A stretch of DNA of 64,000 bases. Origin: Methylobacterium mesophilicum SR1.6/6 (GTDB lineage Bacteria > Pseudomonadota > Alphaproteobacteria > Rhizobiales > Beijerinckiaceae). This document shows positions 1-64,000 of the stretch, piece after piece. The notes beneath the pieces are model-generated. The model searched no databases. It had not been told where the DNA came from and was given only the letters and a program-made list of their open reading frames with translations. The number at the start of each line of letters is the position of its first letter. The stretch's first letter is position 1. The translations under genes were made by a program, and so were the position numbers. The stretch spans positions 3,613,446 to 3,677,445 of the forward strand of contig NZ_CP043538.1 in the NCBI RefSeq assembly GCF_000364445.2. Reading direction: 5' to 3'.

Positions 1-441
1 CGTTCAGCATCGGGTTCTCGCCGGTGTGCAGGACGAGGCCGGCGTCTTCAGCCGGACGGCCGAGGCGCGGCGGGACGGCACGGTCCGGCTCAGCGTGTCC
101 TCCAAGTCCTGCGGCAGGCCCGCCATCCCCGGCATCCCGGAGATGCCCGGCGCGATGGTGACGGCGCGGATGCCGTACCGGGCGTGTTCCCGGGCGATCG
201 GCAGGGTCATGGCGGCCCCGCCGCCCCTCGCGCCGCGTAGGCCCCCTGCCCGATCTGCCCGTCGAAGGCCGCGATCGAGGCGGTGCTGATAATCATTCCC
301 CGGCTCGTCCCACGCGCCCGGCGCCTCCCGGGCGATGTCGGCCAGCACCATCCAGGCCCCTGCCGCCATCGGGCCCCAGGGCCGTCGCCTGGCCCAGCCC
401 ATGCCTGCTCCGGTGACGTTGAGGACGCGTTCGCTGACCAT
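1..441 (-). pseudogene. Remnant of short-chain dehydrogenase/reductase (3-hydroxyacyl-CoA dehydrogenase type 2-like), cut by window edge
   Basis: Reading leftward from an ATG at 441 (preceded by an AGAGGAG-like ribosome site) the frame gives a nucleotide-binding start (VLNVTGAG, VLADIARE), then jumps to the active-site half of an SDR: STASIAAFDGQIGQ in one frame and AAMTLPIAREHARYGIR, VTIAPG and MAGLPQ in the next. The end reads GENPMLN in yet another frame at the window edge. About 80 residues expected between the Rossmann start and the STAS segment are missing, and at least two frame changes are needed. SDR enzymes of this type oxidise 3-hydroxyacyl-CoA with NAD+ in fatty acid or isoleucine breakdown. 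With deletion plus frameshifts this copy cannot be functional; the family assignment rests on the well conserved C-terminal half. Confidence 0.75.
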
Positions 442-779
442 CCTGGCTCCTCTTCGGTTCCAGGCGGGCAAGGCGGTCCCGGGACGTGGCGTGGGATAGC
501 GAGGCCTGAAAGAGCGTCCGTCACCCTCTGGGACGGGCCAAGTCGCGGGCTTGGCCGTTGACGTGTGATTTTTTCCCACATAAAGATCGTGACGCGGACC
601 ATTGTATTGAGTCGTGTCTCCATGTGTTTCTGAAGGTTCGTTTCACTTCTGCAGAGTGATCGGCAGGGAATGATCGGTCGAGGGCCGATCATTCGAACGG
701 CCTGCATCGAAATCATGTCTCACGCGCCCGGATCAGGTCGTCCGGGCGCGCCGATCTCCCTCGTCCGCGGAGGACAGCC
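442..779. other. Intergenic region, no gene seen
   Basis: A 338-base stretch between the leftward SDR remnant and the rightward SGNH hydrolase. It is less GC-rich around 570-640 and may hold divergent promoters, but I see no clear -10/-35 pair, operator or RNA gene. The open frames here do not look like proteins. Confidence 0.4.
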
Positions 780-1565
780 ATGCGCGCGCCCTGGATCGAG
801 ACGGTCGTCCGGCACTGGCGGCACGGGCGGATCGTCCGGCGTCGTGCGGGTGAACGGCATCCCGGCATCGTCGCCGCGCTCCGCGCCGCGACGCCCGACA
901 GCGTGCTGCTGGCGGGCAACTCGCATGCGGAGTTCATCGGAAGCCCGGATCTCGGCGGCCGGCCCTGCATCAACCTCGCCGTCGGCGGCAGCACCGCCGC
1001 CGACTGCGCCCGCCACCTCGCGGATCTGCGGCTTCCGGTCCGCTGCGCGGCCGCGATCCTGATCATCGGCACCAACGACCTCCAACGCTGGCGGCACCCG
1101 GAGCGTCTCCGCACCCGCGACCGGTTCGAGGTCGAGGCCCGACGCATCCTGCGGATCCTGGACCGGTGGTCGGCGCAGGTCTTCGTCGCCGCGGTCCCAC
1201 CGATCGGCACCGAGGCGACCGGCCGGGATCCCGCTGCCGTCGCGGCCTTCTCGGCGCGCCTCGCCGGACTCTGCGTCGCGGAAGGCCACGCGTTCGTCGA
1301 TCCCTTCGCGCGATGGCGGGCCGGCACCGGAGGACTGGCCGGTGCGGGGCTCCACCGGGACGGCGTGCATCTCGCCGACTACGCGCCCCTGGCGGAGGCG
1401 GTCGCCCGGCTGGTGGCGCTCGGCCCCGAACCGCCTGCCGGGCGGCCATGGTGTCCGGCCGCTCCGATCCCGGTCGCGCCGGCGGCGGCTTCGGCGATGG
1501 CCCCTGCGATAGCTACTGCGGCGACCCTACGGGTCCTGCGCGCCGCCTGGATCGGTCGCCTGTGA
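780..1565 (+). CDS. SGNH/GDSL-family hydrolase
   Basis: A 261-residue protein with the four SGNH blocks in order: GNSHAEF near residue 41 (nucleophile Ser in block I), NLAVGGST (block II Gly), IIGTNDL (block III Asn) and DGVHLADY near residue 202 (block V Asp and His). Such enzymes are serine esterases, lipases or carbohydrate deacetylases; the substrate cannot be read from the sequence. No signal peptide is evident, so a cytoplasmic location is likely. The ATG at 780 follows GGAGGACA. The C-terminal 40 residues after the catalytic His are Ala/Pro-rich and look unstructured. Its stop overlaps the start of the next small gene, so the two are probably cotranslated. Confidence 0.75.
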   Translation: MRAPWIETVVRHWRHGRIVRRRAGERHPGIVAALRAATPDSVLLAGNSHAEFIGSPDLGGRPCINLAVGGSTAADCARHLADLRLPVRCAAAILIIGTNDLQRWRHPERLRTRDRFEVEARRILRILDRWSAQVFVAAVPPIGTEATGRDPAAVAAFSARLAGLCVAEGHAFVDPFARWRAGTGGLAGAGLHRDGVHLADYAPLAEAVARLVALGPEPPAGRPWCPAAPIPVAPAAASAMAPAIATAATLRVLRAAWIGRL

Positions 1566-1888
1566 GGATCCGTGAAGTCCTGGCGGCGGTCGTTCGACCG
1601 CATCCGGGCCAGCGAGGCGGCACCGGGCGGCCCCTCCCCGTCCGCATCTGGCCCGACGATGCGGCGCTCTGGCTCGACGAGAACGGCGTCCGGCACCGCC
1701 GCGCGGCGCGGCACGTCCTCGCGTCGCTGGCGGCCTTGAGGCACGGCGGCCGCTACGGCGCTCGGGTGGCCGGCACGGGCAAGGTCGTGACCGGGCCGGT
1801 CAGCGTCCTGACCCTGCGGGACCCGCAGGACGAGTGCGGGTTCGTCTTCTGCCTCACGCCGTGCGGTCATGGGGAGGAGCACTTCTGA
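1562..1888 (+). CDS. Hypothetical protein, 108 aa
   Basis: An open frame from a GTG at 1562 that overlaps the stop of the SGNH hydrolase gene by four bases. The N-terminal 25 residues are Arg/Pro-rich and of doubtful quality. The remainder has a protein-like composition, with RIWPDDAALWLDENG, a region rich in Val/Thr and a closing CGFVFCLTPCGHGEEHF with three Cys and a His. I do not recognise the family. A start further inside the frame is possible. The overlap with the upstream gene is the main support for translation. Confidence 0.4.
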   Translation: MRIREVLAAVVRPHPGQRGGTGRPLPVRIWPDDAALWLDENGVRHRRAARHVLASLAALRHGGRYGARVAGTGKVVTGPVSVLTLRDPQDECGFVFCLTPCGHGEEHF

Positions 1889-1962
1889 GCCCACGAGGGA
1901 TCGCGGGGGCGCGCCGCAAAACCGGGGACCACGTGCAGCACCACCTGCGCTGGGATGTGCGC

Positions 1963-2736
1963 TCACGGCGGGCTCGTGCACAGCAGGGTCGGCGCGCAGA
2001 CCGTCCGGAAGCCGGCACGGGCGTAGAGCGCCTCGATGGCGCCGCCGGCCGGGCATTGCAGGAAGACCTGCACGGCCCCTCGCGCCCGCGCCTCGCGCAG
2101 GGCCGCGGTGGTCACGGCGGCGCCGAGCCCGCGGCGCTGCCGGTCAAACCGGGTGCTGACGTTGTAGAGCCCGGCCGTGTCGCCGCGCAGGTAGAGACTC
2201 GCGCAGGCCGCCGGGCCGGCGGCGTCGCGCAGGACGAGGTGGAGCGGCGCCACGCCGGGCCGGACCCGGGCCGCCCGGAGCGCCGGCAGGTAGGTGCGGC
2301 GCAGGTGTGTCCGCACGGCGGGATCGTCCGACAGGTTGGCGAAGACGCCCTCGAAAACCGGCCCCGGCGCGGGGGTCGCCTGCACGGCAACCGGGTCGTC
2401 CCCAGCGGACCGGGCCGGCAGCGACCGCGCCACCATCCAGCTCGCCGGGTAATGCACGGCGGGCTCGAACAGCCCGCGCAGGAGCGCGACCTCCTCGGCA
2501 TCCCGGGCCAGGAAGGCCGGCGCCCGGGCGCGCCCCAGGGCCGCCGCCCCCGCCCAGGCGAACTGGTCGGGCCGGCTGACCCCGTAGGCGAAATTCAGGG
2601 TCGGGTCCGGGATGCCGCGCGACCAGACGTAGCCGGCGCCGCCGGGTCCGTGCTCGACGCCGTCGATCAGGGAGCCGGTGAGCGACGCCACGTGGGCCTC
2701 GCGCAGGGCGTCGAAGGTGAGATCGAGCGCCCGCAT
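1963..2736 (-). CDS. GNAT family N-acetyltransferase in siderophore operon
   Basis: A 257-residue protein beginning at an ATG at 2736, two bases after the stop of the NRPS gene, which points to coupled translation. The C-terminal third carries a GNAT fold: RQRRGLGAAVTTAALREA matches the acetyl-CoA binding motif A (R/Q-x-x-G-x-G/A) and ALYARAGF the usual motif B end. The N-terminal 120 residues are a less conserved domain, a layout seen in several two-domain GNAT proteins. Sitting directly behind the synthetase, it may acylate the siderophore or a precursor, but the acyl donor and acceptor are unknown. The rightward operon has a separate hydroxamate-type acyltransferase, so this one probably does a different step. 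Confidence 0.7.
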   Translation of the reverse strand: MRALDLTFDALREAHVASLTGSLIDGVEHGPGGAGYVWSRGIPDPTLNFAYGVSRPDQFAWAGAAALGRARAPAFLARDAEEVALLRGLFEPAVHYPASWMVARSLPARSAGDDPVAVQATPAPGPVFEGVFANLSDDPAVRTHLRRTYLPALRAARVRPGVAPLHLVLRDAAGPAACASLYLRGDTAGLYNVSTRFDRQRRGLGAAVTTAALREARARGAVQVFLQCPAGGAIEALYARAGFRTVCAPTLLCTSPP

Positions 2737-2738
2737 GG

Positions 2739-5592
2739 TCAGGCGGCGGTCGAGTTGGGCTCGGCTGACGACAACGCGGCGATCCGGGCGTGCAGGTGGG
2801 GCGACAGCACGATGTCGAGGTGATCGGTCTCCGGCACGGTCTCGACCGACAGGAGCCGGCTCGTGAGCGGCGCCCAGTCGATCACCGGCAGGCCGCGCCC
2901 CCGGGAATCCGCGGCCACGAAGCTGCGGATCGGCACCGCGCCTTCCTCCAGTCGGAGGGCGCGGAACTGGACGGCGTGGTCGACCAGCGTCCAGAGCATC
3001 CGCTCCCGGCTGCCGACCTCTGGACCGTCGGCCGGCAGGGGCTGCGGCTCGGCGGCGAGGAAGCGCAGGAACTGCACCTCCGCCTCCGGATCCATGCGGG
3101 CGCGCAGGGCCTCCCACTGGGCCGCCATCGGCGAGCGGTCGAGCCAGGCCGCCAGCATCGCCCCGTGCGCCGCCCGCTCGTCGGCCGCGATCGGCCGGCC
3201 GGCGCCGGGGGCGAAGGTGGGCTCCAGCCCGCAGGCGTCGAGCATGCCGACCCAGTCCAGGGGAAAGCCGGGGCCGAGGCGCCGGGCGGTCTCGTAGGCG
3301 AGCACCCCGCCCCAGGACCAGCCCAGGAAGATGCAGGACCCGGCCCGCCCGCGCATCAGCGCGCGCACCTGCGCGGCGTATGCGGCGGCGAGGTCGGCGA
3401 CCGGCGGCAGGGGCCGCACCGCCTCCACCAGCGAGGCGCAGAGGAAGCCGTGCGCTTCCTGCTCCGGGCCGAGGCGGGCCACCAGTGGCTCGTATTCCCG
3501 GGTGCTGACGAGCAGTCCCGGGAACAGCACGAGGAGCGGCCGGCCGCTTCCCGGGCGTCCGGCGCTGAGCCGGACCGTCGGGGCCACGCCCTCTTCGGCG
3601 GAGGCGGCGCCCGCCTCGACCCGGGCCGCCAGCTCCCCGATGGTCGGATCGCGCAGGAGATCCGCCACCCCGATCCCGCCTCGGGGGGCGATCAGGCGCA
3701 GCCGCGCCACCAGTCGCAGGGCCGAGAGGGAATCGCCGCCGAGTTCGAAGAAGCGCCGATCGGCGACCCGGACCGGGAAGCCCAGGACCTCGGACCAGAT
3801 CCCCGCGAGTCGCCGCTCCGTGGCGGTGCCCGGCGGTCGCCCGCGGCGGTCGTCGGCGGCCGGATCCGGCAGGGCGTTGCGGTCGAGCTTGCCGTTGGTG
3901 GTCACCGGCATCCGGTCCAGGAGAGTCAGGCTCGCCGGCACCATGGGCTCCGGCAGGGTGCGGGCGAGGCCGGCGCGCAGACGCCCGGCCTCCGGGCGGC
4001 GCCCGCGCACCGGGACGACGTAGCCCGCGAGGTAGGCGCCGGCCGGGCCGTCCCGGCGCAGGACCACGGCCTCCGCGACCCCCGGCAGGGACCGCAGGGC
4101 GGCCTCGACCTCGCCGATCTCGATCCGGTGGCCGCGGATCTTGACCTGATCGTCGGCCCGTCCCGCGAAGGCGAGGCTGCCGTCGGGCCGCCGTCGCACC
4201 CGGTCCCCGGTCCGGTACATCCGTCCGCCACCCGCGGCGAACGGGTCGGGCAGGAAGCGCTCGGCGGTGAGCGCCGGGCGCTGCCAGTAGCCGCGGGCGA
4301 GGCCGCCGCCGATGTAGAGCTCGCCGGTCTCACCGTCCGCGACGGGCACGAGGTCGGGACCGAGCACGTAGGCCGCCCGCGTCCCCACCGGGCCGCCGAT
4401 CGGCGCGTAGGGCTCATCGAAGGCCGCGTCCGACGGCACCTTCCAGATGAGGGGCGAGATCACGCACTCGGTCGGGCCGTAGCCGTTGATCAGCAGCCGG
4501 GGCTTCAGGGCGCGGCCGAGCCGCGCGAAGGTCTCCCGAGGCATGCCCTCCCCGCCGAAGGAGTAGACCTGGACCGTGGGCGCCGCGCCCAGGCGCTCGG
4601 CCCACTCGGCGAGCTGGCCGATGAAGCTCGTCGGGAAGCCCGCATGGGTCACCCGGTGGCGGCGGATCTGCGCCAGGGTCTCGGCGGCAGTCCACAGCTC
4701 CGGGCCGCGCAGCACGATGCAGCCGCCGGCCACCAGCGGCGTCATCCAGCGTTCGTGCGCACCGTCGAAGGCGAAGGACAGAACGTGCAGTTCGCGCGAC
4801 TCCACGTTCATCTCGTACGCCTCGGCCGTGCTGCGGCAGTGCATGGCGAGCGGCCCGTGCTCGACGACGACACCCTTGGGCGCCCCCGTCGAGCCCGACG
4901 TGTAGATCAGGTAGGCGGGATCCCCCGGGTTCGGGCGGTGCGGGCGCGGCGGAGACCGGGCCGTCCTCGAGGGCCGCGCGGTCGAGCCGGGTGATCGCCG
5001 GAGGCAGCTCCAGGCGACCGGCGATCTCGGGCGTCGTGAGGCAGTGAACGATCCCGGCATCCGCCAGCATCCCGTGCACCCGGGCGGGCGGATACGCGGG
5101 ATCGAGGGGCAGGAAAGCCGCGCCGGCCCGCAGCACCCCGAGCAGGGCCACGATCATCTCCGGCCCCCGCTCCAGCGCCACCGCCACGCGGTCCCCACGC
5201 CCGATGCCCCGTGCCGCGAGCCCGTCCGCCAGGGCGGCGGCCCGGGCGTCGAGATCGCCTCGGGTGAGCGTCGCGCCTTCGAACAGCACCGCCGGCCGGC
5301 CAGGCTCCGCCGCGGCGAGGCGTGCGAGACGGGCCGGCACGGTCTCGCGGTCGGCGTCGTGTGGTGGCCCTGCCGGAGAGCTTGACGCGCGGGCGTTCGC
5401 CGCATCCGCGATCCAGGCCCGGGCCTCAGCGATCGTGCAGGGGCCGTGCACCCGGTTCCAGCCGGCGGGCAGCGCGCGTCCGTCGGGCCAGAAGGCGCCG
5501 TGCCCGGCCTGATCGAAGGTCACCACGACGGTGCCATCCATCCAATCCGCGGCCGATCCCGCGTCCCCGTCCTCGCCGGCCTGCCTGTCCAT
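2739..5592 (-). pseudogene. Siderophore NRPS, MbtH-A-PCP-TE, frameshifted in this sequence
   Basis: Two overlapping frames together encode one synthetase of about 950 residues. The first (start 5592) opens with an MbtH-like region (AFWPDGRALPAGWNRV) and the adenylation N-terminus; the second carries A3 [14 protein letters not shown]5 NGYGPTE, A7 YRTGD, A8 [15 protein letters not shown]10 [10 protein letters not shown], the carrier site [11 protein letters not shown], and a type I thioesterase with GWSWGG. The join falls on a run of five C at 4922-4926 (+ strand): removing one base restores [14 protein letters not shown]. It may be a true mutation or a sequencing error. No condensation domain is present. 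Neighbouring hydroxylase, acyltransferase and exporter genes show it serves hydroxamate siderophore synthesis; the activated amino acid was not deduced. Confidence 0.85.
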
Positions 5593-5626
5593 CCGCTCGC
5601 TCCTGCGCCGCTCGGGCTTCGAGGGA

Positions 5627-5711
5627 CTGACGGTTGAGCCGGGACGCCGTTCACGGCGGCGCGTTCAGGCGCGCCCGAAAAGCCTGAACCGCCGCCGGGG
5701 CCAACCGTCAG
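5627..5711. repeat. Nested inverted repeats between divergent siderophore operons
   Basis: The spacer between the NRPS start (5592) and the acyltransferase start (5740) can fold almost entirely. Outer arms CTGACGGTTG (5627-5636) and CAACCGTCAG (5702-5711) are perfect. Inside lie GTTCAGGC (5663-5670) with GCCTGAAC (5682-5689), extended by GGCGGC/GCCGCC, and a short hairpin CGCCGT-TC-ACGGCG (5645-5658). Seen directly; a role as operator or transcription barrier is inference. Confidence 0.6.
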
Positions 5712-5739
5712 GGAGGTGCCGGAGACGTGTGGAGGGCGG

Positions 5740-6726
5740 ATGAGGGACGAGTCACGGGACGAGGCACGAGTCCGGCTCGCGGTGGCGGGCAGCCGGGAGG
5801 CGCCCCTGATCCGCGTCGCCGAACTGGGCACGCCGGACGCCGCCGTGGAGGCGATCCTGGCCCGCGCCGAGGCGCTGACCGCGCAGGACACGGGGGTTCA
5901 GCGGATCGCCGTCGCGGCCGATCCGGAGACGGCCGGGCGGCTCCTCGCCCTCGGGGCCGCCCGCCGCGTCGGCGACGGGATCGAGATCCTGCCGGGCCTG
6001 CTCTGGCAATGCGCCGCCCGATGGCTCCCCGATGCGCGGCCGCCCTTCCCCGCGCTGTACATCGCCACGGAAGGCCGCCGCCATCCGCTGCGCCCCGAGA
6101 CGCCGGCCGGCACCGTCTACGCCCGCGTCATTCCCTGGCTCGAGCGCACCTTGAGCTTCCGCACCCTGACGGAGCCCGGCGACGTCGCCCTGTTCTCGGC
6201 CTGGATGAACGATCCGCGCGTCGCCGCCGTCTGGCAGGAGACCGGATCCCTCGACGCGCACGCCACCTATATCGGCAGGCTCCAGTCCGATGCCGGGACC
6301 CTGCCGCTCCTCGGATGCCTCGACGGCACGCCCTTCGGCTATTTCGAGCTCTACTGGGCGCGCGAGAGCCGCCTCGGTCCGCTCTACGAATCCGACCCCT
6401 ACGACCGCGGTTGGCATGTGGCGATCGGCGATGCGGCGGTGCGCGGACGCTCGTACCTCTCGGCCTGGCTGCCGTCGCTGATGCATTACCTGTTCCTCGA
6501 CGAGCCGCGCACGCAGCGCATCGTCGGGGAGCCCCGGGCGGATCACGCCCAGCAGATCCGGAATCTCCACGCCTCAGGCTTCGCCACGGTGGCGACCATC
6601 GACTTCCCGCACAAGCGCGCGGCCCTGGTCGCCCTGTCACGCGAGCACTTCGTCCGCGACCGGCTCTGGGTGCCGGGCGCGGCCGCCGCCGACGCCGCAC
6701 CACGGCCGCCCGCCGTGCCGGCCTGA
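5740..6726 (+). CDS. Siderophore-type GNAT acyltransferase (hydroxyornithine/hydroxylysine N-acyltransferase)
   Basis: A 328-residue protein of the RhbD/IucB/MbtK-like acyltransferase family (Acetyltransf_8). The C-terminal 190 residues hold the fold, with typical stretches FSAWMNDPRVAAVWQETG, YFELYWA, GWHVAIGD, YLFLDEPRTQRIVGEPR and LHASGFATVATIDFPHKRAAL. Family members acylate the N-hydroxylated side chain amine of lysine or ornithine, giving the hydroxamate that binds Fe(III). The N-terminal part is a poorly conserved extension usual for the family. I chose the ATG at 5740, five bases behind GGAGG at 5731-5735, over an in-frame GTG at 5716. It is followed by the monooxygenase that would supply the hydroxylated substrate. 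Confidence 0.85.
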   Translation: MRDESRDEARVRLAVAGSREAPLIRVAELGTPDAAVEAILARAEALTAQDTGVQRIAVAADPETAGRLLALGAARRVGDGIEILPGLLWQCAARWLPDARPPFPALYIATEGRRHPLRPETPAGTVYARVIPWLERTLSFRTLTEPGDVALFSAWMNDPRVAAVWQETGSLDAHATYIGRLQSDAGTLPLLGCLDGTPFGYFELYWARESRLGPLYESDPYDRGWHVAIGDAAVRGRSYLSAWLPSLMHYLFLDEPRTQRIVGEPRADHAQQIRNLHASGFATVATIDFPHKRAALVALSREHFVRDRLWVPGAAAADAAPRPPAVPA

Positions 6727-6821
6727 CGCGCCAGCCTGACGCGCTCTTGCACCGCCGGGACCGCCGGTTCGGCGAAGGAGCGTGGCAGACCACGAGCTTC
6801 GACCTGTTCCCGACCACAGAG

Positions 6822-8162
6822 ATGCGCGCGATGACGGATCACCCCGAGACCGACGACATCATCGGCATCGGCTTCGGCCCGGCCAACCTGTCCCTCGCCA
6901 TCGCCCTCCAAGACGCGATCGGCGACGGACCGCCGCGGCCGTCCCTCCGGTTCATCGAGCGGCAGGAACGGTTCGGCTGGCACCGGGCGATGATGCTGCC
7001 CGGCGCCGACATGCAGATCAGCTTCGTGAAGGACCTCGTGTCCCTGCGCGATCCGACGAGCCCATTCAGCTTTCTCAATTACCTGCATGTGAAGGGGCGG
7101 CTCAGCACCTTCCTCAACCTGAAGACCTTCAACCCGTCGCGCGTGGAGTACAACGACTATCTCGCCTGGGCGGCGAACCACTTCTCGGACGTGGTTGCTT
7201 ACGGCGAGATCGTCGAAGCCGTACGGCCGGAGGCGCGCGACGGGCGGCTCGCCGCCTTCGTGGTCGAGGCCCGGGACGGGGCAGGTGTGTCCCGCCTGCG
7301 CCGCTGCCGCCACCTCATCGTGGCGGCGGGCGGTGATCCGGCGATCCCCGCCCCCTTCGCCGCCCACGCGCAGGACCCCAGGCTGATCCATTCCTCCTGG
7401 TACCTGCCGGGAATCGCGCAGGCCCTCGGGGCGCCGCGCCTCGACGGGCCGGAACCCCGCATCCTGGTGGTGGGTGCGGGTCAGAGCGCCGTGGAGATCG
7501 CCACCGACCTGGGCGAGCGCTATCCGCGCGCGCTCATCGACCTCGCGATCCGCGGGCCGGCCTTGAAGCCCGCCGATGACAGCCCCTTCGTCAACGAGAT
7601 CTTCGATCCGGCTGCCGTTGACCGCATCCACGACGCGCCGGAGCCGGTGCGGGCGGAGCTGATCGCCGCACACCGGTCCACCAATTACGCGGTGGTCGAC
7701 GCGGACCTGATCCAGGATCTCTACGCCACCCTCTACGAGCAGGCGGTGAGCGGCGTGACCCGCTACCGGCTGCGGCGCAGCACCCGGGTGGTGGCGCTGG
7801 ATCCGGGATCGGGCGCCCTGTGCGCGACCCTGCGCGACGACGTCGCCGGGGTCGAGGAGCGCCAGCCCTACGCGGCGGTGATCTGCGCCACGGGCTACCA
7901 GCGCGCCGCGGTGCCGGCGATCCTCGACCCCGTGCGCCCGTTCCTCGCCGGCGAGACCGCGGACCGGAACTATCGCCTGCCGCTCACTCTCGCCGAGCCC
8001 CGGGTGAGCCTGCACCTGCAGGGGTTCAGCGAGCCGACCCACGGGTTGACCGAGACCCTGCTGTCGATCCTGCCGGTGCGGGCCGGCGCCATTGCGCGGA
8101 CGATCCTCAGGGAGGAGCGCGCCGCCCGGGCCGCGATCCGTTCCGCCGCGTCGGCTCCGTGA
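6822..8162 (+). CDS. L-ornithine N5- / L-lysine N6-monooxygenase
   Basis: A 446-residue class B flavin monooxygenase of the PvdA/SidA/IucD family. Visible are the FAD site GIGFGPANLSLA near residue 15, the substrate region MQISFVKDLVSLRDPTSPF, the NADPH site VVGAGQSAVEIA, a second motif DDSPFVNEIF and the ATGY motif CATGYQRAA near residue 355. It hydroxylates the terminal amine of ornithine or lysine, the committed step toward a hydroxamate siderophore. An alternative ATG lies nine bases downstream at 6831. Length matches the family (about 440). It sits between the acyltransferase and the exporter, whose GTG overlaps its stop codon. Confidence 0.92.
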   Translation: MRAMTDHPETDDIIGIGFGPANLSLAIALQDAIGDGPPRPSLRFIERQERFGWHRAMMLPGADMQISFVKDLVSLRDPTSPFSFLNYLHVKGRLSTFLNLKTFNPSRVEYNDYLAWAANHFSDVVAYGEIVEAVRPEARDGRLAAFVVEARDGAGVSRLRRCRHLIVAAGGDPAIPAPFAAHAQDPRLIHSSWYLPGIAQALGAPRLDGPEPRILVVGAGQSAVEIATDLGERYPRALIDLAIRGPALKPADDSPFVNEIFDPAAVDRIHDAPEPVRAELIAAHRSTNYAVVDADLIQDLYATLYEQAVSGVTRYRLRRSTRVVALDPGSGALCATLRDDVAGVEERQPYAAVICATGYQRAAVPAILDPVRPFLAGETADRNYRLPLTLAEPRVSLHLQGFSEPTHGLTETLLSILPVRAGAIARTILREERAARAAIRSAASAP

Positions 8163-9574
8163 GGCGGCCGGCCGACCTCGACCGGGACGGGGTCGTCGCC
8201 CTGGTCCTGCGGCTCTCGGGGCCGGCGATCCTCGGGATCTCCGCTCACGCCCTACAGATGCTGGTCAACGCGTGGTTCGTGGCCGATCTCGGGGTGGCGG
8301 CCATCGCCACCATCGCCATCGCGTATCCGGTCACGCTGCTTGTGGCGGCGCTCGGCTACGGGGCCGGGATCGCGGCGGCCTCGCAGGTCGCGCGGGCGCT
8401 CGGTGCGGGCAACCGGCACCGGGCCGACGCGGCCGCCGCCCTGGGATTCTGGCTGAGTCTGCCGGCCGGGCTCGTCGTGACGGTCGCGATCCTCATCGAC
8501 ACGCCGTTCTGGCTCCGGCTCCTCGGCGCGGACTCCGCGCTGGCCGCCGCGGCCGCGCCCTACACGGCGCTCGCCACGGTCGGCACGGTCCTGATGCTGG
8601 TGATGATCGTCGGCGGCTTCATCGTCCGAGCTCAGGGTCATGCGCGCCTGAGCGGCGCCATCATGGTCGGCGGCTTCGGCCTGAACATCCTGCTCGACTG
8701 GGTGCTGATCCGCCTCTGCGGCCTCGGCACCGCGGGTGCGGGCTGGGCGGCGATCGGTGCGCAACTCGCGGGCGCCGGAGCGTACGGCCTGCACTATGTC
8801 CGGGCGCGGGGTCCGGACCGGATCCGGTTCCGGTGGCCCGGCCGAGGCCGGATCGAGCCCGGCCTGATCCCTGAGGCCCTTCGGCTCGCCGTACCGGCCA
8901 CCGGGTCAAGCCTGCTCGCGGCCTTCGCGATGGCGCTGTTCGTCGAGGCAGCCGCCCCCTACGGCGACGCCGCGGTCGCCGCTCAGGGCATCGCCCTGCG
9001 CCTGACCCTGGTGGCGGCCCTGCCGCTGCTCGGTATGATGGCTGGCGCCCAGGCTGTGCTCGGCCACGCGGCCGGCGCCGGACGGCGGGACCGTCTGCAC
9101 CGCGCCCTCGGCGTCGTGCTCGCCGCCGCCCTCGTCTACGGATTCGGCGTCGGCGGTCTGATGGCCGCGCTGGCGGGGCCGCTCGCCGGCCTGTTCGCGC
9201 AGGATCCCGGCACCGCCCGCGAGGGGGCTCGCGCGTTGGTCATCTTCGCCCTCGCCTTCGCGCCGGTCGGCCTACAGCTCGCCGCCGCGACCCTGTTCCA
9301 GGCCATCGGCGCGCCGCGCCGGGCCGCCGCGGTGTCGCTGGCCGCGCAGGGGCTGGCGCTGATCCCGCCGCTCCTGATCCTGCCGCCGCTCATGGGCTAC
9401 GCGGGCGTGCTCGCCAGCCGGGTCGCGGCCGAGTTCCTGGCCGACGGGATCGGGCTGGCCCTGATGCTGGCCTGGTTTGCGGACGCGCGCCGGGCAGGCG
9501 GCGCAGCGGCGGTCGAGGGCCGCGAGACAGTGGAGGTGCCCCCGGCGCACGAGGCCGCACACCAGGGCACGTGA
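8159..9574 (+). CDS. MATE-family efflux transporter, probable siderophore exporter
   Basis: A 471-residue membrane protein with twelve hydrophobic segments in two similar halves, as in MATE transporters. Family-like stretches include GPAILGISAHALQMLVNAWFV near the start, AALGYGAGIAAASQVARALGAG, RAQGHARLSGAIMVGG and LLGMMAGAQAVLGHAAGAG. The GTG start at 8159 overlaps the TGA of the monooxygenase gene (GTGA), so it is translationally coupled to siderophore synthesis and most likely exports the product, driven by H+ or Na+. The last ~100 codons lie opposite the 3' end of the ECF sigma factor gene; the hydrophilic tail after LALMLAWFADARR may be dispensable. Confidence 0.85.
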   Translation: MRRPADLDRDGVVALVLRLSGPAILGISAHALQMLVNAWFVADLGVAAIATIAIAYPVTLLVAALGYGAGIAAASQVARALGAGNRHRADAAAALGFWLSLPAGLVVTVAILIDTPFWLRLLGADSALAAAAAPYTALATVGTVLMLVMIVGGFIVRAQGHARLSGAIMVGGFGLNILLDWVLIRLCGLGTAGAGWAAIGAQLAGAGAYGLHYVRARGPDRIRFRWPGRGRIEPGLIPEALRLAVPATGSSLLAAFAMALFVEAAAPYGDAAVAAQGIALRLTLVAALPLLGMMAGAQAVLGHAAGAGRRDRLHRALGVVLAAALVYGFGVGGLMAALAGPLAGLFAQDPGTAREGARALVIFALAFAPVGLQLAAATLFQAIGAPRRAAAVSLAAQGLALIPPLLILPPLMGYAGVLASRVAAEFLADGIGLALMLAWFADARRAGGAAAVEGRETVEVPPAHEAAHQGT

Positions 9575-10081
9575 GACCCCGAGCCGCGCCGCGATCTCGA
9601 TCTGCGGCACGCCCTCGACCCGGTGGAGCCGGAAGGCGGTGCGCACCGGCTCCGGCAACTCGGCCACCGCGGCCGCGACCTGCCGCAGGGATTCCCGAGA
9701 GGCTGCGGCCGTCTCGGGCGTTCCCGCCCCGGGATCGGCCGGGTCCGGAGCGGCGTCGAGGCCGGTGAACAGGCGCCCCTCGAAGCCCCGCCGGCGCGCC
9801 CGGTCGAGGGCGAGGTTGCGCACCATCCGGCCGACATAGGCGGCCCGATCGGCCTGCTCGGCTTGCGGTGGGTCGGCGATGAGACGCAGCATCACGTCCT
9901 GGACCACGTCCTCGGCCTGGGCCGGGCAGCCGAGGATGCGGCGCGCCCGCGTCAGGTAGGCGGCGCGATGGCGCACGAACGCAGCGAGGTTCCACGTTGC
10001 CGCGTCGACCGGCTGCCGGTCGGCGCGCCCGGTCGCCGCAAAGTCATGGCTCACGTCGCGCTTGAGGGCTGCCACTGTCAC
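9272..10081 (-). CDS. ECF-type RNA polymerase sigma factor (FecI-like)
   Basis: Residues 30-75 match sigma region 2 (AAFVRHRAAYLTRARRILG, AEDVVQDVMLRLIA) and residues 140-185 match region 4 (LPEPVRTAFRLHRVEGVPQ, IAARLGVSRALVCGLVRRG). This is the FecI class that switches on iron-siderophore receptors. No FecR anti-sigma or TonB receptor gene lies in the window. A normal protein would end near residue 180, but the frame runs on for about 80 low-complexity residues to a stop at 9272, antisense to the MATE gene. The start used is a GTG at 10081; an in-frame GTG ten codons later is possible. A TTAGAA-containing candidate iron operator lies about 70 bp upstream. Confidence 0.8.
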   Translation of the reverse strand: MTVAALKRDVSHDFAATGRADRQPVDAATWNLAAFVRHRAAYLTRARRILGCPAQAEDVVQDVMLRLIADPPQAEQADRAAYVGRMVRNLALDRARRRGFEGRLFTGLDAAPDPADPGAGTPETAAASRESLRQVAAAVAELPEPVRTAFRLHRVEGVPQIEIAARLGVSRALVCGLVRRGHLHCLAALDRRCAACPARVRKPGQHQGQPDPVGQELGRDPAGEHARVAHERRQDQERRDQRQPLRGQRHRGGPARRADGLEQGRGGEL

Positions 10082-10150
10082 GCTCGCAGAGTTCGTGCAG
10101 AGGCAAGGGCTATCACGGGAAATCTTTGCGCAACAACCTCTATGTTCATG

Positions 10151-10167
10151 AATTAGAACTATTAAAA
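10151..10167 (-). promoter_or_regulatory. Candidate iron-response operator upstream of ECF sigma gene
   Basis: The + strand reads AATTAGAACTATTAAAA in an AT-rich island within GC-rich DNA. It matches, at 14 of 17 positions, a site at 21470-21486 before a Cys4 protein gene, and shares the TTAGA half-site with a palindrome at 39671-39685. TTAGAA half-sites resemble the ICE motif bound by Irr in rhizobia; assignment to Irr or RirA is inference. Confidence 0.4.
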
Positions 10168-10423
10168 CTTGCGAACGCTTCGTTTTTTTCTGCCGGATTG
10201 TCTATAGAATTCAGTCTCCGGCGATTGTGGTCACCCGCGTCGACTTGCTGTCCGGATCTCCGGCCCCCGCCCGCCCGGCGCCGGCTCGGGCGCGCCAGGG
10301 CACGGGCGGCCGTGTATGCTGGGCGCGTGCCGATTCGGAGCGGGCGACCGGTCCGGATGTCCCGCACGATGGCCTTCGCGATGTCCCTCGCGCGGGCGCG
10401 CGAGCAGGAGAACCAGCGCCGCG

Positions 10424-10819
10424 ATGCCGTCCTTCGACACGTCCGTCCCGGTCGGAGCGTTCGCGCTGATCCTCCTGGCCTTCGCGGTGAAGCAGCTCGG
10501 CGCGGATTTCCTGCTTCAGAGCAACTGGATGGCGCAGGGCAAGGAGCGCGCCGCGGACTGGATCGCCCCGCTCTGCGCCCATACCGGCCTTCACGGACTC
10601 GGCACGCTGCTGATCGCCCTCGCGGTCAAGCCGGCCCTGTGGTGGCTCGCCGTCGTCGATTTCGCGATCCATACGGCGATCGACCGCGGCAAGGCTCTGG
10701 TTGGCCAGCGCACCCACTTCCCGGCCACGGACGCCCGCTTCTGGTGGCTGATCGGCGTCGATCAGTTCCTGCATCAGGTCACCCATATCGGCCTCGCCGT
10801 GATGCTGGCGGTCGCCTGA
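10424..10819 (+). CDS. DUF3307 domain membrane protein
   Basis: A 131-residue protein, mostly hydrophobic, matching DUF3307: VKQLGADFLLQSNWMAQGK near the N-terminus, CAHTGLHGLGTLL, DFAIHTAIDRGKAL and DQFLHQVTHIGLAVML at the end. These helices with conserved His and Asp residues are typical of this uncharacterised inner-membrane family. I chose the ATG at 10424 because upstream residues in the frame are Arg-rich and unlike the family; an AGGAG lies about 14 bases before it. It converges on the SulP gene with eight bases between the stops. Confidence 0.75.
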   Translation: MPSFDTSVPVGAFALILLAFAVKQLGADFLLQSNWMAQGKERAADWIAPLCAHTGLHGLGTLLIALAVKPALWWLAVVDFAIHTAIDRGKALVGQRTHFPATDARFWWLIGVDQFLHQVTHIGLAVMLAVA

Positions 10820-10827
10820 TCGCGGCC

Positions 10828-13125
10828 TCACTGCAGCTCGACCTCCAGCAGCCGGTTCGTGTCCACGAGTTTGCCGGCGAGTTCCAGGATCAGGAAGCGC
10901 TGGAACGTCAGCGCGAGGTCGGGGCGCTCGGCCTCCATGCGGGCGAGGGCGGCGCGGTCGAGGCCGACCACCCGGCAGGGGCTCTCGGCCAGCGCCGTGG
11001 CGGTGCGCCGGCCGCCCTGCACCAGGGCGATCTCGCCGATCACCGTGCCCGCCGTCGTGGTGCGCAGGCGCAGGTTGGGCCGGCCGGGAAGGCTCATCTC
11101 GATCGAGACGACGCCCCGTTCGAGGAAGTAGAGGGCGTCGGCCGCCTCGCCCTGGCGCATCAGCGTCTCGCCCGCCGCGAGGTCGCGGACGGCGAGGTAG
11201 GGCGCGAAATCGGCCGGTCCGACGGCGCAGCCCAGGCGGTCGGCCACGTGCCGGGCGAAGGGCGCGACCTCGTCCGTGCCGGCTGTCCCGGTCTCCGACA
11301 GGAGGGTGTCCTCGGCCTCGCGCAGGGCCGCGTCCAGGGTGTCGAGGATCCGGATCCGCGCGTTGGCGGTGAGGCGGCTGCGCGCGACCTGCCGCAGCAC
11401 CGTCGGGCCGAGATGGACGAGCAGAACGTCGAAGCCGCGCTGCTCGGCGCGCTGCCCGATCTTGCGGAACGCCACCAGGGCGGAGCTGTCGAGCCCGACG
11501 CAGTCCCGGAAGTCCAGGATGAGGACGCGCAGGTCCGCGGCCCCGGCGGTACTCTCGCCAGTACTCTCCGCCACGACCCGGCGGTGGATCGCCTGCGCGT
11601 TGAGGAAGAACAGGTAGCCCTGCAGGGCGTAGATCCGGGTCCGGGTGCCGGCCGCGCGCAGCCGCTCGGCCGTGTCGGGCGCGCGGATCACGCTGCTGCG
11701 CCGCTCCGCCCCGGTGAGCACCCGGCGCAGGGCCGGGATCTGCGCGTACTGGACCGCGAAGATCAGCATCGCCATCACGACGCCGACCAGGAAGCCCACG
11801 GTGGCGCCGAACAGCGCGGTGGCGGCGCAGACCACCAGGGCGATGGCGATCTCCCACCGCAGGAAGGCCCGGCCGGCGAGCGCCAGGTTGGTCAGGTGGC
11901 CGAGGCCCAGGGCGACCAGGGCGCCGCCCGCCAGCGGGCGCGGCAGCAGCGCGATGATGCCGGCGCCGAAGACGAGGAGGGCCGCCATCGCCGCGAGGGT
12001 GAGCCAGCGGCCCAGCCAGCGCCCGCCCCCGATGTTGTGCAGCTGCAGCGTCGAGGTCCGGTCGAAGCCCATCACGGGGCTGCCGAACAGGCTGCCGAGC
12101 AGGTTGGCGACGCCCGACGCCACGAAGACCCGGTCGACGTTGAACTCGCGCCGCAGGTCCAGCTCGACGCTGACGACGTAGAGGATCTGCACGATCACCG
12201 CGACGACCACGTAGGTCACGATCTTGGGCAGGATCGGCAGCATCAGGGCGGGATCGAAGGACGCGAGGTGGCCGATGGCCGGCACCCGGAGCAGGGAGCC
12301 CGGTGGCAGCGGGTCGATCAGCCACCCGCCGGCCTGCGCGGCGGCGGGCCCGAGGCCCTGCCAGGCCAGCCCCAGATGCACCACGAGGAGGCTCGTGAGG
12401 ATCACGGCCGGGTAGGTCGTCCAGTGCGCGCGGCGCCGGGGCAGGTAGAAGGCGCAGACCCCGATGCCGAGCGTCAGGCCGACCCGCCCGAGCGCCCCGG
12501 GATCGATGGGGGCGAAAGCCGCCGGGCCGAGGTCGCCGAAGAGCGCGCCGACGAGCGCGCCGACGAGCGCACCGAGGGGATCGGCGAGCTGGGCGCCGAT
12601 CTGGACGCCGCTGCGCAGGAGCAGGAGGCCGACGCCGGCGAGGAACCCCATCAGGACCGGGAACGGCAGCAGCTGTGCCAGCAGCGAGGCGCGCAGGGTC
12701 CCGAGGAGGGCGAAGACGAGGCCGGTGATCGCGGTCGAGAGCCCGCAGGTGACGAGGACGATCGGGCCGACCGAGTCGGGATCGGTCACGCCCGCCGCGC
12801 GCAGCTGCTCGGCGACGGCCGCGGCGATCGCCGCCTGGACGATGGCCGCCGCCCCGAAGAAGGACAGCGAGATCACCACGTCCCGCCGCAGCGCGAGGAA
12901 GACGAGGCTGCCGGCCATGTAGGCCGCCAGCATCGCCGACACCCCGGCGGCGCGGCACTCCGCCAGGGGGCCCGAGAAGATCAGCTGCGAGAAGCTGATG
13001 AGATCGACGACGATCATCATCGTGGCCACGGCGGCGGCCACGACGGTGCGCGACAGGCGCAGGGTCGCGGCACCTGCCACGCCCCCGGATCCCGGCCCTG
13101 CGGATGACAGATCGGCGGTGGTCAT
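10828..13125 (-). CDS. SulP anion transporter with STAS and cyclic-nucleotide-binding domains
   Basis: A 765-residue protein from an ATG at 13125. Residues 30-430 are SulP-type membrane helices with AYMAGSLVFLALRRDV, GFLAGVGLLLLRSGVQIG and GSPVMGFDRTSTLQLHNIGGG. A STAS domain follows (about 500-590; VLILDFRDCVGLDSSALVAFRK). The C-terminus from about 640 is a cNMP-binding-like domain (AAGETLMRQGEAADALYFLERG; GTVIGEIALVQGGRRTATA). SulP proteins move sulfate, bicarbonate or dicarboxylates. The added cNMP domain suggests gating by a nucleotide, but the substrate is not evident. Longer frames upstream of 13125 run into Arg-rich sequence and were not used. Confidence 0.85.
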   Translation of the reverse strand: MTTADLSSAGPGSGGVAGAATLRLSRTVVAAAVATMMIVVDLISFSQLIFSGPLAECRAAGVSAMLAAYMAGSLVFLALRRDVVISLSFFGAAAIVQAAIAAAVAEQLRAAGVTDPDSVGPIVLVTCGLSTAITGLVFALLGTLRASLLAQLLPFPVLMGFLAGVGLLLLRSGVQIGAQLADPLGALVGALVGALFGDLGPAAFAPIDPGALGRVGLTLGIGVCAFYLPRRRAHWTTYPAVILTSLLVVHLGLAWQGLGPAAAQAGGWLIDPLPPGSLLRVPAIGHLASFDPALMLPILPKIVTYVVVAVIVQILYVVSVELDLRREFNVDRVFVASGVANLLGSLFGSPVMGFDRTSTLQLHNIGGGRWLGRWLTLAAMAALLVFGAGIIALLPRPLAGGALVALGLGHLTNLALAGRAFLRWEIAIALVVCAATALFGATVGFLVGVVMAMLIFAVQYAQIPALRRVLTGAERRSSVIRAPDTAERLRAAGTRTRIYALQGYLFFLNAQAIHRRVVAESTGESTAGAADLRVLILDFRDCVGLDSSALVAFRKIGQRAEQRGFDVLLVHLGPTVLRQVARSRLTANARIRILDTLDAALREAEDTLLSETGTAGTDEVAPFARHVADRLGCAVGPADFAPYLAVRDLAAGETLMRQGEAADALYFLERGVVSIEMSLPGRPNLRLRTTTAGTVIGEIALVQGGRRTATALAESPCRVVGLDRAALARMEAERPDLALTFQRFLILELAGKLVDTNRLLEVELQ

Positions 13126-14521
13126 GGGGGCGGGATCCGGCTCTCTGAGCTCCGGCGCAGGCCGCAATCGCCCCCGCTGCGCTGTCGTGCGCGGTTGCGG
13201 ACGGGTGCCGGATTCGTGGGGGGATTGATTAGCGCCTCCCGGTCGGTGCCGCACGCTTAAAATTCCGTGTTGGTTGATCGATTTGAGGGCACGTTTTACT
13301 GATCCTCTCCTCGGAAGATCGGAGTACGCTCGCATCCGATCAGTCCCGGATCATGCCGGCGGGATCCGGGATAGGCGCAGGATTTCAGTAACACTGTTCC
13401 GGAGGCCGCCCTGATCCGCGGCCGGCCCGTCAGGGCGCCGTGGCCGCCGACGGGGTCCGCCGTCTCCGGACACGCGTCCTCGTCCCCGCGCGCGGTTCGG
13501 CGCCGGGGGCATGGCCCAGGAAGCAACACGCGGGACGCGGGACGCCGCGGGAACCCAGGTGTCGGCCGTGTACGCGCGGGATCCGATCCCCGCGGCGCCC
13601 GCGGCAGCGGCCGGGCATCGCCCCCGATCGCTACCGTCTTTCTCGTCGCGGTGTCTTGCCGACGTCCCGGTCCTGCGCCTCGCTGCCGGCGGTCTCGGTC
13701 GAGGTGCACGCACCTCCGGAACCCGCCCTTCAGCGCCGTGGCCTTCCAGCCGTCCCCCGCCTCGTAGTGGGCGGGTCCGCAGGGAGCTTCGGGCAGGCCC
13801 AGAGGCGGGTCGGCGCGGGGGCATTTCCTCACCCCGCCGGGCCAAGGGCCGCCCGGTCTCACGCCCGCCTCCGAGACACGCCCCGTGCCGGTCCGCCGCC
13901 CGGGGCGATGGCGGCTGAGAGCCACCGACGCGGGCACCGCCCCGCCCGCGGACCCGCCCGGTCAGCCACCGGACAAGCCCCAGAACGGACGCCACAGGAT
14001 CGCTCCCGAAGCGCCGCGGGCAGGTGCGGTCAGGAAGCACAAAATAGGAACATTGTCAAGGTTCGTGCCGTCGGGCGCCCGGTCGACGCGTGCTCGACCG
14101 TCATCGCGCGCGCAGCGAAGCGACCCAGGGCAGCGCGACGTCGGCCGGCGTGGCGCCGCTGGATTGCTCCGCTGCGCTCGCAAGGACGACGGTGCCGAGC
14201 ATATCAGCCGTAGCCCTTGGCACATCGGCCGAGCCTGCCGTCATTCCGAGGCGCCGCAGGCGAGCCCGGACCCGAAGGGGCACGCCGGAGGCGGGCAACC
14301 CAGAGCCGCGACGGTGCAAGCTCTGCGGCTCCGGTGGTTCTGGATCCCGGGCTCCGCTGCGCGGCCCCGGGATGACGGGGGCGAGGGTTGAGCGTCGACG
14401 CGCCGCCCGGACAGGACGCGTCACGACAGCGATCGCGAGCCCATCGACACGCAGGCTCTTCCAACCCGATCGGCGTCCCGAGAGGAGCGCCCCGCCGTCA
14501 GGGACGACCGGACGGCATCCG
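13126..14521. other. Long non-coding stretch with repeat-like sequence
   Basis: Nearly 1.4 kb with open frames on both strands, none with recognisable domains; all are Arg/Pro/Gly-rich, as expected from very GC-rich non-coding DNA. The first 200 bases include an AT-richer patch (13225-13310) that could be the SulP promoter. From about 14090 on the sequence is repeat-like (separate entry). Confidence 0.5.
14096..14395. repeat. Two intergenic REP-like units
   Basis: Unit one has arms GCGCGCAGCGAAGCGACCCAG (about 14107-14127) and GCTGGATTGCTCCGCTGCGC (from about 14158), imperfect inverted copies. Unit two runs from GTCATTCCGAGGCGCCGCAG (from 14240) to a closing CCGGGCTCCGCTGCGCGGCC followed by CGGGATGACG near 14376. 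Similar but decayed sequence lies at 21740-21900. Such units are scattered between genes of methylobacteria; function unknown. Confidence 0.5.
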
Positions 14522-14797
14522 TCAGCGCGCCTCGCTGACGCGCTTGGTCGCCCGCTGCTCCTTCTTGTAGGCGGTGATCGCCGCCGAGCAGCCGGGGGAG
14601 AGGTTCTTGAGGTTGGCCTTGAAGCAGGCCTCGACCTCCGGGCCGCCCGGCGCGTAGGCGCTGCAGTAATCCATGTAGTCGCCGGTGCAGTGCTGCTTGA
14701 GCGCTTCCCGGGCCGGGGATTGCTCCGCGAAGGCCGCGGCGGGGCCGAAGCACAGGGCGATGGCCAACAGGGCCGACTTGGTCGAAGTCATGGACAT
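14522..14797 (-). CDS. Small secreted cysteine-rich protein
   Basis: A 91-residue protein with a signal peptide (Lys, then ALLAIALCFGPAAAFA, cleavage likely after AFA) and a short mature part with spaced cysteines: HCTGDYMDYCSAYAPGG, VEACFKANL and LSPGCSAAI. This pattern resembles the cysteine-rich repeat family (GLG1-like) common as small periplasmic proteins of alphaproteobacteria. The mature protein is probably periplasmic with two disulfides. The second ATG at 14791 has an AAGGA at good spacing and may be the true start. It stands alone, followed on its upstream side by the sulfonate operon end. Confidence 0.65.
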   Translation of the reverse strand: MSMTSTKSALLAIALCFGPAAAFAEQSPAREALKQHCTGDYMDYCSAYAPGGPEVEACFKANLKNLSPGCSAAITAYKKEQRATKRVSEAR

Positions 14798-14940
14798 CCT
14801 TCACGCGTCCAAGCCGCGCGAGCGCATCGCGCGGCGATGGGCGGGGCGGATGGACGCCAAGGATGGCGTCACCATGACATCCGGACAATCGGGATGCAGA
14901 TCAGCCATGCCCAATACTGCAGGCCGGGCCGATCCGCAGG

Positions 14941-16116
14941 TCAGTGCGCCCCGACGCGCCGGGTCGGCGCGAGGTCGTTGGCGATGATCTCGCCGAACGG
15001 GCCGTCGTTGCGGGCATTGCCTACGGGCCGGCCGGTGGTGGGACGCAGCGGCAGCTTCGGGAAGACCAGTTCGGCGAAGCGGTAGGCCTCCTCCAGGTGC
15101 GGGTAGCCCGAGAGGATGAAGCGGTCGATCCCGAGATCGATGTACGCCTTCATCCGGTCGGCGACCTGATCGGCCGAGCCGACCAAAGCCGTCCCGGCGC
15201 CGCCGCGCACGAGCCCGACGCCGGCCCAGAGATTGGGCGACACCACGAGCTTGTCGCGATTGCCGCCGTGCAGCGCCATCATGCGGCTCTGGCCGACGGA
15301 ATCCTGCCGCTTCAGGGTCTCCTGCGCCTTGGCGATGGTGGCGTCGTCGAGCTTGGAGATCAGCTGCTCGGCCGCCTCCCAGGCGGCGCCCTCCGTCTCG
15401 CGGGCGATCACGTGCAGGCGGATGCCGTACGAGAAGGTCTTTCCGCGCGCCTCCGCGGCGCGGCGGGCCGAAGCGATCTTCTCCGCGACCTGGGCCGGGG
15501 GCTCGCCCCAGGTGAGATAGACGTCGCAATGCTCGGCCGCGACCTCCATCCCGGCGGGCGAGGAGCCGCCGAAATAGAGCGGCGGGTAGGGCTTCTGCAC
15601 CGGCGGGAAGATCACCCGGCCGTTCTCGGTGCGCAGGTGCTCGCCCGCGAAGGTCACGGTCTCGCCCGAGAGCAGGCCGCGCCAGATCGTCAGGAACTCG
15701 TCGGTGACCGCGTAGCGCGCGTCGTGGGACAGGAACACGCCGTCGCCGGCGAGCTCCACCGGGTCGCCGCCGGTGACGACGTTGATCAGCAGGCGGCCGT
15801 CCGAGATCCGGTCGAGGGTCGCGGTCATGCGGGCCGCCGCGGAGGGCTCCATCAGGCCCGGCCGCACGGCCACGAGGAAGCGCAGCCGCTGGGTCAGCGG
15901 CGCCAGCGCCGAGGCGATGATCCAGGAATCCTCGCAGGAGCGCCCCGTCGGCAGCAGCACGCCGTAATAGCCGAGCTCGTCCGCCCCTTGGGCGATCTGC
16001 CGGAGGTAGGCGAGCGAGACCTCCCGGGCGCCCTCCTGCGCACCGAGGTAGCGGCCGTCGCCGTGGGTCGGCAGGAACCAGAGGACGTCGGCGCGTCCGT
16101 CAGTCGATGCGGTCAT
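14941..16116 (-). CDS. ssuD: FMNH2-dependent alkanesulfonate monooxygenase
   Basis: A 391-residue luciferase-like flavin monooxygenase. Typical stretches are [13 protein letters not shown] at the start, [56 protein letters not shown] and [21 protein letters not shown]. It splits C1-substituted sulfonates to aldehyde and sulfite with O2 and reduced FMN supplied by SsuE. Start at 16116 chosen for the AAGGAG six bases before it; the longer frame adds residues unlike the family. It is the last gene of the leftward ssu operon, 117 bp behind ssuB. Length equals that of E. coli SsuD. Confidence 0.92.
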
Positions 16117-16233
16117 CGGAATCTCCTTCGCGGCCCGGTGGCCGGATGCGGAAAAGCCGGATCCGACTGCGCGCATCCGGCGATCTTCGAGAGCTAGGGC
16201 GGGTCGCCGCGTCCGGGAAACGGCGGCCCGCCT

Positions 16234-17079
16234 TCAGGCGGCCGGCTGCGATCCGAGCAGGTGATCGAGGATGCGGCCCTCCAGCCGGGCGAGGTCCGGA
16301 TCCCCGCGCCGGCGCGGGCGCGGCACGTCCACCCGCAGGTCGAGGGCGATGCGGCCGGCCTCGACCACGAGGATGCGGTCGGCGAGCGCCACCGCCTCCG
16401 CGACGTCGTGGGTGACGAGCAGCGCGGTGAATCCTTGAGCCCGCCAGATCCGCTCGATCAGGTCCTGCATGTCGATGCGCGTGAGGGCGTCGAGGGCGCC
16501 CAGGGGCTCGTCGAGGGCGAGCAGGCCCGGCCGGCTCACCAGCGCCCGGGCGAGCGCCACGCGCTGCCGCTGACCGCCCGACAGGGTGGCGGGCCACTGC
16601 CCGGCCTTGTCGGCGAGGCCGACCTCGGCCAGCGCCGCGAGCGCCCGCGCCCGGCGCTCGGCCCGGCTGCCGTGGCCCGACAGGCCGACCGCGACGTTGT
16701 CCACCACCCGCGCCCAGGGCAGGAGGCGCGGCTCCTGGAACATGATCCGCTTCGGCGGCTCGGACCGGCGGGGGCTGCCCTCCGGCCCTTCGAGGTCGAT
16801 CCGGCCGCCGGTGGGCGTCTCCAGGCCGAGGATCAGGCGCAGCAGGGTGCTCTTGCCGCAGCCGGACCGGCCCACCACCGCGGTGAACCCGCCCGCCGGC
16901 AGGAACAGGTTCAGGCCCTCGATGACCGCGTGGCCGTCGAAGCTCTTGTGCAGGTCGCGGACCGTGACGGCGATCCCGCGGGCGGAGGGCTCCGCGCGCG
17001 ACGGCGCGGGGCTTCCGGCCTGCCGGGGTGGATCGATCGCGTCGGGCAGCGCCTCGCGGCGGACGGCGTCGAGCAGCAT
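16234..17079 (-). CDS. ssuB: Sulfonate ABC transporter ATPase
   Basis: A 281-residue ABC ATPase with Walker [11 protein letters not shown]-loop [10 protein letters not shown], signature [15 protein letters not shown], Walker [13 protein letters not shown] and switch His in [15 protein letters not shown]. This is the SsuB/TauB/NitA importer type. An N-terminal extension of about 35 Pro/Ala-rich residues precedes the domain. Its ATG overlaps the ssuC stop by one base (TGATG), giving tight coupling to the permease. It energises import of alkanesulfonates in sulfur limitation. Confidence 0.92.
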
Positions 17080-17861
17080 CAGGCGCTCCTGTAGGCGGGG
17101 TTCCAGGCGAGGCAGGCGCGCTCGAGCTGGCGGGTCAGGGCGTCGGCGAGCTTGCCGAGGGCGGCGTAGATCAGGATCGCCAGCACGACGACGTCGACCA
17201 GCATGAACTCGCGCGCCTGCATGGCCATGTAGCCGAGCCCCGACGAGGCCGAGATCGTCTCGGCGACGATCAGCGTCAGCCACATGATGCCGAGCGCGTA
17301 GCGCAGGCCCACGAAGATCGACGGCAGGGCGCCGGGCAGCACCACCCGGGTGAACAGCTCCGTGCGGGACATGCCGTAGACCCGGCCCATCTCCACGAGG
17401 CCCGGATCCACCGAGCGGATGCCGTGCAGGGTGTTGGCGTAGATCGGGAAGAACACGCCCAGCGCCACGAGGAACAGCTTGGCCTCCTCGCCGATGCCGA
17501 ACCACAGGATCACCAGCGGGATCAGCGACAGGTGGGGCACGTTGCGGACCATCTGCACCGAGGTGTCGGTCAGCCGCTCCGACAGGCGCGACAGGCCGTT
17601 GGCGAGGCCGAGCGCGAAGCCGATGCCGCCGCCGACCACGAAGCCCGCCAGCGCCCGCAGGGTGCTGACCCCGAGATTGGTCCAGAGTTCCCCGGTCCGC
17701 CCGGCCTCCCAGCCGGCCCGGACCACGTCGAGGGGGGCCGGCATGAACCGGTTGGAGACGAGCCCGGTCGAGACCGCGGCCTGCCATCCGAGCAGGATCG
17801 CGACCGGCACGAGCCACGGCACCGCGGTGTCGCGGATCCGGTGAAGCTTGGATCGGGCCAT
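17079..17861 (-). CDS. ssuC: Sulfonate ABC transporter permease
   Basis: A 260-residue membrane protein with about six helices and the EAA-loop of binding-protein-dependent permeases ([25 protein letters not shown]). Other family features are [25 protein letters not shown] and [22 protein letters not shown] chose the ATG at 17861, which overlaps the TGA of the preceding ssuA (TGATG), over an in-frame GTG three bases upstream. It forms the channel for SsuA-delivered sulfonates with SsuB as motor. Confidence 0.92.
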
Positions 17862-18910
17862 CACGGGTTCTCCGCCCTGGTTCCGGCCGTGCGCCCGGGC
17901 GGCGTCCAGACCGCGTCGGCCACCCGGATCGGCTTCGGCAGGAGGCCGAGCCCGTGGAAGGCGTCGGCGACCTTCTGCTGGTCGGCCACCGCGGCCGCGT
18001 CGAGGGGCGCGACGCCGTAGGACAGGCGGCCGAGCGCCACGCCGAGGACCGGGGCCGGAATGCCCACGGACGGCGCGAGCTCCGCCGCCACGGACTCGGC
18101 GTGGCCCTGCGCCCAGGCGTCGACCTCCGCGATCGCCTTGAGCACGGCCGACACGATCCCGGGGCTCGTGTCGGTGAAGCCGCGCCGGGACAGGTAGAAC
18201 TGGCGGTTGGGGGCGAGCGCGTGCCCGTCGACCCCCCGCCCGTCGACCAGCACCCGGGCGCCGGTGGCGCGCTCGGCCGCGGCCTGGAACGGATCCCAGA
18301 TCACCCAGGCATCGACCGACCCGCGCACGAAGGCCGCGTTGGCGTCGGCCGGCGCCAGGAAGGCGAGCTTCACCGCGTCGTAGGGCACGCCCGCCTGCTC
18401 AAGGGCGCGCACCAGCAGGTAGTGGACGTTCGAGCCCTTGTTGAGCGCGATGGTCCTGCCGCGCAGGTCGGCGACGCTGCGGATCGGGCTGTCCTTGGGC
18501 ACGAGGATCGCCTCGCCCCGCGGCGCCGGCGGCTCGGCGGCGACGTAGCGCAGCTCCGGGCTGGCGGCCTGGGCGAAGATCGGCGGCGCCTCGCCGGCCG
18601 AGCCGAAATCGATCGCCCCGGCGTTCAGCGCCTCCAGGAGCGGCGGCCCGGAGGGGAACTCCGACCACGACACCGTGGTGCCGAGCGGCTGGAGCGTCGC
18701 CTCCAGGAGGCCGCGGCCCTTCAGCAGCACGAGGGACCCGTATTTCTGGTAGCCGATCCGGATGCTCCCCGCCGCGCGGGCCGGGCGCAACGCCGCGGCC
18801 GCCGCGAGGCCGAGCCCGGCGGACAGGAGCAGCCGGCGGCTCGGGGCGGACCCGGCGGGGGACGCGGCTGGAGACGCGAGGGACAGGGTACGGGGCGTTC
18901 GGCCGGTCAT
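17861..18910 (-). CDS. ssuA: Sulfonate ABC transporter substrate-binding protein (copy proximal to ssuC)
   Basis: A periplasmic binding protein of about 349 residues with a Tat-like or long signal region ([18 protein letters not shown]) and mature start [20 protein letters not shown]. Family stretches are [50 protein letters not shown] and [14 protein letters not shown]. The start is uncertain: ATG at 18910 is used, while a longer version to 18946 would begin in a short tandem repeat (CTCTGCATGG units, 18922-18955). It overlaps ssuC and lies 54 bp behind a second ssuA-like gene. Confidence 0.85.
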
Positions 18911-18964
18911 GGATCTCTGCCAGGATCTCTGCATGGCTCTCTGCATGGCTCTCTGCGATCGGTC

Positions 18965-19912
18965 TCAGCCGTCGCGGGCGGGGGCGGTCCAGACCGCGTC
19001 GGCGATCCGGATCGGCTTCGGGATCAGCTTCAGGGCGTGGAAGCGGTCGGCGACGGCCTGCTGCTGGGCGACGATGCGGTCGGTCATCGGGCCGAACCCA
19101 TATTCGGCCCGGTCCACCGCCCGGCGGGTCGCGGGCAGCGGCACGCCGGTGCCCTGCGACAGGAGCTCGGCGACCGCGCCGCGGTTCTGCGCGCACCAGG
19201 CCGCCACCGCGCCCAGGGCCTCGATCGCCGCGCCGAGCACCGGGGCGCGGGTCTCCGCGAAGGGCCGGCTCGCCAGCAGGAAGGTGTTCTGCGGGGTGAT
19301 GGCGGTGGCGTAGGCCAGCACGCGCACCCCCTCCCCCTGCTCGGCGATGGCGAGGTACGGGTCCCAGATCGTCCAGGCATCGACGCCGCCGCGGGTGAAG
19401 GCCGCCGCGGCGTCGGCGGGTGCCAGCGTCACGGGCTCGATGTCGGCGTAGCTCAGGCCGGCCTTCTCCAGCGCTGCGATGGTCAGGTTGTGGGCGGACG
19501 TCCCCTTGGCGAAGGCGACCCGCTTGCCCTTGAGGTCGGCGAGGCTGCGCAGGGCCGAGCCCTTCGGCAGCAGGATCGCGGCGCCGGAACTCCCGCCCTC
19601 CTGGGCGGCCGCGTAGACCAGGTTGGACCGGGCGGCCTGCGCGAAGATCGGCGGCGCGTCGCCCGTCAGGCCGATATCGATCCCGCCGACCGACAGGGCT
19701 TCCAGCAGCGGCGGCCCGAACGAGAACTCGGTCCAGCGCACCGTCTGCCCGAGCGCTTCCAGGCGCTTCTCGATGAGGCCCTGCTGCTTGGCGACGACCA
19801 GGATCCCGTTCTTCTGGTAGCCGATCCGCAGCACGCCGGGCTCGGCCGCGCGGGCCGGCCGGGCGACAGGAACGGCCGCCAGGGCGGCCAGCAGGGCGCG
19901 GCGGTGGAGCAT
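18965..19912 (-). CDS. Second sulfonate/aliphatic sulfonate substrate-binding protein
   Basis: A 315-residue SsuA paralogue with signal peptide (HRRALLAALAAVPVARPARA) and mature start AEPGVLRIGYQKNGILVVAK. Shared with the neighbouring copy are the pattern [64 protein letters not shown] and the ending LKLIPKPIRIADAVWTAP. The two copies are clearly diverged duplicates, suggesting different sulfonate ranges served by one permease. Start at 19912 gives a compact signal peptide. It begins ten bases after the ssuE stop. Confidence 0.88.
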   Translation of the reverse strand: MLHRRALLAALAAVPVARPARAAEPGVLRIGYQKNGILVVAKQQGLIEKRLEALGQTVRWTEFSFGPPLLEALSVGGIDIGLTGDAPPIFAQAARSNLVYAAAQEGGSSGAAILLPKGSALRSLADLKGKRVAFAKGTSAHNLTIAALEKAGLSYADIEPVTLAPADAAAAFTRGGVDAWTIWDPYLAIAEQGEGVRVLAYATAITPQNTFLLASRPFAETRAPVLGAAIEALGAVAAWCAQNRGAVAELLSQGTGVPLPATRRAVDRAEYGFGPMTDRIVAQQQAVADRFHALKLIPKPIRIADAVWTAPARDG

Positions 19913-19922
19913 AGTCCGGCCT

Positions 19923-20495
19923 TCACTCGGCGGCGGCAAGCGCGACCGGGGCGGCCGCGGCCCGGTGGGCGAGCAGCGCGGCGAGCTGGCCGCCCGCCTC
20001 TGCGGCGCGGGCGCGCAGGCCGGCCTCGGTGAGCGTCCCGTCGCTGAAATCCGCGTCCGAGGCGTAGACCGCGGTGGGGATCTGCAGTGCGCCGAAGAAG
20101 CCCAAGAGCGGCCGGAAGGCGTGCTCGACCACCAGCGCGTGGCGCGCCCCGCCGCCGGTGGCCACGATGGCCACGGGCTTGCCGGCCAGCGCCCCCGGAT
20201 CCACGAGGTCGAACAGGTGCTTGAACAGGCCGGTATAGGCGCCCTTGTAGACCGGCGAGCCGACGACGAGGCCGTCCGCCGATTCGATCGCCGCCAGGAC
20301 GTCGCGCGCCGCGGGCGTCAGCTGATCGCGGGTCCAGGCGGCGCCGAGGCCGGGGCCGGCATCGACGAAGTCCAGGATGCGCGCGTCGAGCGCCACCTGC
20401 GCGCCGGCCTCCCGCAGCACCGCATCGACCAGGGTGCGGGTCTTGGACGGGCGCTGCACGTTCGCGCTCAGCCCGACGAGTCTCGGTCGTGTCAT
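19923..20495 (-). CDS. ssuE: NAD(P)H-dependent FMN reductase of sulfonate operon
   Basis: A 190-residue flavodoxin-like reductase: LVGLSANVQRPSKTRTLVDA at the N-terminus (phosphate loop), ADGLVVGSPVYKGAYTGLFKHL for the flavin site, then GKPVAIVATGGGARHALVVE. This is the SsuE/MsuE type, which supplies FMNH2 to SsuD. First gene of the leftward ssu operon. I chose ATG 20495 because the longer frame to 20582 adds residues not seen in the family. Confidence 0.88.
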   Translation of the reverse strand: MTRPRLVGLSANVQRPSKTRTLVDAVLREAGAQVALDARILDFVDAGPGLGAAWTRDQLTPAARDVLAAIESADGLVVGSPVYKGAYTGLFKHLFDLVDPGALAGKPVAIVATGGGARHALVVEHAFRPLLGFFGALQIPTAVYASDADFSDGTLTEAGLRARAAEAGGQLAALLAHRAAAAPVALAAAE

Positions 20496-21168
20496 CTTCA
20501 GTGCCTTGCGGTGAAGCGGGATGGCGGATCGCACCGATCGGACGGCGCGGAGGCTGCACGACCGGACATCCAGACTGGCCACTAGAATTACGGGCCGTCT
20601 TCGCCGACGTCAATGAAACGGCTTTCCCTATTGATCTGGGGGAGAAAAACATTCTCCTCGAAAGCTACGATTTCGGATGTCGTTTTACTTTGTCGCGCGC
20701 GTCGATTGTGCGCGCTGCATCACGTTTGGAGCGGCCGGATCAAGCGCTGGCGGCAACGTGATCTCTCCGGCTCACCGATGGGGCACGGAAATTCTACGCA
20801 CGGCGGATTTTGAAGGCGGATGTTCCTGCTGCGATATGCCTTGTGCGGCGCGGCGAGGCGGCTCAGGGCATTGGCACGCGGTCCCGCCTCGGACGGGCTC
20901 CCGTCCGCGCTTTCTGGACCGGAAGACCGGACCCGAGCGGCGGTGAGTGGGCGCATCGACGCGCCGCCCGTTCGGCCGAGCGGACCGAGCCTCGCGGGCT
21001 ACGCAGCGTCGCGGCGGTCCATCCTGGAGTGCCGGACGGTGACGGCATCGACCGCAAGGGGGACGCTTCGGGAGCGCTCCGGGGCGGCGCGGGTGAACCC
21101 TGCATGCGGGTTCGGAGGTCGTATCGGTCCGATCCGCCCATGCCGCAGGCCGATGGGGACCGCAAACG
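20496..21168. other. ssu upstream region, no gene seen
   Basis: About 670 bases. The part next to ssuE (20590-20720) is AT-richer and probably holds the ssu promoter, with a short hairpin GGAGAA-AAACA-TTCTCC at 20641-20657 that could be an operator. From 20770 on there are only GC-rich shadow frames. Confidence 0.4.
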
Positions 21169-21197
21169 AAAAGGGGCCAGCCCTTCGGGCCGGCCCC
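21169..21197 (-). terminator. Rho-independent terminator of Cys4 protein gene
   Basis: Arms GGGGCC-A-GCCC (21173-21183) and GGGC-C-GGCCCC (21187-21197) with loop TTC. On the minus strand the hairpin is followed by four T. It lies 24 bases past the stop of the 66-residue gene. Confidence 0.8.
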
Positions 21198-21220
21198 GGT
21201 CTCACGATGTCTGTCGCCGG

Positions 21221-21421
21221 TTACTCGGCGGCGCTGATCTCGGCCGTGAAGTGACCGCACCAGTCGCTCGACGCCACCACCGGCCACAGGCCCTTGGAAT
21301 CCGGCTCCGGCTGGCTGACCGGCGGGTTGAAGCGGCACAGGCCGGCGTCGCCCTGCGCGGTGCCGCCATTGCCCTTGTGCTCGTCGAAGAACTTGCAGCT
21401 CTCGCACTGTGCGCTGGCCAT
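21221..21421 (-). CDS. Small Cys4 protein, 66 aa
   Basis: A 66-residue soluble protein with four cysteines in the pattern CESC near the N-terminus, GLCRFNPP in the middle and SDWCGHF near the end, the layout of a small metal or iron-sulfur site. Such proteins are annotated as hypothetical in many alphaproteobacteria. I chose the ATG at 21421, seven bases behind AGGAG; a longer frame to 21466 lacks such a site. It has its own terminator and a candidate iron-response site about 50 bp upstream, which fits an Fe-S or metal-related role, but no function is known to me. Confidence 0.7.
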   Translation of the reverse strand: MASAQCESCKFFDEHKGNGGTAQGDAGLCRFNPPVSQPEPDSKGLWPVVASSDWCGHFTAEISAAE

Positions 21422-21469
21422 GTCGCGTATCTCCTGCTGCGGACCGACAGGGTCCTTCTTTCTCATAAG

Positions 21470-21486
21470 AATTAGAACAGTTACAA
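21470..21486 (-). promoter_or_regulatory. Candidate iron-response operator upstream of Cys4 gene
   Basis: AATTAGAACAGTTACAA on the + strand, 14 of 17 positions identical to the site at 10151-10167 before the ECF sigma gene. It sits in an AT-rich patch 49 bp before the gene start. Regulator identity is inference. Confidence 0.4.
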
Positions 21487-22035
21487 TCTGACAGTCAAGG
21501 GGTCGGTGGCAAGGCCCGGTCGATCGCTGCGTTGACCGCGCTGCGCGCGGGCTTCGTAGGATCGGGGAGCCTGGACTGGGGGTCCGGATCGGGGGATCGG
21601 CGCCGGCCGTTTCGCCCCTGCGTCCTGTCCCATCGGCGGCCCCCGGTCGCGATCGCGTGGTCCCGCAAGGCGGGACGGCTGCCCGGAGAGACCGCCGATG
21701 CCTGGAGAAAGGCGTCCCGATTTCGAGCCCTCCCGGAGGATCGGCATCTCCGGCGGGTCGCCCGCCACGGAATCATCGCTTCAGAGGCTCTGCCCCCGGA
21801 TCCGCGCGGCCCCGGATTGCAACTTCGGCGTTCGTCGCGCCGGGATATGACGGTGCCGGTCACCTCGCGCGCTCTCAAGGCACGGCGCTGCGCGCGTGAC
21901 GATGAAGATCGGAACGCGTCCCCGCCCGGGCATCCGGACGACACCGCGTGCAGGCGGGCCGCGCGGACGATTCTGCGGCCCGCCTGCCTGGGTGGCGGTC
22001 CGCGAGCCGGGTGGAATCCGGCTCGCCGCTTTGGC
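21487..22035. other. Intergenic stretch with decayed repeat
   Basis: About 550 bases downstream of the OprB gene. No gene-like frame. Positions 21740-21900 (GAATCATCGCTTC, GATCCGCGCGGCCCCGG, GGGATATGACGG) resemble the REP-like units at 14.1-14.4 kb in a decayed form. Confidence 0.4.
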
Positions 22036-23562
22036 TCAGAGGCTGCCCGGTCCCTTGGCGAAGCCCGCCAGGGTGAACAGGTCAACCGAGAGCTTCGCGC
22101 CGATCACGAAGGCGTCGGGGACCCGCTTCGGCTGCGCGAAGAAGCGCTCCTGCAACTGCGGATTGATGACGTATTGCAGGTTCGGCATCAGGCGGATCGC
22201 CGGGGTCACCTGGATCCCGTAGCTCACCTCCAGAATGGTCTGCGTGGACGCGACGTTGCGGCCCAGCCCAACTGCCGTGCGCGCGGCCCGGAGGTTGGCG
22301 AGGCCCAGCGGCGAGAAGTGCTCCAGCGCGAAGCCGAAGCCCAGCGTGTCGTAGGGCCGGCCCGCGAAGGTGCCGGTGAGGACGGCGCCGCCGTTCAGGA
22401 AGTAATCCTCGAACTGCCGCCCGCCGGTCGCGGCGAGGAAGGCGCCGAATAAGGTCAGCCCCTGGACGCCTGTCGGATCGGGACGCCACACCATCTGGTC
22501 GAACCGGGCGTAGACCGCCGACCGGCCGAACCGGGTCAGCGGATCGAGGCCGCTGATCAGGTAGGAGCCTCGGCGGACGTCCTGCACCGGATCCTTGTAG
22601 TCCGACTGGTCGATGATCGCGCCGATGCCGTAGTTGCGCGGCAGCGGGTCGTTGCCGAAGTTGGTCGAGTAGCCGACCTCCACCGGCACCACGACGCCGG
22701 TGGCGCCGCGGGTCGACCAGTCGATGCCGTTCTGGTCCGCCTGCTGATCGCGCGGATTCACCTCGTAGACGCCGGCATGCATGAACACCTTGTCGGTGAC
22801 CCAGGCCTTGGCGTGGGCGCCCCAAGTGGCGATCGGCCACCACGTGATGTTCGTCATCTTGAACGCGCCCTTCGGCGCGCCGCAGATGCCGTTGTTCTGG
22901 AAGTTGCAGTAGAACGGCGAGGCCAGGAAGTTCGGGTTGGCCAGGACGCGGCCGAACTCGATGTCGAGGCGGTTGTCGAACAGCTTCTGCTCGTAGGACA
23001 GCGCGGTGAGATGCGCGGTCTGGCCGCCGCCCTGGATCTCCTGCACGCTGGTGGTGTTGCCGATGAAGTCGCTCGATATGGCGCGCCCGTGGCGCTGGGT
23101 CACGATGGTGTGCACCGAGCCGCCCTCGATCCCGGCCAGCCGGCCGAGATCGGCGTCGAGGCCGAAGAACACCTGGCCGGCATAGTCCGAGCCCTGGCGC
23201 CGGCCGCCCGAGGGATTGGTGGCGAACTCGCCCGTGTAGTTCAGGATCGCGGTGACCCCGTGACCCAGGTCGACGGTGCCGGGCGGCAGCGACGGCGGCG
23301 CCGCGGTGGCGCCCTGCGCGATGCTCGTGGCCGCCGCGCTGCTGGCGCCCGCGAAGCTCCGGCCCTCACGGATGACCCGCCGCCGGGCGCGGTTCGCCTT
23401 GTAGCGGGCCTTCTGCGCCGGGCTCGCCTTCGGGCCCGGGTTCACCAGGCTCGGTCCCCCGTCCGGAGGCGCCGCCGCATCCTGAGCCCGGGCCGGGTCC
23501 ATGCCCGCCGTGGCCATGGCGGCGCCGAACGCGAGCGCCGCCCATCGCATGTGCTTTCCCAT
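22036..23562 (-). CDS. OprB-family carbohydrate-selective porin
   Basis: A 508-residue outer-membrane protein with signal peptide (ALAFGAAMATAGMDPARA). A basic, Ala-rich linker (residues 45-90) leads to a beta-barrel with alternating patterns. Family stretches are FGLDADLGRLAGIEGGSVHT, LFDNRLDIEFGRVLANPNF, CNFQNNGICGAPKG, WGAHAKAWVTDKVFMHAGVY and, at the end, LEVSYGIQVTPAIRLMPNLQ with YVINPQ. OprB porins admit glucose and other sugars through the outer membrane. It is the first gene of the sugar locus and probably feeds the oxidative pathway encoded beside it. The terminal residue is Leu rather than the usual aromatic, as in some alphaproteobacterial members. Confidence 0.88.
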   Translation of the reverse strand: MGKHMRWAALAFGAAMATAGMDPARAQDAAAPPDGGPSLVNPGPKASPAQKARYKANRARRRVIREGRSFAGASSAAATSIAQGATAAPPSLPPGTVDLGHGVTAILNYTGEFATNPSGGRRQGSDYAGQVFFGLDADLGRLAGIEGGSVHTIVTQRHGRAISSDFIGNTTSVQEIQGGGQTAHLTALSYEQKLFDNRLDIEFGRVLANPNFLASPFYCNFQNNGICGAPKGAFKMTNITWWPIATWGAHAKAWVTDKVFMHAGVYEVNPRDQQADQNGIDWSTRGATGVVVPVEVGYSTNFGNDPLPRNYGIGAIIDQSDYKDPVQDVRRGSYLISGLDPLTRFGRSAVYARFDQMVWRPDPTGVQGLTLFGAFLAATGGRQFEDYFLNGGAVLTGTFAGRPYDTLGFGFALEHFSPLGLANLRAARTAVGLGRNVASTQTILEVSYGIQVTPAIRLMPNLQYVINPQLQERFFAQPKRVPDAFVIGAKLSVDLFTLAGFAKGPGSL

Positions 23563-23580
23563 CGTGATGACTCCCCCTTA

Positions 23581-25285
<1,705 letters not shown>

Positions 25286-25359
25286 CGTGTGTTCCTCCCA
25301 GGGGCGCCCATGCCGGGGCGTCCCGAACGCGCGGCCGTCGAGGGCCGCGCGGTGGCCGG

Positions 25360-26966
25360 TCAGCGGCTCGGTTGCGGTTGGAGCGCGCCGTCGATCCGAC
25401 GCGGCAGGTGCCAGGGATTGTCCGGGCGCAGGGGCGACGGCAGCAGCGCGTCGGGCAGGTCCTGGTAGCAGACGGGGCGCGGGAACCGCTCGATCGCCAG
25501 GGTGCCGACCGAGGTGCTGCGGCCGTCCGAGGTGGCGGGGAACGGGCCGCCATGCACCATCGCGGGCGCCACCTCCACGCCGGTGGGCCAGCCGTTGGCG
25601 AGGATCCGCCCGGCCTTCCGCGCCAGGAGCGGCACCAGCCCCGCGGCGAGGTGCTCGTCCGCCCGGTCGAGATGCAGCGTCGCGGTGAGCTGGCCCTCGA
25701 GGGACGCGACGACTCGGGCCATCTCCGCCGGGTCGGCCACAGCGACCAGCAGGGAGGCGGGGCCGAACATTTCCTCGGCCAGCGCCGGATCCGCCAGGAG
25801 GCTCCGCGCCTCCGTGCGCAGCAGGGCGGCGGGGGCACCCCCGGGCCCGCCGCCACCCCGCGCGCCGCGACCGTCACCCCCGGGCGATCCGCCAGGGCGG
25901 CGACGATACGCTCGAACCGCGACGTGATGTCGGCGGTGAGCATGGTGTGGGGAACGCTCTCGCGAATCAGCGCGCCCGCCGCCTCCGCGAACGCGTCCAG
26001 CTCGGGCCCCGCGATCCCGATCAGCAGGCCCGGATTGGTGCAGAACTGCCCGGCCCCCAGCGTCAGGGACTGGACGAACCCGGACGCCAGGGCGGCGCCC
26101 CGGGCCCGCAGGGCGCCGGGGAGGAGCAGGACGGGATTCACCGCGCTCATCTCGGCATAGACCGGGATCGGCTCGGGCCGGGCGGCGGCGATCCGCATCA
26201 GCGCCAGACCGCCGCCGCGCGAGCCCGTGAAGCCGACGGCCTTGACGCGCGGATCGGCCACCAGGGCGGCGCCCAGGGCGCTCGACGGCCCCGGCAGGTA
26301 GGAGAACACGCCCTCGTGCAGGCCGCAGGCGGCCGCGGCCGCCCGCAGGGCCCGCGCCACCAGCTCCCCGGTGCCGGGATGGGCCGGATGCCCCTTGACC
26401 ACCACGGGGCAGCCCGCCGCCAGGGCGGAGGCGGTGTCGCCCCCCGCCACCGAGAAGGCGAGCGGGAAGTTCGAGGCGCCGAACACCGCCACCGGGCCGA
26501 GGGCGACGTGGCGGCGGCGCAGGTCCGGCCGGGGCAGCGGCTTGCGGTCCGGCAGGGCCGGGTCGATCGTCGCCCGCACCCACGCGCCCGACCGCACGAG
26601 GTCGGCGAACTGGCGCAGCTGGCCGATCGTGCGGGCGCGCTCGCCCTCCAGGCGCGCCCGCGGCAGGCCCGTCTCGGCCATGGCCCGCTCGATCAGGGGC
26701 GCGCCGAGATCGTCCACGGCCGCGGCCGCCGATTCGAGGAAGGCCGCGCGGGTCTCGGGATCGGTCTCGGAGAAGCTCGGGAACGCCGCCTCCGCCAGTG
26801 CGCAGGCCGCCGCGACCTCCGGGGCGCCCGCCGCCGAGAAGACCGGTTCCAGCGGCGCTCCCGTCGCCGGGTCAACCGCCACGAACGTCTCGCCGGACGC
26901 CACATCTGCGGCGCCGACCAGGCCGGTTCCCCGGATGGTCCCGGGCGCTGCAGGCTGTTTACTCAT
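25360..26966 (-). pseudogene. Alpha-ketoglutaric semialdehyde dehydrogenase-type ALDH, single-base frameshift
   Basis: From ATG 26966 the frame encodes an NADP+ aldehyde dehydrogenase: [63 protein letters not shown] and the catalytic Cys in [11 protein letters not shown]. After GVAAGPG it breaks, and the rest ([60 protein letters not shown]) continues one frame over to the stop at 25360. Adding one base to the run of five C at 25838-25842 (+ strand) restores a 530-residue protein. It may be a sequencing error or a real lesion. The enzyme would oxidise 2-oxoglutarate semialdehyde to 2-oxoglutarate, the last step of the pentose route. Confidence 0.85.
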
Positions 26967-27050
26967 ACAAATAAGCTAGATCAGTTCGGCCGGGCTCGCA
27001 AGCGTCTCGACTTCTCCTGCCTAGGGGTGTCGACGCTTGCACTCCTACAA
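26961..27050. promoter_or_regulatory. Two candidate operator half-sites ACTCnnACAA
   Basis: ACTCATACAA (26961-26970, overlapping the ALDH start codon) and ACTCCTACAA (27041-27050) lie in the AT-rich spacer between the divergent ALDH and GntR genes. A third copy, ACTCAGACAA, is at 31047-31056 between mutarotase and transporter. These are the two divergent promoters of the sugar locus. Binding by the GntR protein is inference. Confidence 0.35.
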
Positions 27051-27110
27051 CTTCAGGATACAGTTGCGCCGATCCTGCCCCCTCCCGGAGGCTCGGACCG
27101 GAGGTGACGG

Positions 27111-27851
27111 GTGAGGCAGGACCGCGGGCACGAAGATATCCGGCTTCCGCTTGCCTCAAGCTGGCGTCGCATCCACGGCTCGGTGGCGCGCGATCTCGGC
27201 GTCGCGATCCTGTCCGGCCGCTACGCGCCGGGGGACGTGCTGCCCGGGGAGATCGAGTTCGCGGAGCAGCTCAAGGTGTCGCGCACCGCCTATCGCGAGG
27301 CGATTCGCATCTTGAGCGCCAAGGGCCTCGTGGAGAGCCGGCCGCGCACCGGCACCCGCGTCAGCCAGCGCAGCCGCTGGAACCTGCTCGATCCCGACAT
27401 CCTGGCCTGGGCCTTCGAGGCGGAGCCGAGCGAGGCGTTCATCCGCGACCTGTTCGAGCTGCGCATGATCGTCGAGCCGGCCGCCGCCGCCCTCGCGGCC
27501 GAGCGGCGCTCGGGCCTCGACATCGCCCGGATGGGCCACGCCCTGGAGGAGATGGGCCGCCACGGCCTCGCCACCGAGGTGGGCCGCGCCGCCGACCAAG
27601 CCTTCCACAACACGATCCTGGAGGCGGCGCGCAACGGGCCGCTGATGGCCCTGTCGAGCTCCATCGCGGCCGCGGTCACCTGGACCACCATCTTCAAGCA
27701 CCGGCGGCAGCACAAGCCGCGGGACCCGATGCCCGACCATCGCGTCCTCTACGACGCGATCGTGGCGGGCGAGCCGGACACCGCCCGCGCGGCGATGACC
27801 GAGCTGGTCCGCCTCGCGCTCGCCGATACCGAGATGGCGTTGCGGCCTTGA
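27111..27851 (+). CDS. GntR/FadR-family transcription regulator of sugar locus
   Basis: A 246-residue protein with an N-terminal winged helix (VARDLGVAILSGRYAPGDVL, FAEQLKVSRTAYREAIRILS, KGLVESRPRTGTRV) and a C-terminal all-helical FCD ligand domain (FIRDLFELRMIVEPAAAALA, FHNTILEAARNG, DHRVLYDAIVAGEPDTARAA). FCD-type members sense small organic acids, so an aldonate or 2-keto-3-deoxy acid is a reasonable ligand. Start is a GTG at 27111. It is divergent from the ALDH gene and probably controls that promoter and the one at 31 kb. Confidence 0.85.
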   Translation: MRQDRGHEDIRLPLASSWRRIHGSVARDLGVAILSGRYAPGDVLPGEIEFAEQLKVSRTAYREAIRILSAKGLVESRPRTGTRVSQRSRWNLLDPDILAWAFEAEPSEAFIRDLFELRMIVEPAAAALAAERRSGLDIARMGHALEEMGRHGLATEVGRAADQAFHNTILEAARNGPLMALSSSIAAAVTWTTIFKHRRQHKPRDPMPDHRVLYDAIVAGEPDTARAAMTELVRLALADTEMALRP

Positions 27852-27852
27852 G

Positions 27853-27982
27853 AATCCGGGTTTCCAAAGGGCGCAGCCCTTTGGGGAGGTATCGGGGCGG
27901 AGCCCCGATGTCGGGCTTCGCCCGAACTCATCAGGGCTCCGCCCTGCACCCGCGAAAGGTCCCGGACCTTTCGAATCCGGGA
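27853..27982. repeat. Array of five hairpins bounded by a 9-bp direct repeat
   Basis: Between the convergent GntR and dehydratase genes five perfect hairpins follow one another: CCAAAGGGC-GCA-GCCCTTTGG (27865-27885), ATCGGGGC-GGA-GCCCCGAT (27892-27910), TCGGGC-TTC-GCCCGA (27912-27926), CAGGGC-TCC-GCCCTG (27933-27947) and CGAAAGGTC-CCG-GACCTTTCG (27954-27974). GAATCCGGG occurs at both ends (27853-27861, 27974-27982). No T-tract follows, so it is not a standard terminator. Confidence 0.75.
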
Positions 27983-27993
27983 CTCCGTGGGGT

Positions 27994-29808
27994 TCAGTGG
28001 TTGTCGCGCGGCAGGCCGCTGGTCTGCGCGATGCGCTGGAACGTCTCCGCCCCCTCCAGGATCGCGCCCGTGTGCATCTGCCCGACGGCGGCACGCTGCA
28101 TCGCCTGCCAGGGGGTCTGGGAGGCCGGGTAGGCGTAGCCGCCCGCCGCCTCCAGGGCCTCGCGGCGCCGGGCGATCTCGTCCGCGTCGACCAGCATGTC
28201 GGCGGTGCCGCGGCGCAGGTCGATCCGGACCCGGTCGCCGGTGCGCAGGAGCGCGAGGCCGCCGCCGGCCGCCGCCTCCGGGGAGGCGTTGAGGATCGAC
28301 GGCGAGGCCGAGGTGCCGGACTGGCGCCCGTCGCCGAGGCACGGCAGCGCGTGCACGCCGGCCCGGATCAGATCCGCGGGCGGGCGCATGTTCACCACCT
28401 CGGCCGCCCCGGGATAGCCCACCGGCCCGGCGCCGCGCATCACCAGCAGGGTCTCGGCGGTGATGCCGAGGCTCGGATCGTCGATCCGGTGATGGTAGTC
28501 CTCGGGCCCGTCGAACACCACGACGGGGCCCTCGAAGGCGTCCGGATCCTCGGGGTTCGAGAGGTAGCGGTCGCGGAATTCCGGGCCGATCACGCTGGTC
28601 TTCATCACCGCGGCCTCGAACAGGTTGCCGCGCAGCACCAGGAAGCCCGCCGCCTCCTTCAGGGGCCGGTCGATCGGCCGGATCACGTCCTCGTCCTCGA
28701 TCGTCGCGCCGCGGCAATTGTCGCCGATGGTGCGGCCGTTGACGGTCAGCGCGCCCTCGCGGATCAGGCCGCGGCTCATGAGCTGCGCCACCACGGCAGG
28801 CAGGCTGCCGGCGCGGTAGTAATCCTCGCCGAGATAGGCGCCGGCCGGCTGCAGGTTGACGAGCAGCGGCACGTCGAGCCCGTAGGTCTGCCAGTCGGCG
28901 ATGTCGAGTTCCACGCCCATGTGCCGGGCGATGGCCGCGAGGTGGATCGGCGCGTTGGTGGAGCCGCCGATCGCCGAGTTGACCACGATGGCGTTGAGGA
29001 AGGCGTCCCGGGTCAGGATCTCGGAAGGCTTCAGGTCCTCCGCCACCATGGCGACGATGCGCTTGCCGGTCTGGTAGGCGACCTCCTGCCGGTCGCGGTA
29101 GGGCGCCGGGATCGCCGCGGAGCCCGGCAGCATCATGCCCAGGGCCTCCGCGAGGGTGTTCATCGTGGTCGCCGTGCCCATCGTGTTGCAGAAGCCGGTC
29201 GAGGGCGCCGACGAGGTCACGAGCTTGATAAAGCCGTCATGGTCGATCTCGCCCGCCGCCAGCATCTCGCGGGCCTTCCAGACGATCGTGCCGGAGCCCG
29301 TGCGCTGGCCCTTGAACCAGCCGTTCAGCATCGGCCCCACCGAGAGGGCGATGGCCGGGATGTTCACGGTGGCGGCGGCCATCAGGCAGGCCGGGGTGGT
29401 CTTGTCGCAGCCCGTGGTCAGCACCACCCCGTCGAGCGGGTAGCCGTAGAGCAGCTCCACGAGGCCGAGATAGGCGAGGTTGCGGTCGAGGCCCGCGGTC
29501 GGCCGCTTTCCGGTTTCCTGGATCGGGTGGACGGGAAACTCCAGCACGATGCCGCCGGCCTCGCGGATGCCCTCGCGGATCCGCTCCGCCAGGACGAGGT
29601 GGTGGCGGTTGCACGGCGACAGGTCGGAGCCCGTCTGGGCGATGCCGATGATCGGCCTGCCCGAGCGCAGCTCTTCCAGGCTGAGGCCGAAGTTGAGGTA
29701 GCGCTCCAGGTAGAGCGCCGTCATGTCGATGTTGTCGGGATTGTCGAACCACGCGCGGGAGCGCAGTGGGCGGGCGGTCTTGGGCCGGGCGGTCTTGGGG
29801 TCGGTCAT
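27994..29808 (-). CDS. Aldonate dehydratase, IlvD/Edd family (arabonate dehydratase-type)
   Basis: A 604-residue Fe-S dehydratase. Cluster ligands and nearby motifs are visible: [16 protein letters not shown] near residue 55-70, [20 protein letters not shown] near 130, and [13 protein letters not shown] near 200, then [14 protein letters not shown]. The substrate loop [20 protein letters not shown] near 505 is typical of sugar acid dehydratases rather than IlvD. It dehydrates an aldonate such as L-arabonate or D-fuconate to the 2-keto-3-deoxy acid. Its ATG overlaps the mutarotase stop (ATGA). Substrate choice is inferred from the other genes. Confidence 0.88.
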
Positions 29809-30956
29809 CGATGGGTCCGGTGGGCGGGGCTGGTCGAGAAGCGGTAGGTGATCACGTTCCGGTAGGTCTGGCCGGGATCGAGCCGGGCCGAGCCGAAGGC
29901 GGGCTGGTTGGGCGTGTCGGGGAACAGCTCCGGCTCCAGCGCCAGGGCGTCCGACTGCCGGTAGGCGAGGCCGGATTTACCCACCGCGGTCGCGTCGAGG
30001 AAGTTGCCCGCGTAGACCTGCACCCCCGGCTGATTGCTCGCCACGTCGAGCACCCGGCCCGAATCCGGATCCTCGACCCGCGCCACCGGGTGCGGTTCGG
30101 CCGTGGGGGCGTCGGTCACGACCCAGTTGTGGTCGTAGCCGCGCCCGCGCACGATCTGCGCGTCCCGGCCGTCGCGGATGCGTGCGCCGATCACCGCCGG
30201 CGTGCGAAAGTCGAAGGGCGTGCCCGCCACCGGCCGGTGCACGCCGGTGGGGATCAGGGTGGCGTCGACCGGCGTGTAGCGCTCCGCCGGGATGGTCAGG
30301 ACATGGTCGAGGATCGAGCGGCCCGAGCCCTCCCCCGCCAAGTTGAAGAAGCTGTGGTTGGTCAGGTTGACGATGGTCGGCCGGTCGGTGGTGGCCTCGT
30401 AGGTGACGGTCAGCGTGTTCGTGTCGTCCAGCCTGTAGGTGGCGGTCGCCGTCAGCGTGCCGGGATAGCCCTCCTCGCCGTCCGGGCTGACGTAGCGCAG
30501 GGTCACCGACGGCGTGGCGCCGCCCGTCACGGCGGTGATCGTCCAGAGCCGCCTGTCGAAGCCGGCGGCGCCGCCGTGCAGGGCGTTGGGGCCGTCGTTG
30601 GTGGCCAGGGTGTAGGTCCGGCCGTCGAGGGTGAAGCGGCCCGCGCGGATGCGGTTGGCGTAGCGGCCCACGCTCGCGCCGAAATAATTGCCCTTGGCCA
30701 GGTAGGCGGCGAGGTCGTTGTAGCCGAGCACCACGTCGGCCGGCGCGCCGGCCCGGTCCGGCACCTCGAGGGTGCGCAGCAGCGCCCCCCACGCGAGGAT
30801 CCGCGCCGTGACGCCCCTGCCGTTGGACAGCGTCACCTCCTCGACCGTGCGGCCGTCCGGGAGGGTGCCGAACACGGTCCGGGACGGCTCGGCCGCCTGG
30901 GCCGAGGCCGGGATCGCCGCGCCGGCGCACAAGGCCACGAGTTCCGCTCCACGCAT
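29805..30956 (-). CDS. Aldose 1-epimerase (galactose mutarotase), secreted form
   Basis: A 383-residue protein with a signal peptide ([16 protein letters not shown]), so probably periplasmic. The galactose mutarotase core shows [41 protein letters not shown] with the active-site His, [12 protein letters not shown] with the second His, and [21 protein letters not shown] carries the catalytic Glu. It interconverts alpha and beta anomers of aldoses before uptake or oxidation. ATG at 30956 follows GGGGAGG at a good distance. It is coupled by a 4-base overlap to the dehydratase gene. Confidence 0.88.
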
Positions 30957-31046
30957 CAGGTCCTCCCCGGTCGGATCCGTCCGCCCTGCCGGATCATGCG
31001 CCGGTGCGCGGAGGACGTGCGGTTGACGCCCGCGAACCCGTTTTAT

Positions 31047-31056
31047 ACTCAGACAA
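31047..31056. promoter_or_regulatory. Candidate operator half-site ACTCAGACAA
   Basis: Third copy of the ACTCnnACAA motif, in the AT-rich spacer between the divergent mutarotase (start 30956) and transporter (start 31115) genes. The other two copies lie at the ALDH/GntR promoter. Seen directly; regulator binding is inference. Confidence 0.3.
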
Positions 31057-31114
31057 TTGACTTGGACAATACGGCGCCCCGGCAAGGCGGCCCGGCAGGG
31101 AGAGGACGCGCTCG

Positions 31115-32428
31115 ATGGCAGGACCGATCGCGGGCGCCGGGACACGCGCGGCCCGGCCGGGGGAAGCCGCCGCGGGCGACGGGGCCGGGTCCCGTGCCGC
31201 CCTGTCGCTGCTGGCCAGCCTGTTCTTCATGTGGGGCTTCATCACGGTCATCAACAACACGCTGCTGCCGCACCTGCGCAGCGTGTTCGACCTCGACTAC
31301 ACGCAGACCACGCTGATCGAGTCGGTCTGGTTCATCGCGTATTTCGTGGCCTCGATCCCGGCGGCGAAGCTGATCGCGCGGATCGGCTACCAGCGGTCCC
31401 TGGTGGCCGGCCTCGGCATCATGGCGGCCGGCACCCTCGGCATGGTGGGCGCGGCCCACGCGGTCTCGTACGGGATCACGCTCACCGCGCTGTTCGTGAT
31501 CGCCAGCGGCATCACCCTGCTGCAGGTCGCCGCCAACCCCTACGTGGCGGTGGTCGGCCCCGCCGAGAGCGCCCCGGCGCGGCTCAACCTCGTGCAGGCG
31601 TTCAACTCCCTCGGCACCACCCTGGCGCCCCTGTTCGGCGGCATCCTGATCCTCGGCCGCTCGACCTCGGGCAACGCCGCCGCCGGCACCGTGCTGACCC
31701 CCGCCGAGCGCCTCGCGGACGCGCAGTCGGTGCAGCTCCCCTACCTGATCGTGGCGGCAATCCTCGTGGGGCTCGCCGTGGTGATCGCCCGCTTTCCGCT
31801 GCCCGCCATGGGGGGCGGGGCGGGCGCCGCCCGGGACGCCGGGGCCGGGGGCACCGGCGGGTCGCTCTGGCGGCACCGCAACCTCGTGCTCGGCGTGCCG
31901 GCGATCTTCATCTACCTGATCGCCGAGATCGGGGTGTCGAACCTGTTCATCAACTTCGTCGCGCAGCCCGAGATCGGCGACCTGACCCACGCTCAGGCCG
32001 CGCGCTACCTGTTTCTGCTCTGGGGCGGGATGATGGTCGGCCGCTTCGTCGGCAGCTACCTGATGCAGGCGCGCCCGGCCGAGGCGGTCCTCGCCGGGGC
32101 GGCGGTCGGCGCCTGCGCGGTGATGCTGGTGGCAACCTTCGCCACCGGCCCCGTGGCGATGTGGGCGCTGATCTCCGTGGGGCTGTTCCACGCGATCATG
32201 TTCCCGACGATCTTCACCCTCGGCATCCGCGGCCTCGGGCCGCTGACCGAGGCGGGGGCGGGGCTGCTGATCATGGCGATCGCCGGCGGCTCCCTAGTGG
32301 TGGTGCAGGGCTGGGCGGCGGACCGGTTCGGGCTGCAGCACGCGTTCCTGATCACCGCGGCCTGCGAACTCTACGTCCTCTTCTACGCCGTCTGGGGCTG
32401 CCGGCCGGGCCCCCCGGCATCGGCCTGA
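31115..32428 (+). CDS. Sugar:H+ symporter, FucP/GluP-type MFS
   Basis: A 437-residue MFS protein of the fucose/glucose/galactose symporter family: LFFMWGFITVINNTLLPHL, FDLDYTQTTLIESVWFIAYF, LLQVAANPYVAVVGP, LNLVQAFNSLGTTLAPLFGG, GVSNLFINFVAQPEIGDLTH and FHAIMFPTIFTLGIRGLG are all characteristic. Twelve helices with a central hydrophilic loop rich in Gly/Ala. It would bring the aldose across the inner membrane. It is divergent from the mutarotase and begins a two-gene unit with the lactonase. Confidence 0.9.
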   Translation: MAGPIAGAGTRAARPGEAAAGDGAGSRAALSLLASLFFMWGFITVINNTLLPHLRSVFDLDYTQTTLIESVWFIAYFVASIPAAKLIARIGYQRSLVAGLGIMAAGTLGMVGAAHAVSYGITLTALFVIASGITLLQVAANPYVAVVGPAESAPARLNLVQAFNSLGTTLAPLFGGILILGRSTSGNAAAGTVLTPAERLADAQSVQLPYLIVAAILVGLAVVIARFPLPAMGGGAGAARDAGAGGTGGSLWRHRNLVLGVPAIFIYLIAEIGVSNLFINFVAQPEIGDLTHAQAARYLFLLWGGMMVGRFVGSYLMQARPAEAVLAGAAVGACAVMLVATFATGPVAMWALISVGLFHAIMFPTIFTLGIRGLGPLTEAGAGLLIMAIAGGSLVVVQGWAADRFGLQHAFLITAACELYVLFYAVWGCRPGPPASA

Positions 32429-32444
32429 CCGGGGCGGCGCGACC

Positions 32445-33308
32445 ATGAAACCAGGGATCCGCATCGTCGCCCGCGCGGGGCGCGACCGTCTCGGCGAGGG
32501 GCCCATCTGGGTTCCGGAACGCGGGATGCTGTTCTGGGTCGACATCGAGGCGCCGGCCCTGAACTGGCTCGACCTCGCGGCCGGCGCGACCGGCCGGCGC
32601 CCGTTCCCGGAGCCGCTGGGCTGGATCATCCCCTGGGCCGGACGGCGGGACTTCATCGTCGGGCTGAAGAGCGGCTTCGCGACCTACGACCTGGAGGCCG
32701 ACCGCATCGTGCCGATCGGCGATCCCGAACCGGACTATCCCGACAACCGCCTGAACGACGCCAAGGTGGATCTCGCCGGCCGGATCTGGGCCGGGAGCAT
32801 GCACCAGGCCGAGACGGCGGTCTCCGGGTCCCTGCACCGGCTCGACCCCGACCTGACGTGGCAGCGGATGGACGGCGCCTACGGCGTCGCCAACGGCCCG
32901 ACCTTCAGCCTCGACGGCCGGGTCATCTATCACAGCGACAGCGCCGCCCGGACGGTCTACGCCTTCGACCTCGCCGCGGACGGGACGCTCTCGGGCAAGC
33001 GGCCGTTCCTGCGCTTCCCGGACGATTGGGGCTGGCCCGACGGGATGACCACCGATGCCGAGGGCTGCCTCTGGATCGCCCATTGGGGCGGCGGCCGGCT
33101 GAGCCGCGTCGATCCGGACGGGCGCCCGATGCGGGCGGTCGCCCTCCCCGCCCCCAACATCACGAGCTGCGCCTTCGCGGGCGACGGGCTCGACCGCCTG
33201 TTCGTCACCTCCGCGTCGCGGGGCGCCGAGCAGGTGGCGGAGGCCGGAGCGCTGTTCGAGCTCGACGTCGGCGTGGTCGGGCTGCCGCCGCGGGCCTTCG
33301 GGGGATGA
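32445..33308 (+). CDS. SMP-30/gluconolactonase family sugar lactonase
   Basis: A 287-residue six-bladed propeller of the SMP-30/regucalcin family. Metal ligand motifs are present: RLGEGPIWVPE (Glu), RLNDAKVDLAGRIWAGSM (Asn/Asp), YHSDSAARTVYAFD and DDWGWPDGMTTDAEGCLWIA (Asp). It opens the aldonolactone to the free acid ahead of the dehydratase. Start ATG 32445 is 16 bases after the transporter stop. Length matches the family. Confidence 0.9.
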   Translation: MKPGIRIVARAGRDRLGEGPIWVPERGMLFWVDIEAPALNWLDLAAGATGRRPFPEPLGWIIPWAGRRDFIVGLKSGFATYDLEADRIVPIGDPEPDYPDNRLNDAKVDLAGRIWAGSMHQAETAVSGSLHRLDPDLTWQRMDGAYGVANGPTFSLDGRVIYHSDSAARTVYAFDLAADGTLSGKRPFLRFPDDWGWPDGMTTDAEGCLWIAHWGGGRLSRVDPDGRPMRAVALPAPNITSCAFAGDGLDRLFVTSASRGAEQVAEAGALFELDVGVVGLPPRAFGG

Positions 33309-33319
33309 GGCCGGCCTCG

Positions 33320-33360
33320 GCGCCCGATCGCTTCGCGACGATCGCGAAGCGATCGGGCGC
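33320..33360. repeat. Perfect 19-bp hairpin with 3-base loop behind lactonase gene
   Basis: Arms 33320-33338 and 33342-33360 are perfect reverse complements around a CGA loop, starting 12 bases past the lactonase stop. Each arm contains CGATCGC and CGCGA. No T-run follows, so if it stops transcription it is of the non-canonical type. No gene is seen from here to 33641. Confidence 0.7.
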
Positions 33361-33641
33361 CCGGCGACACCGGAGCCGAACCGCATCGGCCCGAGCGCGC
33401 GACCGGGCCGTCCTGTTCCGGTGGCATTCCCGCTCACGCCGCGCGTCGCAGGGCCCCGAGACCATCTCGGAATCGTGTGCGGCCATCACCCGGATGGGGG
33501 ATGCGCCGCACCGGCCCGGCCTCTACCGTCGGTCCATCTCCGAGACGAGACCACCTCCGAGCCCGCCCGGCCAACGCCGTGGCGGGCTTCTTCTCGGGGC
33601 CGGCGCGCGGATGCGCCAGGCCGGCCTGCCCGCCGGTGGGG

Positions 33642-34319
33642 TCAGCCGGGCTGCCGGCCACCCATCCGCGCCTGCATCCGGGTGAGCTGGGCGATGTGCA
33701 GGTCGATCAGCGGCAGGGTCCCCCGGGCGATCCGGCGCAGGCCTGGATCCTCACCCGACTGGGCGTAGGAGCCATGGATGCCGAGCGCCTCCTGGTGTCC
33801 CTGGAGCGAGGCGTTCACGAAGGTCGCGTCGTATTGCGGCCCCGGCGGCATCCCGGTGAGCTGCGACAGGATCTGCGCCTTCTGCGCGTCGGTGGTCATG
33901 CCCCGGGGCGCCGCGACGCCGAGCGCCCCGCCCGCGACCCCGGCTGCCGTGTTCACCGCGGTGCCCGCCACCGCCACGGGCGCCGCCACGAGACCGCCGA
34001 TCAGGCCGCCGGGGCCGGCCGCCGCGGGGCCCGGCGCCGGGATCGGCGCGCCGCCGGTATAGGCGTTGATCTTCCGGGAGAGGTTCACCTGCTCGATGAC
34101 CTCCGCCCGGGAGAACTTCTTGACCATCGGGTTCGTGGTCTTCTCGTGGGCGTCGCGGGCCGTGTTCTCCAGGAACAGGCCGCCGGTGGTCGCCATCTGG
34201 AGATAGGCGCCGGTGGGAACCGCGCCCGCCGGCGTGACCTGGGCGATGGCTGTGCGCGTGAGCGCCAGCGCCGCGGTGGCGCCCAGCATGGTGGTGAGGA
34301 GGTCGCGACGATGCATCAT
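33642..34319 (-). CDS. DUF4142 domain secreted protein
   Basis: A 225-residue protein with a Tat-like signal region (HRRDLLTTMLGATAALALTR, then TAIAQ) and the DUF4142 pattern: LQMATTGGLFLENTARDAHE, NPMVKKFSRAEVIEQVNLS, then FVNASLQGHQEALGIHGSYA and PLIDLHIAQLTRMQ, all helical. A Gly/Ala/Pro-rich hydrophobic insert of about 50 residues (roughly 90-140) splits the domain. These proteins resemble ferritin-like four-helix bundles, but no activity is established. The two leading ATGs (34319 and 34316) cannot be distinguished. Confidence 0.75.
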   Translation of the reverse strand: MMHRRDLLTTMLGATAALALTRTAIAQVTPAGAVPTGAYLQMATTGGLFLENTARDAHEKTTNPMVKKFSRAEVIEQVNLSRKINAYTGGAPIPAPGPAAAGPGGLIGGLVAAPVAVAGTAVNTAAGVAGGALGVAAPRGMTTDAQKAQILSQLTGMPPGPQYDATFVNASLQGHQEALGIHGSYAQSGEDPGLRRIARGTLPLIDLHIAQLTRMQARMGGRQPG

Positions 34320-34679
34320 GAGGATAGCTTCCCGTGAGGTGAGGCACCCGACGCCCCGATCATCGCTGAGGTGCTGCTTGGCGAACCGCACGACGCGGAC
34401 GATGTTCCTGCTCCGACGTCCCCCGTGCGTCTGGACGGACGGCCCCGGTTCCGCGGCGGCAGGTCCGGCCGGCGGTGGACGGATCCAGCCGGGCGATACA
34501 AGTCTTCAGGCTATTCGCCGATATGTCGGCGCGTGATCCGAAGCTTTATCTCCGATCCGGCCGGCCCTAAGACTGATCGATTGGACGAGGCGGCGTTCGG
34601 GCTTCGCGCGGCACCGTGCGCGTCACAGGCACGTTGGCCCTGCCGCGCGGACCGGGGCAGAGGTGACCCAGAGGTGACC
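34320..34679. other. Intergenic region before LacI regulator
   Basis: About 360 bases between divergent genes. It contains AT-richer patches near 34510-34580 suited to promoters; I see no palindromic LacI-type operator and no gene. Confidence 0.35.
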
Positions 34680-35741
34680 ATGGGCCAGATGACGATCAAG
34701 GATGTCGCGCGGCGGGCCGGCGTGAGCTTCCAGACGGTCTCCCTGGTCCTGAACCATCCCGAGAAGGTCGCCCGGACCACGCGCGAGACCATCGAGGCCG
34801 CCATGCGCGACCTGGACTTCGTGCCGAGCCTCGCGGCCCGCTCGCTGCGCAAGAAGCCGAGCCGCAGCATCGCCTGCGTGTTCTCCGTGGGTGCCCGGCC
34901 CGACGACGCGTCCGGCCCGGTGCCGGAGACCGACGAGGGCGTCCTCCTGCAGACCTTCGCGCATGTCACCGACCAGCACGGCTACACGCTGATCCACCGC
35001 CGCTGGTGCCGCGACGAGCCGGACGGCCTGAGCCGGATCAACGGCCTGGTCAGCGAGGCCCGGGTCGACGGCATCGTGGTCTTCGGCGACCGACCGGACG
35101 ACCCGCTGGTGGCGATGCTGCAGGCCAAGCGGTTCCCCTTCGTGGTGTTCGGCCTCGACCTGCCCGGCGCGCATTGCGCGATCCGGGCCGAGCGCGACGC
35201 GGTCCACGCCGCCATGGGCCATCTCATCCGGGCGGGCAGCCGGTCGATCTGCTTCTTCCGGGGCGAGCGCCACGGGCGGTCGTCGCCGGCCGTCGCCGAG
35301 CGGTTCCGGGGCTATCGCGAGGCCCTGGCGGAGGCGGGTCTGCCCCTGCGCGACGACCTCGTCGTGCCGTGCGGCTGGACGTCCGAGAGCGGCCATCGCG
35401 CGACCCTCGACCTGCTCGACCGCCCGGCCCGGCCGGACGCGATCCTCGCGGCCGACGACCGGGTGGCGCTCGGCGTCCTGAAGGCGCTGCACGACCGCGG
35501 CGTGCGCGTCCCCGAGGCGATCCGGGTCGTCGGCTTCGGCAACCGCGTCCAGAGCGCCTACACGATCCCGAGCCTGACCTCGATCGAGGTCCCGACGCTG
35601 GAGATGGTGCGGTTCGCCTTCGCGACCCTGGTGGAGGTCATCGAGGGCACGCGCGCGTCCGACGATCTGGCGCAGCGGCTCTTCCCCACCCGCCTCGTCG
35701 TCCGCGACTCAACCGGGGTCGCGGGGCCGCCGCAGCATTAG
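34680..35741 (+). CDS. LacI-family transcription regulator
   Basis: A 353-residue repressor. The N-terminal helix-turn-helix is complete (MTIKDVARRAGVSFQTVSLV, LNHPEKVARTTRETIEAAMR, LDFVPSLAARSLRKKPSRSI), followed by a periplasmic-binding-type ligand domain (DGIVVFGDRPDDPLVAML, YREALAEAGLPL, DAILAADDRVALGVLKALHD, TIPSLTSIEVP). ATG 34680 is preceded by AGAGGTG; the upstream frame extension is Arg/Pro-rich noise. LacI members usually sense sugars, so it may act on the adjoining sugar genes, but it is separated from them by the DUF4142 gene. Confidence 0.88.
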   Translation: MGQMTIKDVARRAGVSFQTVSLVLNHPEKVARTTRETIEAAMRDLDFVPSLAARSLRKKPSRSIACVFSVGARPDDASGPVPETDEGVLLQTFAHVTDQHGYTLIHRRWCRDEPDGLSRINGLVSEARVDGIVVFGDRPDDPLVAMLQAKRFPFVVFGLDLPGAHCAIRAERDAVHAAMGHLIRAGSRSICFFRGERHGRSSPAVAERFRGYREALAEAGLPLRDDLVVPCGWTSESGHRATLDLLDRPARPDAILAADDRVALGVLKALHDRGVRVPEAIRVVGFGNRVQSAYTIPSLTSIEVPTLEMVRFAFATLVEVIEGTRASDDLAQRLFPTRLVVRDSTGVAGPPQH

Positions 35742-35756
35742 CGGGCCGCCGCAGCC

Positions 35757-37502
35757 TCACTCCGCGGCGAGGACCGGATCGGCCTCACCGCTCCCGAACT
35801 GGGCCGCGTGCAGGCGACTGTAGGGGCCGCCGGCGGCGAGCAGCGTCGCGTGCCGGCCTTCCTCGACGACCCCGCCCTCCCCCAGCACCACGATCCGGTC
35901 GGCGTCGCGGATGGTGGCGAGGCGGTGGGCGATCACCAGGGTCGTGCGCCCGCGGGCGAGTTCGGAGAGCGCCCGCTGGATCTCCCGCTCGGTCTCGGTG
36001 TCCAGCGCCGAGGTCGCCTCGTCGAGGATCAGGATCGGCGGGTTCTTGAGGAAGACCCGCGCGATGGCGATGCGCTGCTTCTGGCCGCCCGACAGGCGCA
36101 CCCCGCGCTCGCCCACCACGGTGTCGAGGCCTTCGGCCAAGCCGTCGATCAGGCCGCCGAGCCGGGCGCGCCGGGCGGCGGCGTCGATCTCGGCCTCGGT
36201 GGCGTCGAGACGGCCGTAGGCGATGTTCTCGCGGATCGTCCCGGCGAACAGGAACACGTCCTGCTGCACGATGCCGATCTGGCGGCGCAGGCTCGCGAGG
36301 GTCATGGCGCGGATGTCGATCCCGTCGACGGTGATCCGGCCGGCCTCGACCTCGTAGAAGCGCGGCAGCAGGGCGCAGAGCGTGGTCTTGCCGACCCCCG
36401 AGGGTCCGACGAACGCCACGGTCTCGCCCGCCGCCACCGCGAGGTCGAGGCCGGTGAAGACCGGGCGGCCGGGGCCGTAGCCGAAGCTCACGCCCGCGAA
36501 GCGGATGTCGCCGCGCAAGGCTTCCACCGCGCGGGCGTCGGGCCGGTCGGTGATGTCGGGCTCGGTGGCGAGCAACTCCTGGTAGCGGCGGAAGCCCGCG
36601 ACCCCCTTCGGATAGGTCTCGACCACGGCGCCGATCTTCTCCAGCGGCCGGTAGAACACGCCGACCAGCAGCAGGAAGCCCACGAAGCCGCCGGGCGTCA
36701 GGTCGCCCCGGACCACGAAGGCCGCGCCGCCGAGGAGCACCGCGATCTGCACGAGGCGCAGGCCCAGGTAGTTGATCGACAGGCCGGCCGCCATCAGCCG
36801 GTAGGCCTCGAGCTTGGTGTCCCGGTAGCGGGCGTTGTCGAGGGCGAAGAGGGCGCGCTCGTGGGGCTCGTTGGCGAAGGCCTGCACGACCCGCATCCCG
36901 CCGACATTCTCCTCGATCCGGGCGTTGAACGCCCCGACCCGGCCGTACTGCGCCTGCCAGTTGCGGGTCATGCGGCCGCCGTAGCGGATCGACACGAAGG
37001 CGATCAGCGGCAGGATCGCCCCGGTGATCAGCGCCAGCGGCGCGTGCACCATGAGCATCAGCGCGAACGCGCCCACCAGCGTCATCACCGCGATGAACAG
37101 GTCCTCGGGCCCGTGATGGGCGACCTCGCCGATCTCCTCCAGGTCCTTGGTGACCCGGGCGACGAGATGGCCGGTCTTCTGGCCGTCGTAGAAGCGGAAG
37201 GAGAGCTTCTGCAGGTGGTCGAAGGCCCGGGTCCGCATCGTGGTCTCGATGTTGATGCCGAGCACGTGGCCCCAATAGGTGACGACCACCATCAGCCCGG
37301 CATTGGCCACGTAGACCAGCGCCAGCGCCGCCGCGGCGAGCAGGATCAGGCCCCAGTCCTGCCGGGGCAGCAGCGAGTCGATGAAGCCCTTCACGGCCAC
37401 GGGGAAGCCGAGTTCCAGCAGGCCCGACAGGACCGCGCAGCCGAAATCCACCAGGAACAGCGTCCGGTACGGCCGGTAATAGGCGAGGAAGGCCTTCAGC
37501 AT
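35757..37502 (-). CDS. ABC exporter, fused permease-ATPase
   Basis: A 581-residue half-transporter. Residues 1-300 are a six-helix exporter membrane domain (LSFRFYDGQKTGHLVARVTK, RIEENVGGMRVVQAFANE). The ATPase has Walker A VGPSGVGKTT, Q-loop GIVQQDVFLFAGTIRENIAY, signature RLSGGQKQRIAIARV, Walker B ILILDEATSALD and switch AHRLATI. Such proteins work as homodimers. It is last in a leftward group with the MFS transporter and the FhuF-like reductase, which suggests a role in moving a siderophore or its iron-free form, but multidrug export cannot be excluded. Confidence 0.85.
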   Translation of the reverse strand: MLKAFLAYYRPYRTLFLVDFGCAVLSGLLELGFPVAVKGFIDSLLPRQDWGLILLAAAALALVYVANAGLMVVVTYWGHVLGINIETTMRTRAFDHLQKLSFRFYDGQKTGHLVARVTKDLEEIGEVAHHGPEDLFIAVMTLVGAFALMLMVHAPLALITGAILPLIAFVSIRYGGRMTRNWQAQYGRVGAFNARIEENVGGMRVVQAFANEPHERALFALDNARYRDTKLEAYRLMAAGLSINYLGLRLVQIAVLLGGAAFVVRGDLTPGGFVGFLLLVGVFYRPLEKIGAVVETYPKGVAGFRRYQELLATEPDITDRPDARAVEALRGDIRFAGVSFGYGPGRPVFTGLDLAVAAGETVAFVGPSGVGKTTLCALLPRFYEVEAGRITVDGIDIRAMTLASLRRQIGIVQQDVFLFAGTIRENIAYGRLDATEAEIDAAARRARLGGLIDGLAEGLDTVVGERGVRLSGGQKQRIAIARVFLKNPPILILDEATSALDTETEREIQRALSELARGRTTLVIAHRLATIRDADRIVVLGEGGVVEEGRHATLLAAGGPYSRLHAAQFGSGEADPVLAAE

Positions 37503-37513
37503 CGCGGCTCGGA

Positions 37514-38338
37514 TCAGCGTGGGGCGGCACCCTCGACCGGGCAGAGCGCGCCGCAGGACGGCACCCCCGGCAGGCGGTGGCGCAGGCAGCAGACCCGCCG
37601 ACGCCGGCAGCCCGACGCCCCCGGGCAGAGCGCCCGCGCCAGGGGACTGTCGAGGGGGTTCTTGAGGGGGCTCCTAGCGCAGCCGGGGCCTGCGCGCCAT
37701 CCGAGGCAGGCCGCGACGTCGTCACAGGCGGCGGCACAGGCGGCGGCACAGGCGCTCGCACAGGCGCCGCCGCGCGCGGGGGCCGCGCCGGCCCCCTCCC
37801 CGTCCCCGAGCGGAGCGCCGGGCGGGCCCCCGAGTTCCCGGGCGACGTAGTCGAGGATCACCGCGGCGTTGCCCCAGAGGACCCGGGGGGCGATCCCGCA
37901 CCGGGCGTGGCACAGCTCCACGAACGGGCGCAGATGCGCCTCCACCAGCCCGGTCAGGCCGGGCGCCGGACAGGCCGCGCAGCCGGACCCGTGCGCGGGC
38001 AGGCGGAAGCGGCACGGGCGGCCGGCCGCGTCGAGTTCGAGGCTCACCGCGTCGAAGGCGAGCGGCAGCGGCCGGCCGAGGCGCACCAGGGCGGTCAGCG
38101 CCGGCGTCGCCAGGGCCGCGAGGTAGAACTGGCTCCAGTACGAGACGCGGACCCGCGGATCTGCGGCCTCGAAACTCGCCCCGAACCCGGCCCCGAAGGC
38201 CGCCAGCGTCGCGTCGAACACGTCCGGGTCGCGCAGGGCGCCGAGGGGCAGCGCCTCCGGGCCGCCGGGACCCTCGGCGACCCCGTCCCGATAGGCCGCG
38301 AGCGAGGCGGGCACCTGGGCGGCGAGGTCGGCGATCAT
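37514..38338 (-). CDS. Siderophore-iron reductase, FhuF-like
   Basis: A 274-residue protein with FhuF organisation: helical domain (FEAADPRVRVSYWSQFYLAA, CPAPGLTGLVEAHLRPFVEL, RVLWGNAAVILDYVARELGG) and a C-terminal cysteine motif VCCLRHRLPGVPSCGALCP that binds a [2Fe-2S] cluster in E. coli FhuF. The spacing here is CC-x10-C-x3-C; E. coli FhuF has x2 at the end. Between the two parts lies a low-complexity insert CASACAAACAAACDDVAAC coded by 12-base tandem repeats. It reduces Fe(III)-hydroxamates in the cytoplasm. Its ATG overlaps the MFS gene stop. Confidence 0.82.
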   Translation of the reverse strand: MIADLAAQVPASLAAYRDGVAEGPGGPEALPLGALRDPDVFDATLAAFGAGFGASFEAADPRVRVSYWSQFYLAALATPALTALVRLGRPLPLAFDAVSLELDAAGRPCRFRLPAHGSGCAACPAPGLTGLVEAHLRPFVELCHARCGIAPRVLWGNAAVILDYVARELGGPPGAPLGDGEGAGAAPARGGACASACAAACAAACDDVAACLGWRAGPGCARSPLKNPLDSPLARALCPGASGCRRRRVCCLRHRLPGVPSCGALCPVEGAAPR

Positions 38339-39579
38339 CGCGCCGCCCCGTCGGCCCGCAGGGTCCGGCCCACCGCGACGGCGAGCCAGCCCATCGCGGC
38401 GGCGTAGAGCGGCAGGGTCGCGGCGAAGTAGCCCGGCCATCCGATCCAGCCGGCGAGCGCCGGGGCGGCGACCCGCAGCGGCATGGCGGCGAAGAAGGCC
38501 GCCCCGAACAGCAGCGCGTAGTCGGTGGCGGGCTTCGGCCCCTGGGCCCAGCGATAGATCATGTTGAAGACCGGGACCCCGAGGAAGCCGCCGGCGACGA
38601 AGCTCAGGATCGTGGCGGCGATCCCGAGCGCTCCCGACCCGACGGCGCAGGCGCCCGCCATCAGCGCCCCGGAGGCGAGGACGCCGAGCGCTCCCAGGAC
38701 GATCAGCCGGACCGTGCCGAACCGGGCGGCGAGCCCGCCGGCCGCCAGCGCCATCACGAGGTTGACCCCCGGCAGCACGGTGCCGGTCAGGAACCCGACC
38801 TGCCCGAGCGGGACGTCGAGATCGAGGAGCGCCAGGGTGTTGGGCCCGGCCAGCAGGTAGGAGGCCGCGAAGTAGGCCCCGAGCACGACCACGCGGCCCG
38901 CCAGGACGCGCAGGCGCGCCAGCGCGCCCGAGAGCCGCTCCGGGCCGCCTCCGGCCCCGCGCAGGCGCGTCTCGCGGTAGCCGAGGATCGGGAGGAGGCA
39001 GAGGGCGTCCAGCGCCGCGCAGGCGAGGACCGCCCCGCGCCAGCCGAGGCTGTCGTAGGAGCCGACCAGCACGCCGACGCCCAGGATGCCGCCGAGCGAG
39101 GCCCCGCACAGCTTGGCCGAGGCCACGAAGGCGCGCTCCGCCGCCGGCACGGTCTCGACCACCATGGCTTCGAGGGCGATGTCCATGGTCGCCACGCAGG
39201 CGCAGGCGGCGATCGCCAGGGCGAGGAGCGCAGGGAGCGGCCAGTGCTCGCCGAGGCTCAGGACGGCCAGCAGCGTCACCGCGGCGCCCTGCGCGGCGAC
39301 GATCCAGCCGATCCGGTGCGGGAGGACCGGCAGGTGCAAACGGTCGAGGAGCGGCGCCCACAGGAAGGTGAGCCCGACCGGCAGGTTGATGAGCTGGAGC
39401 AGGCCGACATCCGCCAGCTCCACGCCCCGCGCCCGCAGGATCAGCGGCGCCCCGCCGGACAGGAAGCCGAGCGTCGCCCCGAAGGTCACGTATAGGCAGA
39501 AGAACGGCGCCAGCGGACGCAGCCCGGCCAGGGCGTCGACGACCCGCGCGCCGACGGCGGTCTCGGCCGATCCCGTCAT
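38335..39579 (-). CDS. MFS transporter, probable siderophore importer (RhtX/FptX type)
   Basis: A 414-residue twelve-helix MFS protein (FFCLYVTFGATLGFLSGGAP, NLPVGLTFLWAPLLDRLHLP, ATMDIALEAMVVETVPAAER, GTVLPGVNLVMALAAGGLAA, FVAGGFLGVPVFNMIYRWAQ). The TFLWAPLLDR stretch and the pairing with an FhuF-type reductase point to the RhtX/FptX permeases, which bring ferric siderophores across the inner membrane without ABC components. First gene of the leftward unit MFS-FhuF-ABC, with a palindromic candidate iron operator 92 bp before its ATG. Confidence 0.78.
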   Translation of the reverse strand: MTGSAETAVGARVVDALAGLRPLAPFFCLYVTFGATLGFLSGGAPLILRARGVELADVGLLQLINLPVGLTFLWAPLLDRLHLPVLPHRIGWIVAAQGAAVTLLAVLSLGEHWPLPALLALAIAACACVATMDIALEAMVVETVPAAERAFVASAKLCGASLGGILGVGVLVGSYDSLGWRGAVLACAALDALCLLPILGYRETRLRGAGGGPERLSGALARLRVLAGRVVVLGAYFAASYLLAGPNTLALLDLDVPLGQVGFLTGTVLPGVNLVMALAAGGLAARFGTVRLIVLGALGVLASGALMAGACAVGSGALGIAATILSFVAGGFLGVPVFNMIYRWAQGPKPATDYALLFGAAFFAAMPLRVAAPALAGWIGWPGYFAATLPLYAAAMGWLAVAVGRTLRADGAAR

Positions 39580-39670
39580 CGCGGCCGGCCTCCGGCGCAG
39601 GGGCGCGCGGCCGCCGGGACGGGGTAGTTTATAATCACACTAATCTATTGATGCCGCTCATGTTTTCTGG

Positions 39671-39685
39671 ATTAGACAATCTAAT
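39671..39685 (-). promoter_or_regulatory. Palindromic candidate iron-response operator of siderophore uptake operon
   Basis: ATTAGA-CAA-TCTAAT is a perfect palindrome in an AT-rich promoter region, with a second TAGATTAGT-like half on the minus strand about 28 bases closer to the gene. It resembles Irr ICE sites built on TTAGAA/TTCTAA halves and shares half-sites with motifs at 10151 and 21470. The regulator is inferred. Confidence 0.55.
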
Positions 39686-39840
39686 TCCGCGGATCAAGCT
39701 GGCTGCGACCCGAGTTCCGATACGGTTTGCGGGCGGCCGCTCCGAACCGGGCCCGCGACGCCCGTTGGCGCGACGATTGCGACAGGATCGGAACCGGTTC
39801 CAGCCGGACGCCGAAGCGCGGTCACGGGGCCGAATCCCTG

Positions 39841-39871
39841 AAAAAGCCCGCTCGGACGGACCGAACGGGCT
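39841..39871 (-). terminator. Leftward rho-independent terminator without an obvious gene
   Basis: Arms AGCCCG-C-TCGG (39845-39855) and CCGA-A-CGGGCT (39861-39871); on the minus strand it ends in five T. It could end a leftward transcript starting between 39.9 and 40.6 kb, where I see no convincing leftward gene; the rest of 39580-40225 is GC-rich and empty apart from the operator above. Confidence 0.6.
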
Positions 39872-40225
39872 GAGGTGGATCCATGTCTCGGGGGGTCTGA
39901 TGGACCGGGACCTCATCTAGCGCGGCCGCCGGCTCCGGGCAGCCTGCCGCGGGGGCCGCCGGGGTCGCAGGCTTGGCCGCAGTATCGTACCGGTGCGCGG
40001 CCGCAGGGGCTGGCCGTCCCCGTCGCGTCGGGGCGCGCGATCGCGGGCGCGGGGGAAGGCGGCGGCCGGTGCGGTCCCGACCGCCTCTGGGGGGATCGAT
40101 GTCCGGCCGGCGGCGGAGGGTGCCGGCGGGCCTCGGCCCGCCGCAGGCCGACGCGCCGGTCCCGGGCGGCCATTAACCATTCGTCAACCATGCCCCGGAC
40201 AGATGTCCATGTGGAGGATTGGGCC

Positions 40226-40456
40226 ATGACGCGACGCCGGGATTTCGACGCGCTGAGCGAGGCGCAGATCGCCGCGGGCCGCACGCAGAAGCGCTGGGTC
40301 GAGCCGAAGGCGCAGTTCCGTCCGGCCGCGCCGCAGGGCGTGGCGGAACTCCTCGACACGATCCAGCACGTGGCCGAGGCGGCCACGGGCGAGCGCAGCT
40401 TCCTGCACCTGCGTCCCGGAGAGGGGCGGCTCCGCGTCGGTACCGGCCGGAGCTGA
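40226..40456 (+). CDS. Small hypothetical protein, 76 aa
   Basis: A 76-residue basic, soluble protein starting MTRRRDFDALSEAQIAAGRT and containing RTQKRWVEPKAQFRP and VAELLDTIQHVAEAATGERS, the latter likely a helix. The ATG at 40226 has GGAGG at 40213-40217. I do not recognise a family. Composition and ribosome site make it a credible gene. Function unknown. Confidence 0.6.
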   Translation: MTRRRDFDALSEAQIAAGRTQKRWVEPKAQFRPAAPQGVAELLDTIQHVAEAATGERSFLHLRPGEGRLRVGTGRS

Positions 40457-40600
40457 CGCTGCCGTTCGTCACCGGCGCCGTCGCGGGCGCGACCGCCGGT
40501 CGAGGCCGTCCCGCGCCGCACTGCTCGGTTGCGGGCGCGGGTTGATGCGGTCCGCACTGCGCCGGGCCGGGCGCGCGGACGCGATCGACCGGGCGCCCGA

Positions 40601-41011
40601 TCAGGCTTCGGTTCGCGCCCCCTCCTTGGCGTTCGCGGCGACCTCCCGGACATCCCGCTTCACCTGCTGCCACGTCCGCCAGGGTTCCAGGTTCGACAGG
40701 GCCATCCGGCGTGCGCCGAGCCAGCCGAGCAGCAGCGCCAGGGCCAGGAAGGGCGCCGCCACGATCAGCGCCGCCGGCGCCTCGGAGCCCAGCACCACGG
40801 CCAGGAGCTTCACGACGGCGTCCAGGCCGAGGAAGAAGGTGACGATCAGCAGGATCGGGATCGTCCCGACGATGGCGACCAGCGACACCAGGGCGCGGAT
40901 GTTGCCGTCGACTTCGGTGCGCGCCAGCGTGAGCAGGGACTCGATGTGGGCCGCCCCCTCGCGCAGGGCCGCGACGAGCAGGGCCAGGGGGCCTTCGGGT
41001 CGTTGGTGCAT
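40601..41011 (-). CDS. Phage holin-like (Holin-X, DUF1469-type) inner-membrane protein
   Basis: A 136-residue protein with an N-terminal amphipathic helix (LLVAALREGAAHIESLLTLA), two transmembrane helices (LVAIVGTIPILLIVTFFLGL; LIVAAPFLALALLLGWLGA) and a charged C-terminal tail. This is the layout of the Holin-X / YqjE-like families, which are widespread in chromosomes and not by themselves evidence for a prophage. Function unknown. Confidence 0.6.
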   Translation of the reverse strand: MHQRPEGPLALLVAALREGAAHIESLLTLARTEVDGNIRALVSLVAIVGTIPILLIVTFFLGLDAVVKLLAVVLGSEAPAALIVAAPFLALALLLGWLGARRMALSNLEPWRTWQQVKRDVREVAANAKEGARTEA

Positions 41012-41089
41012 GGGCGGGCTCGTCCTCTCGTTCGTCCGTGACGCGCCCCGGCCAACGGGGCCGTCGGCGGAAGCGTTCCGCCCCGGGGT

Positions 41090-41518
41090 TCACAGCATCA
41101 GCAGCAGGGCGCCGATGACGAGCAGCGTCGCCGCGCCCGCGAGGGCGACGGCCCGGGTGGCGTCGGCCCGGTCGTCGGCGGCCGGCTCCTGCGGCGCGGC
41201 CCCGCGCCCCGCCTTGTCCGCGGTCGGGGCCGCGGCGGCGCCCGCGCCGTCGGCGTGACGTGCGGGCGGGACGGGCCCGGGCGCGCGGGCCGGCAGGACC
41301 GGTGAGCCCGGCAACGGCCGCTCCGCCGGCGGTCCGAAGGCGTCGGGCTCGACGCTCACCCCCGCGGCCTCGAGTTCCAGCATCACGAGGACGAGGGCAT
41401 CGACATCCATCTGCTCCACCGGAAGCGCGGCCCGCAGGTCCTCGGCGGAGAGTTCGCCCTGGTCGCGCCCGAGGGCGATCAGCCGGTCGAGCGTCCCGCG
41501 ATCGATGGTCTGCGCCAT
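41090..41518 (-). CDS. Sigma-70 region 1.1-like domain with C-terminal membrane anchor
   Basis: A 142-residue protein. Residues 4-56 (RGTLDRLIALGRDQGELSAE, DLRAALPVEQMDVDALVLVM, LELEAAGVSVEP) follow the helical pattern of sigma-70 region 1.1, whose E. coli version reads LVTRGKEQGYLTYAEVNDHL. A Pro/Ala-rich linker of about 60 residues leads to one C-terminal hydrophobic helix (AVALAGAATLLVIGALLLML), so the domain would face the cytoplasm from a tail anchor. No sigma core regions 2-4 are present. In sigma factors region 1.1 blocks DNA binding by free sigma; a regulatory role here is inference. Confidence 0.6.
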   Translation of the reverse strand: MAQTIDRGTLDRLIALGRDQGELSAEDLRAALPVEQMDVDALVLVMLELEAAGVSVEPDAFGPPAERPLPGSPVLPARAPGPVPPARHADGAGAAAAPTADKAGRGAAPQEPAADDRADATRAVALAGAATLLVIGALLLML

Positions 41519-41704
41519 GTCCCCTCCCCGCTACCGAGTTCCGTCTGCCGGACGAGAACCCGCCACGTCTGATGCGGTTACCGCGCGCCGGGCCGTGCCG
41601 ACCGGGCGCGCCGGCCGGTGTCCGGCCGATCCGCTCCCGATGATCCGGGCGCGCCGGCGCCGTTGCGCTGGCGGCGCGGTTGGGCTAGGGAATGGCCACG
41701 GCCA

Positions 41705-41781
41705 GCACCCGTAGCTCAGCTGGATAGAGCGTTGCCCTCCGAAGGCAAAGGTCACACGTTCGAATCGTGTCGGGTGCGCCA
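41705..41781 (+). tRNA. tRNA-Arg (anticodon CCG)
   Basis: A 77-base cloverleaf: acceptor GCACCCG pairing with CGGGTGC, D-arm GCTCAGCTGGATAGAGC, anticodon stem TTGCC/GGCAA with loop CTCCGAA (anticodon CCG), T-arm ACACG-TTCGAAT-CGTGT, discriminator G and encoded CCA. The island begins right behind its 3' end, as is common for integrative elements using tRNA genes as attachment sites. Confidence 0.95.
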
Positions 41782-41959
41782 TTTTAATCAACAGGTTAGC
41801 CTGGCGCCTGGCGTAGCCGTAACGGCGTGGGCTACAGCCGGGCTACAGAAATGCTTCCTGCCGTAACTCCGGCGCATCGCGGGCTCGTTGAGCAGCGCGG
41901 ACGGGCCCGTCGTAGCGACGAGCGGGCCTCGTCGATCGCATTACTGAGCCCGGGAGTGG

Positions 41960-42640
41960 GTGAATCCCTTGCCGATGCATCCCGTCGCGACACGCACCCC
42001 AACCGACCGTCTCGAATTGCATAAGGCGCTTCGCCTGTTCTACGGCGACAGCCGCGAGCGCAGCGCCGACACCGACATCGACTGGCCGCGCGTCCGGGAT
42101 CTCGCGCGCAATTCGATTCGCGAGGCTTTGGCGCACGATCGGGTGCCCGCCTTCGTATTCGAGGAAACGGGGCGGCAGCACCCAATCCCGGCTTGGCTGT
42201 GGAACGGATCGGGCCTCTGGGCCCACGCCTACGAGAGCTGTCTGGTCAAGGTGCCGCTCGAGGGCCGGACGGTGTCCGGTTACCTTCTCGTCGACCAAGC
42301 GGCCTTCGAGCGGCTGCTGACACCGGCACCGCAGGCCCCGAACCCCGCCGAGCAGGCCTACACCCCGCCCTTAGTCGCCTACCTCCTCGAGGTTGCCGAG
42401 CGCTTCGATCTCACCGCCGACTACCGGTTCTCGAAGGAACTAATGGCGGACTGGATCGCCAAGAACCCGCCTCCGGGCGTGAAGATGTCGCAATCGAGGG
42501 CGCTCAATCTGGCGCGCTACCTCGGGCATCCGGACTTCGACGGTGGCGGGCAGCCCGGCGATCTCACGGGAAAGCGCCCACCCGACCCTTGCGTGCCGTA
42601 CCACGGAGTCCAGTACCCCAAACCTCGGCGCGAGCGCTGA
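41960..42640 (+). CDS. Hypothetical protein, 226 aa
   Basis: Soluble protein of 226 residues from a GTG at 41960 (alternative ATG five codons later). Protein-like throughout: DIDWPRVRDLARNSIREALA, FVFEETGRQHPIPAWLWNGS, VSGYLLVDQAAFERLL, then a helical stretch LVAYLLEVAERFDLTADYRF and KELMADWIAKNPPPGVKMSQ, a pattern suggesting a small DNA-binding-like fold at the C-terminus (SRALNLARYLGHPD). I do not recognise a family. First gene after the tRNA. Confidence 0.6.
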   Translation: MNPLPMHPVATRTPTDRLELHKALRLFYGDSRERSADTDIDWPRVRDLARNSIREALAHDRVPAFVFEETGRQHPIPAWLWNGSGLWAHAYESCLVKVPLEGRTVSGYLLVDQAAFERLLTPAPQAPNPAEQAYTPPLVAYLLEVAERFDLTADYRFSKELMADWIAKNPPPGVKMSQSRALNLARYLGHPDFDGGGQPGDLTGKRPPDPCVPYHGVQYPKPRRER

Positions 42641-42849
42641 GCCAACCGTCGACCCTTCACGGTTCGCACAGCACGGTTCGAACGTTGAGATCCTGATCCT
42701 TCTCCGACCAGATCGCTCCGACAGACGCCGCCATGCACACGGCGGCCCCGGGGGCGATGAATGGCCAACTTCCACAATCGGGCAGCGAACGCTGCGCTCG
42801 ACTTCCTCACGCAACGTGAGGCTGCTGCCGTTCGCCGCGCGCAGAGAGG

Positions 42850-43296
42850 CGCCTCACGCACTAGATCGCGGATGTCGCCCACACCGGCGACATCCGCGAC
42901 CAATGTCCCGGCGAGGCCGGCCGCGCTCTCGGCTTCGCCGGTCATCGCGCCTGTGGCGAAAGCGCGCGCCGTGCGATAGGCGGTGTTGCTGCGCGCAGAC
43001 GCCACGCGCTCACGCTGGTCGGCGCTGACCGAGATGCCGCGGCCGTCCGCGAGGTCGATCAAGCTCTGGGCGAGTTCGTCGTCCTCGGCCGCGAGGGCGG
43101 CGTCGATCTCGGTGGTCACGCGCTCTGGGCTCAAGACATCCGTCAGCCGCAGATCGGCAAGCGCGGGCGGGTCGTCGGCGGCTCGCAGCACCAGAGCCGC
43201 CCTACGAGCCTGCGGTAGGAGACGAGCTCCCGTGCCCGCAAGGACGATCCCGGTGAGCGCGAGTAGAGACCAGGCGATGATAGTCCGGAGGATCAT
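42850..43296 (-). pseudogene. Truncated conserved membrane-anchored protein, N-terminal part only
   Basis: About 149 residues look genuine: an N-terminal membrane helix (IIAWSLLALTGIVLAG), then DPPALADLRLTDVLSPERV, IDAALAAEDDELAQSLIDLA, RGISVSADQRERV and FATGAMTGEAESAAGLAGTL up to GDIRDLVREA. I recall longer homologues in related alphaproteobacteria that continue with further hydrophobic segments. Here the frame degenerates into Arg-rich sequence after 42850, although it stays open to 42517, overlapping the opposite gene. It is best read as a remnant cut during island insertion or rearrangement. Confidence 0.5.
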
Positions 43297-43359
43297 GTAC
43301 GCCCTGCGATCGATGCTCTGAGCGCAACCATAGTGAGGCCCTCCTCAGTACGGCAGCGG

Positions 43360-43779
43360 TCATGCGCCGCGGCCGATCAGATGATCGCGCTCGGCCACCG
43401 CCGCGCGGGCGAGCGCGGCAAGCTCCGCCTTCGGGGTAAACGGTGCCGCTGCCCGCCGCCGGGCCTTAACGACGCGGGCATGCGCCGCTTCCAAGGCGGC
43501 AGGGTCGCGGCTCAGCAAGCGCTGGAAGGCCGCGTCTGTGCCCTCGCTAGGTTGCCGGCGCGCGAGGAGCGCGTTGTACTCGTCGCGGATCATCGTTCCG
43601 TCAGGGCGCGCCTTCGCGCCATTGCCCACGATGCCGGCATCCTTCAGAGCCTTCACGCTCTCGGCCTCGAGCGTGCAGGTGACAAAACCGCCACTCTCAG
43701 CGATCGTCACGGCTCGGTGGGCTTCCCCCTGATACCGGCTAATCTCGCCCCGTCCGATCGCACGCGTTCCCCACGCCAT
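43360..43779 (-). CDS. Hypothetical protein, 139 aa
   Basis: A 139-residue soluble protein. The N-terminal half is compact (RAIGRGEISRYQGEAHRAVT, IAESGGFVTCTLEAESVKAL, KDAGIVGNGAKARPDGTMIR), the C-terminal half is a charged helix (AFQRLLSRDPAALEAAHARV). No known domain recognised. It lies upstream of and divergent from the WYL regulator, with 117 bases between the starts. Confidence 0.5.
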   Translation of the reverse strand: MAWGTRAIGRGEISRYQGEAHRAVTIAESGGFVTCTLEAESVKALKDAGIVGNGAKARPDGTMIRDEYNALLARRQPSEGTDAAFQRLLSRDPAALEAAHARVVKARRRAAAPFTPKAELAALARAAVAERDHLIGRGA

Positions 43780-43896
43780 GCCACCTTCCCAAGCTCCCGG
43801 CGGCCGGCGGTGCGCCGCGGCCCTTGATCGGATCGTCGTGAGGGATAAACCTCATCCGTACGACAGAAGCGGACGCGGGATTGGGAGCTGAGGCCG

Positions 43897-45003
43897 ATGG
43901 GGACGCGCTACGCACCCGCCGAGCGCCTGCTGGCGTTAGGCCTCGCGTTGGCCGAAGCGCGCGGCGGTCTAACGCTCGACCAGATGGCTGAGACTGTTGG
44001 CGTCAACCGCCGGACCGCCGAGCGGCTCCGCGACACGCTACACCGCCTCCTGCCGGGCGGTCTCCTCTCGTTCACCCGCGACGACGGCACGAAGATCTGG
44101 CGCGTTCCTGCTGGGCGTTTAGCACCGCTTCAGACCCCAACGCTCGACGAGCTCACGGAGCTGCGCGTCGCGGCGGACAGGGCGCGGCGCCAAGGGCTCG
44201 TCCACGAGGCAGGACGACTGGATACCCTCGCAGCCAAGCTCGAAGCCAATCAAAATCGGCACGCGTTCAGACGCATCGACGCGAACCTCGAGAATTTGCT
44301 TGCCGCGACCGGTGTCGTCGCCCGACCTGGTCCCCAGGAGACCATCGCGCCGGAGATCCTCTTAGTTCTGCGGGAGGCTGTCCTCGCCTGCCACGCGGTA
44401 CGCCTGGTCTATCGACGCCGCGACACGGGCTCGTTCTCATACCCAATCCTGTACCCTTACGGCTTCCTCACCGGCTCGCGCACCTATCTCGTCGGCTTCA
44501 ACCCGCATCCGAAGGTCTGCGAGCACCGCCTCTATGCAATCGCCAACATCGAGCGGGTGCGCCTGACTGGTGAGACCTTCGTGCGCGACGAGACCTTCGA
44601 CTTGCCGGCCTATGCCGCTCGGTCCTTCGGCGCGTTCTGGGATGGGAAGACCTTCGACATCGTTTGGCGCTTCGCACCCGAGGTGGCCGAAGACGTCAGA
44701 CATTTCCGCTTCCATCCTGACCAGCAGGTCACCACCGATGATCGGGGTCGGGTCACGGTTACCTTCCGGGCCTCAGGCCTGACGGAGATGGTATGGCACC
44801 TCTTCACCTGGGGGCGCCATGTCGAGATACTCGGCCCCGAGGTCCTGAGAGCTCACTACCGCGCGTTTTTGGACGAAGCCGCGACGACGCTCGCGTGTGC
44901 CGAGGACACGGTCCCTTCAGAGGCGCGGTGCGTCGATGCTGACCCGATCGATGGCATCGACGCTGTAAGGCCCTCGCTGAACAACCCTCGCCTAGTGGGA
45001 TAA
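43897..45003 (+). CDS. WYL-domain transcription regulator
   Basis: A 368-residue protein: N-terminal winged helix of the HTH_11 type (RLLALGLALAEARGGLTLDQ, MAETVGVNRRTAERLRDTLH), a middle helical linker and a WYL ligand-binding domain (AVRLVYRRRDTGSFSYPILY, PYGFLTGSRTYLVGF, ANIERVRLTGETF), then a WCX-type end (VTVTFRASGLTEMVWHLFTW). WYL regulators such as BrxR and CapW control BREX and CBASS defence genes in response to nucleic-acid-like ligands. It converges on the defence operon, with 64 bases between the stops, and is the likely regulator of the island. Confidence 0.85.
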   Translation: MGTRYAPAERLLALGLALAEARGGLTLDQMAETVGVNRRTAERLRDTLHRLLPGGLLSFTRDDGTKIWRVPAGRLAPLQTPTLDELTELRVAADRARRQGLVHEAGRLDTLAAKLEANQNRHAFRRIDANLENLLAATGVVARPGPQETIAPEILLVLREAVLACHAVRLVYRRRDTGSFSYPILYPYGFLTGSRTYLVGFNPHPKVCEHRLYAIANIERVRLTGETFVRDETFDLPAYAARSFGAFWDGKTFDIVWRFAPEVAEDVRHFRFHPDQQVTTDDRGRVTVTFRASGLTEMVWHLFTWGRHVEILGPEVLRAHYRAFLDEAATTLACAEDTVPSEARCVDADPIDGIDAVRPSLNNPRLVG

Positions 45004-45067
45004 GTATGGGCGAAGGCTGTCCAGTATGATCCTCCAACGTCGAACGAGCGGTTAATTAAAACGTATA

Positions 45068-47404
45068 TCAGTGAAAGGCTTCGAGCAATGATAGCACATC
45101 GGCCTTCATATCGGTTGGACTGGTGTGTTTCGTCCACCACTCATCAATCTCACTGAACCCCTCCCCTAACAAGATCGCTTTCAAATCCGGTCCAGGCGAC
45201 TGCGGGGTCTCGAGATAGAGTCCGTAGAGGTCGGGCGCCTCGTAGAGCATCAAGCCGAATGTCACCGCCTCACTGCCGTGTGCAACTTCTATCTGAGAAT
45301 GCGGCTCCTCGCTCCAGCCAACCGTCTCGGAGTATTCGCTCTTCCGCAGGGCAGGATGCGTTATTCGTTTTAGGGTTTGATGAAGCGCGAAAGTATGCAG
45401 CTCGGCACGCGCGCCGTTCATTTGCAGTCTGCGCAGGGGATATATTCGATCCTCTTCGAATCGTAGCATCCTGGCGCTGCCGAAGCTGTAGATCTCAGGA
45501 GTATCGCGAATTACCTTGCGCCATAGATCGACGCCGGCGTCAGTCGCGACGATCGTTGCAAGCGTCGCAGACCAATCTGCTGACGAATCTAATTTGTCCC
45601 ACAGATCGCGCAGCACGCGACCTTCGTCGCGACCCTCCGCCGCGTTGCGCAGGAGGCGACGCCAACTCCACGGCTCGTCCTGAGTGATGACAAGCAGCGA
45701 GTGGTTCCGCCCCACTGGCAGCAGGAAGTCGCCAACGGTCAGCAGCGCGCGTTCCCAGACACGGCCGGCACCCGCTGGGTCGGTTTGCAGATCGTCAAAC
45801 ATTTGCGAGGCGCAATCGAGGTAGTGCTCGAACGGCTCGACTAGATCTGCCGCCGTCGACGCATCCAAGCGTGCGATTTCCGCCTCCGGTGCGTCCAAAT
45901 CGACGCCGGCAAACCGCAGCAGGAAGCCGATCTGGCCCCGGAAATAGGAGTGTCCCTCGGCCCGTCCTATCCGCTCCGGCCAGCCAGCGCCCAAACGAAT
46001 GAGGTGCGCCTTTATACGCTCCTCCGCGACTTGGAGGCGAAGGAAGCCCTGTACCTCAATACCGGGCTGAACGAGATAGGCCGTGATGTCGTCCATCCCG
46101 GCCGCAAGGTCCCGAACACCGGCGAGGCTGCGGCGCAGATCATCAGGCCGGTTGTAATCCGTATTTGTGGCAAGGTTCGTGACAACGCGCATCCACGCGG
46201 CAAAGCGCACCGGATCGACCGGACCGCATGTCGCGACAAGATACTGTACGTAGCCAGCAATTTGTACGAGCTGATCTAGCTTCAACTTCGTCGGCTGCGC
46301 GATGATATCCTTGAAAACACTCAACTCATCGAAATTTTGGTTCGCAGGGAGGTGGCGGCGGAACGGCTCCGGACCGGCGCTCCACCGTACCAGCAGTGTC
46401 GTCAGTGCAGCGATCATGTCCCAATCGAGCCAGCCACGGTCGTGAAACCAGGTGTAGGTGCTGGGCTCTGCGGATCGCAGCTCCGTAAGGTCCGCCGTAG
46501 TGCTGTCCGCCGCCGGCGCACGCGTGACAGCGATCACGACGCGCATGAAGTTCATGATTGCGTCGTCGAAGGTCGCCGTCCGTAGATCTCGGAATGGCCA
46601 GAAGAAATTCGACCAACGCGTGTCGATCTCGTGTGCAAAGAAATCAGCGATGGACCTGCCGCCACAGACTTCTAAACGCTCATTCGGAAATGAGCTCTGG
46701 AGATGGCGTTCAAATCGCGCTTTGAACGTCTCAAACGGCGTTAACGGTTTCCCGCGGGCATTCATTTTAATGTATAGATCGTCCGATAGATCGAATTTCT
46801 TCAGGTCTAGGACCTGAAAAGTGACCGCGGGAAGCTCGTCATCGATCAGTCGGCTAAAAAGTCCGGTTTCATTACGGAATATCAAGTGCATCCGGTCCAG
46901 CATGCTGATTGCAGAGCGGATCGTCGGGTCGAACTGCCAGCTCCGGAAGTACCACGGCTGGTCCGCAATCAAGGCCCCGAGATCGACGCAGTCCGTGCTC
47001 GCGGGCGTGGGTTCGTAGAGTGACAGTCCATTGATAAAATCGCGGCTCGACGGTCTCACCTCATAGGCGAACCGAGACTCAGCTGCCGAGACGAAGCGAG
47101 AACGGAAATCGTCAAGCCGTCCATCAACCCAAGCCAAGTACCAATGAAGGAGAAACAGCGTCGTAAGCCGCTGCTGCCCATCGAGTGGTCTGAATGCATC
47201 ACCGATTACGCTGCCATACACAAAGTCGAGGTCGAGCGGCAGCTTGGGATCGCCCGCCGGCAGGATCAGGGCCTGCCGTAGATCGGCGAGGAACTCATCG
47301 CGCACGATGTGCTGATCCGGCCGTCCCTGCGCGTAGTCGCGCTGAATCAATGGAATCTCGACACGACCATGATGCTCAACGAATTTGCTGAAGGTTGTTC
47401 TCAT
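45068..47404 (-). CDS. DUF262 domain protein (GmrS-like), last gene of defence operon
   Basis: A 778-residue protein. The N-terminal DUF262 motifs are clear: IPLIQRDYAQGR at 17-28, FVYGSVIG near 61, and LDGQQRLTTLFLLHWYLAW at 74-92, the DGQQR signature of the ParB/Srx-like NTP site. A middle segment includes DDLYIKMNARGKPLTPFETF and KARFERHL, seen in large DUF262 proteins. I find no DUF1524 HNH motif in the C-terminal half. The start at 47404 overlaps the stop of the upstream DUF262 gene (ATGA), so the two are coupled. DUF262 proteins sense modified or foreign DNA in type IV restriction (GmrSD, BrxU, SspE). Partnership with the HNH-bearing neighbour is inference. Confidence 0.85.
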   Translation of the reverse strand: MRTTFSKFVEHHGRVEIPLIQRDYAQGRPDQHIVRDEFLADLRQALILPAGDPKLPLDLDFVYGSVIGDAFRPLDGQQRLTTLFLLHWYLAWVDGRLDDFRSRFVSAAESRFAYEVRPSSRDFINGLSLYEPTPASTDCVDLGALIADQPWYFRSWQFDPTIRSAISMLDRMHLIFRNETGLFSRLIDDELPAVTFQVLDLKKFDLSDDLYIKMNARGKPLTPFETFKARFERHLQSSFPNERLEVCGGRSIADFFAHEIDTRWSNFFWPFRDLRTATFDDAIMNFMRVVIAVTRAPAADSTTADLTELRSAEPSTYTWFHDRGWLDWDMIAALTTLLVRWSAGPEPFRRHLPANQNFDELSVFKDIIAQPTKLKLDQLVQIAGYVQYLVATCGPVDPVRFAAWMRVVTNLATNTDYNRPDDLRRSLAGVRDLAAGMDDITAYLVQPGIEVQGFLRLQVAEERIKAHLIRLGAGWPERIGRAEGHSYFRGQIGFLLRFAGVDLDAPEAEIARLDASTAADLVEPFEHYLDCASQMFDDLQTDPAGAGRVWERALLTVGDFLLPVGRNHSLLVITQDEPWSWRRLLRNAAEGRDEGRVLRDLWDKLDSSADWSATLATIVATDAGVDLWRKVIRDTPEIYSFGSARMLRFEEDRIYPLRRLQMNGARAELHTFALHQTLKRITHPALRKSEYSETVGWSEEPHSQIEVAHGSEAVTFGLMLYEAPDLYGLYLETPQSPGPDLKAILLGEGFSEIDEWWTKHTSPTDMKADVLSLLEAFH

Positions 47405-49260
47405 TGAGTGAGCGCCTCGCTGGCGAAGAACCGTGTGAGCGTGTGCGCGATGGCGTCGGCGTAATGCTGGGCGTCCTGCGTAGTCCAGAACATCATATTG
47501 CCGACCTCTCGGCTGTAATATTTGAGAAAGACATTTCGGGTGCATACCGGCACGAACACGCTTGCCCGATCCCGCAGCAGCAACTGCTCGCGTTTCACAG
47601 CAAACACGGCGTTCTTGTAGCTGCGGTTGGTCCCGCTATCGAGCAGTGTGAGGTTGCCGAGCGTGTGGTCAGGCTCAGTAACCTTCTCCCCAAAGTACGT
47701 GAGGATGTCGCCGTCTATTCGACTGAAATCCTCGCGGCTCGTGCGATCGGTTGCCAGGTATGTCTCAATCCGCTCCACCAGTGCCGACGATCCATCGTTT
47801 GTCGATGAGCGCAGGAACGCCAGACAGTGATGAAGCCATTCCTGCTGTTCGTTTGGCCTGTCCGGGCGCTGGTCGCTCACCGAGCGGACATGCTCGATGT
47901 CCCACGATTCACGCTTGAAACTGTCGAACTGGAAGCGCACGTTCGAGTGCGGGTGCTCAAGCAACGTGGCGAGGTTGAACAGAAGCATTAGGTCACGGAT
48001 GCGGCCGTCGCCGTAGCCGATGTCACGACAAAGCGAGTCCACGTGACGAGCGATCTCGTCCGCAGCCATGGCGTCAATGTTCTTGTGCAACAACATCCGG
48101 AATACGCGTCCACGCAGGCTCGCAGCGAACGCTGCCTTTCTGGAGTTTCGACTTTCCTTAACCAGTGCTGCGATGTTGCCGATGCTATCGTGTTCTCGCT
48201 GAAGCACGAAGCCGAGGATGTGGAACAGTTCGCGATCCTCGAACCATTCCTCCAGCGTCATGAATAGATCTTTCACCCGCTGCCATTCTCGCTCGGCGCT
48301 GCGCTCTGTGCTGAGCACCCCAGCAAAGTGAGCGAAAACGCCATAATCTGCCGTGACGTCCTGGTCCGCGATCTGCGCCGCCAAGCGGAAGACCAGCCCG
48401 ATCCTGTTGGCCTCGCCGATGCTAGCGTTCTGGAGGAAGTACCAGACCGCATTATCCTGCAAGCGCTTCTCGATCTGGTCCCACTCATAAGCAATCCTCA
48501 GCGACAACCGGCCTGGCGAGCCTACGGCGCCCCCGCTCTCGTCGTTCGCCGCCCGACGCAGAAATAGCGCTCTGACTAGCTCGGTCTCGGTAAGCGGGAT
48601 CTTGCCGACGTTGAGTCGGGTAAAAGCTGCGATGGCGTCGTCCCCGCGCGCCAACTCGTACCAGATGACCCGCACGTTGCGACCCGCCTCATCATCGTTG
48701 AGGAGGTGCTGCAGGAGCTTCAGGGTGTGCATCCCATCGTGCTGCTTCACCCAAGCATCGATCGCGCGCCAAGCTTCACCGATGTGAAAGAAATCGACGT
48801 TCTCGTTCGTTCGCTCGAGGTCGATCGCCTCGAGGAAGGCGGTGTCGCGTGTTTCGTATGCGATCTTGAACGATGTCTTGCTGAGCAGCGCGATGATGTC
48901 CTTGCGATGCGCAAGGAGGATGAATAGCGTGGTAAGACGTTGCTGTCCGTCGATGACTTCATAGCTGCCATCTTCCTTGCGCCGAACAACCAGCGGCTGG
49001 AGGCAGTAGAAGGCCGATTTTTCCTTGCCCTCGCTGTTTTGAATAAACTCCCAAATGTCATCGAGCAGCTGGGTCACCTGTATACGGGACCACCGGTATC
49101 CACGCTGAAAAGCTGGGACGAAGTAGCGCGCTGGTACACCTTCATCGTCAGTGAGGAGCCGGGATACGCATCGCAGCTCGATCGATGGATGCGGCCGTGG
49201 CATCACAGGGACTGTTGGCAACATCGCAGTACCGTGCGTATTTGAGTTGCAATCATGCAT
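47401..49260 (-). CDS. DUF262-DUF1524 protein, GmrSD-like type IV restriction family
   Basis: A 619-residue two-domain protein. DUF262: FVPAFQRGYRWSRIQVTQLL at 48-67 and VIDGQQRLTTLFILLAHRKD at 103-122 (DGQQR NTP site), then FTRLNVGKIPLTETELVRAL. The C-terminal DUF1524 His-Me-finger nuclease shows WDIEHVRS (His457) and LGNLTLLDSGTNRSYKNAVF (Asn536, Asn545, Asn550) plus the following AVKR. GmrSD and relatives cut DNA with modified bases; SspE and BrxU use the same pair of domains with other defence systems. It lies 39 bases behind the DruE-like gene and overlaps the second DUF262 gene. Start uncertain: ATGs at 49260, 49224 or 49203. Confidence 0.88.
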   Translation of the reverse strand: MHDCNSNTHGTAMLPTVPVMPRPHPSIELRCVSRLLTDDEGVPARYFVPAFQRGYRWSRIQVTQLLDDIWEFIQNSEGKEKSAFYCLQPLVVRRKEDGSYEVIDGQQRLTTLFILLAHRKDIIALLSKTSFKIAYETRDTAFLEAIDLERTNENVDFFHIGEAWRAIDAWVKQHDGMHTLKLLQHLLNDDEAGRNVRVIWYELARGDDAIAAFTRLNVGKIPLTETELVRALFLRRAANDESGGAVGSPGRLSLRIAYEWDQIEKRLQDNAVWYFLQNASIGEANRIGLVFRLAAQIADQDVTADYGVFAHFAGVLSTERSAEREWQRVKDLFMTLEEWFEDRELFHILGFVLQREHDSIGNIAALVKESRNSRKAAFAASLRGRVFRMLLHKNIDAMAADEIARHVDSLCRDIGYGDGRIRDLMLLFNLATLLEHPHSNVRFQFDSFKRESWDIEHVRSVSDQRPDRPNEQQEWLHHCLAFLRSSTNDGSSALVERIETYLATDRTSREDFSRIDGDILTYFGEKVTEPDHTLGNLTLLDSGTNRSYKNAVFAVKREQLLLRDRASVFVPVCTRNVFLKYYSREVGNMMFWTTQDAQHYADAIAHTLTRFFASEALTQ

Positions 49261-49299
49261 GCTTCGTCGAGGCCTGCGGTCAAGCTGGCCGGAACGCGA

Positions 49300-52200
49300 T
49301 CACCCAGGCTTCGAGCTGGAGGCAGCGGCGGTCCGCGTCACCACGATCCAAGTGCGATGTGTGGATGAAGCCTGCACCTGGAGCTTGGCGGTGCGCAAAT
49401 TCTCCGCCTGTCCCGCTGCGGACAGCTGAAAGCCGAAGCGTGTGCCGCGCTGAAGCGGGCGCCAATAGCCCACACCTTGATCGAGAACGATGCGCACACT
49501 GGTTCCGTCCGCGTAGCGCAGCGTGAGTGTGCGGCCGTGTGGAAGGTTTCGTTTGTCGCCGCGGTGTAGGACGGCGCGCGTACTGAGACCTCGGAGCAGA
49601 GTCCCCGTGACTGCGTGACAGTGGGGATCGTGCTGCCAATCGTGCTCGATGTAGCTCGGAGACGTGGCGTGGCGGTTCAATCCACCCTGGGCAGTCGCGA
49701 CCCTGATCGTCGTCTGCGACGTGCGGCCCGGTGCGTGCGCGAGCACTTCTATGATCAGACGCAACGGGAGTGGTGCGAGGAGGTAGCGATCCGAATAGTC
49801 CATGCTCGTGAGTGGCGTCTGCCCTCGCGCGTAATGTGCCAGCACGGGAACCTTGGCGATTAGGAGCTGCCAGAAGCTCGATCCGAACGCTTCAATCGCG
49901 CCGTTCAGCTCCGAGCCGACATCAATCAGCACTGTGTCGGGCGCGGGACGCAAAAAAGCTGTGGCGTCGATGACGTCGCCAGAGTCCATGAGGCCTTCGC
50001 TATGACCGCGGACGATCGGCGCTTCGGCGTCTCCTCCCCAAGCTGGACCGGGAAGGCAACCTTCGCGCGAGCGGCTCGCCCAGAGGATCCCGCTTGTCGC
50101 ATCGCCGACCTGCGCCAGTGCGACCCCCGCTCCGACGGTACGTGGCTTTGTCACTTGGCGCACCGTGGCACCCGAGCGCATCAATAAGCCGAAGATCGTG
50201 AGGCGCAGGCTCTCGTCTGCCCCTTGCAGAAGTGCTTTCGGCCCAACGATCTCGACTTTGCGATCGCGCAGGGCCAAGCGCCGAACGAGCGAAACGGCAG
50301 GCCAGCGCGCCACATCCCAGTCCTTGGGATCGCCATCGATCCAGAGCGTCAGTCCGACGTCAGGCTTCTTCTCCATCTCGCGCATGATGGCGTCGGCAAG
50401 CGGCTGCATCTCCGCAAACGTCTCTGCCGGGGCAAACAGACGGTCCTCTGCCGGGATCGCCAAGCGCGGCAAGACGCGCTCCTTCATGAACGAAAGGGCG
50501 CCGATCCGGTCAATTGTTTGGTTCTCAAGGTCGCGCGAAAGCACGCAGTCCACGCACCCTTGTCGGCAATGCTGACCATGCCGGCAGTCGAGGATCGCAC
50601 GAGTCGACCCCAAGAGTTCGACGAGATGCGGTCCGGCCCACACGGAGAAACCAGCGCCACCAGCAGCTCGATCGAACAAGAAGATCGACCAGCGCGGTTC
50701 GGTGCCTTCAGCCTCGCGGGTTTGCGTGATCCCGAAGCCGATCTCCCCCGGCTCAACGCCGAGCTTCTGGGCCAGGGCATCGCGCAAAGCCGCAGCAATT
50801 GGGTAACCGATCGCCGGGCCCTCAAGCCCGGTCAGCTGCAGTTCGAGGACGTCCGTAATCGTTTCGTGACCAAGGTAGTGATGGCGCTGAATGGCGAATG
50901 GGCGGTCTTGCGCATCGCAGATCGGCTGCTCCTTGCGGCTTGTGCGCAAGGGGCGATGCGCCAGCATCTCGCCGGGCAGCGGCGGTGCGTCCTCCCGCGG
51001 ACCCGTTTCCGGAGCCGCGCGTCCGCAGCACAGGCAGACCGCGTAACCGTGCTCCGTTGCTCCGGTTGTGTAGTGAAACACCATCCCGTTGCGGCTCGCA
51101 CGAAATCGTCCAACCTCGGGATCGGAGAACGACGTCCACGCGCCACCGCGTGCCGCCACCCAGGGCAGACGTGGCGGCACGAAGGCGACGCTCTCGATCT
51201 CGGAATGTGGTTTCGTCACGGGGTCGCACGTGAATCCGGACGGGCGTAGGTAACGATGCCACTTGAGCGCGCGTCCGGCCTCGCCGCAGCTTGGGCACGC
51301 CTCAGGCTGCCGGTGCGCAGTGTCAGTCGCCCCACAGCGCTCACACCGCCAGGCGAAGCGCAGCGACTGAATCTCCGGGACGCTCGACTCGCTCGCGGGA
51401 CGCTTCCAGTCGAGGCGCACGCCCGCGGATCGATAGACAATCCCGTCGAGCACGATCTCCGAACCTGGCGCGTAATCACGGATTGCGAGGTCGAGCTGGC
51501 GGGAAGGCGCATCGCGATGGCGCAGGCGTTTCGAAGCGTCGTCGTCTTGATCCGGGGCCCGACGCTCCTTGATGAAAGCGTTCGAGTTGTCGAAGGGTAC
51601 GACGTCTGTCGGGAAGCCGTGCGCTGGCAGGAAGCTGTGCGAGGCGAGCTCGGCCAGCAGGTACTCCCCAGTCAGGCGCTGCATGGCGATTTTCAGCGCC
51701 GTGTGTGCTGCGCTCCGCTCCTTCGCAGCCACGAGGAGATCGGCGCGAACAACGTCCCACTCCTGCTCGAAGGCAGACCGGAGCTCGCTCAGCTGATCCC
51801 GCGTGCCGTCGATTGCGACCTCGGCACGGGCCTCAAACGGGGTGCCGCGCAGGAGCACGCTGAGGTCAGCGACGAGGCCAGCGTCGGCGCGCGTCGTCGG
51901 GGCATCGATCCAGCCGAGCAAACCCTCGGCAGGGGATTCGCCGGGAGCGGCGCGCGTGCCGTCGGCGTAGAGCCCATAGAAGTAGCCGACCTCAAGCTTG
52001 GGCAACTCGGCGCCCGTCGCGGCCAGGAAGCGCGCGAGCAGGAGCGCGTTGACGTGGCGCTGCGCAATCACGGCGCTGTCGAGCGAGACCGTTGGGGCCG
52101 CGATTGTCCGGGTGAGGAGAGAGAGGGGGTTGCGAAACACCGACAGCTCGGTCGGCCGGTGTTTGCACAGCGTGAGGGAGAGCGCGATCGCCTGGCCACG

Positions 52201-55200
52201 CCGGCCCGCCCGCCCGACACGCTGCCGGTATGAGGCCGCCGAGGGCGGCACGTTGGTCATCAGGACGGTGCCAATGCTGCCAATGTCGACGCCCATCTCC
52301 ATTGTCGTCGAGCAGTTGAGCACATTGATGTGGCCGCGCCGGAACGCCGTCTCGTAGGCGCGCAGCCGGCGTCCGGGTTGCTGGGCGGAGTGCTCCGCCG
52401 AGCGGAAGAAGGCATCCTGGCGCGCGATGCGGTCGTGCAGATCGCTCCAGTGGCCGCGCTGACGCAACGCACGCACGTCAGTATCTTCGTTCAGCCAAGC
52501 CTCGATCGCGTCTGGTTCCACCGCGGAGACGCCGCTGCGCCCGAACGCGAATGGGAAGCTCGGCATCGCGATCGGTTCGGCTGGGAGGAAGACGTCGCCG
52601 GGCGCGCGCGGGTTCGGCGAGAGGCCGCGAAAGGTGCGATCAACGATCCGACGCGTGATCGGGCACAGATAAGCCGCGCGCACCGGCGCGAGCGTGATCT
52701 TCTCGGGATCGAGCTGCGTGCCCGAGACCGAGTCGGCCTTGAGCAGCGGCCAAATCGCCTCCCACGCGTGTCCCATGCAGGCGATGAGATCGTCGCGGTG
52801 CGCCGGATTGTCGAAATCGAGCTTCAGACCCGCGGCAAGGAGCGAGACGATGATGGGCCGTCGTGCCGAGGTCGCGTACGGCTGCGGCCACGCGCGCAGC
52901 TTCTTATCGCCGTATGTGTTGCTGCCGGGCGGGACGATGAACCGCTTCGGGACGTCCGGCATGATCCAATGCAGGATCTCCCGGTCCGTGTCGACGGCGA
53001 CGTTGCCGCGAAACACCCGCGTCAGCGCGAGTGTCAGGAAGTCGCGCCAGTCGGCAAGCGTGCCCCCGTGCCGAGCGAATGCGCTGGGAGAGGTCGTGAC
53101 CCTCTCCTCGATGTGGTGAAAGCATAGGCGCAGAAGTCCCATGGTCTCGAGACTGTTCGCCGTCCTGGGCTGCCGGATGATCTCGCGCAGGACGAGGAAA
53201 CGCGCGAAGGTAGTCTCATCCGAGAAGGCCGCCTCGCGCTCCGTCCAGATCGCCTCTCGGATCCAGCGCCGGCAGATCTCATCCTTCTGAATCATCTGCA
53301 GCGCGTCCGCCCAGGTCAGGCGCATCTCGCTCGGCTGTAGGCGCGCGATCTCGTCGACTATTGGCCGGCGACCGAGGGACAGGACGCTCGCGAGTGCCGG
53401 GTTAGCTGCGATCGCCGCATCGACTTGAGCAAGTTCTGCCTGTTTCGCTTCGAGCGTTTGGCGCAGATCCGAAGTCAGGAAAGGCTGGGCCTGCACACCG
53501 TGATAGAGGAGCGCGCGCACGTGATTTCGCTCCGCGTCGCGCTGCAGCTTGGCCGCGAGGCGGGCGGTGCCTTGGCGGCTATCCGTGAAGGTCAGGATCT
53601 GCCGGCCGGCTGCCGGCAGCACGCCCGGCGTCTCGCGGTTGCCAGCCAACGGCTCGGCGCCGCTCACGAGTTCGGGCACGATGCTGCCCAGGAGAAACGG
53701 ACCGCTGACCCGGAAATTCTGCAGGCGCAGGCCCTTGCCGTCGAAGGGCACACCGCAGTGCGGGCATTGGTCCGCGCTCGTCAGGGGCAGCGCGAGCGTC
53801 CCCGGCTCGCCCGCGTCGAGGATGGTGCCGGTCGCCCGCGCTAGCACGACCGGTCGCGCCTTCGACGCCGCCGGCGCGGTGATCAGCACGCGGTGGGGAT
53901 CGACGGTCTCTTTAGTGGCGAATGGATCCTCGGAGTTGGCCTCGGGCGTCTCCTCGACGAGTTCAGTGAGGAATTCGTCCTCCGTGCGCGCCGCGCGCGC
54001 AGGCGTCAGTCGCTCAATCCCCTCACGATCCGCCTCGCGCAGCGCATCGAGCGCCGTCTCGCCGCACTGGTTGCAGAAGACCACCTCGAACACCGGGGCC
54101 TCGCAGTGCGTGCAGCGATCGAGCCGCTCCTGGAACACCGCGCCGAACGGCCAGTCCGGTCCATCGAGAAGGGTTCCGGCCCGTCCGCGGCAATTGCTGT
54201 CGGCGCAGGCCCATAGACCGCCTTGTGTACGGTGGAAGCCGTGTACCTTGAGCGGCTGCAGGTGTGTCGGGGTCTCGCCGGACAGGACTTTGCGCGCGCG
54301 GGCCGCGGCGGCGAGCAGCGCGTCGCCGTGGTTGGGGGAGACACCAACGGTCTTGAACCACTCGGCTGCCGTGCGCGGACCAGCTACAAGGCTCGCGAAG
54401 CCGCGCTGAAACGCCGGCGTGCTGCCCAGGCGGTCGAACAGCGACAGCGGGTCGGCGACCGCCAGCTCCTCGGGCGTGGGCAAGGCGAGGGCGTCGCGCA
54501 CTGGCGGCAGAGTCGGGGGCTGCCGATGTCCCTCGACGACGCTGACAGCGTCTCGCGACACGCCGGCGACCTCCGCGAGAAAAGCGGCGAGCGCGTCGAG
54601 TGTGCGCGGATCGTTCGCGCGCCCAATCGTGGCTGACGTAGCCACGAAGCGCACCTGCTCCGGCTCGACGCCGAAGGCCCGGATCACGCGACGCAGAAGC
54701 AGCGACAATTCCGCGGCCTGCGAGCCGACGTAGGAGTGGGCCTCGTCGAGGATAATGTAGCGCAGCTGTCCTTGCGAGCGCTGCAGGATGGGCTGATCCT
54801 CTTTGCGGATCAGCATGTACTCCAGCATCGTGATGTTGGTCACGAGGACGGGTGGCGGATCGCGGCGCAAGAGGTGGCGCGAGCGGACTTCCTCCGGCGT
54901 CTTCGCCTGTTCGGCGGCCGGGATTTGATCCTTCGTTTCGCCGTTGTAGAGGCAAAAGCGCAGATCGCCTTTGAAGGGCCGCGTCCAGTCCGATAGGCGC
55001 TCGCGCTGGCTGTTGATCAGCGCGTTGAGCGGATAGAGCATGAGCGCCTGAACACCGCGCAACGGGCCGCCCCGGGCGGCCGCGGCCTGCGCCAGGTGCT
55101 CGAGCAGCGGCACAAGAAAACACTCTGTCTTGCCGGAACCGGTGCCGGAGGTCACGAGGACCGAACGGGGCGTATCGGCTAGCAGATGACGCCAAGCGGC

Positions 55201-55542
55201 GAGCTGATGCGTGTAAGGGTGGCGGTCGCGCGGCAGGCGGTAGCGCTCGCGCCCGTCCGGATCGGGCAGATCGCGGCCGTCGAGAGCCGCCACCACGCTC
55301 TCGCTCAGGAGTGTGCCTGCCAAACTCCCGAAGGTCTCGCGTGCCATCGCCCAGCCGTGCGCCGCCTCGATGATCGGCTCGGCCAGGAACGCGTTCGGAT
55401 CGCCGCCCGCCGGCATGGTGGCGAGGAGATGCGCGCGCAGAGCCTGCGAGCGCAGGGCCGACCAACCGAGGACCGCAGCGGTCGAGCGCGCCGCGATGCG
55501 ATCGAGGGTCCCGAAGGCGGCGGCGGGTCGCACGAGGTTCAT
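49300..55542 (-). CDS. druE: DruE-like giant helicase with DUF1998/MZB C-terminus (Druantia)
   Basis: A 2080-residue superfamily 2 helicase. Motif I TSGTGSGKTE (131-140), PVLVTNITMLEYMLIRKED (231-249), DEAH (266-269), motif III VATSATIG (300-307). Cys pairs HCEAPVF and FCNQCGE suggest a zinc site near residue 490. The second RecA domain has VLNCSTTMEMGVDIGSIGTV and YRQRVGRAGRRGQA. A DUF1998-like part near residue 1680 has GAGFSVW, CRHGQHCRQGCVDC (Cys4) and LENQTI. Size and order match DruE, the hallmark of Druantia anti-phage systems. ATG 55542 follows AGGAAG; a TTG at 55563 is possible. It starts 28 bases behind the DruH-like stop. The last 300 residues are less conserved. Confidence 0.85.
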   Translation of the reverse strand: MNLVRPAAAFGTLDRIAARSTAAVLGWSALRSQALRAHLLATMPAGGDPNAFLAEPIIEAAHGWAMARETFGSLAGTLLSESVVAALDGRDLPDPDGRERYRLPRDRHPYTHQLAAWRHLLADTPRSVLVTSGTGSGKTECFLVPLLEHLAQAAAARGGPLRGVQALMLYPLNALINSQRERLSDWTRPFKGDLRFCLYNGETKDQIPAAEQAKTPEEVRSRHLLRRDPPPVLVTNITMLEYMLIRKEDQPILQRSQGQLRYIILDEAHSYVGSQAAELSLLLRRVIRAFGVEPEQVRFVATSATIGRANDPRTLDALAAFLAEVAGVSRDAVSVVEGHRQPPTLPPVRDALALPTPEELAVADPLSLFDRLGSTPAFQRGFASLVAGPRTAAEWFKTVGVSPNHGDALLAAAARARKVLSGETPTHLQPLKVHGFHRTQGGLWACADSNCRGRAGTLLDGPDWPFGAVFQERLDRCTHCEAPVFEVVFCNQCGETALDALREADREGIERLTPARAARTEDEFLTELVEETPEANSEDPFATKETVDPHRVLITAPAASKARPVVLARATGTILDAGEPGTLALPLTSADQCPHCGVPFDGKGLRLQNFRVSGPFLLGSIVPELVSGAEPLAGNRETPGVLPAAGRQILTFTDSRQGTARLAAKLQRDAERNHVRALLYHGVQAQPFLTSDLRQTLEAKQAELAQVDAAIAANPALASVLSLGRRPIVDEIARLQPSEMRLTWADALQMIQKDEICRRWIREAIWTEREAAFSDETTFARFLVLREIIRQPRTANSLETMGLLRLCFHHIEERVTTSPSAFARHGGTLADWRDFLTLALTRVFRGNVAVDTDREILHWIMPDVPKRFIVPPGSNTYGDKKLRAWPQPYATSARRPIIVSLLAAGLKLDFDNPAHRDDLIACMGHAWEAIWPLLKADSVSGTQLDPEKITLAPVRAAYLCPITRRIVDRTFRGLSPNPRAPGDVFLPAEPIAMPSFPFAFGRSGVSAVEPDAIEAWLNEDTDVRALRQRGHWSDLHDRIARQDAFFRSAEHSAQQPGRRLRAYETAFRRGHINVLNCSTTMEMGVDIGSIGTVLMTNVPPSAASYRQRVGRAGRRGQAIALSLTLCKHRPTELSVFRNPLSLLTRTIAAPTVSLDSAVIAQRHVNALLLARFLAATGAELPKLEVGYFYGLYADGTRAAPGESPAEGLLGWIDAPTTRADAGLVADLSVLLRGTPFEARAEVAIDGTRDQLSELRSAFEQEWDVVRADLLVAAKERSAAHTALKIAMQRLTGEYLLAELASHSFLPAHGFPTDVVPFDNSNAFIKERRAPDQDDDASKRLRHRDAPSRQLDLAIRDYAPGSEIVLDGIVYRSAGVRLDWKRPASESSVPEIQSLRFAWRCERCGATDTAHRQPEACPSCGEAGRALKWHRYLRPSGFTCDPVTKPHSEIESVAFVPPRLPWVAARGGAWTSFSDPEVGRFRASRNGMVFHYTTGATEHGYAVCLCCGRAAPETGPREDAPPLPGEMLAHRPLRTSRKEQPICDAQDRPFAIQRHHYLGHETITDVLELQLTGLEGPAIGYPIAAALRDALAQKLGVEPGEIGFGITQTREAEGTEPRWSIFLFDRAAGGAGFSVWAGPHLVELLGSTRAILDCRHGQHCRQGCVDCVLSRDLENQTIDRIGALSFMKERVLPRLAIPAEDRLFAPAETFAEMQPLADAIMREMEKKPDVGLTLWIDGDPKDWDVARWPAVSLVRRLALRDRKVEIVGPKALLQGADESLRLTIFGLLMRSGATVRQVTKPRTVGAGVALAQVGDATSGILWASRSREGCLPGPAWGGDAEAPIVRGHSEGLMDSGDVIDATAFLRPAPDTVLIDVGSELNGAIEAFGSSFWQLLIAKVPVLAHYARGQTPLTSMDYSDRYLLAPLPLRLIIEVLAHAPGRTSQTTIRVATAQGGLNRHATSPSYIEHDWQHDPHCHAVTGTLLRGLSTRAVLHRGDKRNLPHGRTLTLRYADGTSVRIVLDQGVGYWRPLQRGTRFGFQLSAAGQAENLRTAKLQVQASSTHRTWIVVTRTAAASSSKPG

Positions 55543-55570
55543 GGCCAAGAAACTTCCTGACAACGTTGGA

Positions 55571-58500
55571 TCAGGCTGCGCTCAACCGCGCCCAGAGGCA
55601 GCGCACAGCATGCGGGAAGGCCAGCTCGAAATAGGCCGGATCGTAGAAGCGGCAGACGCGCAGACGCCGCTCGAGATCCGCGCTCGGTTTCGCCTGACCG
55701 AGAGCAAGCGCAGCCGCGACGTAGGGCGCGTCGAGCATCGGCAGCGCCATCTCAGCGAAGACGGAAAGCTCGAGCGGCAGGAGGTTCTTGATCGCGCTGT
55801 CGCCTCGGATCCAGGCGTGCCGCGGCCAGTCATCGCGACCTTGGTTGCGTCCGACGCACGCGCTCGCCAGGGTCCTGACGCGTTGCGCAAGGACGCGCCC
55901 GTCGAGCCCCCTCCCGAAGACTTCGGCGGCATCTCCGACCCCGAGGCCGAGCTTGGCGGCGCGCACGTGGATCGCGAGGGCGGGCGCGATCGCCTCGAGC
56001 CCGTCGAGAAAGCCGCACGCCTCGCGCGTGGCGAGGTCCGCACGCCAGGTTGGATCGGATGAGGCGGCGCTGAGCGCGGCCTCGAGACGTTCCCGACGCC
56101 GGACGAAGGCTTTCATCCAAGCGGTGAGCGGGCTCGACACCCAGGCGAACGGGAGCTGCTCTTCGAGGGAGAGCACGAGCGGCAAGTCGTCAGCCTGCGC
56201 GTGCGCCATCACCTCGACCATCGCCCGTGGTTCGGCGCTCAGGTGGCGCAGCAGATCGAAGGTCTGCGGAGCCAGAACGTCGCTGAAGGTCCGCACGAGC
56301 GCGAGGATCGCGTCCGCGGCCTCAGGATACCGGCCCCGCCCGAGGTCGAGCAAGCAGGCGCGGACGGCCTCTTCGCGCAAGTTGCGCGCCGGCATCAGCA
56401 GAGCCTGCGCAAGGCGATCGGAGGCCGGCGCGGCATCCGTTTCCGGAGCGCGACCCCCAGCAGCGAGGAGCGGACGCGAGGCGACGCGCCCGTCCGCACA
56501 CCGGCGTGCGTAGTACAGTACGGGACCCTCGACGTCCGCCAGCCCTATCGCAGTCGCTGCGAAGTCTGCGGACGCCAGCACGGACAATGGGATTTCCGGC
56601 CCGCACAGGTCCGCGAACCGCCGGGCGACAAGTGCTATCGCGCCGCCCTCATCCTCCGGGCGGGCGCGCCATGCCTGACCGCTGCGCGCCTCGACGCGCA
56701 AACCCGCCGGGTCCGGTTCGAACGCCAGGGCGTAGCGCCGGACATCGAGGCGGCATTCGGTGGGCCCAACGGACGCGGTCAGTCGCATCACCGCGTCGAG
56801 GTCGTCGGAGGCAGCCAGCAGCGCCTCGATCTCTGCACGCAGAGCCGCGGCCGGCAAGCTCCTCTCGAACCGGCGGGTGAAGCGCAAGATCTCGCCGCGC
56901 GAGCCGCGTGCGTGGACTTCGCCGTCGATGCGACCCGGCGCTGAGGCTTCAACGGTGAGGCCACGCAGATCCGCTAGCCCGATCTCAGCACGCTCACGCA
57001 GCCGACGCCCGCTGGCGGCATAGAACGCGACCTCGCAGCCGATCAGGGGGACCTGCACCTCGAACCCGGCCCGTCCCGGTCGACGCAACTCGATGTGCAG
57101 GCGCTGCGGGAGCGGGCGATCGGACCGCGCGGTCAAGGCGACGCTGTCAGCGACCGGATCACGCGATTGCGTCACGGTGATCTGCGGATCGCGCGGGCGC
57201 GGTTCGAACGTGACCGCGCCGAAGCCTTCCAGGACGATGGCGGCGGCATCGCGCGGCGGGCGCGGTCGACGAACCCGTGCACCCGCCGGCACGATGGCTA
57301 GGCGCACACGGTCCTGTAACGCGTCGTCCTCAAACAGCCCGACTTCGATGAGGCCGATCGGGGAGCTGCCGCGATCGAGCGTCTGCCACCCGGCCCCAAC
57401 TCCGAGCGGGCGCCAGCGCAGCCCGCCCACGGGGGCCGAGGTCATGACGTTGCCCGGACGCAGGACGCGAATCGCGGGCAGGCCGCAGAACAAAGGTACT
57501 GTCGCGCTCAGATCGTCTGGAGCCGGTCCACTGAGATCTAGGCGAAGGGCAACCTCGTCGTCGCTGGCCGTGCGCAGGCGGTAAATCACGCCATCGCGGG
57601 TGGTGATGCGGGCCTGCCCGGTAAGACGGTGGAGGGTGAGGCCGGCGAACCGCGCGATGGTCTCGGCCGTGCCGGCGTCGCAGGTGATCTGCGCGTCCGC
57701 GGCGTCCGCGACCGTGAAGTAAAGGGCAGCCTCGCGCGTTCGCACGCTTCCCGAGCCGATCAGACGCAACTCGCGGGGCGTGTCTTCGTCATCGATTGCG
57801 CGGAAGCTTAGGACGCTCTCAAGAACGCGGCGCCCGGCCGGAAGCACGAACGTCGCTACATCGCGGTTGTCGGCGTGCAGGCGCACCTCGACGTCTGCGT
57901 CGAACGGGAACGGCGCGAGGAGCCGCCGTGCCTCGCTCAGGACAGCGCGGGCCGACCAGGGACGGCGGCCATCCGCGCGTCGCGTCGTCTCGTCCGACTC
58001 GGGCGGCTCAAGGATCGCCAAGCAACCAGTGACGCGCTCGGCGGTGGATCCGCTCGGGAAGAGGCGCGCGCGTGTCTGGCGCGCGAGGTCGGCAAACACG
58101 TCGGGCGGGAGCGGTTGGGTGAGATCGAGCGTCCCGTCGAGCGCTAGGCGAGCCGCGAAGCGGTACCCGCCACATGCGGGATCGCGCAGGAGCAGACGCT
58201 CGACCGTCACGGAGCCGTTGGCCTCGGCATCAGGTCGCAGGCGGACGAGGCCCTCGATCATGCGCGCGGCGGACCCATCGGCCATCGCGATCGGCAGGCT
58301 CTCGCGCCAGCCCGGCGAGAATCCGTCGAGCCAGCCCACAACGTCACTCTGACCCGCCCCCGCCCGCGCCTCGCGTCGCAGCTCGGTCAGGCGGGCGCTC
58401 AGCTGCGCGACGATCTCGACGAACGGCGCCACGCGGAACGAGACGGGCACGCGGTGATCGTGGAAGCGCGCGTGGCGCAGCGCCTGCTCGGATGACAGAT

Positions 58501-58996
58501 CCGCACCGGCTTCGAGATCACCCATGACGGCGCGTACGTACGCGGAGAGCCAGCCCTCGCCTCGCGCGGCGAACGCGGTTGGGATGCCGCCCTGCACGAT
58601 GAGCGAGTGGAGGTACTCTCGACTGTTATCCACGCCGCGCAAGAGGCCCTGGCGCCAGAAGCCAAGACCGGTCGCCGTGAGGCCATGCAGCGTCGGGAAG
58701 TCCTTCGCCAGCCCGACGGCGCCGCAGGGGCCGTCCCAGCTCCACTGCCCCTCCTGGAAGTCGCGCCGAAACCATTCCGCGACGAACAGGCAGAACACTG
58801 CACCGATATACCGCGACGACGAATCCACCATCTGCGAGCGCGCGGGCCAGCGGCCGATCAAGGTGCGCAGAGCGAGGAAAGCCTCATCGCTCAAGCGGTA
58901 TTTGTAGAGTTGCCGCCCATCAGGCTGGTCGAGCCCGTGCTGGGTGAGAAACTGCTTGGCCGTGAACGCGAACGGGTTGAGCGTTGCCGGGTTCAT
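55571..58996 (-). CDS. druH: DruH-like large defence protein (Druantia type III partner)
   Basis: A 1141-residue protein without enzymatic motifs I can name. The N-terminal 200 residues are the most conserved in style: DGRQLYKYRLSDEAFLALRT, GAVFCLFVAEWFRRDFQEGQ, WSWDGP, YLHSLIVQGGIPTAFA and HDHRVPVSFRVAPFVEIVAQ. The middle (about 300-800) is rich in beta-type segments, the end is helical. Druantia type III consists of just DruE and a roughly 1100-residue DruH encoded next to it; gene size, order and the STY4851/ECs_5259-like N-terminus fit. It is the first gene of the four-gene leftward operon. Assignment rests on context and remembered family features rather than a computed alignment. Confidence 0.65.
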   Translation of the reverse strand: MNPATLNPFAFTAKQFLTQHGLDQPDGRQLYKYRLSDEAFLALRTLIGRWPARSQMVDSSSRYIGAVFCLFVAEWFRRDFQEGQWSWDGPCGAVGLAKDFPTLHGLTATGLGFWRQGLLRGVDNSREYLHSLIVQGGIPTAFAARGEGWLSAYVRAVMGDLEAGADLSSEQALRHARFHDHRVPVSFRVAPFVEIVAQLSARLTELRREARAGAGQSDVVGWLDGFSPGWRESLPIAMADGSAARMIEGLVRLRPDAEANGSVTVERLLLRDPACGGYRFAARLALDGTLDLTQPLPPDVFADLARQTRARLFPSGSTAERVTGCLAILEPPESDETTRRADGRRPWSARAVLSEARRLLAPFPFDADVEVRLHADNRDVATFVLPAGRRVLESVLSFRAIDDEDTPRELRLIGSGSVRTREAALYFTVADAADAQITCDAGTAETIARFAGLTLHRLTGQARITTRDGVIYRLRTASDDEVALRLDLSGPAPDDLSATVPLFCGLPAIRVLRPGNVMTSAPVGGLRWRPLGVGAGWQTLDRGSSPIGLIEVGLFEDDALQDRVRLAIVPAGARVRRPRPPRDAAAIVLEGFGAVTFEPRPRDPQITVTQSRDPVADSVALTARSDRPLPQRLHIELRRPGRAGFEVQVPLIGCEVAFYAASGRRLRERAEIGLADLRGLTVEASAPGRIDGEVHARGSRGEILRFTRRFERSLPAAALRAEIEALLAASDDLDAVMRLTASVGPTECRLDVRRYALAFEPDPAGLRVEARSGQAWRARPEDEGGAIALVARRFADLCGPEIPLSVLASADFAATAIGLADVEGPVLYYARRCADGRVASRPLLAAGGRAPETDAAPASDRLAQALLMPARNLREEAVRACLLDLGRGRYPEAADAILALVRTFSDVLAPQTFDLLRHLSAEPRAMVEVMAHAQADDLPLVLSLEEQLPFAWVSSPLTAWMKAFVRRRERLEAALSAASSDPTWRADLATREACGFLDGLEAIAPALAIHVRAAKLGLGVGDAAEVFGRGLDGRVLAQRVRTLASACVGRNQGRDDWPRHAWIRGDSAIKNLLPLELSVFAEMALPMLDAPYVAAALALGQAKPSADLERRLRVCRFYDPAYFELAFPHAVRCLWARLSAA

Positions 58997-59046
58997 GGTA
59001 ACTGGCGTGTTGCGCGATCGACTTCAAGTGTGGCGTGAGGAAACCT

Positions 59047-59059
59047 GTCGTCAGACGAC
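59047..59059 (-). promoter_or_regulatory. 13-bp palindrome upstream of druH-like gene, candidate operator
   Basis: GTCGTC-A-GACGAC lies 51 bp before the druH start in the 410-base spacer that must contain the operon promoter. The rest of the spacer (58997-59406) has AT-richer patches near 59285-59325 but no gene that I can support. Binding by the WYL protein is a guess. Confidence 0.35.
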
Positions 59060-59406
59060 GAGTGAGTCCCTCGGACGAGGTTGAAACGTTGTGCACGTCA
59101 CTTGCCGCGACGACGAAGTCCGCGATCTGCCCACCCTGTTCAGCATCTATGCCTTCCGGACGACAGCCATGATCTTATCGCGGTGCAGCGCGTCGGGCGC
59201 GGGACCGTGTCGGCTTCGTGCTAAGCATCACCGGTCCCACGAGAGCCGTCCATCACGAACACGCTTGCGCGGACAGCATCGATTGCAATTTCAAGTTTAG
59301 CGGTAGAATTATCACAGGTAGCAGCGGCGCCCTGCGACACACGGCGCGCGCTCTTGGATCATGCTGCGGCGTGGGAGCGCGATCGCACTCGAAAGAATCG
59401 CCAGTT

Positions 59407-62400
59407 TCAATCGCCGAAGCCGGTCGATTCGGTCTTGAACCTCAATTGCCGAGCGTTGTCGCGAACCACCCCCACGTCCGTGTCGTTAAAGCCAGCCTCC
59501 GCTTGGACCTCGACTTCCAGCGTTAGCGTGACCTTGGCACCCGGCGTTCGCTGAAGCTCCATGACGACGGCGTTGAGGATGGCGTCGAACGACTTAACTG
59601 GCCGTACCATATCGATCTCGACTGAGCCCCAGAAGCGTTTGGGCGCGGACGGTCTAGACGGCGGTGTGGGCGTACCGGTGCCCGGATCTACCGCTCCATT
59701 CCCAACAACGCCGCCACTCGATTGCCCCGGCACCGGCTGGAGGGAGGTGCGCCCGAGCTGATCGAGCGCTGCCTGTTCGCGGACGAGGACAGCGGAGGGC
59801 GGCATCAACTCGGGCGCCGTTTTGGCCCACGTGAGCCCGCGGTACTCGCCCGTGCTCTCATCGACGGCGTCGGCGTAGCCGAAAGCCGGATCGAGCTTTC
59901 CGACCGCGTCTCGGATCGCGTTCTCCAGCACGACGCGATCCCGTAGCTTCGGGAGATAGGCAAAGGACGCGAACCAGTCTGCCACTTCGGCGACCGCAAG
60001 ATGCGGCCGATCGGACGCCCATAGCGGTTTCAAGGCCACCCAGAGGTTACCGCCGCCGAGCTTCTCGGATGCGATGCTGTCGACCTTGACCTTCTCCCAC
60101 GCAGCAGCCGGAATGGCGGCCCGGTCTTTAGACGCGATCGAGAGATGATCCAGGTCGAAGGCGGTGCCGGGAGCCGTCGCCTTCACCGGGAACAGGATGT
60201 GGCTCCAGGCGAGCCGAACAGCTTTTGCGGCGCCGTCCCGGCTCGCCTTCGCCTTCTCATCCGCATCCTTCATCTGCGCGGGCGGAAGCTGGTCTCGCAA
60301 TCTCTTATCCCCAGCGATCTCGCCCCAAGCGAGCGCCTTGCGCATCACTTCCCGGGCGGTGCCGAGCAGCGCCTCGTCGGCGGCGACGAACAGCAGCGTG
60401 TTGCGGTACCGGCGCTGGGCCGATCGGCAGCGCATCAGGGTGTCCGTCACGACCTCCGTGGCTGGTGACTGGGCGACGCCCTTGCCCGCGTGCGTGGTCG
60501 CAGGACCGAGGATGACCAGCGCGAGGGCGTTCGACTCGTCGATAGTGATTGGGTCGTCCGGCGCGGCGAAGATCCGGTGAAAGCCGGCCCTAGTGGCGCC
60601 GTCTTCGCGAAGCACCTTGGTAATCGCCTCATCGACCTCGTGATCAGGGAGAGCCTTGGCGCGATCGTCGGCGAGGCGGTTCAGCGTCGGCTGGGTCGAG
60701 AACCAGTACCGACCCGCCTCCTCGTAGAGGTAGGTCGCGCGCTCGGTCAGCTCACGCAGCGCCTCGCCGAAGATGGCAAGCTGGTCTCCGGGCTCGGCGC
60801 AGGCGAGCCGCAAGCCTGGGCCGGTGAGACCGGCGTTCGGCCGGCCGACCAGTGGCGCGGAGCAGAGGAAGACGGCGCGCGCGGCGCGGGTCGCCGCCCG
60901 CAGCTGTGAGATGCGGCGCGACGGGTTGGCTTCCATGCGGGCCGGCAGCGCACTGTCGCCATCCACCTCCTTGTCGACCACCGCGTTAAAGTTGGAGTCG
61001 AGCGGATAGAGCACGCTCGCGCGCACACGTTCGTGCGCGATCGGCACGCGCGCCGGCGTGATGAGCGGATCGTTGGCTTGGGCCTGCCAAAGTGTGCCAA
61101 CGACGTTGGCCATGAAGCGAAGCACGCCGCGGGTGCGCTGGAACTTCTCCAGACTCGCCCAATCCTTCGACAAGCGGTCGAACAATTCGGGATGGATTGG
61201 GTAGGAGAGCTTTAGAAGTTCGCGGTATCGCGCCTCTTTGGCTTCCGGCGGAAACTCGGCAGCGTTGGTCTTGTAGAGGTCCGCGAAGGCCTTAACGGTC
61301 TCGTCGCGCGCCTTCTCGCCCTCGACGTCGAGCGTCTGGAAAAGACGCCGCCGGATGATCTCATAGGTCTCGTCGCCGGAGGCCGGCAGCCAAGCTGATT
61401 GTACGCGGCCGAAAACCTTCTCCAGCCGAAGCAGCGCTGCCTCGCCTTTGGGGCCGCCGGCCTCGGCGACGCTCTCGGGCAGCGAGCCGATGATGAGTAC
61501 ACCGGGGGCCATCTTGGCCGCCTCGGTCAACGACTGGATAAACGACAGGAAAGCCTCAAATCGGTCTTCCGGCAACTGGCGCGCGTAGGCGACGAGTTCG
61601 TCGAGCAGGATGAGCGCCGGCCCCGACAGCTTGAATAGCGCGACCAGGAGTTCGGAGGCTGGGTTGGTGCGCGCGGCCTCCGCCTCGGCCATCAGATCGA
61701 GGCCGGCCTGGCCAGCAAGCCGCCAGGCGATGTAACCCCACAGCGTGTGGACCTTCGGACCGCCCTGCAGGATCAGCGAGGTGTCGGTGCCCTTGGAGGT
61801 GCCGACGAACACCGCCACCTTCGGCGGCGTCCAGCCCGTGAGGCCGGCCCGCGCCACGAGATCGCCGACGCCTTCGAGCAGCGTGAGGTCGCGCGCTTTG
61901 GCGAGGTGGTAGACGGCCAGCATCGTGTGCGTCTTGCCGCCGCCGAAAGCCGTCTGCAGGCCGATGACGGGATCGCCGCCGCTCGCCGACAACCTTTGCA
62001 GGCTGGAGGTCAGGATGCGCTGTAGGCCCTCGGTGAGAAAGGTGATACGGAAGAAGTTCTCCGGGCTCGCGTAATCCTCGCCGGCATGACCGGCATCGAC
62101 CGCGAACAGGTCGGCGGCGAATTCTGCCTCCTTGAAGCGGTTGGCGAGCACGTCCGGGTGCGGCAGCGCCACATCGATCCAGGGGCGAAGGTCTTTCGCT
62201 GGGCCGCTCTCGATCGGTGCGGTCGAGACGGTGCCGAGTGTCAGCGTCGGCCGGGATGGAGCCGCGGGCACCGCCGGGGGGGATGAGGGGCCTGGGCCCA
62301 CCACCGGCTCGGCGGATGCGAAGCCCGACCGGCGCTGGGCATCGTAGAGCGCCTTGGCCTCGTTAATTTCGACCGTCGGCGCTTTCACTGCCTTTAACAG

Positions 62401-62709
62401 GCAGTGGATCGCGTCGAGGTAGCGCAGTGCCTCGTCGTCCTGCAGCGGGATCGAGAGGTGAGAGGTGGCGTTGCGCGCCTCGAGCGCCATAGAGGTGAAA
62501 TTGCGGACTCTGTGCTTGTCCTGGCGTGCGAAGGCGTCGTCGAACACGTCGCGCCAACTGTCGATCATGGTCTTGAGCAGGCCGTACTCGTCGAGCCCGG
62601 CCTTGGGCGAGCCGCCGGCCGCGCGGCTGGCGAAGTGCAGCCAGTTCGCACCGTGCCCGGTGGTCTCACCGGATCCTGGGCCGATCGAACAGGGGGCCGC
62701 ACTCATCAT
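59407..62709 (-). CDS. Swt1-type HEPN plus DUF499 P-loop ATPase
   Basis: A 1100-residue protein. Residues 40-130 resemble the Swt1-family HEPN domain (LLKTMIDSWRDVFDDAFARQ, MALEARNATSHLS, LRYLDAIHCLLKAV), with a possible RNase motif R-x4-H at Arg79-His84. DUF499 follows: PHPDVLANRFKEAEFAADLF, Walker A QTAFGGGKTHTM (252-263), FVGTSKGTDTS, Walker B ALILLDELVAYARQLP (365-380) and VLIIGSLPES. The end folds as a beta sheet (KVTLTLEVEVQAEAGFNDTD) and is complete. The family is usual in defence islands, often with a DUF1156 methylase, absent here. The N-terminus looks short for the family and starts 12 bases from the divergent acylase gene. ATGs at 62709 and 62706 are equivalent. Confidence 0.82.
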   Translation of the reverse strand: MMSAAPCSIGPGSGETTGHGANWLHFASRAAGGSPKAGLDEYGLLKTMIDSWRDVFDDAFARQDKHRVRNFTSMALEARNATSHLSIPLQDDEALRYLDAIHCLLKAVKAPTVEINEAKALYDAQRRSGFASAEPVVGPGPSSPPAVPAAPSRPTLTLGTVSTAPIESGPAKDLRPWIDVALPHPDVLANRFKEAEFAADLFAVDAGHAGEDYASPENFFRITFLTEGLQRILTSSLQRLSASGGDPVIGLQTAFGGGKTHTMLAVYHLAKARDLTLLEGVGDLVARAGLTGWTPPKVAVFVGTSKGTDTSLILQGGPKVHTLWGYIAWRLAGQAGLDLMAEAEAARTNPASELLVALFKLSGPALILLDELVAYARQLPEDRFEAFLSFIQSLTEAAKMAPGVLIIGSLPESVAEAGGPKGEAALLRLEKVFGRVQSAWLPASGDETYEIIRRRLFQTLDVEGEKARDETVKAFADLYKTNAAEFPPEAKEARYRELLKLSYPIHPELFDRLSKDWASLEKFQRTRGVLRFMANVVGTLWQAQANDPLITPARVPIAHERVRASVLYPLDSNFNAVVDKEVDGDSALPARMEANPSRRISQLRAATRAARAVFLCSAPLVGRPNAGLTGPGLRLACAEPGDQLAIFGEALRELTERATYLYEEAGRYWFSTQPTLNRLADDRAKALPDHEVDEAITKVLREDGATRAGFHRIFAAPDDPITIDESNALALVILGPATTHAGKGVAQSPATEVVTDTLMRCRSAQRRYRNTLLFVAADEALLGTAREVMRKALAWGEIAGDKRLRDQLPPAQMKDADEKAKASRDGAAKAVRLAWSHILFPVKATAPGTAFDLDHLSIASKDRAAIPAAAWEKVKVDSIASEKLGGGNLWVALKPLWASDRPHLAVAEVADWFASFAYLPKLRDRVVLENAIRDAVGKLDPAFGYADAVDESTGEYRGLTWAKTAPELMPPSAVLVREQAALDQLGRTSLQPVPGQSSGGVVGNGAVDPGTGTPTPPSRPSAPKRFWGSVEIDMVRPVKSFDAILNAVVMELQRTPGAKVTLTLEVEVQAEAGFNDTDVGVVRDNARQLRFKTESTGFGD

Positions 62710-62721
62710 CGAAGTGGCTCT

Positions 62722-64000
62722 GTGAGCGGGAACACCTACCCGCTCCCCGGGCTCGAAGGCCCGGTCGAGATCCGGATCGACCGGTGGGGCCTGGCGCATA
62801 TCCGCGCCGGGACCGCGCTGGACGCGTTCCGCGCGCAGGGCTTCAACGCCGCTCGGGATCGGCTCTGGCAGCTCGATCTCTGGCGCAAGCGCGGGCTCGG
62901 CCTGCTGGCGGCGGATTTCGGGCCCGGCTACCTCGCCCAGGACCGGGCCGCCCGGCTGTTCCTCTACCGGGGGGACATGGCGGCCGAGTGGGCCGCCTAC
63001 GGGCCGCAGGACACGAAGGCCATCGTCACGGCCTTCGTGGACGGCCTCAACGCCTACGTGGCGCTCACCGAGGCGCGGCCCGCGCTGTTGCCGCCGGAAT
63101 TCGCCCTGACGGACACGCGCCCGAGCCGATGGCAGCCGGAGGACGTGGTGCGGATCCGCAGCCACGGGCTGGTCCGCAACGTCCTGTCCGAGGTCGCCCG
63201 CGCCAGGGTTCTGGCCCGCGCCGGAAACCGGGCGGACGGGCTCGCGGCGGACGACCTGCGCAAGCGCATCAGCCCGCCGCACGCGCCGGTGATCCCGGAC
63301 GGCCTCGGAGCCGCGGATTGGCCGGACGATCTCCTGGACGAGTTCCGCCTCGCCACCGCGACGGTCGGGTTCTCGCGCGAGCGGATGGCCGCCACCCGCG
63401 ACGAGGCCTGGGCCTGGAGCAAGGTCGACGCGCACGGCTCCGTCACCCGCGGGCCGCGCAGCGCCCCGAAGGAGCCGGCCGAGGGCTCGAACAACTGGGT
63501 GGTCGGGCCGTCCCGCACCGCGACCGGCCGGCCGATCCTCGCGAGCGACCCGCACCGGGTCTACCTGCAGCCCTCGCTGCGCTACGCCGTCCACCTCACT
63601 GCGCCGGGCCTCGACGTGATCGGCGCCGGCGAGCCGGCGCTGCCCGGCATCTCCATCGGTCATAACGGCCACGCGGCCTTCAGCCTGACCATCGCGCCGA
63701 TGGACCAGGAGGATCTCTTCGTTTGCGAGACCGACCCGGCCGATCCCGACCGCTATCGGTATGGCGAGGGCTGGGAGCCGATCGCGCGCAGCATCGAACG
63801 AATCCCGGTGCGCGGCGGGGCGGACGAGACCGTAATTCTCGGCTTCACCCGCCACGGGCCGGTGATCCGCGAGGCTGCGGGGCGCGCCTTCGCGCTGCGG
63901 ACCGTCTGGTCCGAACCGGGCTCTGCCGCCTATCTCGCCAGCCTCGCCTATCTCGGCGCCAGCAGCCCGGAGGCTTTCGGGGAGGCCTTGCGCCACTGGT
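62722..64000 (+). CDS. Penicillin acylase family protein, 3' part outside window
   Basis: An Ntn-hydrolase precursor, 426 residues visible. It begins YPLPGLEGPVEIRIDRWGLA with HIRAGTALDAFRAQGF behind, the usual alpha-chain start, and has RLWQLDLWRKRGLGLLAA, FVDGLNAYVAL and, near residue 256, EGSNNWVVGPSRTATGRPIL, where cleavage before the Ser would free the catalytic beta-chain nucleophile. PILASDPHR and LPGISIGHNGHAAFSLTIAP follow as in the family. Members hydrolyse amides such as beta-lactams, acyl-homoserine lactones or related compounds. The GTG at 62722 is the only plausible start before island DNA; no signal peptide precedes the conserved start, so a few N-terminal residues may have been lost. 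Confidence 0.85.
   Translation, partial: MSGNTYPLPGLEGPVEIRIDRWGLAHIRAGTALDAFRAQGFNAARDRLWQLDLWRKRGLGLLAADFGPGYLAQDRAARLFLYRGDMAAEWAAYGPQDTKAIVTAFVDGLNAYVALTEARPALLPPEFALTDTRPSRWQPEDVVRIRSHGLVRNVLSEVARARVLARAGNRADGLAADDLRKRISPPHAPVIPDGLGAADWPDDLLDEFRLATATVGFSRERMAATRDEAWAWSKVDAHGSVTRGPRSAPKEPAEGSNNWVVGPSRTATGRPILASDPHRVYLQPSLRYAVHLTAPGLDVIGAGEPALPGISIGHNGHAAFSLTIAPMDQEDLFVCETDPADPDRYRYGEGWEPIARSIERIPVRGGADETVILGFTRHGPVIREAAGRAFALRTVWSEPGSAAYLASLAYLGASSPEAFGEALRHW

What the first reader, a model, noticed from the sequence alone, without database searches (positions are those of the whole stretch)
45068..58996. Druantia type III-like pair in one operon with two DUF262 proteins: candidate composite defence system
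Four leftward genes, DruH-like (1141 aa), DruE-like (2080 aa), DUF262-DUF1524 (619 aa) and DUF262 (778 aa), are separated by 28, 39 and -4 bases, so they almost certainly form one transcript. Known: type III Druantia is DruH plus DruE with unclear mechanism; DUF262/DUF1524 proteins are type IV restriction enzymes (GmrSD) and partners of other systems (BrxU with BREX, SspE with Ssp). Inferred: the nuclease pair may supply an effector or modification-sensing arm that the helicase pair lacks, or back it up against phages with modified DNA. I know of no description of this four-gene unit.
Basis: partly seen in the sequence, partly recalled or inferred. Interest (0 to 1): 0.85.

Follow-up and report, generated by a model that had tools for sequence, protein, structure and literature searches.

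The report
Druantia III followed by two-gene GmrSD
Four bacterial genes in a row join a known anti-phage helicase system (Druantia type III) to a separate two-protein enzyme family thought to cut chemically modified phage DNA; the parts are known and separable, but placing such a cutter beside Druantia III has happened more than once and suggests layered protection.

Summary
In detail: four leftward genes, DruH, DruE, DUF262-DUF1524 (D619) and DUF262 (D778), at 45068-58996. The first two are genuine Druantia III. The last two are a coupled two-gene GmrSD-type (type IV) module: partner gene adjacent in 87 of 91 relatives, DGQQR in both, His-Me nuclease residues conserved in one. The module is autonomous: type I HsdR-type genes are 10 of 49 neighbour ORFs scanned, and 0 of 31 other Druantia III loci carry the pair. 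One unread contig length (44,746) recurs in the DruE, D619 and D778 homologue lists at 80-87% identity, so the composite is probably not confined to this genome. Type IV genes of other designs are the next gene in line with DruHE in 5 of 22 other DruH genomes, 3 families, but HsdR genes also cluster near DruHE. Best reading: two independent modules in one transcription unit giving layered defence. Druantia III in superoperons with type IV systems is in print in general terms. Structure predictions did not finish.

The parts
55571..58996 (-). DruH (YjiT / STY4851 family), 1141 aa, probable sensor of Druantia III
   Evidence: NCBIfam NF038336 896.5 bits (cut-off 150), PADLOC DruH3 456.5 bits; PDB 9tud DruH E 2.8e-31, best stretch residues 6-607
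49300..55542 (-). DruE, 2080 aa, YprA-type helicase of Druantia III
   Evidence: PADLOC DruE3 2148 bits; PDB 9tu7 E 3e-296 over 13-2059; Walker A, DEAH, TSAT and QRVGRAGR motifs present
47401..49260 (-). D619: DUF262-DUF1524 protein, GmrSD-type nuclease subunit; start more likely at 49224 (607 aa)
   Evidence: GmrSD_N 100 bits, GmrSD_C 28.6 bits; DGQQR, E456-H457, N536, N545, N550 invariant in 12 of 12 aligned; 607-aa gene call
45068..47404 (-). D778: DUF262 protein without a recognised nuclease domain, partner subunit; overlaps D619 by 4 bases
   Evidence: GmrSD_N 73.9 bits; DGQQR invariant in 25 of 25 aligned; coupling in relatives; PADLOC only SspE at 19 bits
59407..62661 (-). HEPN-DUF499 ATPase (HmaC-like), 410 bases upstream of DruH; homology stops at about 62661, some 37 residues short of a homologue's start; neighbour, not clearly part of the unit
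   Evidence: PADLOC HmaC 779 bits; alignment to the L103 homologue starts at its residue 38; penicillin amidase gene follows on the other strand
43897..45003 (+). WYL-domain protein, convergent with the 3' end of the unit; possible regulator
   Evidence: Pfam WCX and WYL

Best explanation
Two complete, separable defence modules lie in one transcription unit. Module 1 is Druantia III: DruH probably senses a phage protein, and DruE, a helicase-nuclease, attacks replicating phage DNA. Module 2 is a two-subunit GmrSD-type type IV restriction enzyme: the DUF262 domains of D619 and D778 bind NTP and recognise modified phage DNA (probably modified cytosine), D778 being a required partner, and the His-Me finger of D619 cuts. 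Together they give layered protection: modified genomes are cut on entry, other phages are stopped later by Druantia. Shown here: gene identities, motifs, pairing and coupling of D619-D778, recurrence of type IV genes beside DruHE. Inferred from published relatives: substrates and mode of action. Inferred from spacing: co-transcription.
For: Family and structure matches. A D619-like ORF lies directly upstream of the D778-like ORF, same strand, in 87 of 91 loci (of the misses L007, L062 and L071 start at or near a contig end and L076 is one ORF matching both). Nearest ATG within 20 nt or overlapping in 79 of 80 (choosing the nearest ATG favours small gaps). The best-120 homologue lists share 50 contig lengths for D778/D619 but 2 for D778/DruE. 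Neighbours of the pair: HSDR_N in 10 and the S-subunit domain in 4 of 49 ORFs scanned, chosen from 91 codirectional ones over 150 aa. Composition differs: GC3 0.79 and 0.81 for DruE and DruH, 0.72 and 0.67 for D619 and D778. Type IV genes are next in line to DruHE in 5 of 22 other DruH genomes: GmrSD in G073 and G1140, McrC in G702, G738, G742 (one genus). In print: two-gene GmrSD systems need both proteins and the nuclease site (PMC11411939 passages; PMC12373910 sections 9-10).
Against: No expression or phage data. The type IV excess near DruHE is not clearly beyond ordinary defence-island clustering: in 13 genomes 7 of 14 type IV genes versus 5 of 22 HsdR genes lie within 15 kb, Fisher p 0.15, and three of the seven come from one genus. 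Other genes also stand in line with DruHE: dcm-vsr (L101), an ARMADA-type row (L104), DUF1156-DUF499 (L103), a ResIII helicase (L119). Gene order (nuclease subunit first) seems the reverse of TgvAB and ECOR17, so the division of labour may differ. The DUF1524 match is weak and partial; D619 matches the BrxU structure only at E 0.21 and D778 matches solved structures only weakly. Modification dependence was not testable.
Confidence: 0.6

Rival explanations
1. Chance neighbours: the DUF262 pair landed behind DruE in a defence-gene turnover zone and is carried along, with no selected functional link.
For: 0 of 31 other Druantia III loci carry the pair (25 of them with at least 4.3 kb visible 3' of DruE); the pair is found in other contexts; different base composition; the next upstream gene, HEPN-DUF499, looks 5'-truncated; HsdR genes also cluster near DruHE.
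Against: A near relative probably keeps DruE (87%), D619 (85%) and D778 (80%) on one contig of 44,746 bases (contig not read); type IV genes of other designs are next in line to DruHE in three other families.
Confidence: 0.25
2. Integrated four-protein machine: the D619-D778 nuclease is recruited to DNA intermediates made by DruE, as the HNH nuclease ZorE of Zorya II is reported to be, and acts as an extra effector of Druantia rather than as a stand-alone modification sensor.
For: Tight spacing and common strand; a 2026 preprint reports that Druantia III recruits ZorE independently of ZorAB against one phage (PMC13192584, abstract and section 5 read); a single-chain GmrSD lies in the same 3' position after DruE in G1140; the same pair family lies between a methylase/SIR2 and a YprA-type helicase in L074.
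Against: A DruE-like helicase was seen beside the pair in 1 of 91 loci (flanks are short in many); type III Druantia is described as a two-component system (PMC13316683, abstract read); both DUF262 proteins keep DGQQR.
Confidence: 0.12

Closest known systems
Druantia type III (DruH-DruE)
   Same: Both genes, order, sizes, helicase motifs, matches to solved DruE (9tu7) and DruH (9tud)
   Different: Followed in line by a two-gene GmrSD module and preceded by a HEPN-DUF499 gene
Two-gene GmrSD systems: TgvAB (Vibrio cholerae VPI-2) and GmrSD-ECOR17
   Same: Two adjacent DUF262 proteins, one with a His-Me/HNH nuclease domain; TgvAB is likewise embedded in another system (type I RM)
   Different: Here the nuclease-bearing gene comes first (their order inferred from locus numbers for TgvAB and from the text for ECOR17); no sequence comparison with those proteins was made
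Single-chain GmrSD / BrxU / HEC-06 / SspE
   Same: DUF262 plus DUF1524 architecture of D619; HEC-06 is its best PADLOC match (80 bits); its profile matches DUF262 structures 9jfl and 20yv and SspE
   Different: BrxU structure only at E 0.21; [quoted passage not shown] D619 is coupled to a second DUF262 protein
CoCoNuT superoperons with Druantia III, type I RM and GmrSD nearby
   Same: Druantia III and other restriction systems in the same predicted superoperons (PMC11090510, abstract and passages seen)
   Different: [quoted passage not shown] here a GmrSD pair directly follows DruE

Membership tests
Druantia type III | DruE: YprA-type helicase with DEAD, Helicase_C and MZB domains | tested here: met
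   Pfam and PADLOC, PDB 9tu7, motifs
Druantia type III | DruH directly upstream of DruE | tested here: met
   NF038336 896 bits, PADLOC DruH3, PDB 9tud; gap 28 bases
Druantia type III | C-terminal active PLD nuclease in DruE | tested here: inconclusive
   aligns with 9tu7 to residue 2059, but the printed alignment was cut before the C-terminus and no catalytic residue was checked
Druantia type III | protects against phage | not testable with these tools
   needs an experiment
GmrSD-type type IV restriction | DUF262 (GmrSD_N) with DGQQR | tested here: met
   D619 and D778 over the Pfam cut-off; DGQQR in both
GmrSD-type type IV restriction | DUF1524 His-Me finger nuclease | tested here: met
   D619 only: GmrSD_C 28.6 bits over cut-off 23, partial; H457, N536, N545, N550 invariant in 12 of 12. 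D778 has none
GmrSD-type type IV restriction | cuts modified DNA only | not testable with these tools
   needs an experiment
Two-gene GmrSD (TgvAB / ECOR17 kind) | two adjacent DUF262 genes, one with and one without nuclease | tested here: met
   window and 87 of 91 related loci
Two-gene GmrSD (TgvAB / ECOR17 kind) | nuclease-free gene first (order in TgvAB inferred from locus numbers, in ECOR17 from the text; may not be defining) | tested here: not met
   nuclease gene first here; so not filed as TgvAB or ECOR17 itself
Conserved four-gene composite system | same four genes recur across lineages | tested here: not met
   0 of 31 other Druantia III loci; one near-relative contig inferred from equal contig length and source
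Hma / BREX-related type 1 (DUF499-centred) | ATPase with methylase and helicase genes alongside | tested here: not met
   only the DUF499 gene found at this locus; a penicillin amidase gene comes next; the one DUF1156 match in the genome is about 160 kb away

The most novel reading that the evidence does not exclude
Druantia III repeatedly recruits a third, modification-dependent nuclease arm of whatever design is at hand (two-gene GmrSD here, single-chain GmrSD, McrBC), and in this lineage the GmrSD pair works on DruE-made DNA intermediates as a dedicated effector, the way ZorE is reported to.
Probability: 0.12. Interest if true: 0.7.

Novelty: new member of a known kind. Interest (0 to 1): 0.36.

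Why it matters
Phages escape restriction by modifying their DNA. If Druantia III is regularly paired with a nuclease that sees modified DNA, one transcript would cover both classes of phage, and the locus gives a clean test of whether neighbouring defence modules cooperate or merely travel together. It also points to a widespread, nuclease-first two-gene GmrSD family whose second subunit has no assigned role.

Tried and rejected
Conserved four-gene system: rejected as the main reading, because the pair is autonomous and absent from 31 other Druantia III loci. Island border by a tRNA-end repeat: no direct 13-base repeat from within the tRNA-Arg gene elsewhere in window-extended 38000-82000, best ungapped match of its last 40 bases 26 of 40. 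A shared extra Druantia gene 5' of DruH: the unassigned upstream ORFs of L115, L119 and L120 do not match each other. Contig length 30,125 shared by DruE (39%) and D778/D619 (59%, 61%): not counted, because the listed sources differ and one chance match above 20 kb has probability about 0.035. Two structure predictions were asked for repeatedly, last, and had not finished; no fold search was run. Of 24 plasmid records covering at least 80% of DruE 9 were opened. Dropped before counting the 31: L118 (DruH fragment, no DruE) and L097 (YprA helicase, no DruH). Kept in the 31 though irregular: L128 (DruE-like ORFs split and on the other strand), L096 and L109 (DruE in two ORFs), L120 (cut).
Full report
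Observation. The four - strand genes are present as described: DruH 55571-58996, DruE 49300-55542, D619 (DUF262-DUF1524) 47401-49260, D778 (DUF262) 45068-47404. D619 probably starts at 49224, because the cluster marked as the window's own is 607 aa and most of the listed relatives are about 590-605 aa; the gap behind DruE is then 75 rather than 39 bases. D778 begins inside the D619 stop (ATGA). The pattern scan is at chance level: one promoter-like site, inside D619 just upstream of D778 (1.5 expected), and seven terminator-like sites (8.7 expected), one at the DruH-DruE junction. Co-transcription is likely from spacing, not shown.

Druantia III. DruE scores 2148 bits with PADLOC DruE3; DruH 896 bits with the NCBIfam YjiT family and 456 bits with PADLOC DruH3. 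Both match solved Druantia proteins: 9tu7 over DruE residues 13-2059, 9tud with a best stretch of DruH residues 6-607. Helicase motifs are intact. The PLD nuclease site was not checked. The mechanism of type III is no longer blank: the preprint PMC13192584 (outline, sections 5, 11, 13 and passages read) describes DruH as likely sensor with dimer-dependent nuclease activity, DruE as helicase-nuclease, and synergy with Zorya II through ZorE; PMC13316683 (abstract and outline read) describes a mycobacterial two-component type III system.

The DUF262 pair. D619 and D778 pass the GmrSD_N cut-off; D619 also passes GmrSD_C with a short match. In an alignment of D619 with 11 relatives chosen from the loci found, DGQQR, H457, N536, N545 and N550 are invariant in 12 of 12; in D778 and 24 relatives DGQQR is invariant in 25 of 25. 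Solved structures: the D619 profile finds DUF262 proteins 9jfl and 20yv and SspE, BrxU only at E 0.21; the D778 profile finds 20yv at E 0.004 and little else. In 87 of these 91 a D619-like ORF lies directly upstream on the same strand. The four others: L007 and L071 start at a contig end, L062 shows under 600 bases upstream, L076 is one ORF matching both profiles. In 79 of 80 measurable loci the nearest ATG of the second gene lies within 20 nt of the first stop or overlaps it, 19 with exactly 4 bases; picking the nearest ATG favours small values. Equal contig lengths in the best-120 lists agree: 50 shared for D778 and D619, 2 for D778 and DruE. So the pair is a two-gene unit of its own.

Where the pair lives. 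Of 91 codirectional neighbour ORFs over 150 aa I scanned 49: 10 match HSDR_N, 4 the type I specificity domain, 3 WYL. One locus, L074 from a Bacteroidia MAG, has a row of methylase, SIR2, D619-like, D778-like, YprA-type helicase of 2092 aa and UvrD helicase. That helicase scores alike with DruE3 (327 bits) and DruE1 (318 bits) models and no DruH was found in the stretch held; I read it as ARMADA-like from gene content only (ARMADA: PMC12458937 passages; annotated row in L104). The closest readable relatives show no DruE in the upstream flank held: L087 (61%, 8.1 kb), L089 (52%, 8.2 kb), L005 (48%, 3.8 kb).

Other Druantia III loci. I collected 31 with DruE: L096 (viral contig), nine plasmid records, four genomes of the window's class, eight of its phylum, nine of a second class. 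None carries D619-D778; 25 of 31 show at least 4.3 kb behind DruE. D778 itself matched in 2 of 385 genomes of the class, the own one and G251, which had no DruH match, and in 1 of 199 of the order, the own one. In favour of the unit, a longest contig of 44,746 bases from one source (lgn) appears in all three homologue lists: DruE 87%, D619 85%, D778 80%; I could not read it, so order and spacing there are unknown.

Type IV neighbours in general. DruH passes its cut-off in 5 of 385 genomes of the class, 10 of 397 of the phylum and 11 of 377 of a second class (samples, with overlap), which makes 22 genomes beside the own one, one of them (G631) with a fragment only. In five of the 22 a type IV gene is the next gene in line, with no ORF of 150 aa between: single-chain GmrSD 5' of DruH in G073 (L110), single-chain GmrSD 3' of DruE in G1140 (L131), McrC 5' of DruH in G702, G738 and G742, one genus, at some 70 to over 400 bases; an McrB-like stretch upstream was read by eye in two of these. 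The G073 and G1140 proteins resemble each other (23% over 648 aa) and D619 only in shorter stretches. Within 15 kb the count is 8 of 22: seven of 13 plus G1140. In the 13 genomes tested, 7 of 14 type IV genes lie within 15 kb of DruHE against 0.15 expected from random placement, but type I HsdR genes also cluster there, 5 of 22 against 0.23; the difference is not significant (Fisher p 0.15). The HsdR control was not run on the other nine. Genes that are not type IV stand in line too: dcm-vsr (L101), ARMADA-type genes (L104), DUF1156-DUF499 (L103), a ResIII helicase (L119). So the link is real but may be no more than defence-island clustering.

Composition and surroundings. GC3 is 0.81 in DruH, 0.79 in DruE, 0.72 in D619, 0.67 in D778, and 0.90-0.96 in the eleven most GC3-rich ORFs of at least 400 aa in window 1-40000, which fits separate origins of the two modules. 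Upstream of DruH lies a HEPN-DUF499 gene of the Hma / BREX-related kind (PMC12839542 passages read); its alignment with the L103 homologue begins at residue 38 of the latter, near window 62661, and a penicillin amidase gene follows on the other strand, so it is probably truncated. On a Rhodobacter plasmid (L103) DUF1156, DUF499, DruH and DruE follow each other closely, so the DUF499-DruHE link occurs elsewhere at least once.

Mechanism. I take the unit as two modules. Published two-gene GmrSD systems need both proteins and the nuclease site, and act on phages with modified cytosine (TgvAB, PMC11411939 passages; GmrSD-ECOR17, PMC12373910 sections 9 and 10). By analogy D619 cuts and D778 is a required partner; DruHE acts later on replicating DNA. 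Layered protection follows. A dedicated link, with the pair acting on DruE intermediates as ZorE is reported to, is possible but rests on spacing and analogy.

Prior art. Searches for Druantia with DUF262 (1 paper), GmrSD (3), type IV restriction and related words (19) and McrBC and related words (6) showed no description of this four-gene unit in the listings or in the papers I opened; most listed papers were not opened, and most subscription papers are not held. PMC11090510 (abstract and passages) describes Druantia III, type I RM and GmrSD in or near superoperons with CoCoNuTs, and PMC13192584 states that 20-kb neighbourhoods of several Druantia III clusters are enriched in type I and IV systems. 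The unit is therefore a new member of a known kind of arrangement.

Noticed in passing
L103 508-15985 (Rhodobacter sp. CZR27 plasmid): DUF1156 methylase, DUF499 ATPase, DruH and DruE in one close row; the window has a DUF499 gene in the same place 5' of DruH.
   Followed up: partly
window 59407-62760: HEPN-DUF499 gene looks truncated at its 5' end, where a penicillin amidase gene begins on the other strand; probable island edge.
   Followed up: partly
L074 860-20797: Bacteroidia MAG row with methylase, SIR2, D619-like, D778-like, YprA-type helicase and UvrD helicase: the same GmrSD pair family nested beside another YprA-type helicase.
   Followed up: partly
L131 2-11153 and L110 730-12238: Single-chain GmrSD genes in line with DruHE, behind DruE in one genome and before DruH in the other.
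   Followed up: yes
L112, L113, L114: McrC gene 5' of DruH, same strand, in three genomes of one genus.
   Followed up: partly
L101 16202-17790 and L105 17282-19104: dcm and vsr genes behind DruE on two plasmids.
   Followed up: no
window 41705-41781: tRNA-Arg about 3 kb beyond the end of the unit, a possible integration site; no repeat of its 3' end found.
   Followed up: partly
L121 3349-7196 (own genome, about 160 kb from the DUF499 gene): The genome's one DUF1156 match, with an adjoining ORF weakly like the window's DUF499 protein: perhaps a second, whole or partial, Hma-type locus.
   Followed up: no
L005 476-3697, L087 7262-8161: UvrD-type helicase gene and a UvrD_C fragment directly upstream of the GmrSD pair in two of its closest readable relatives.
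   Followed up: no
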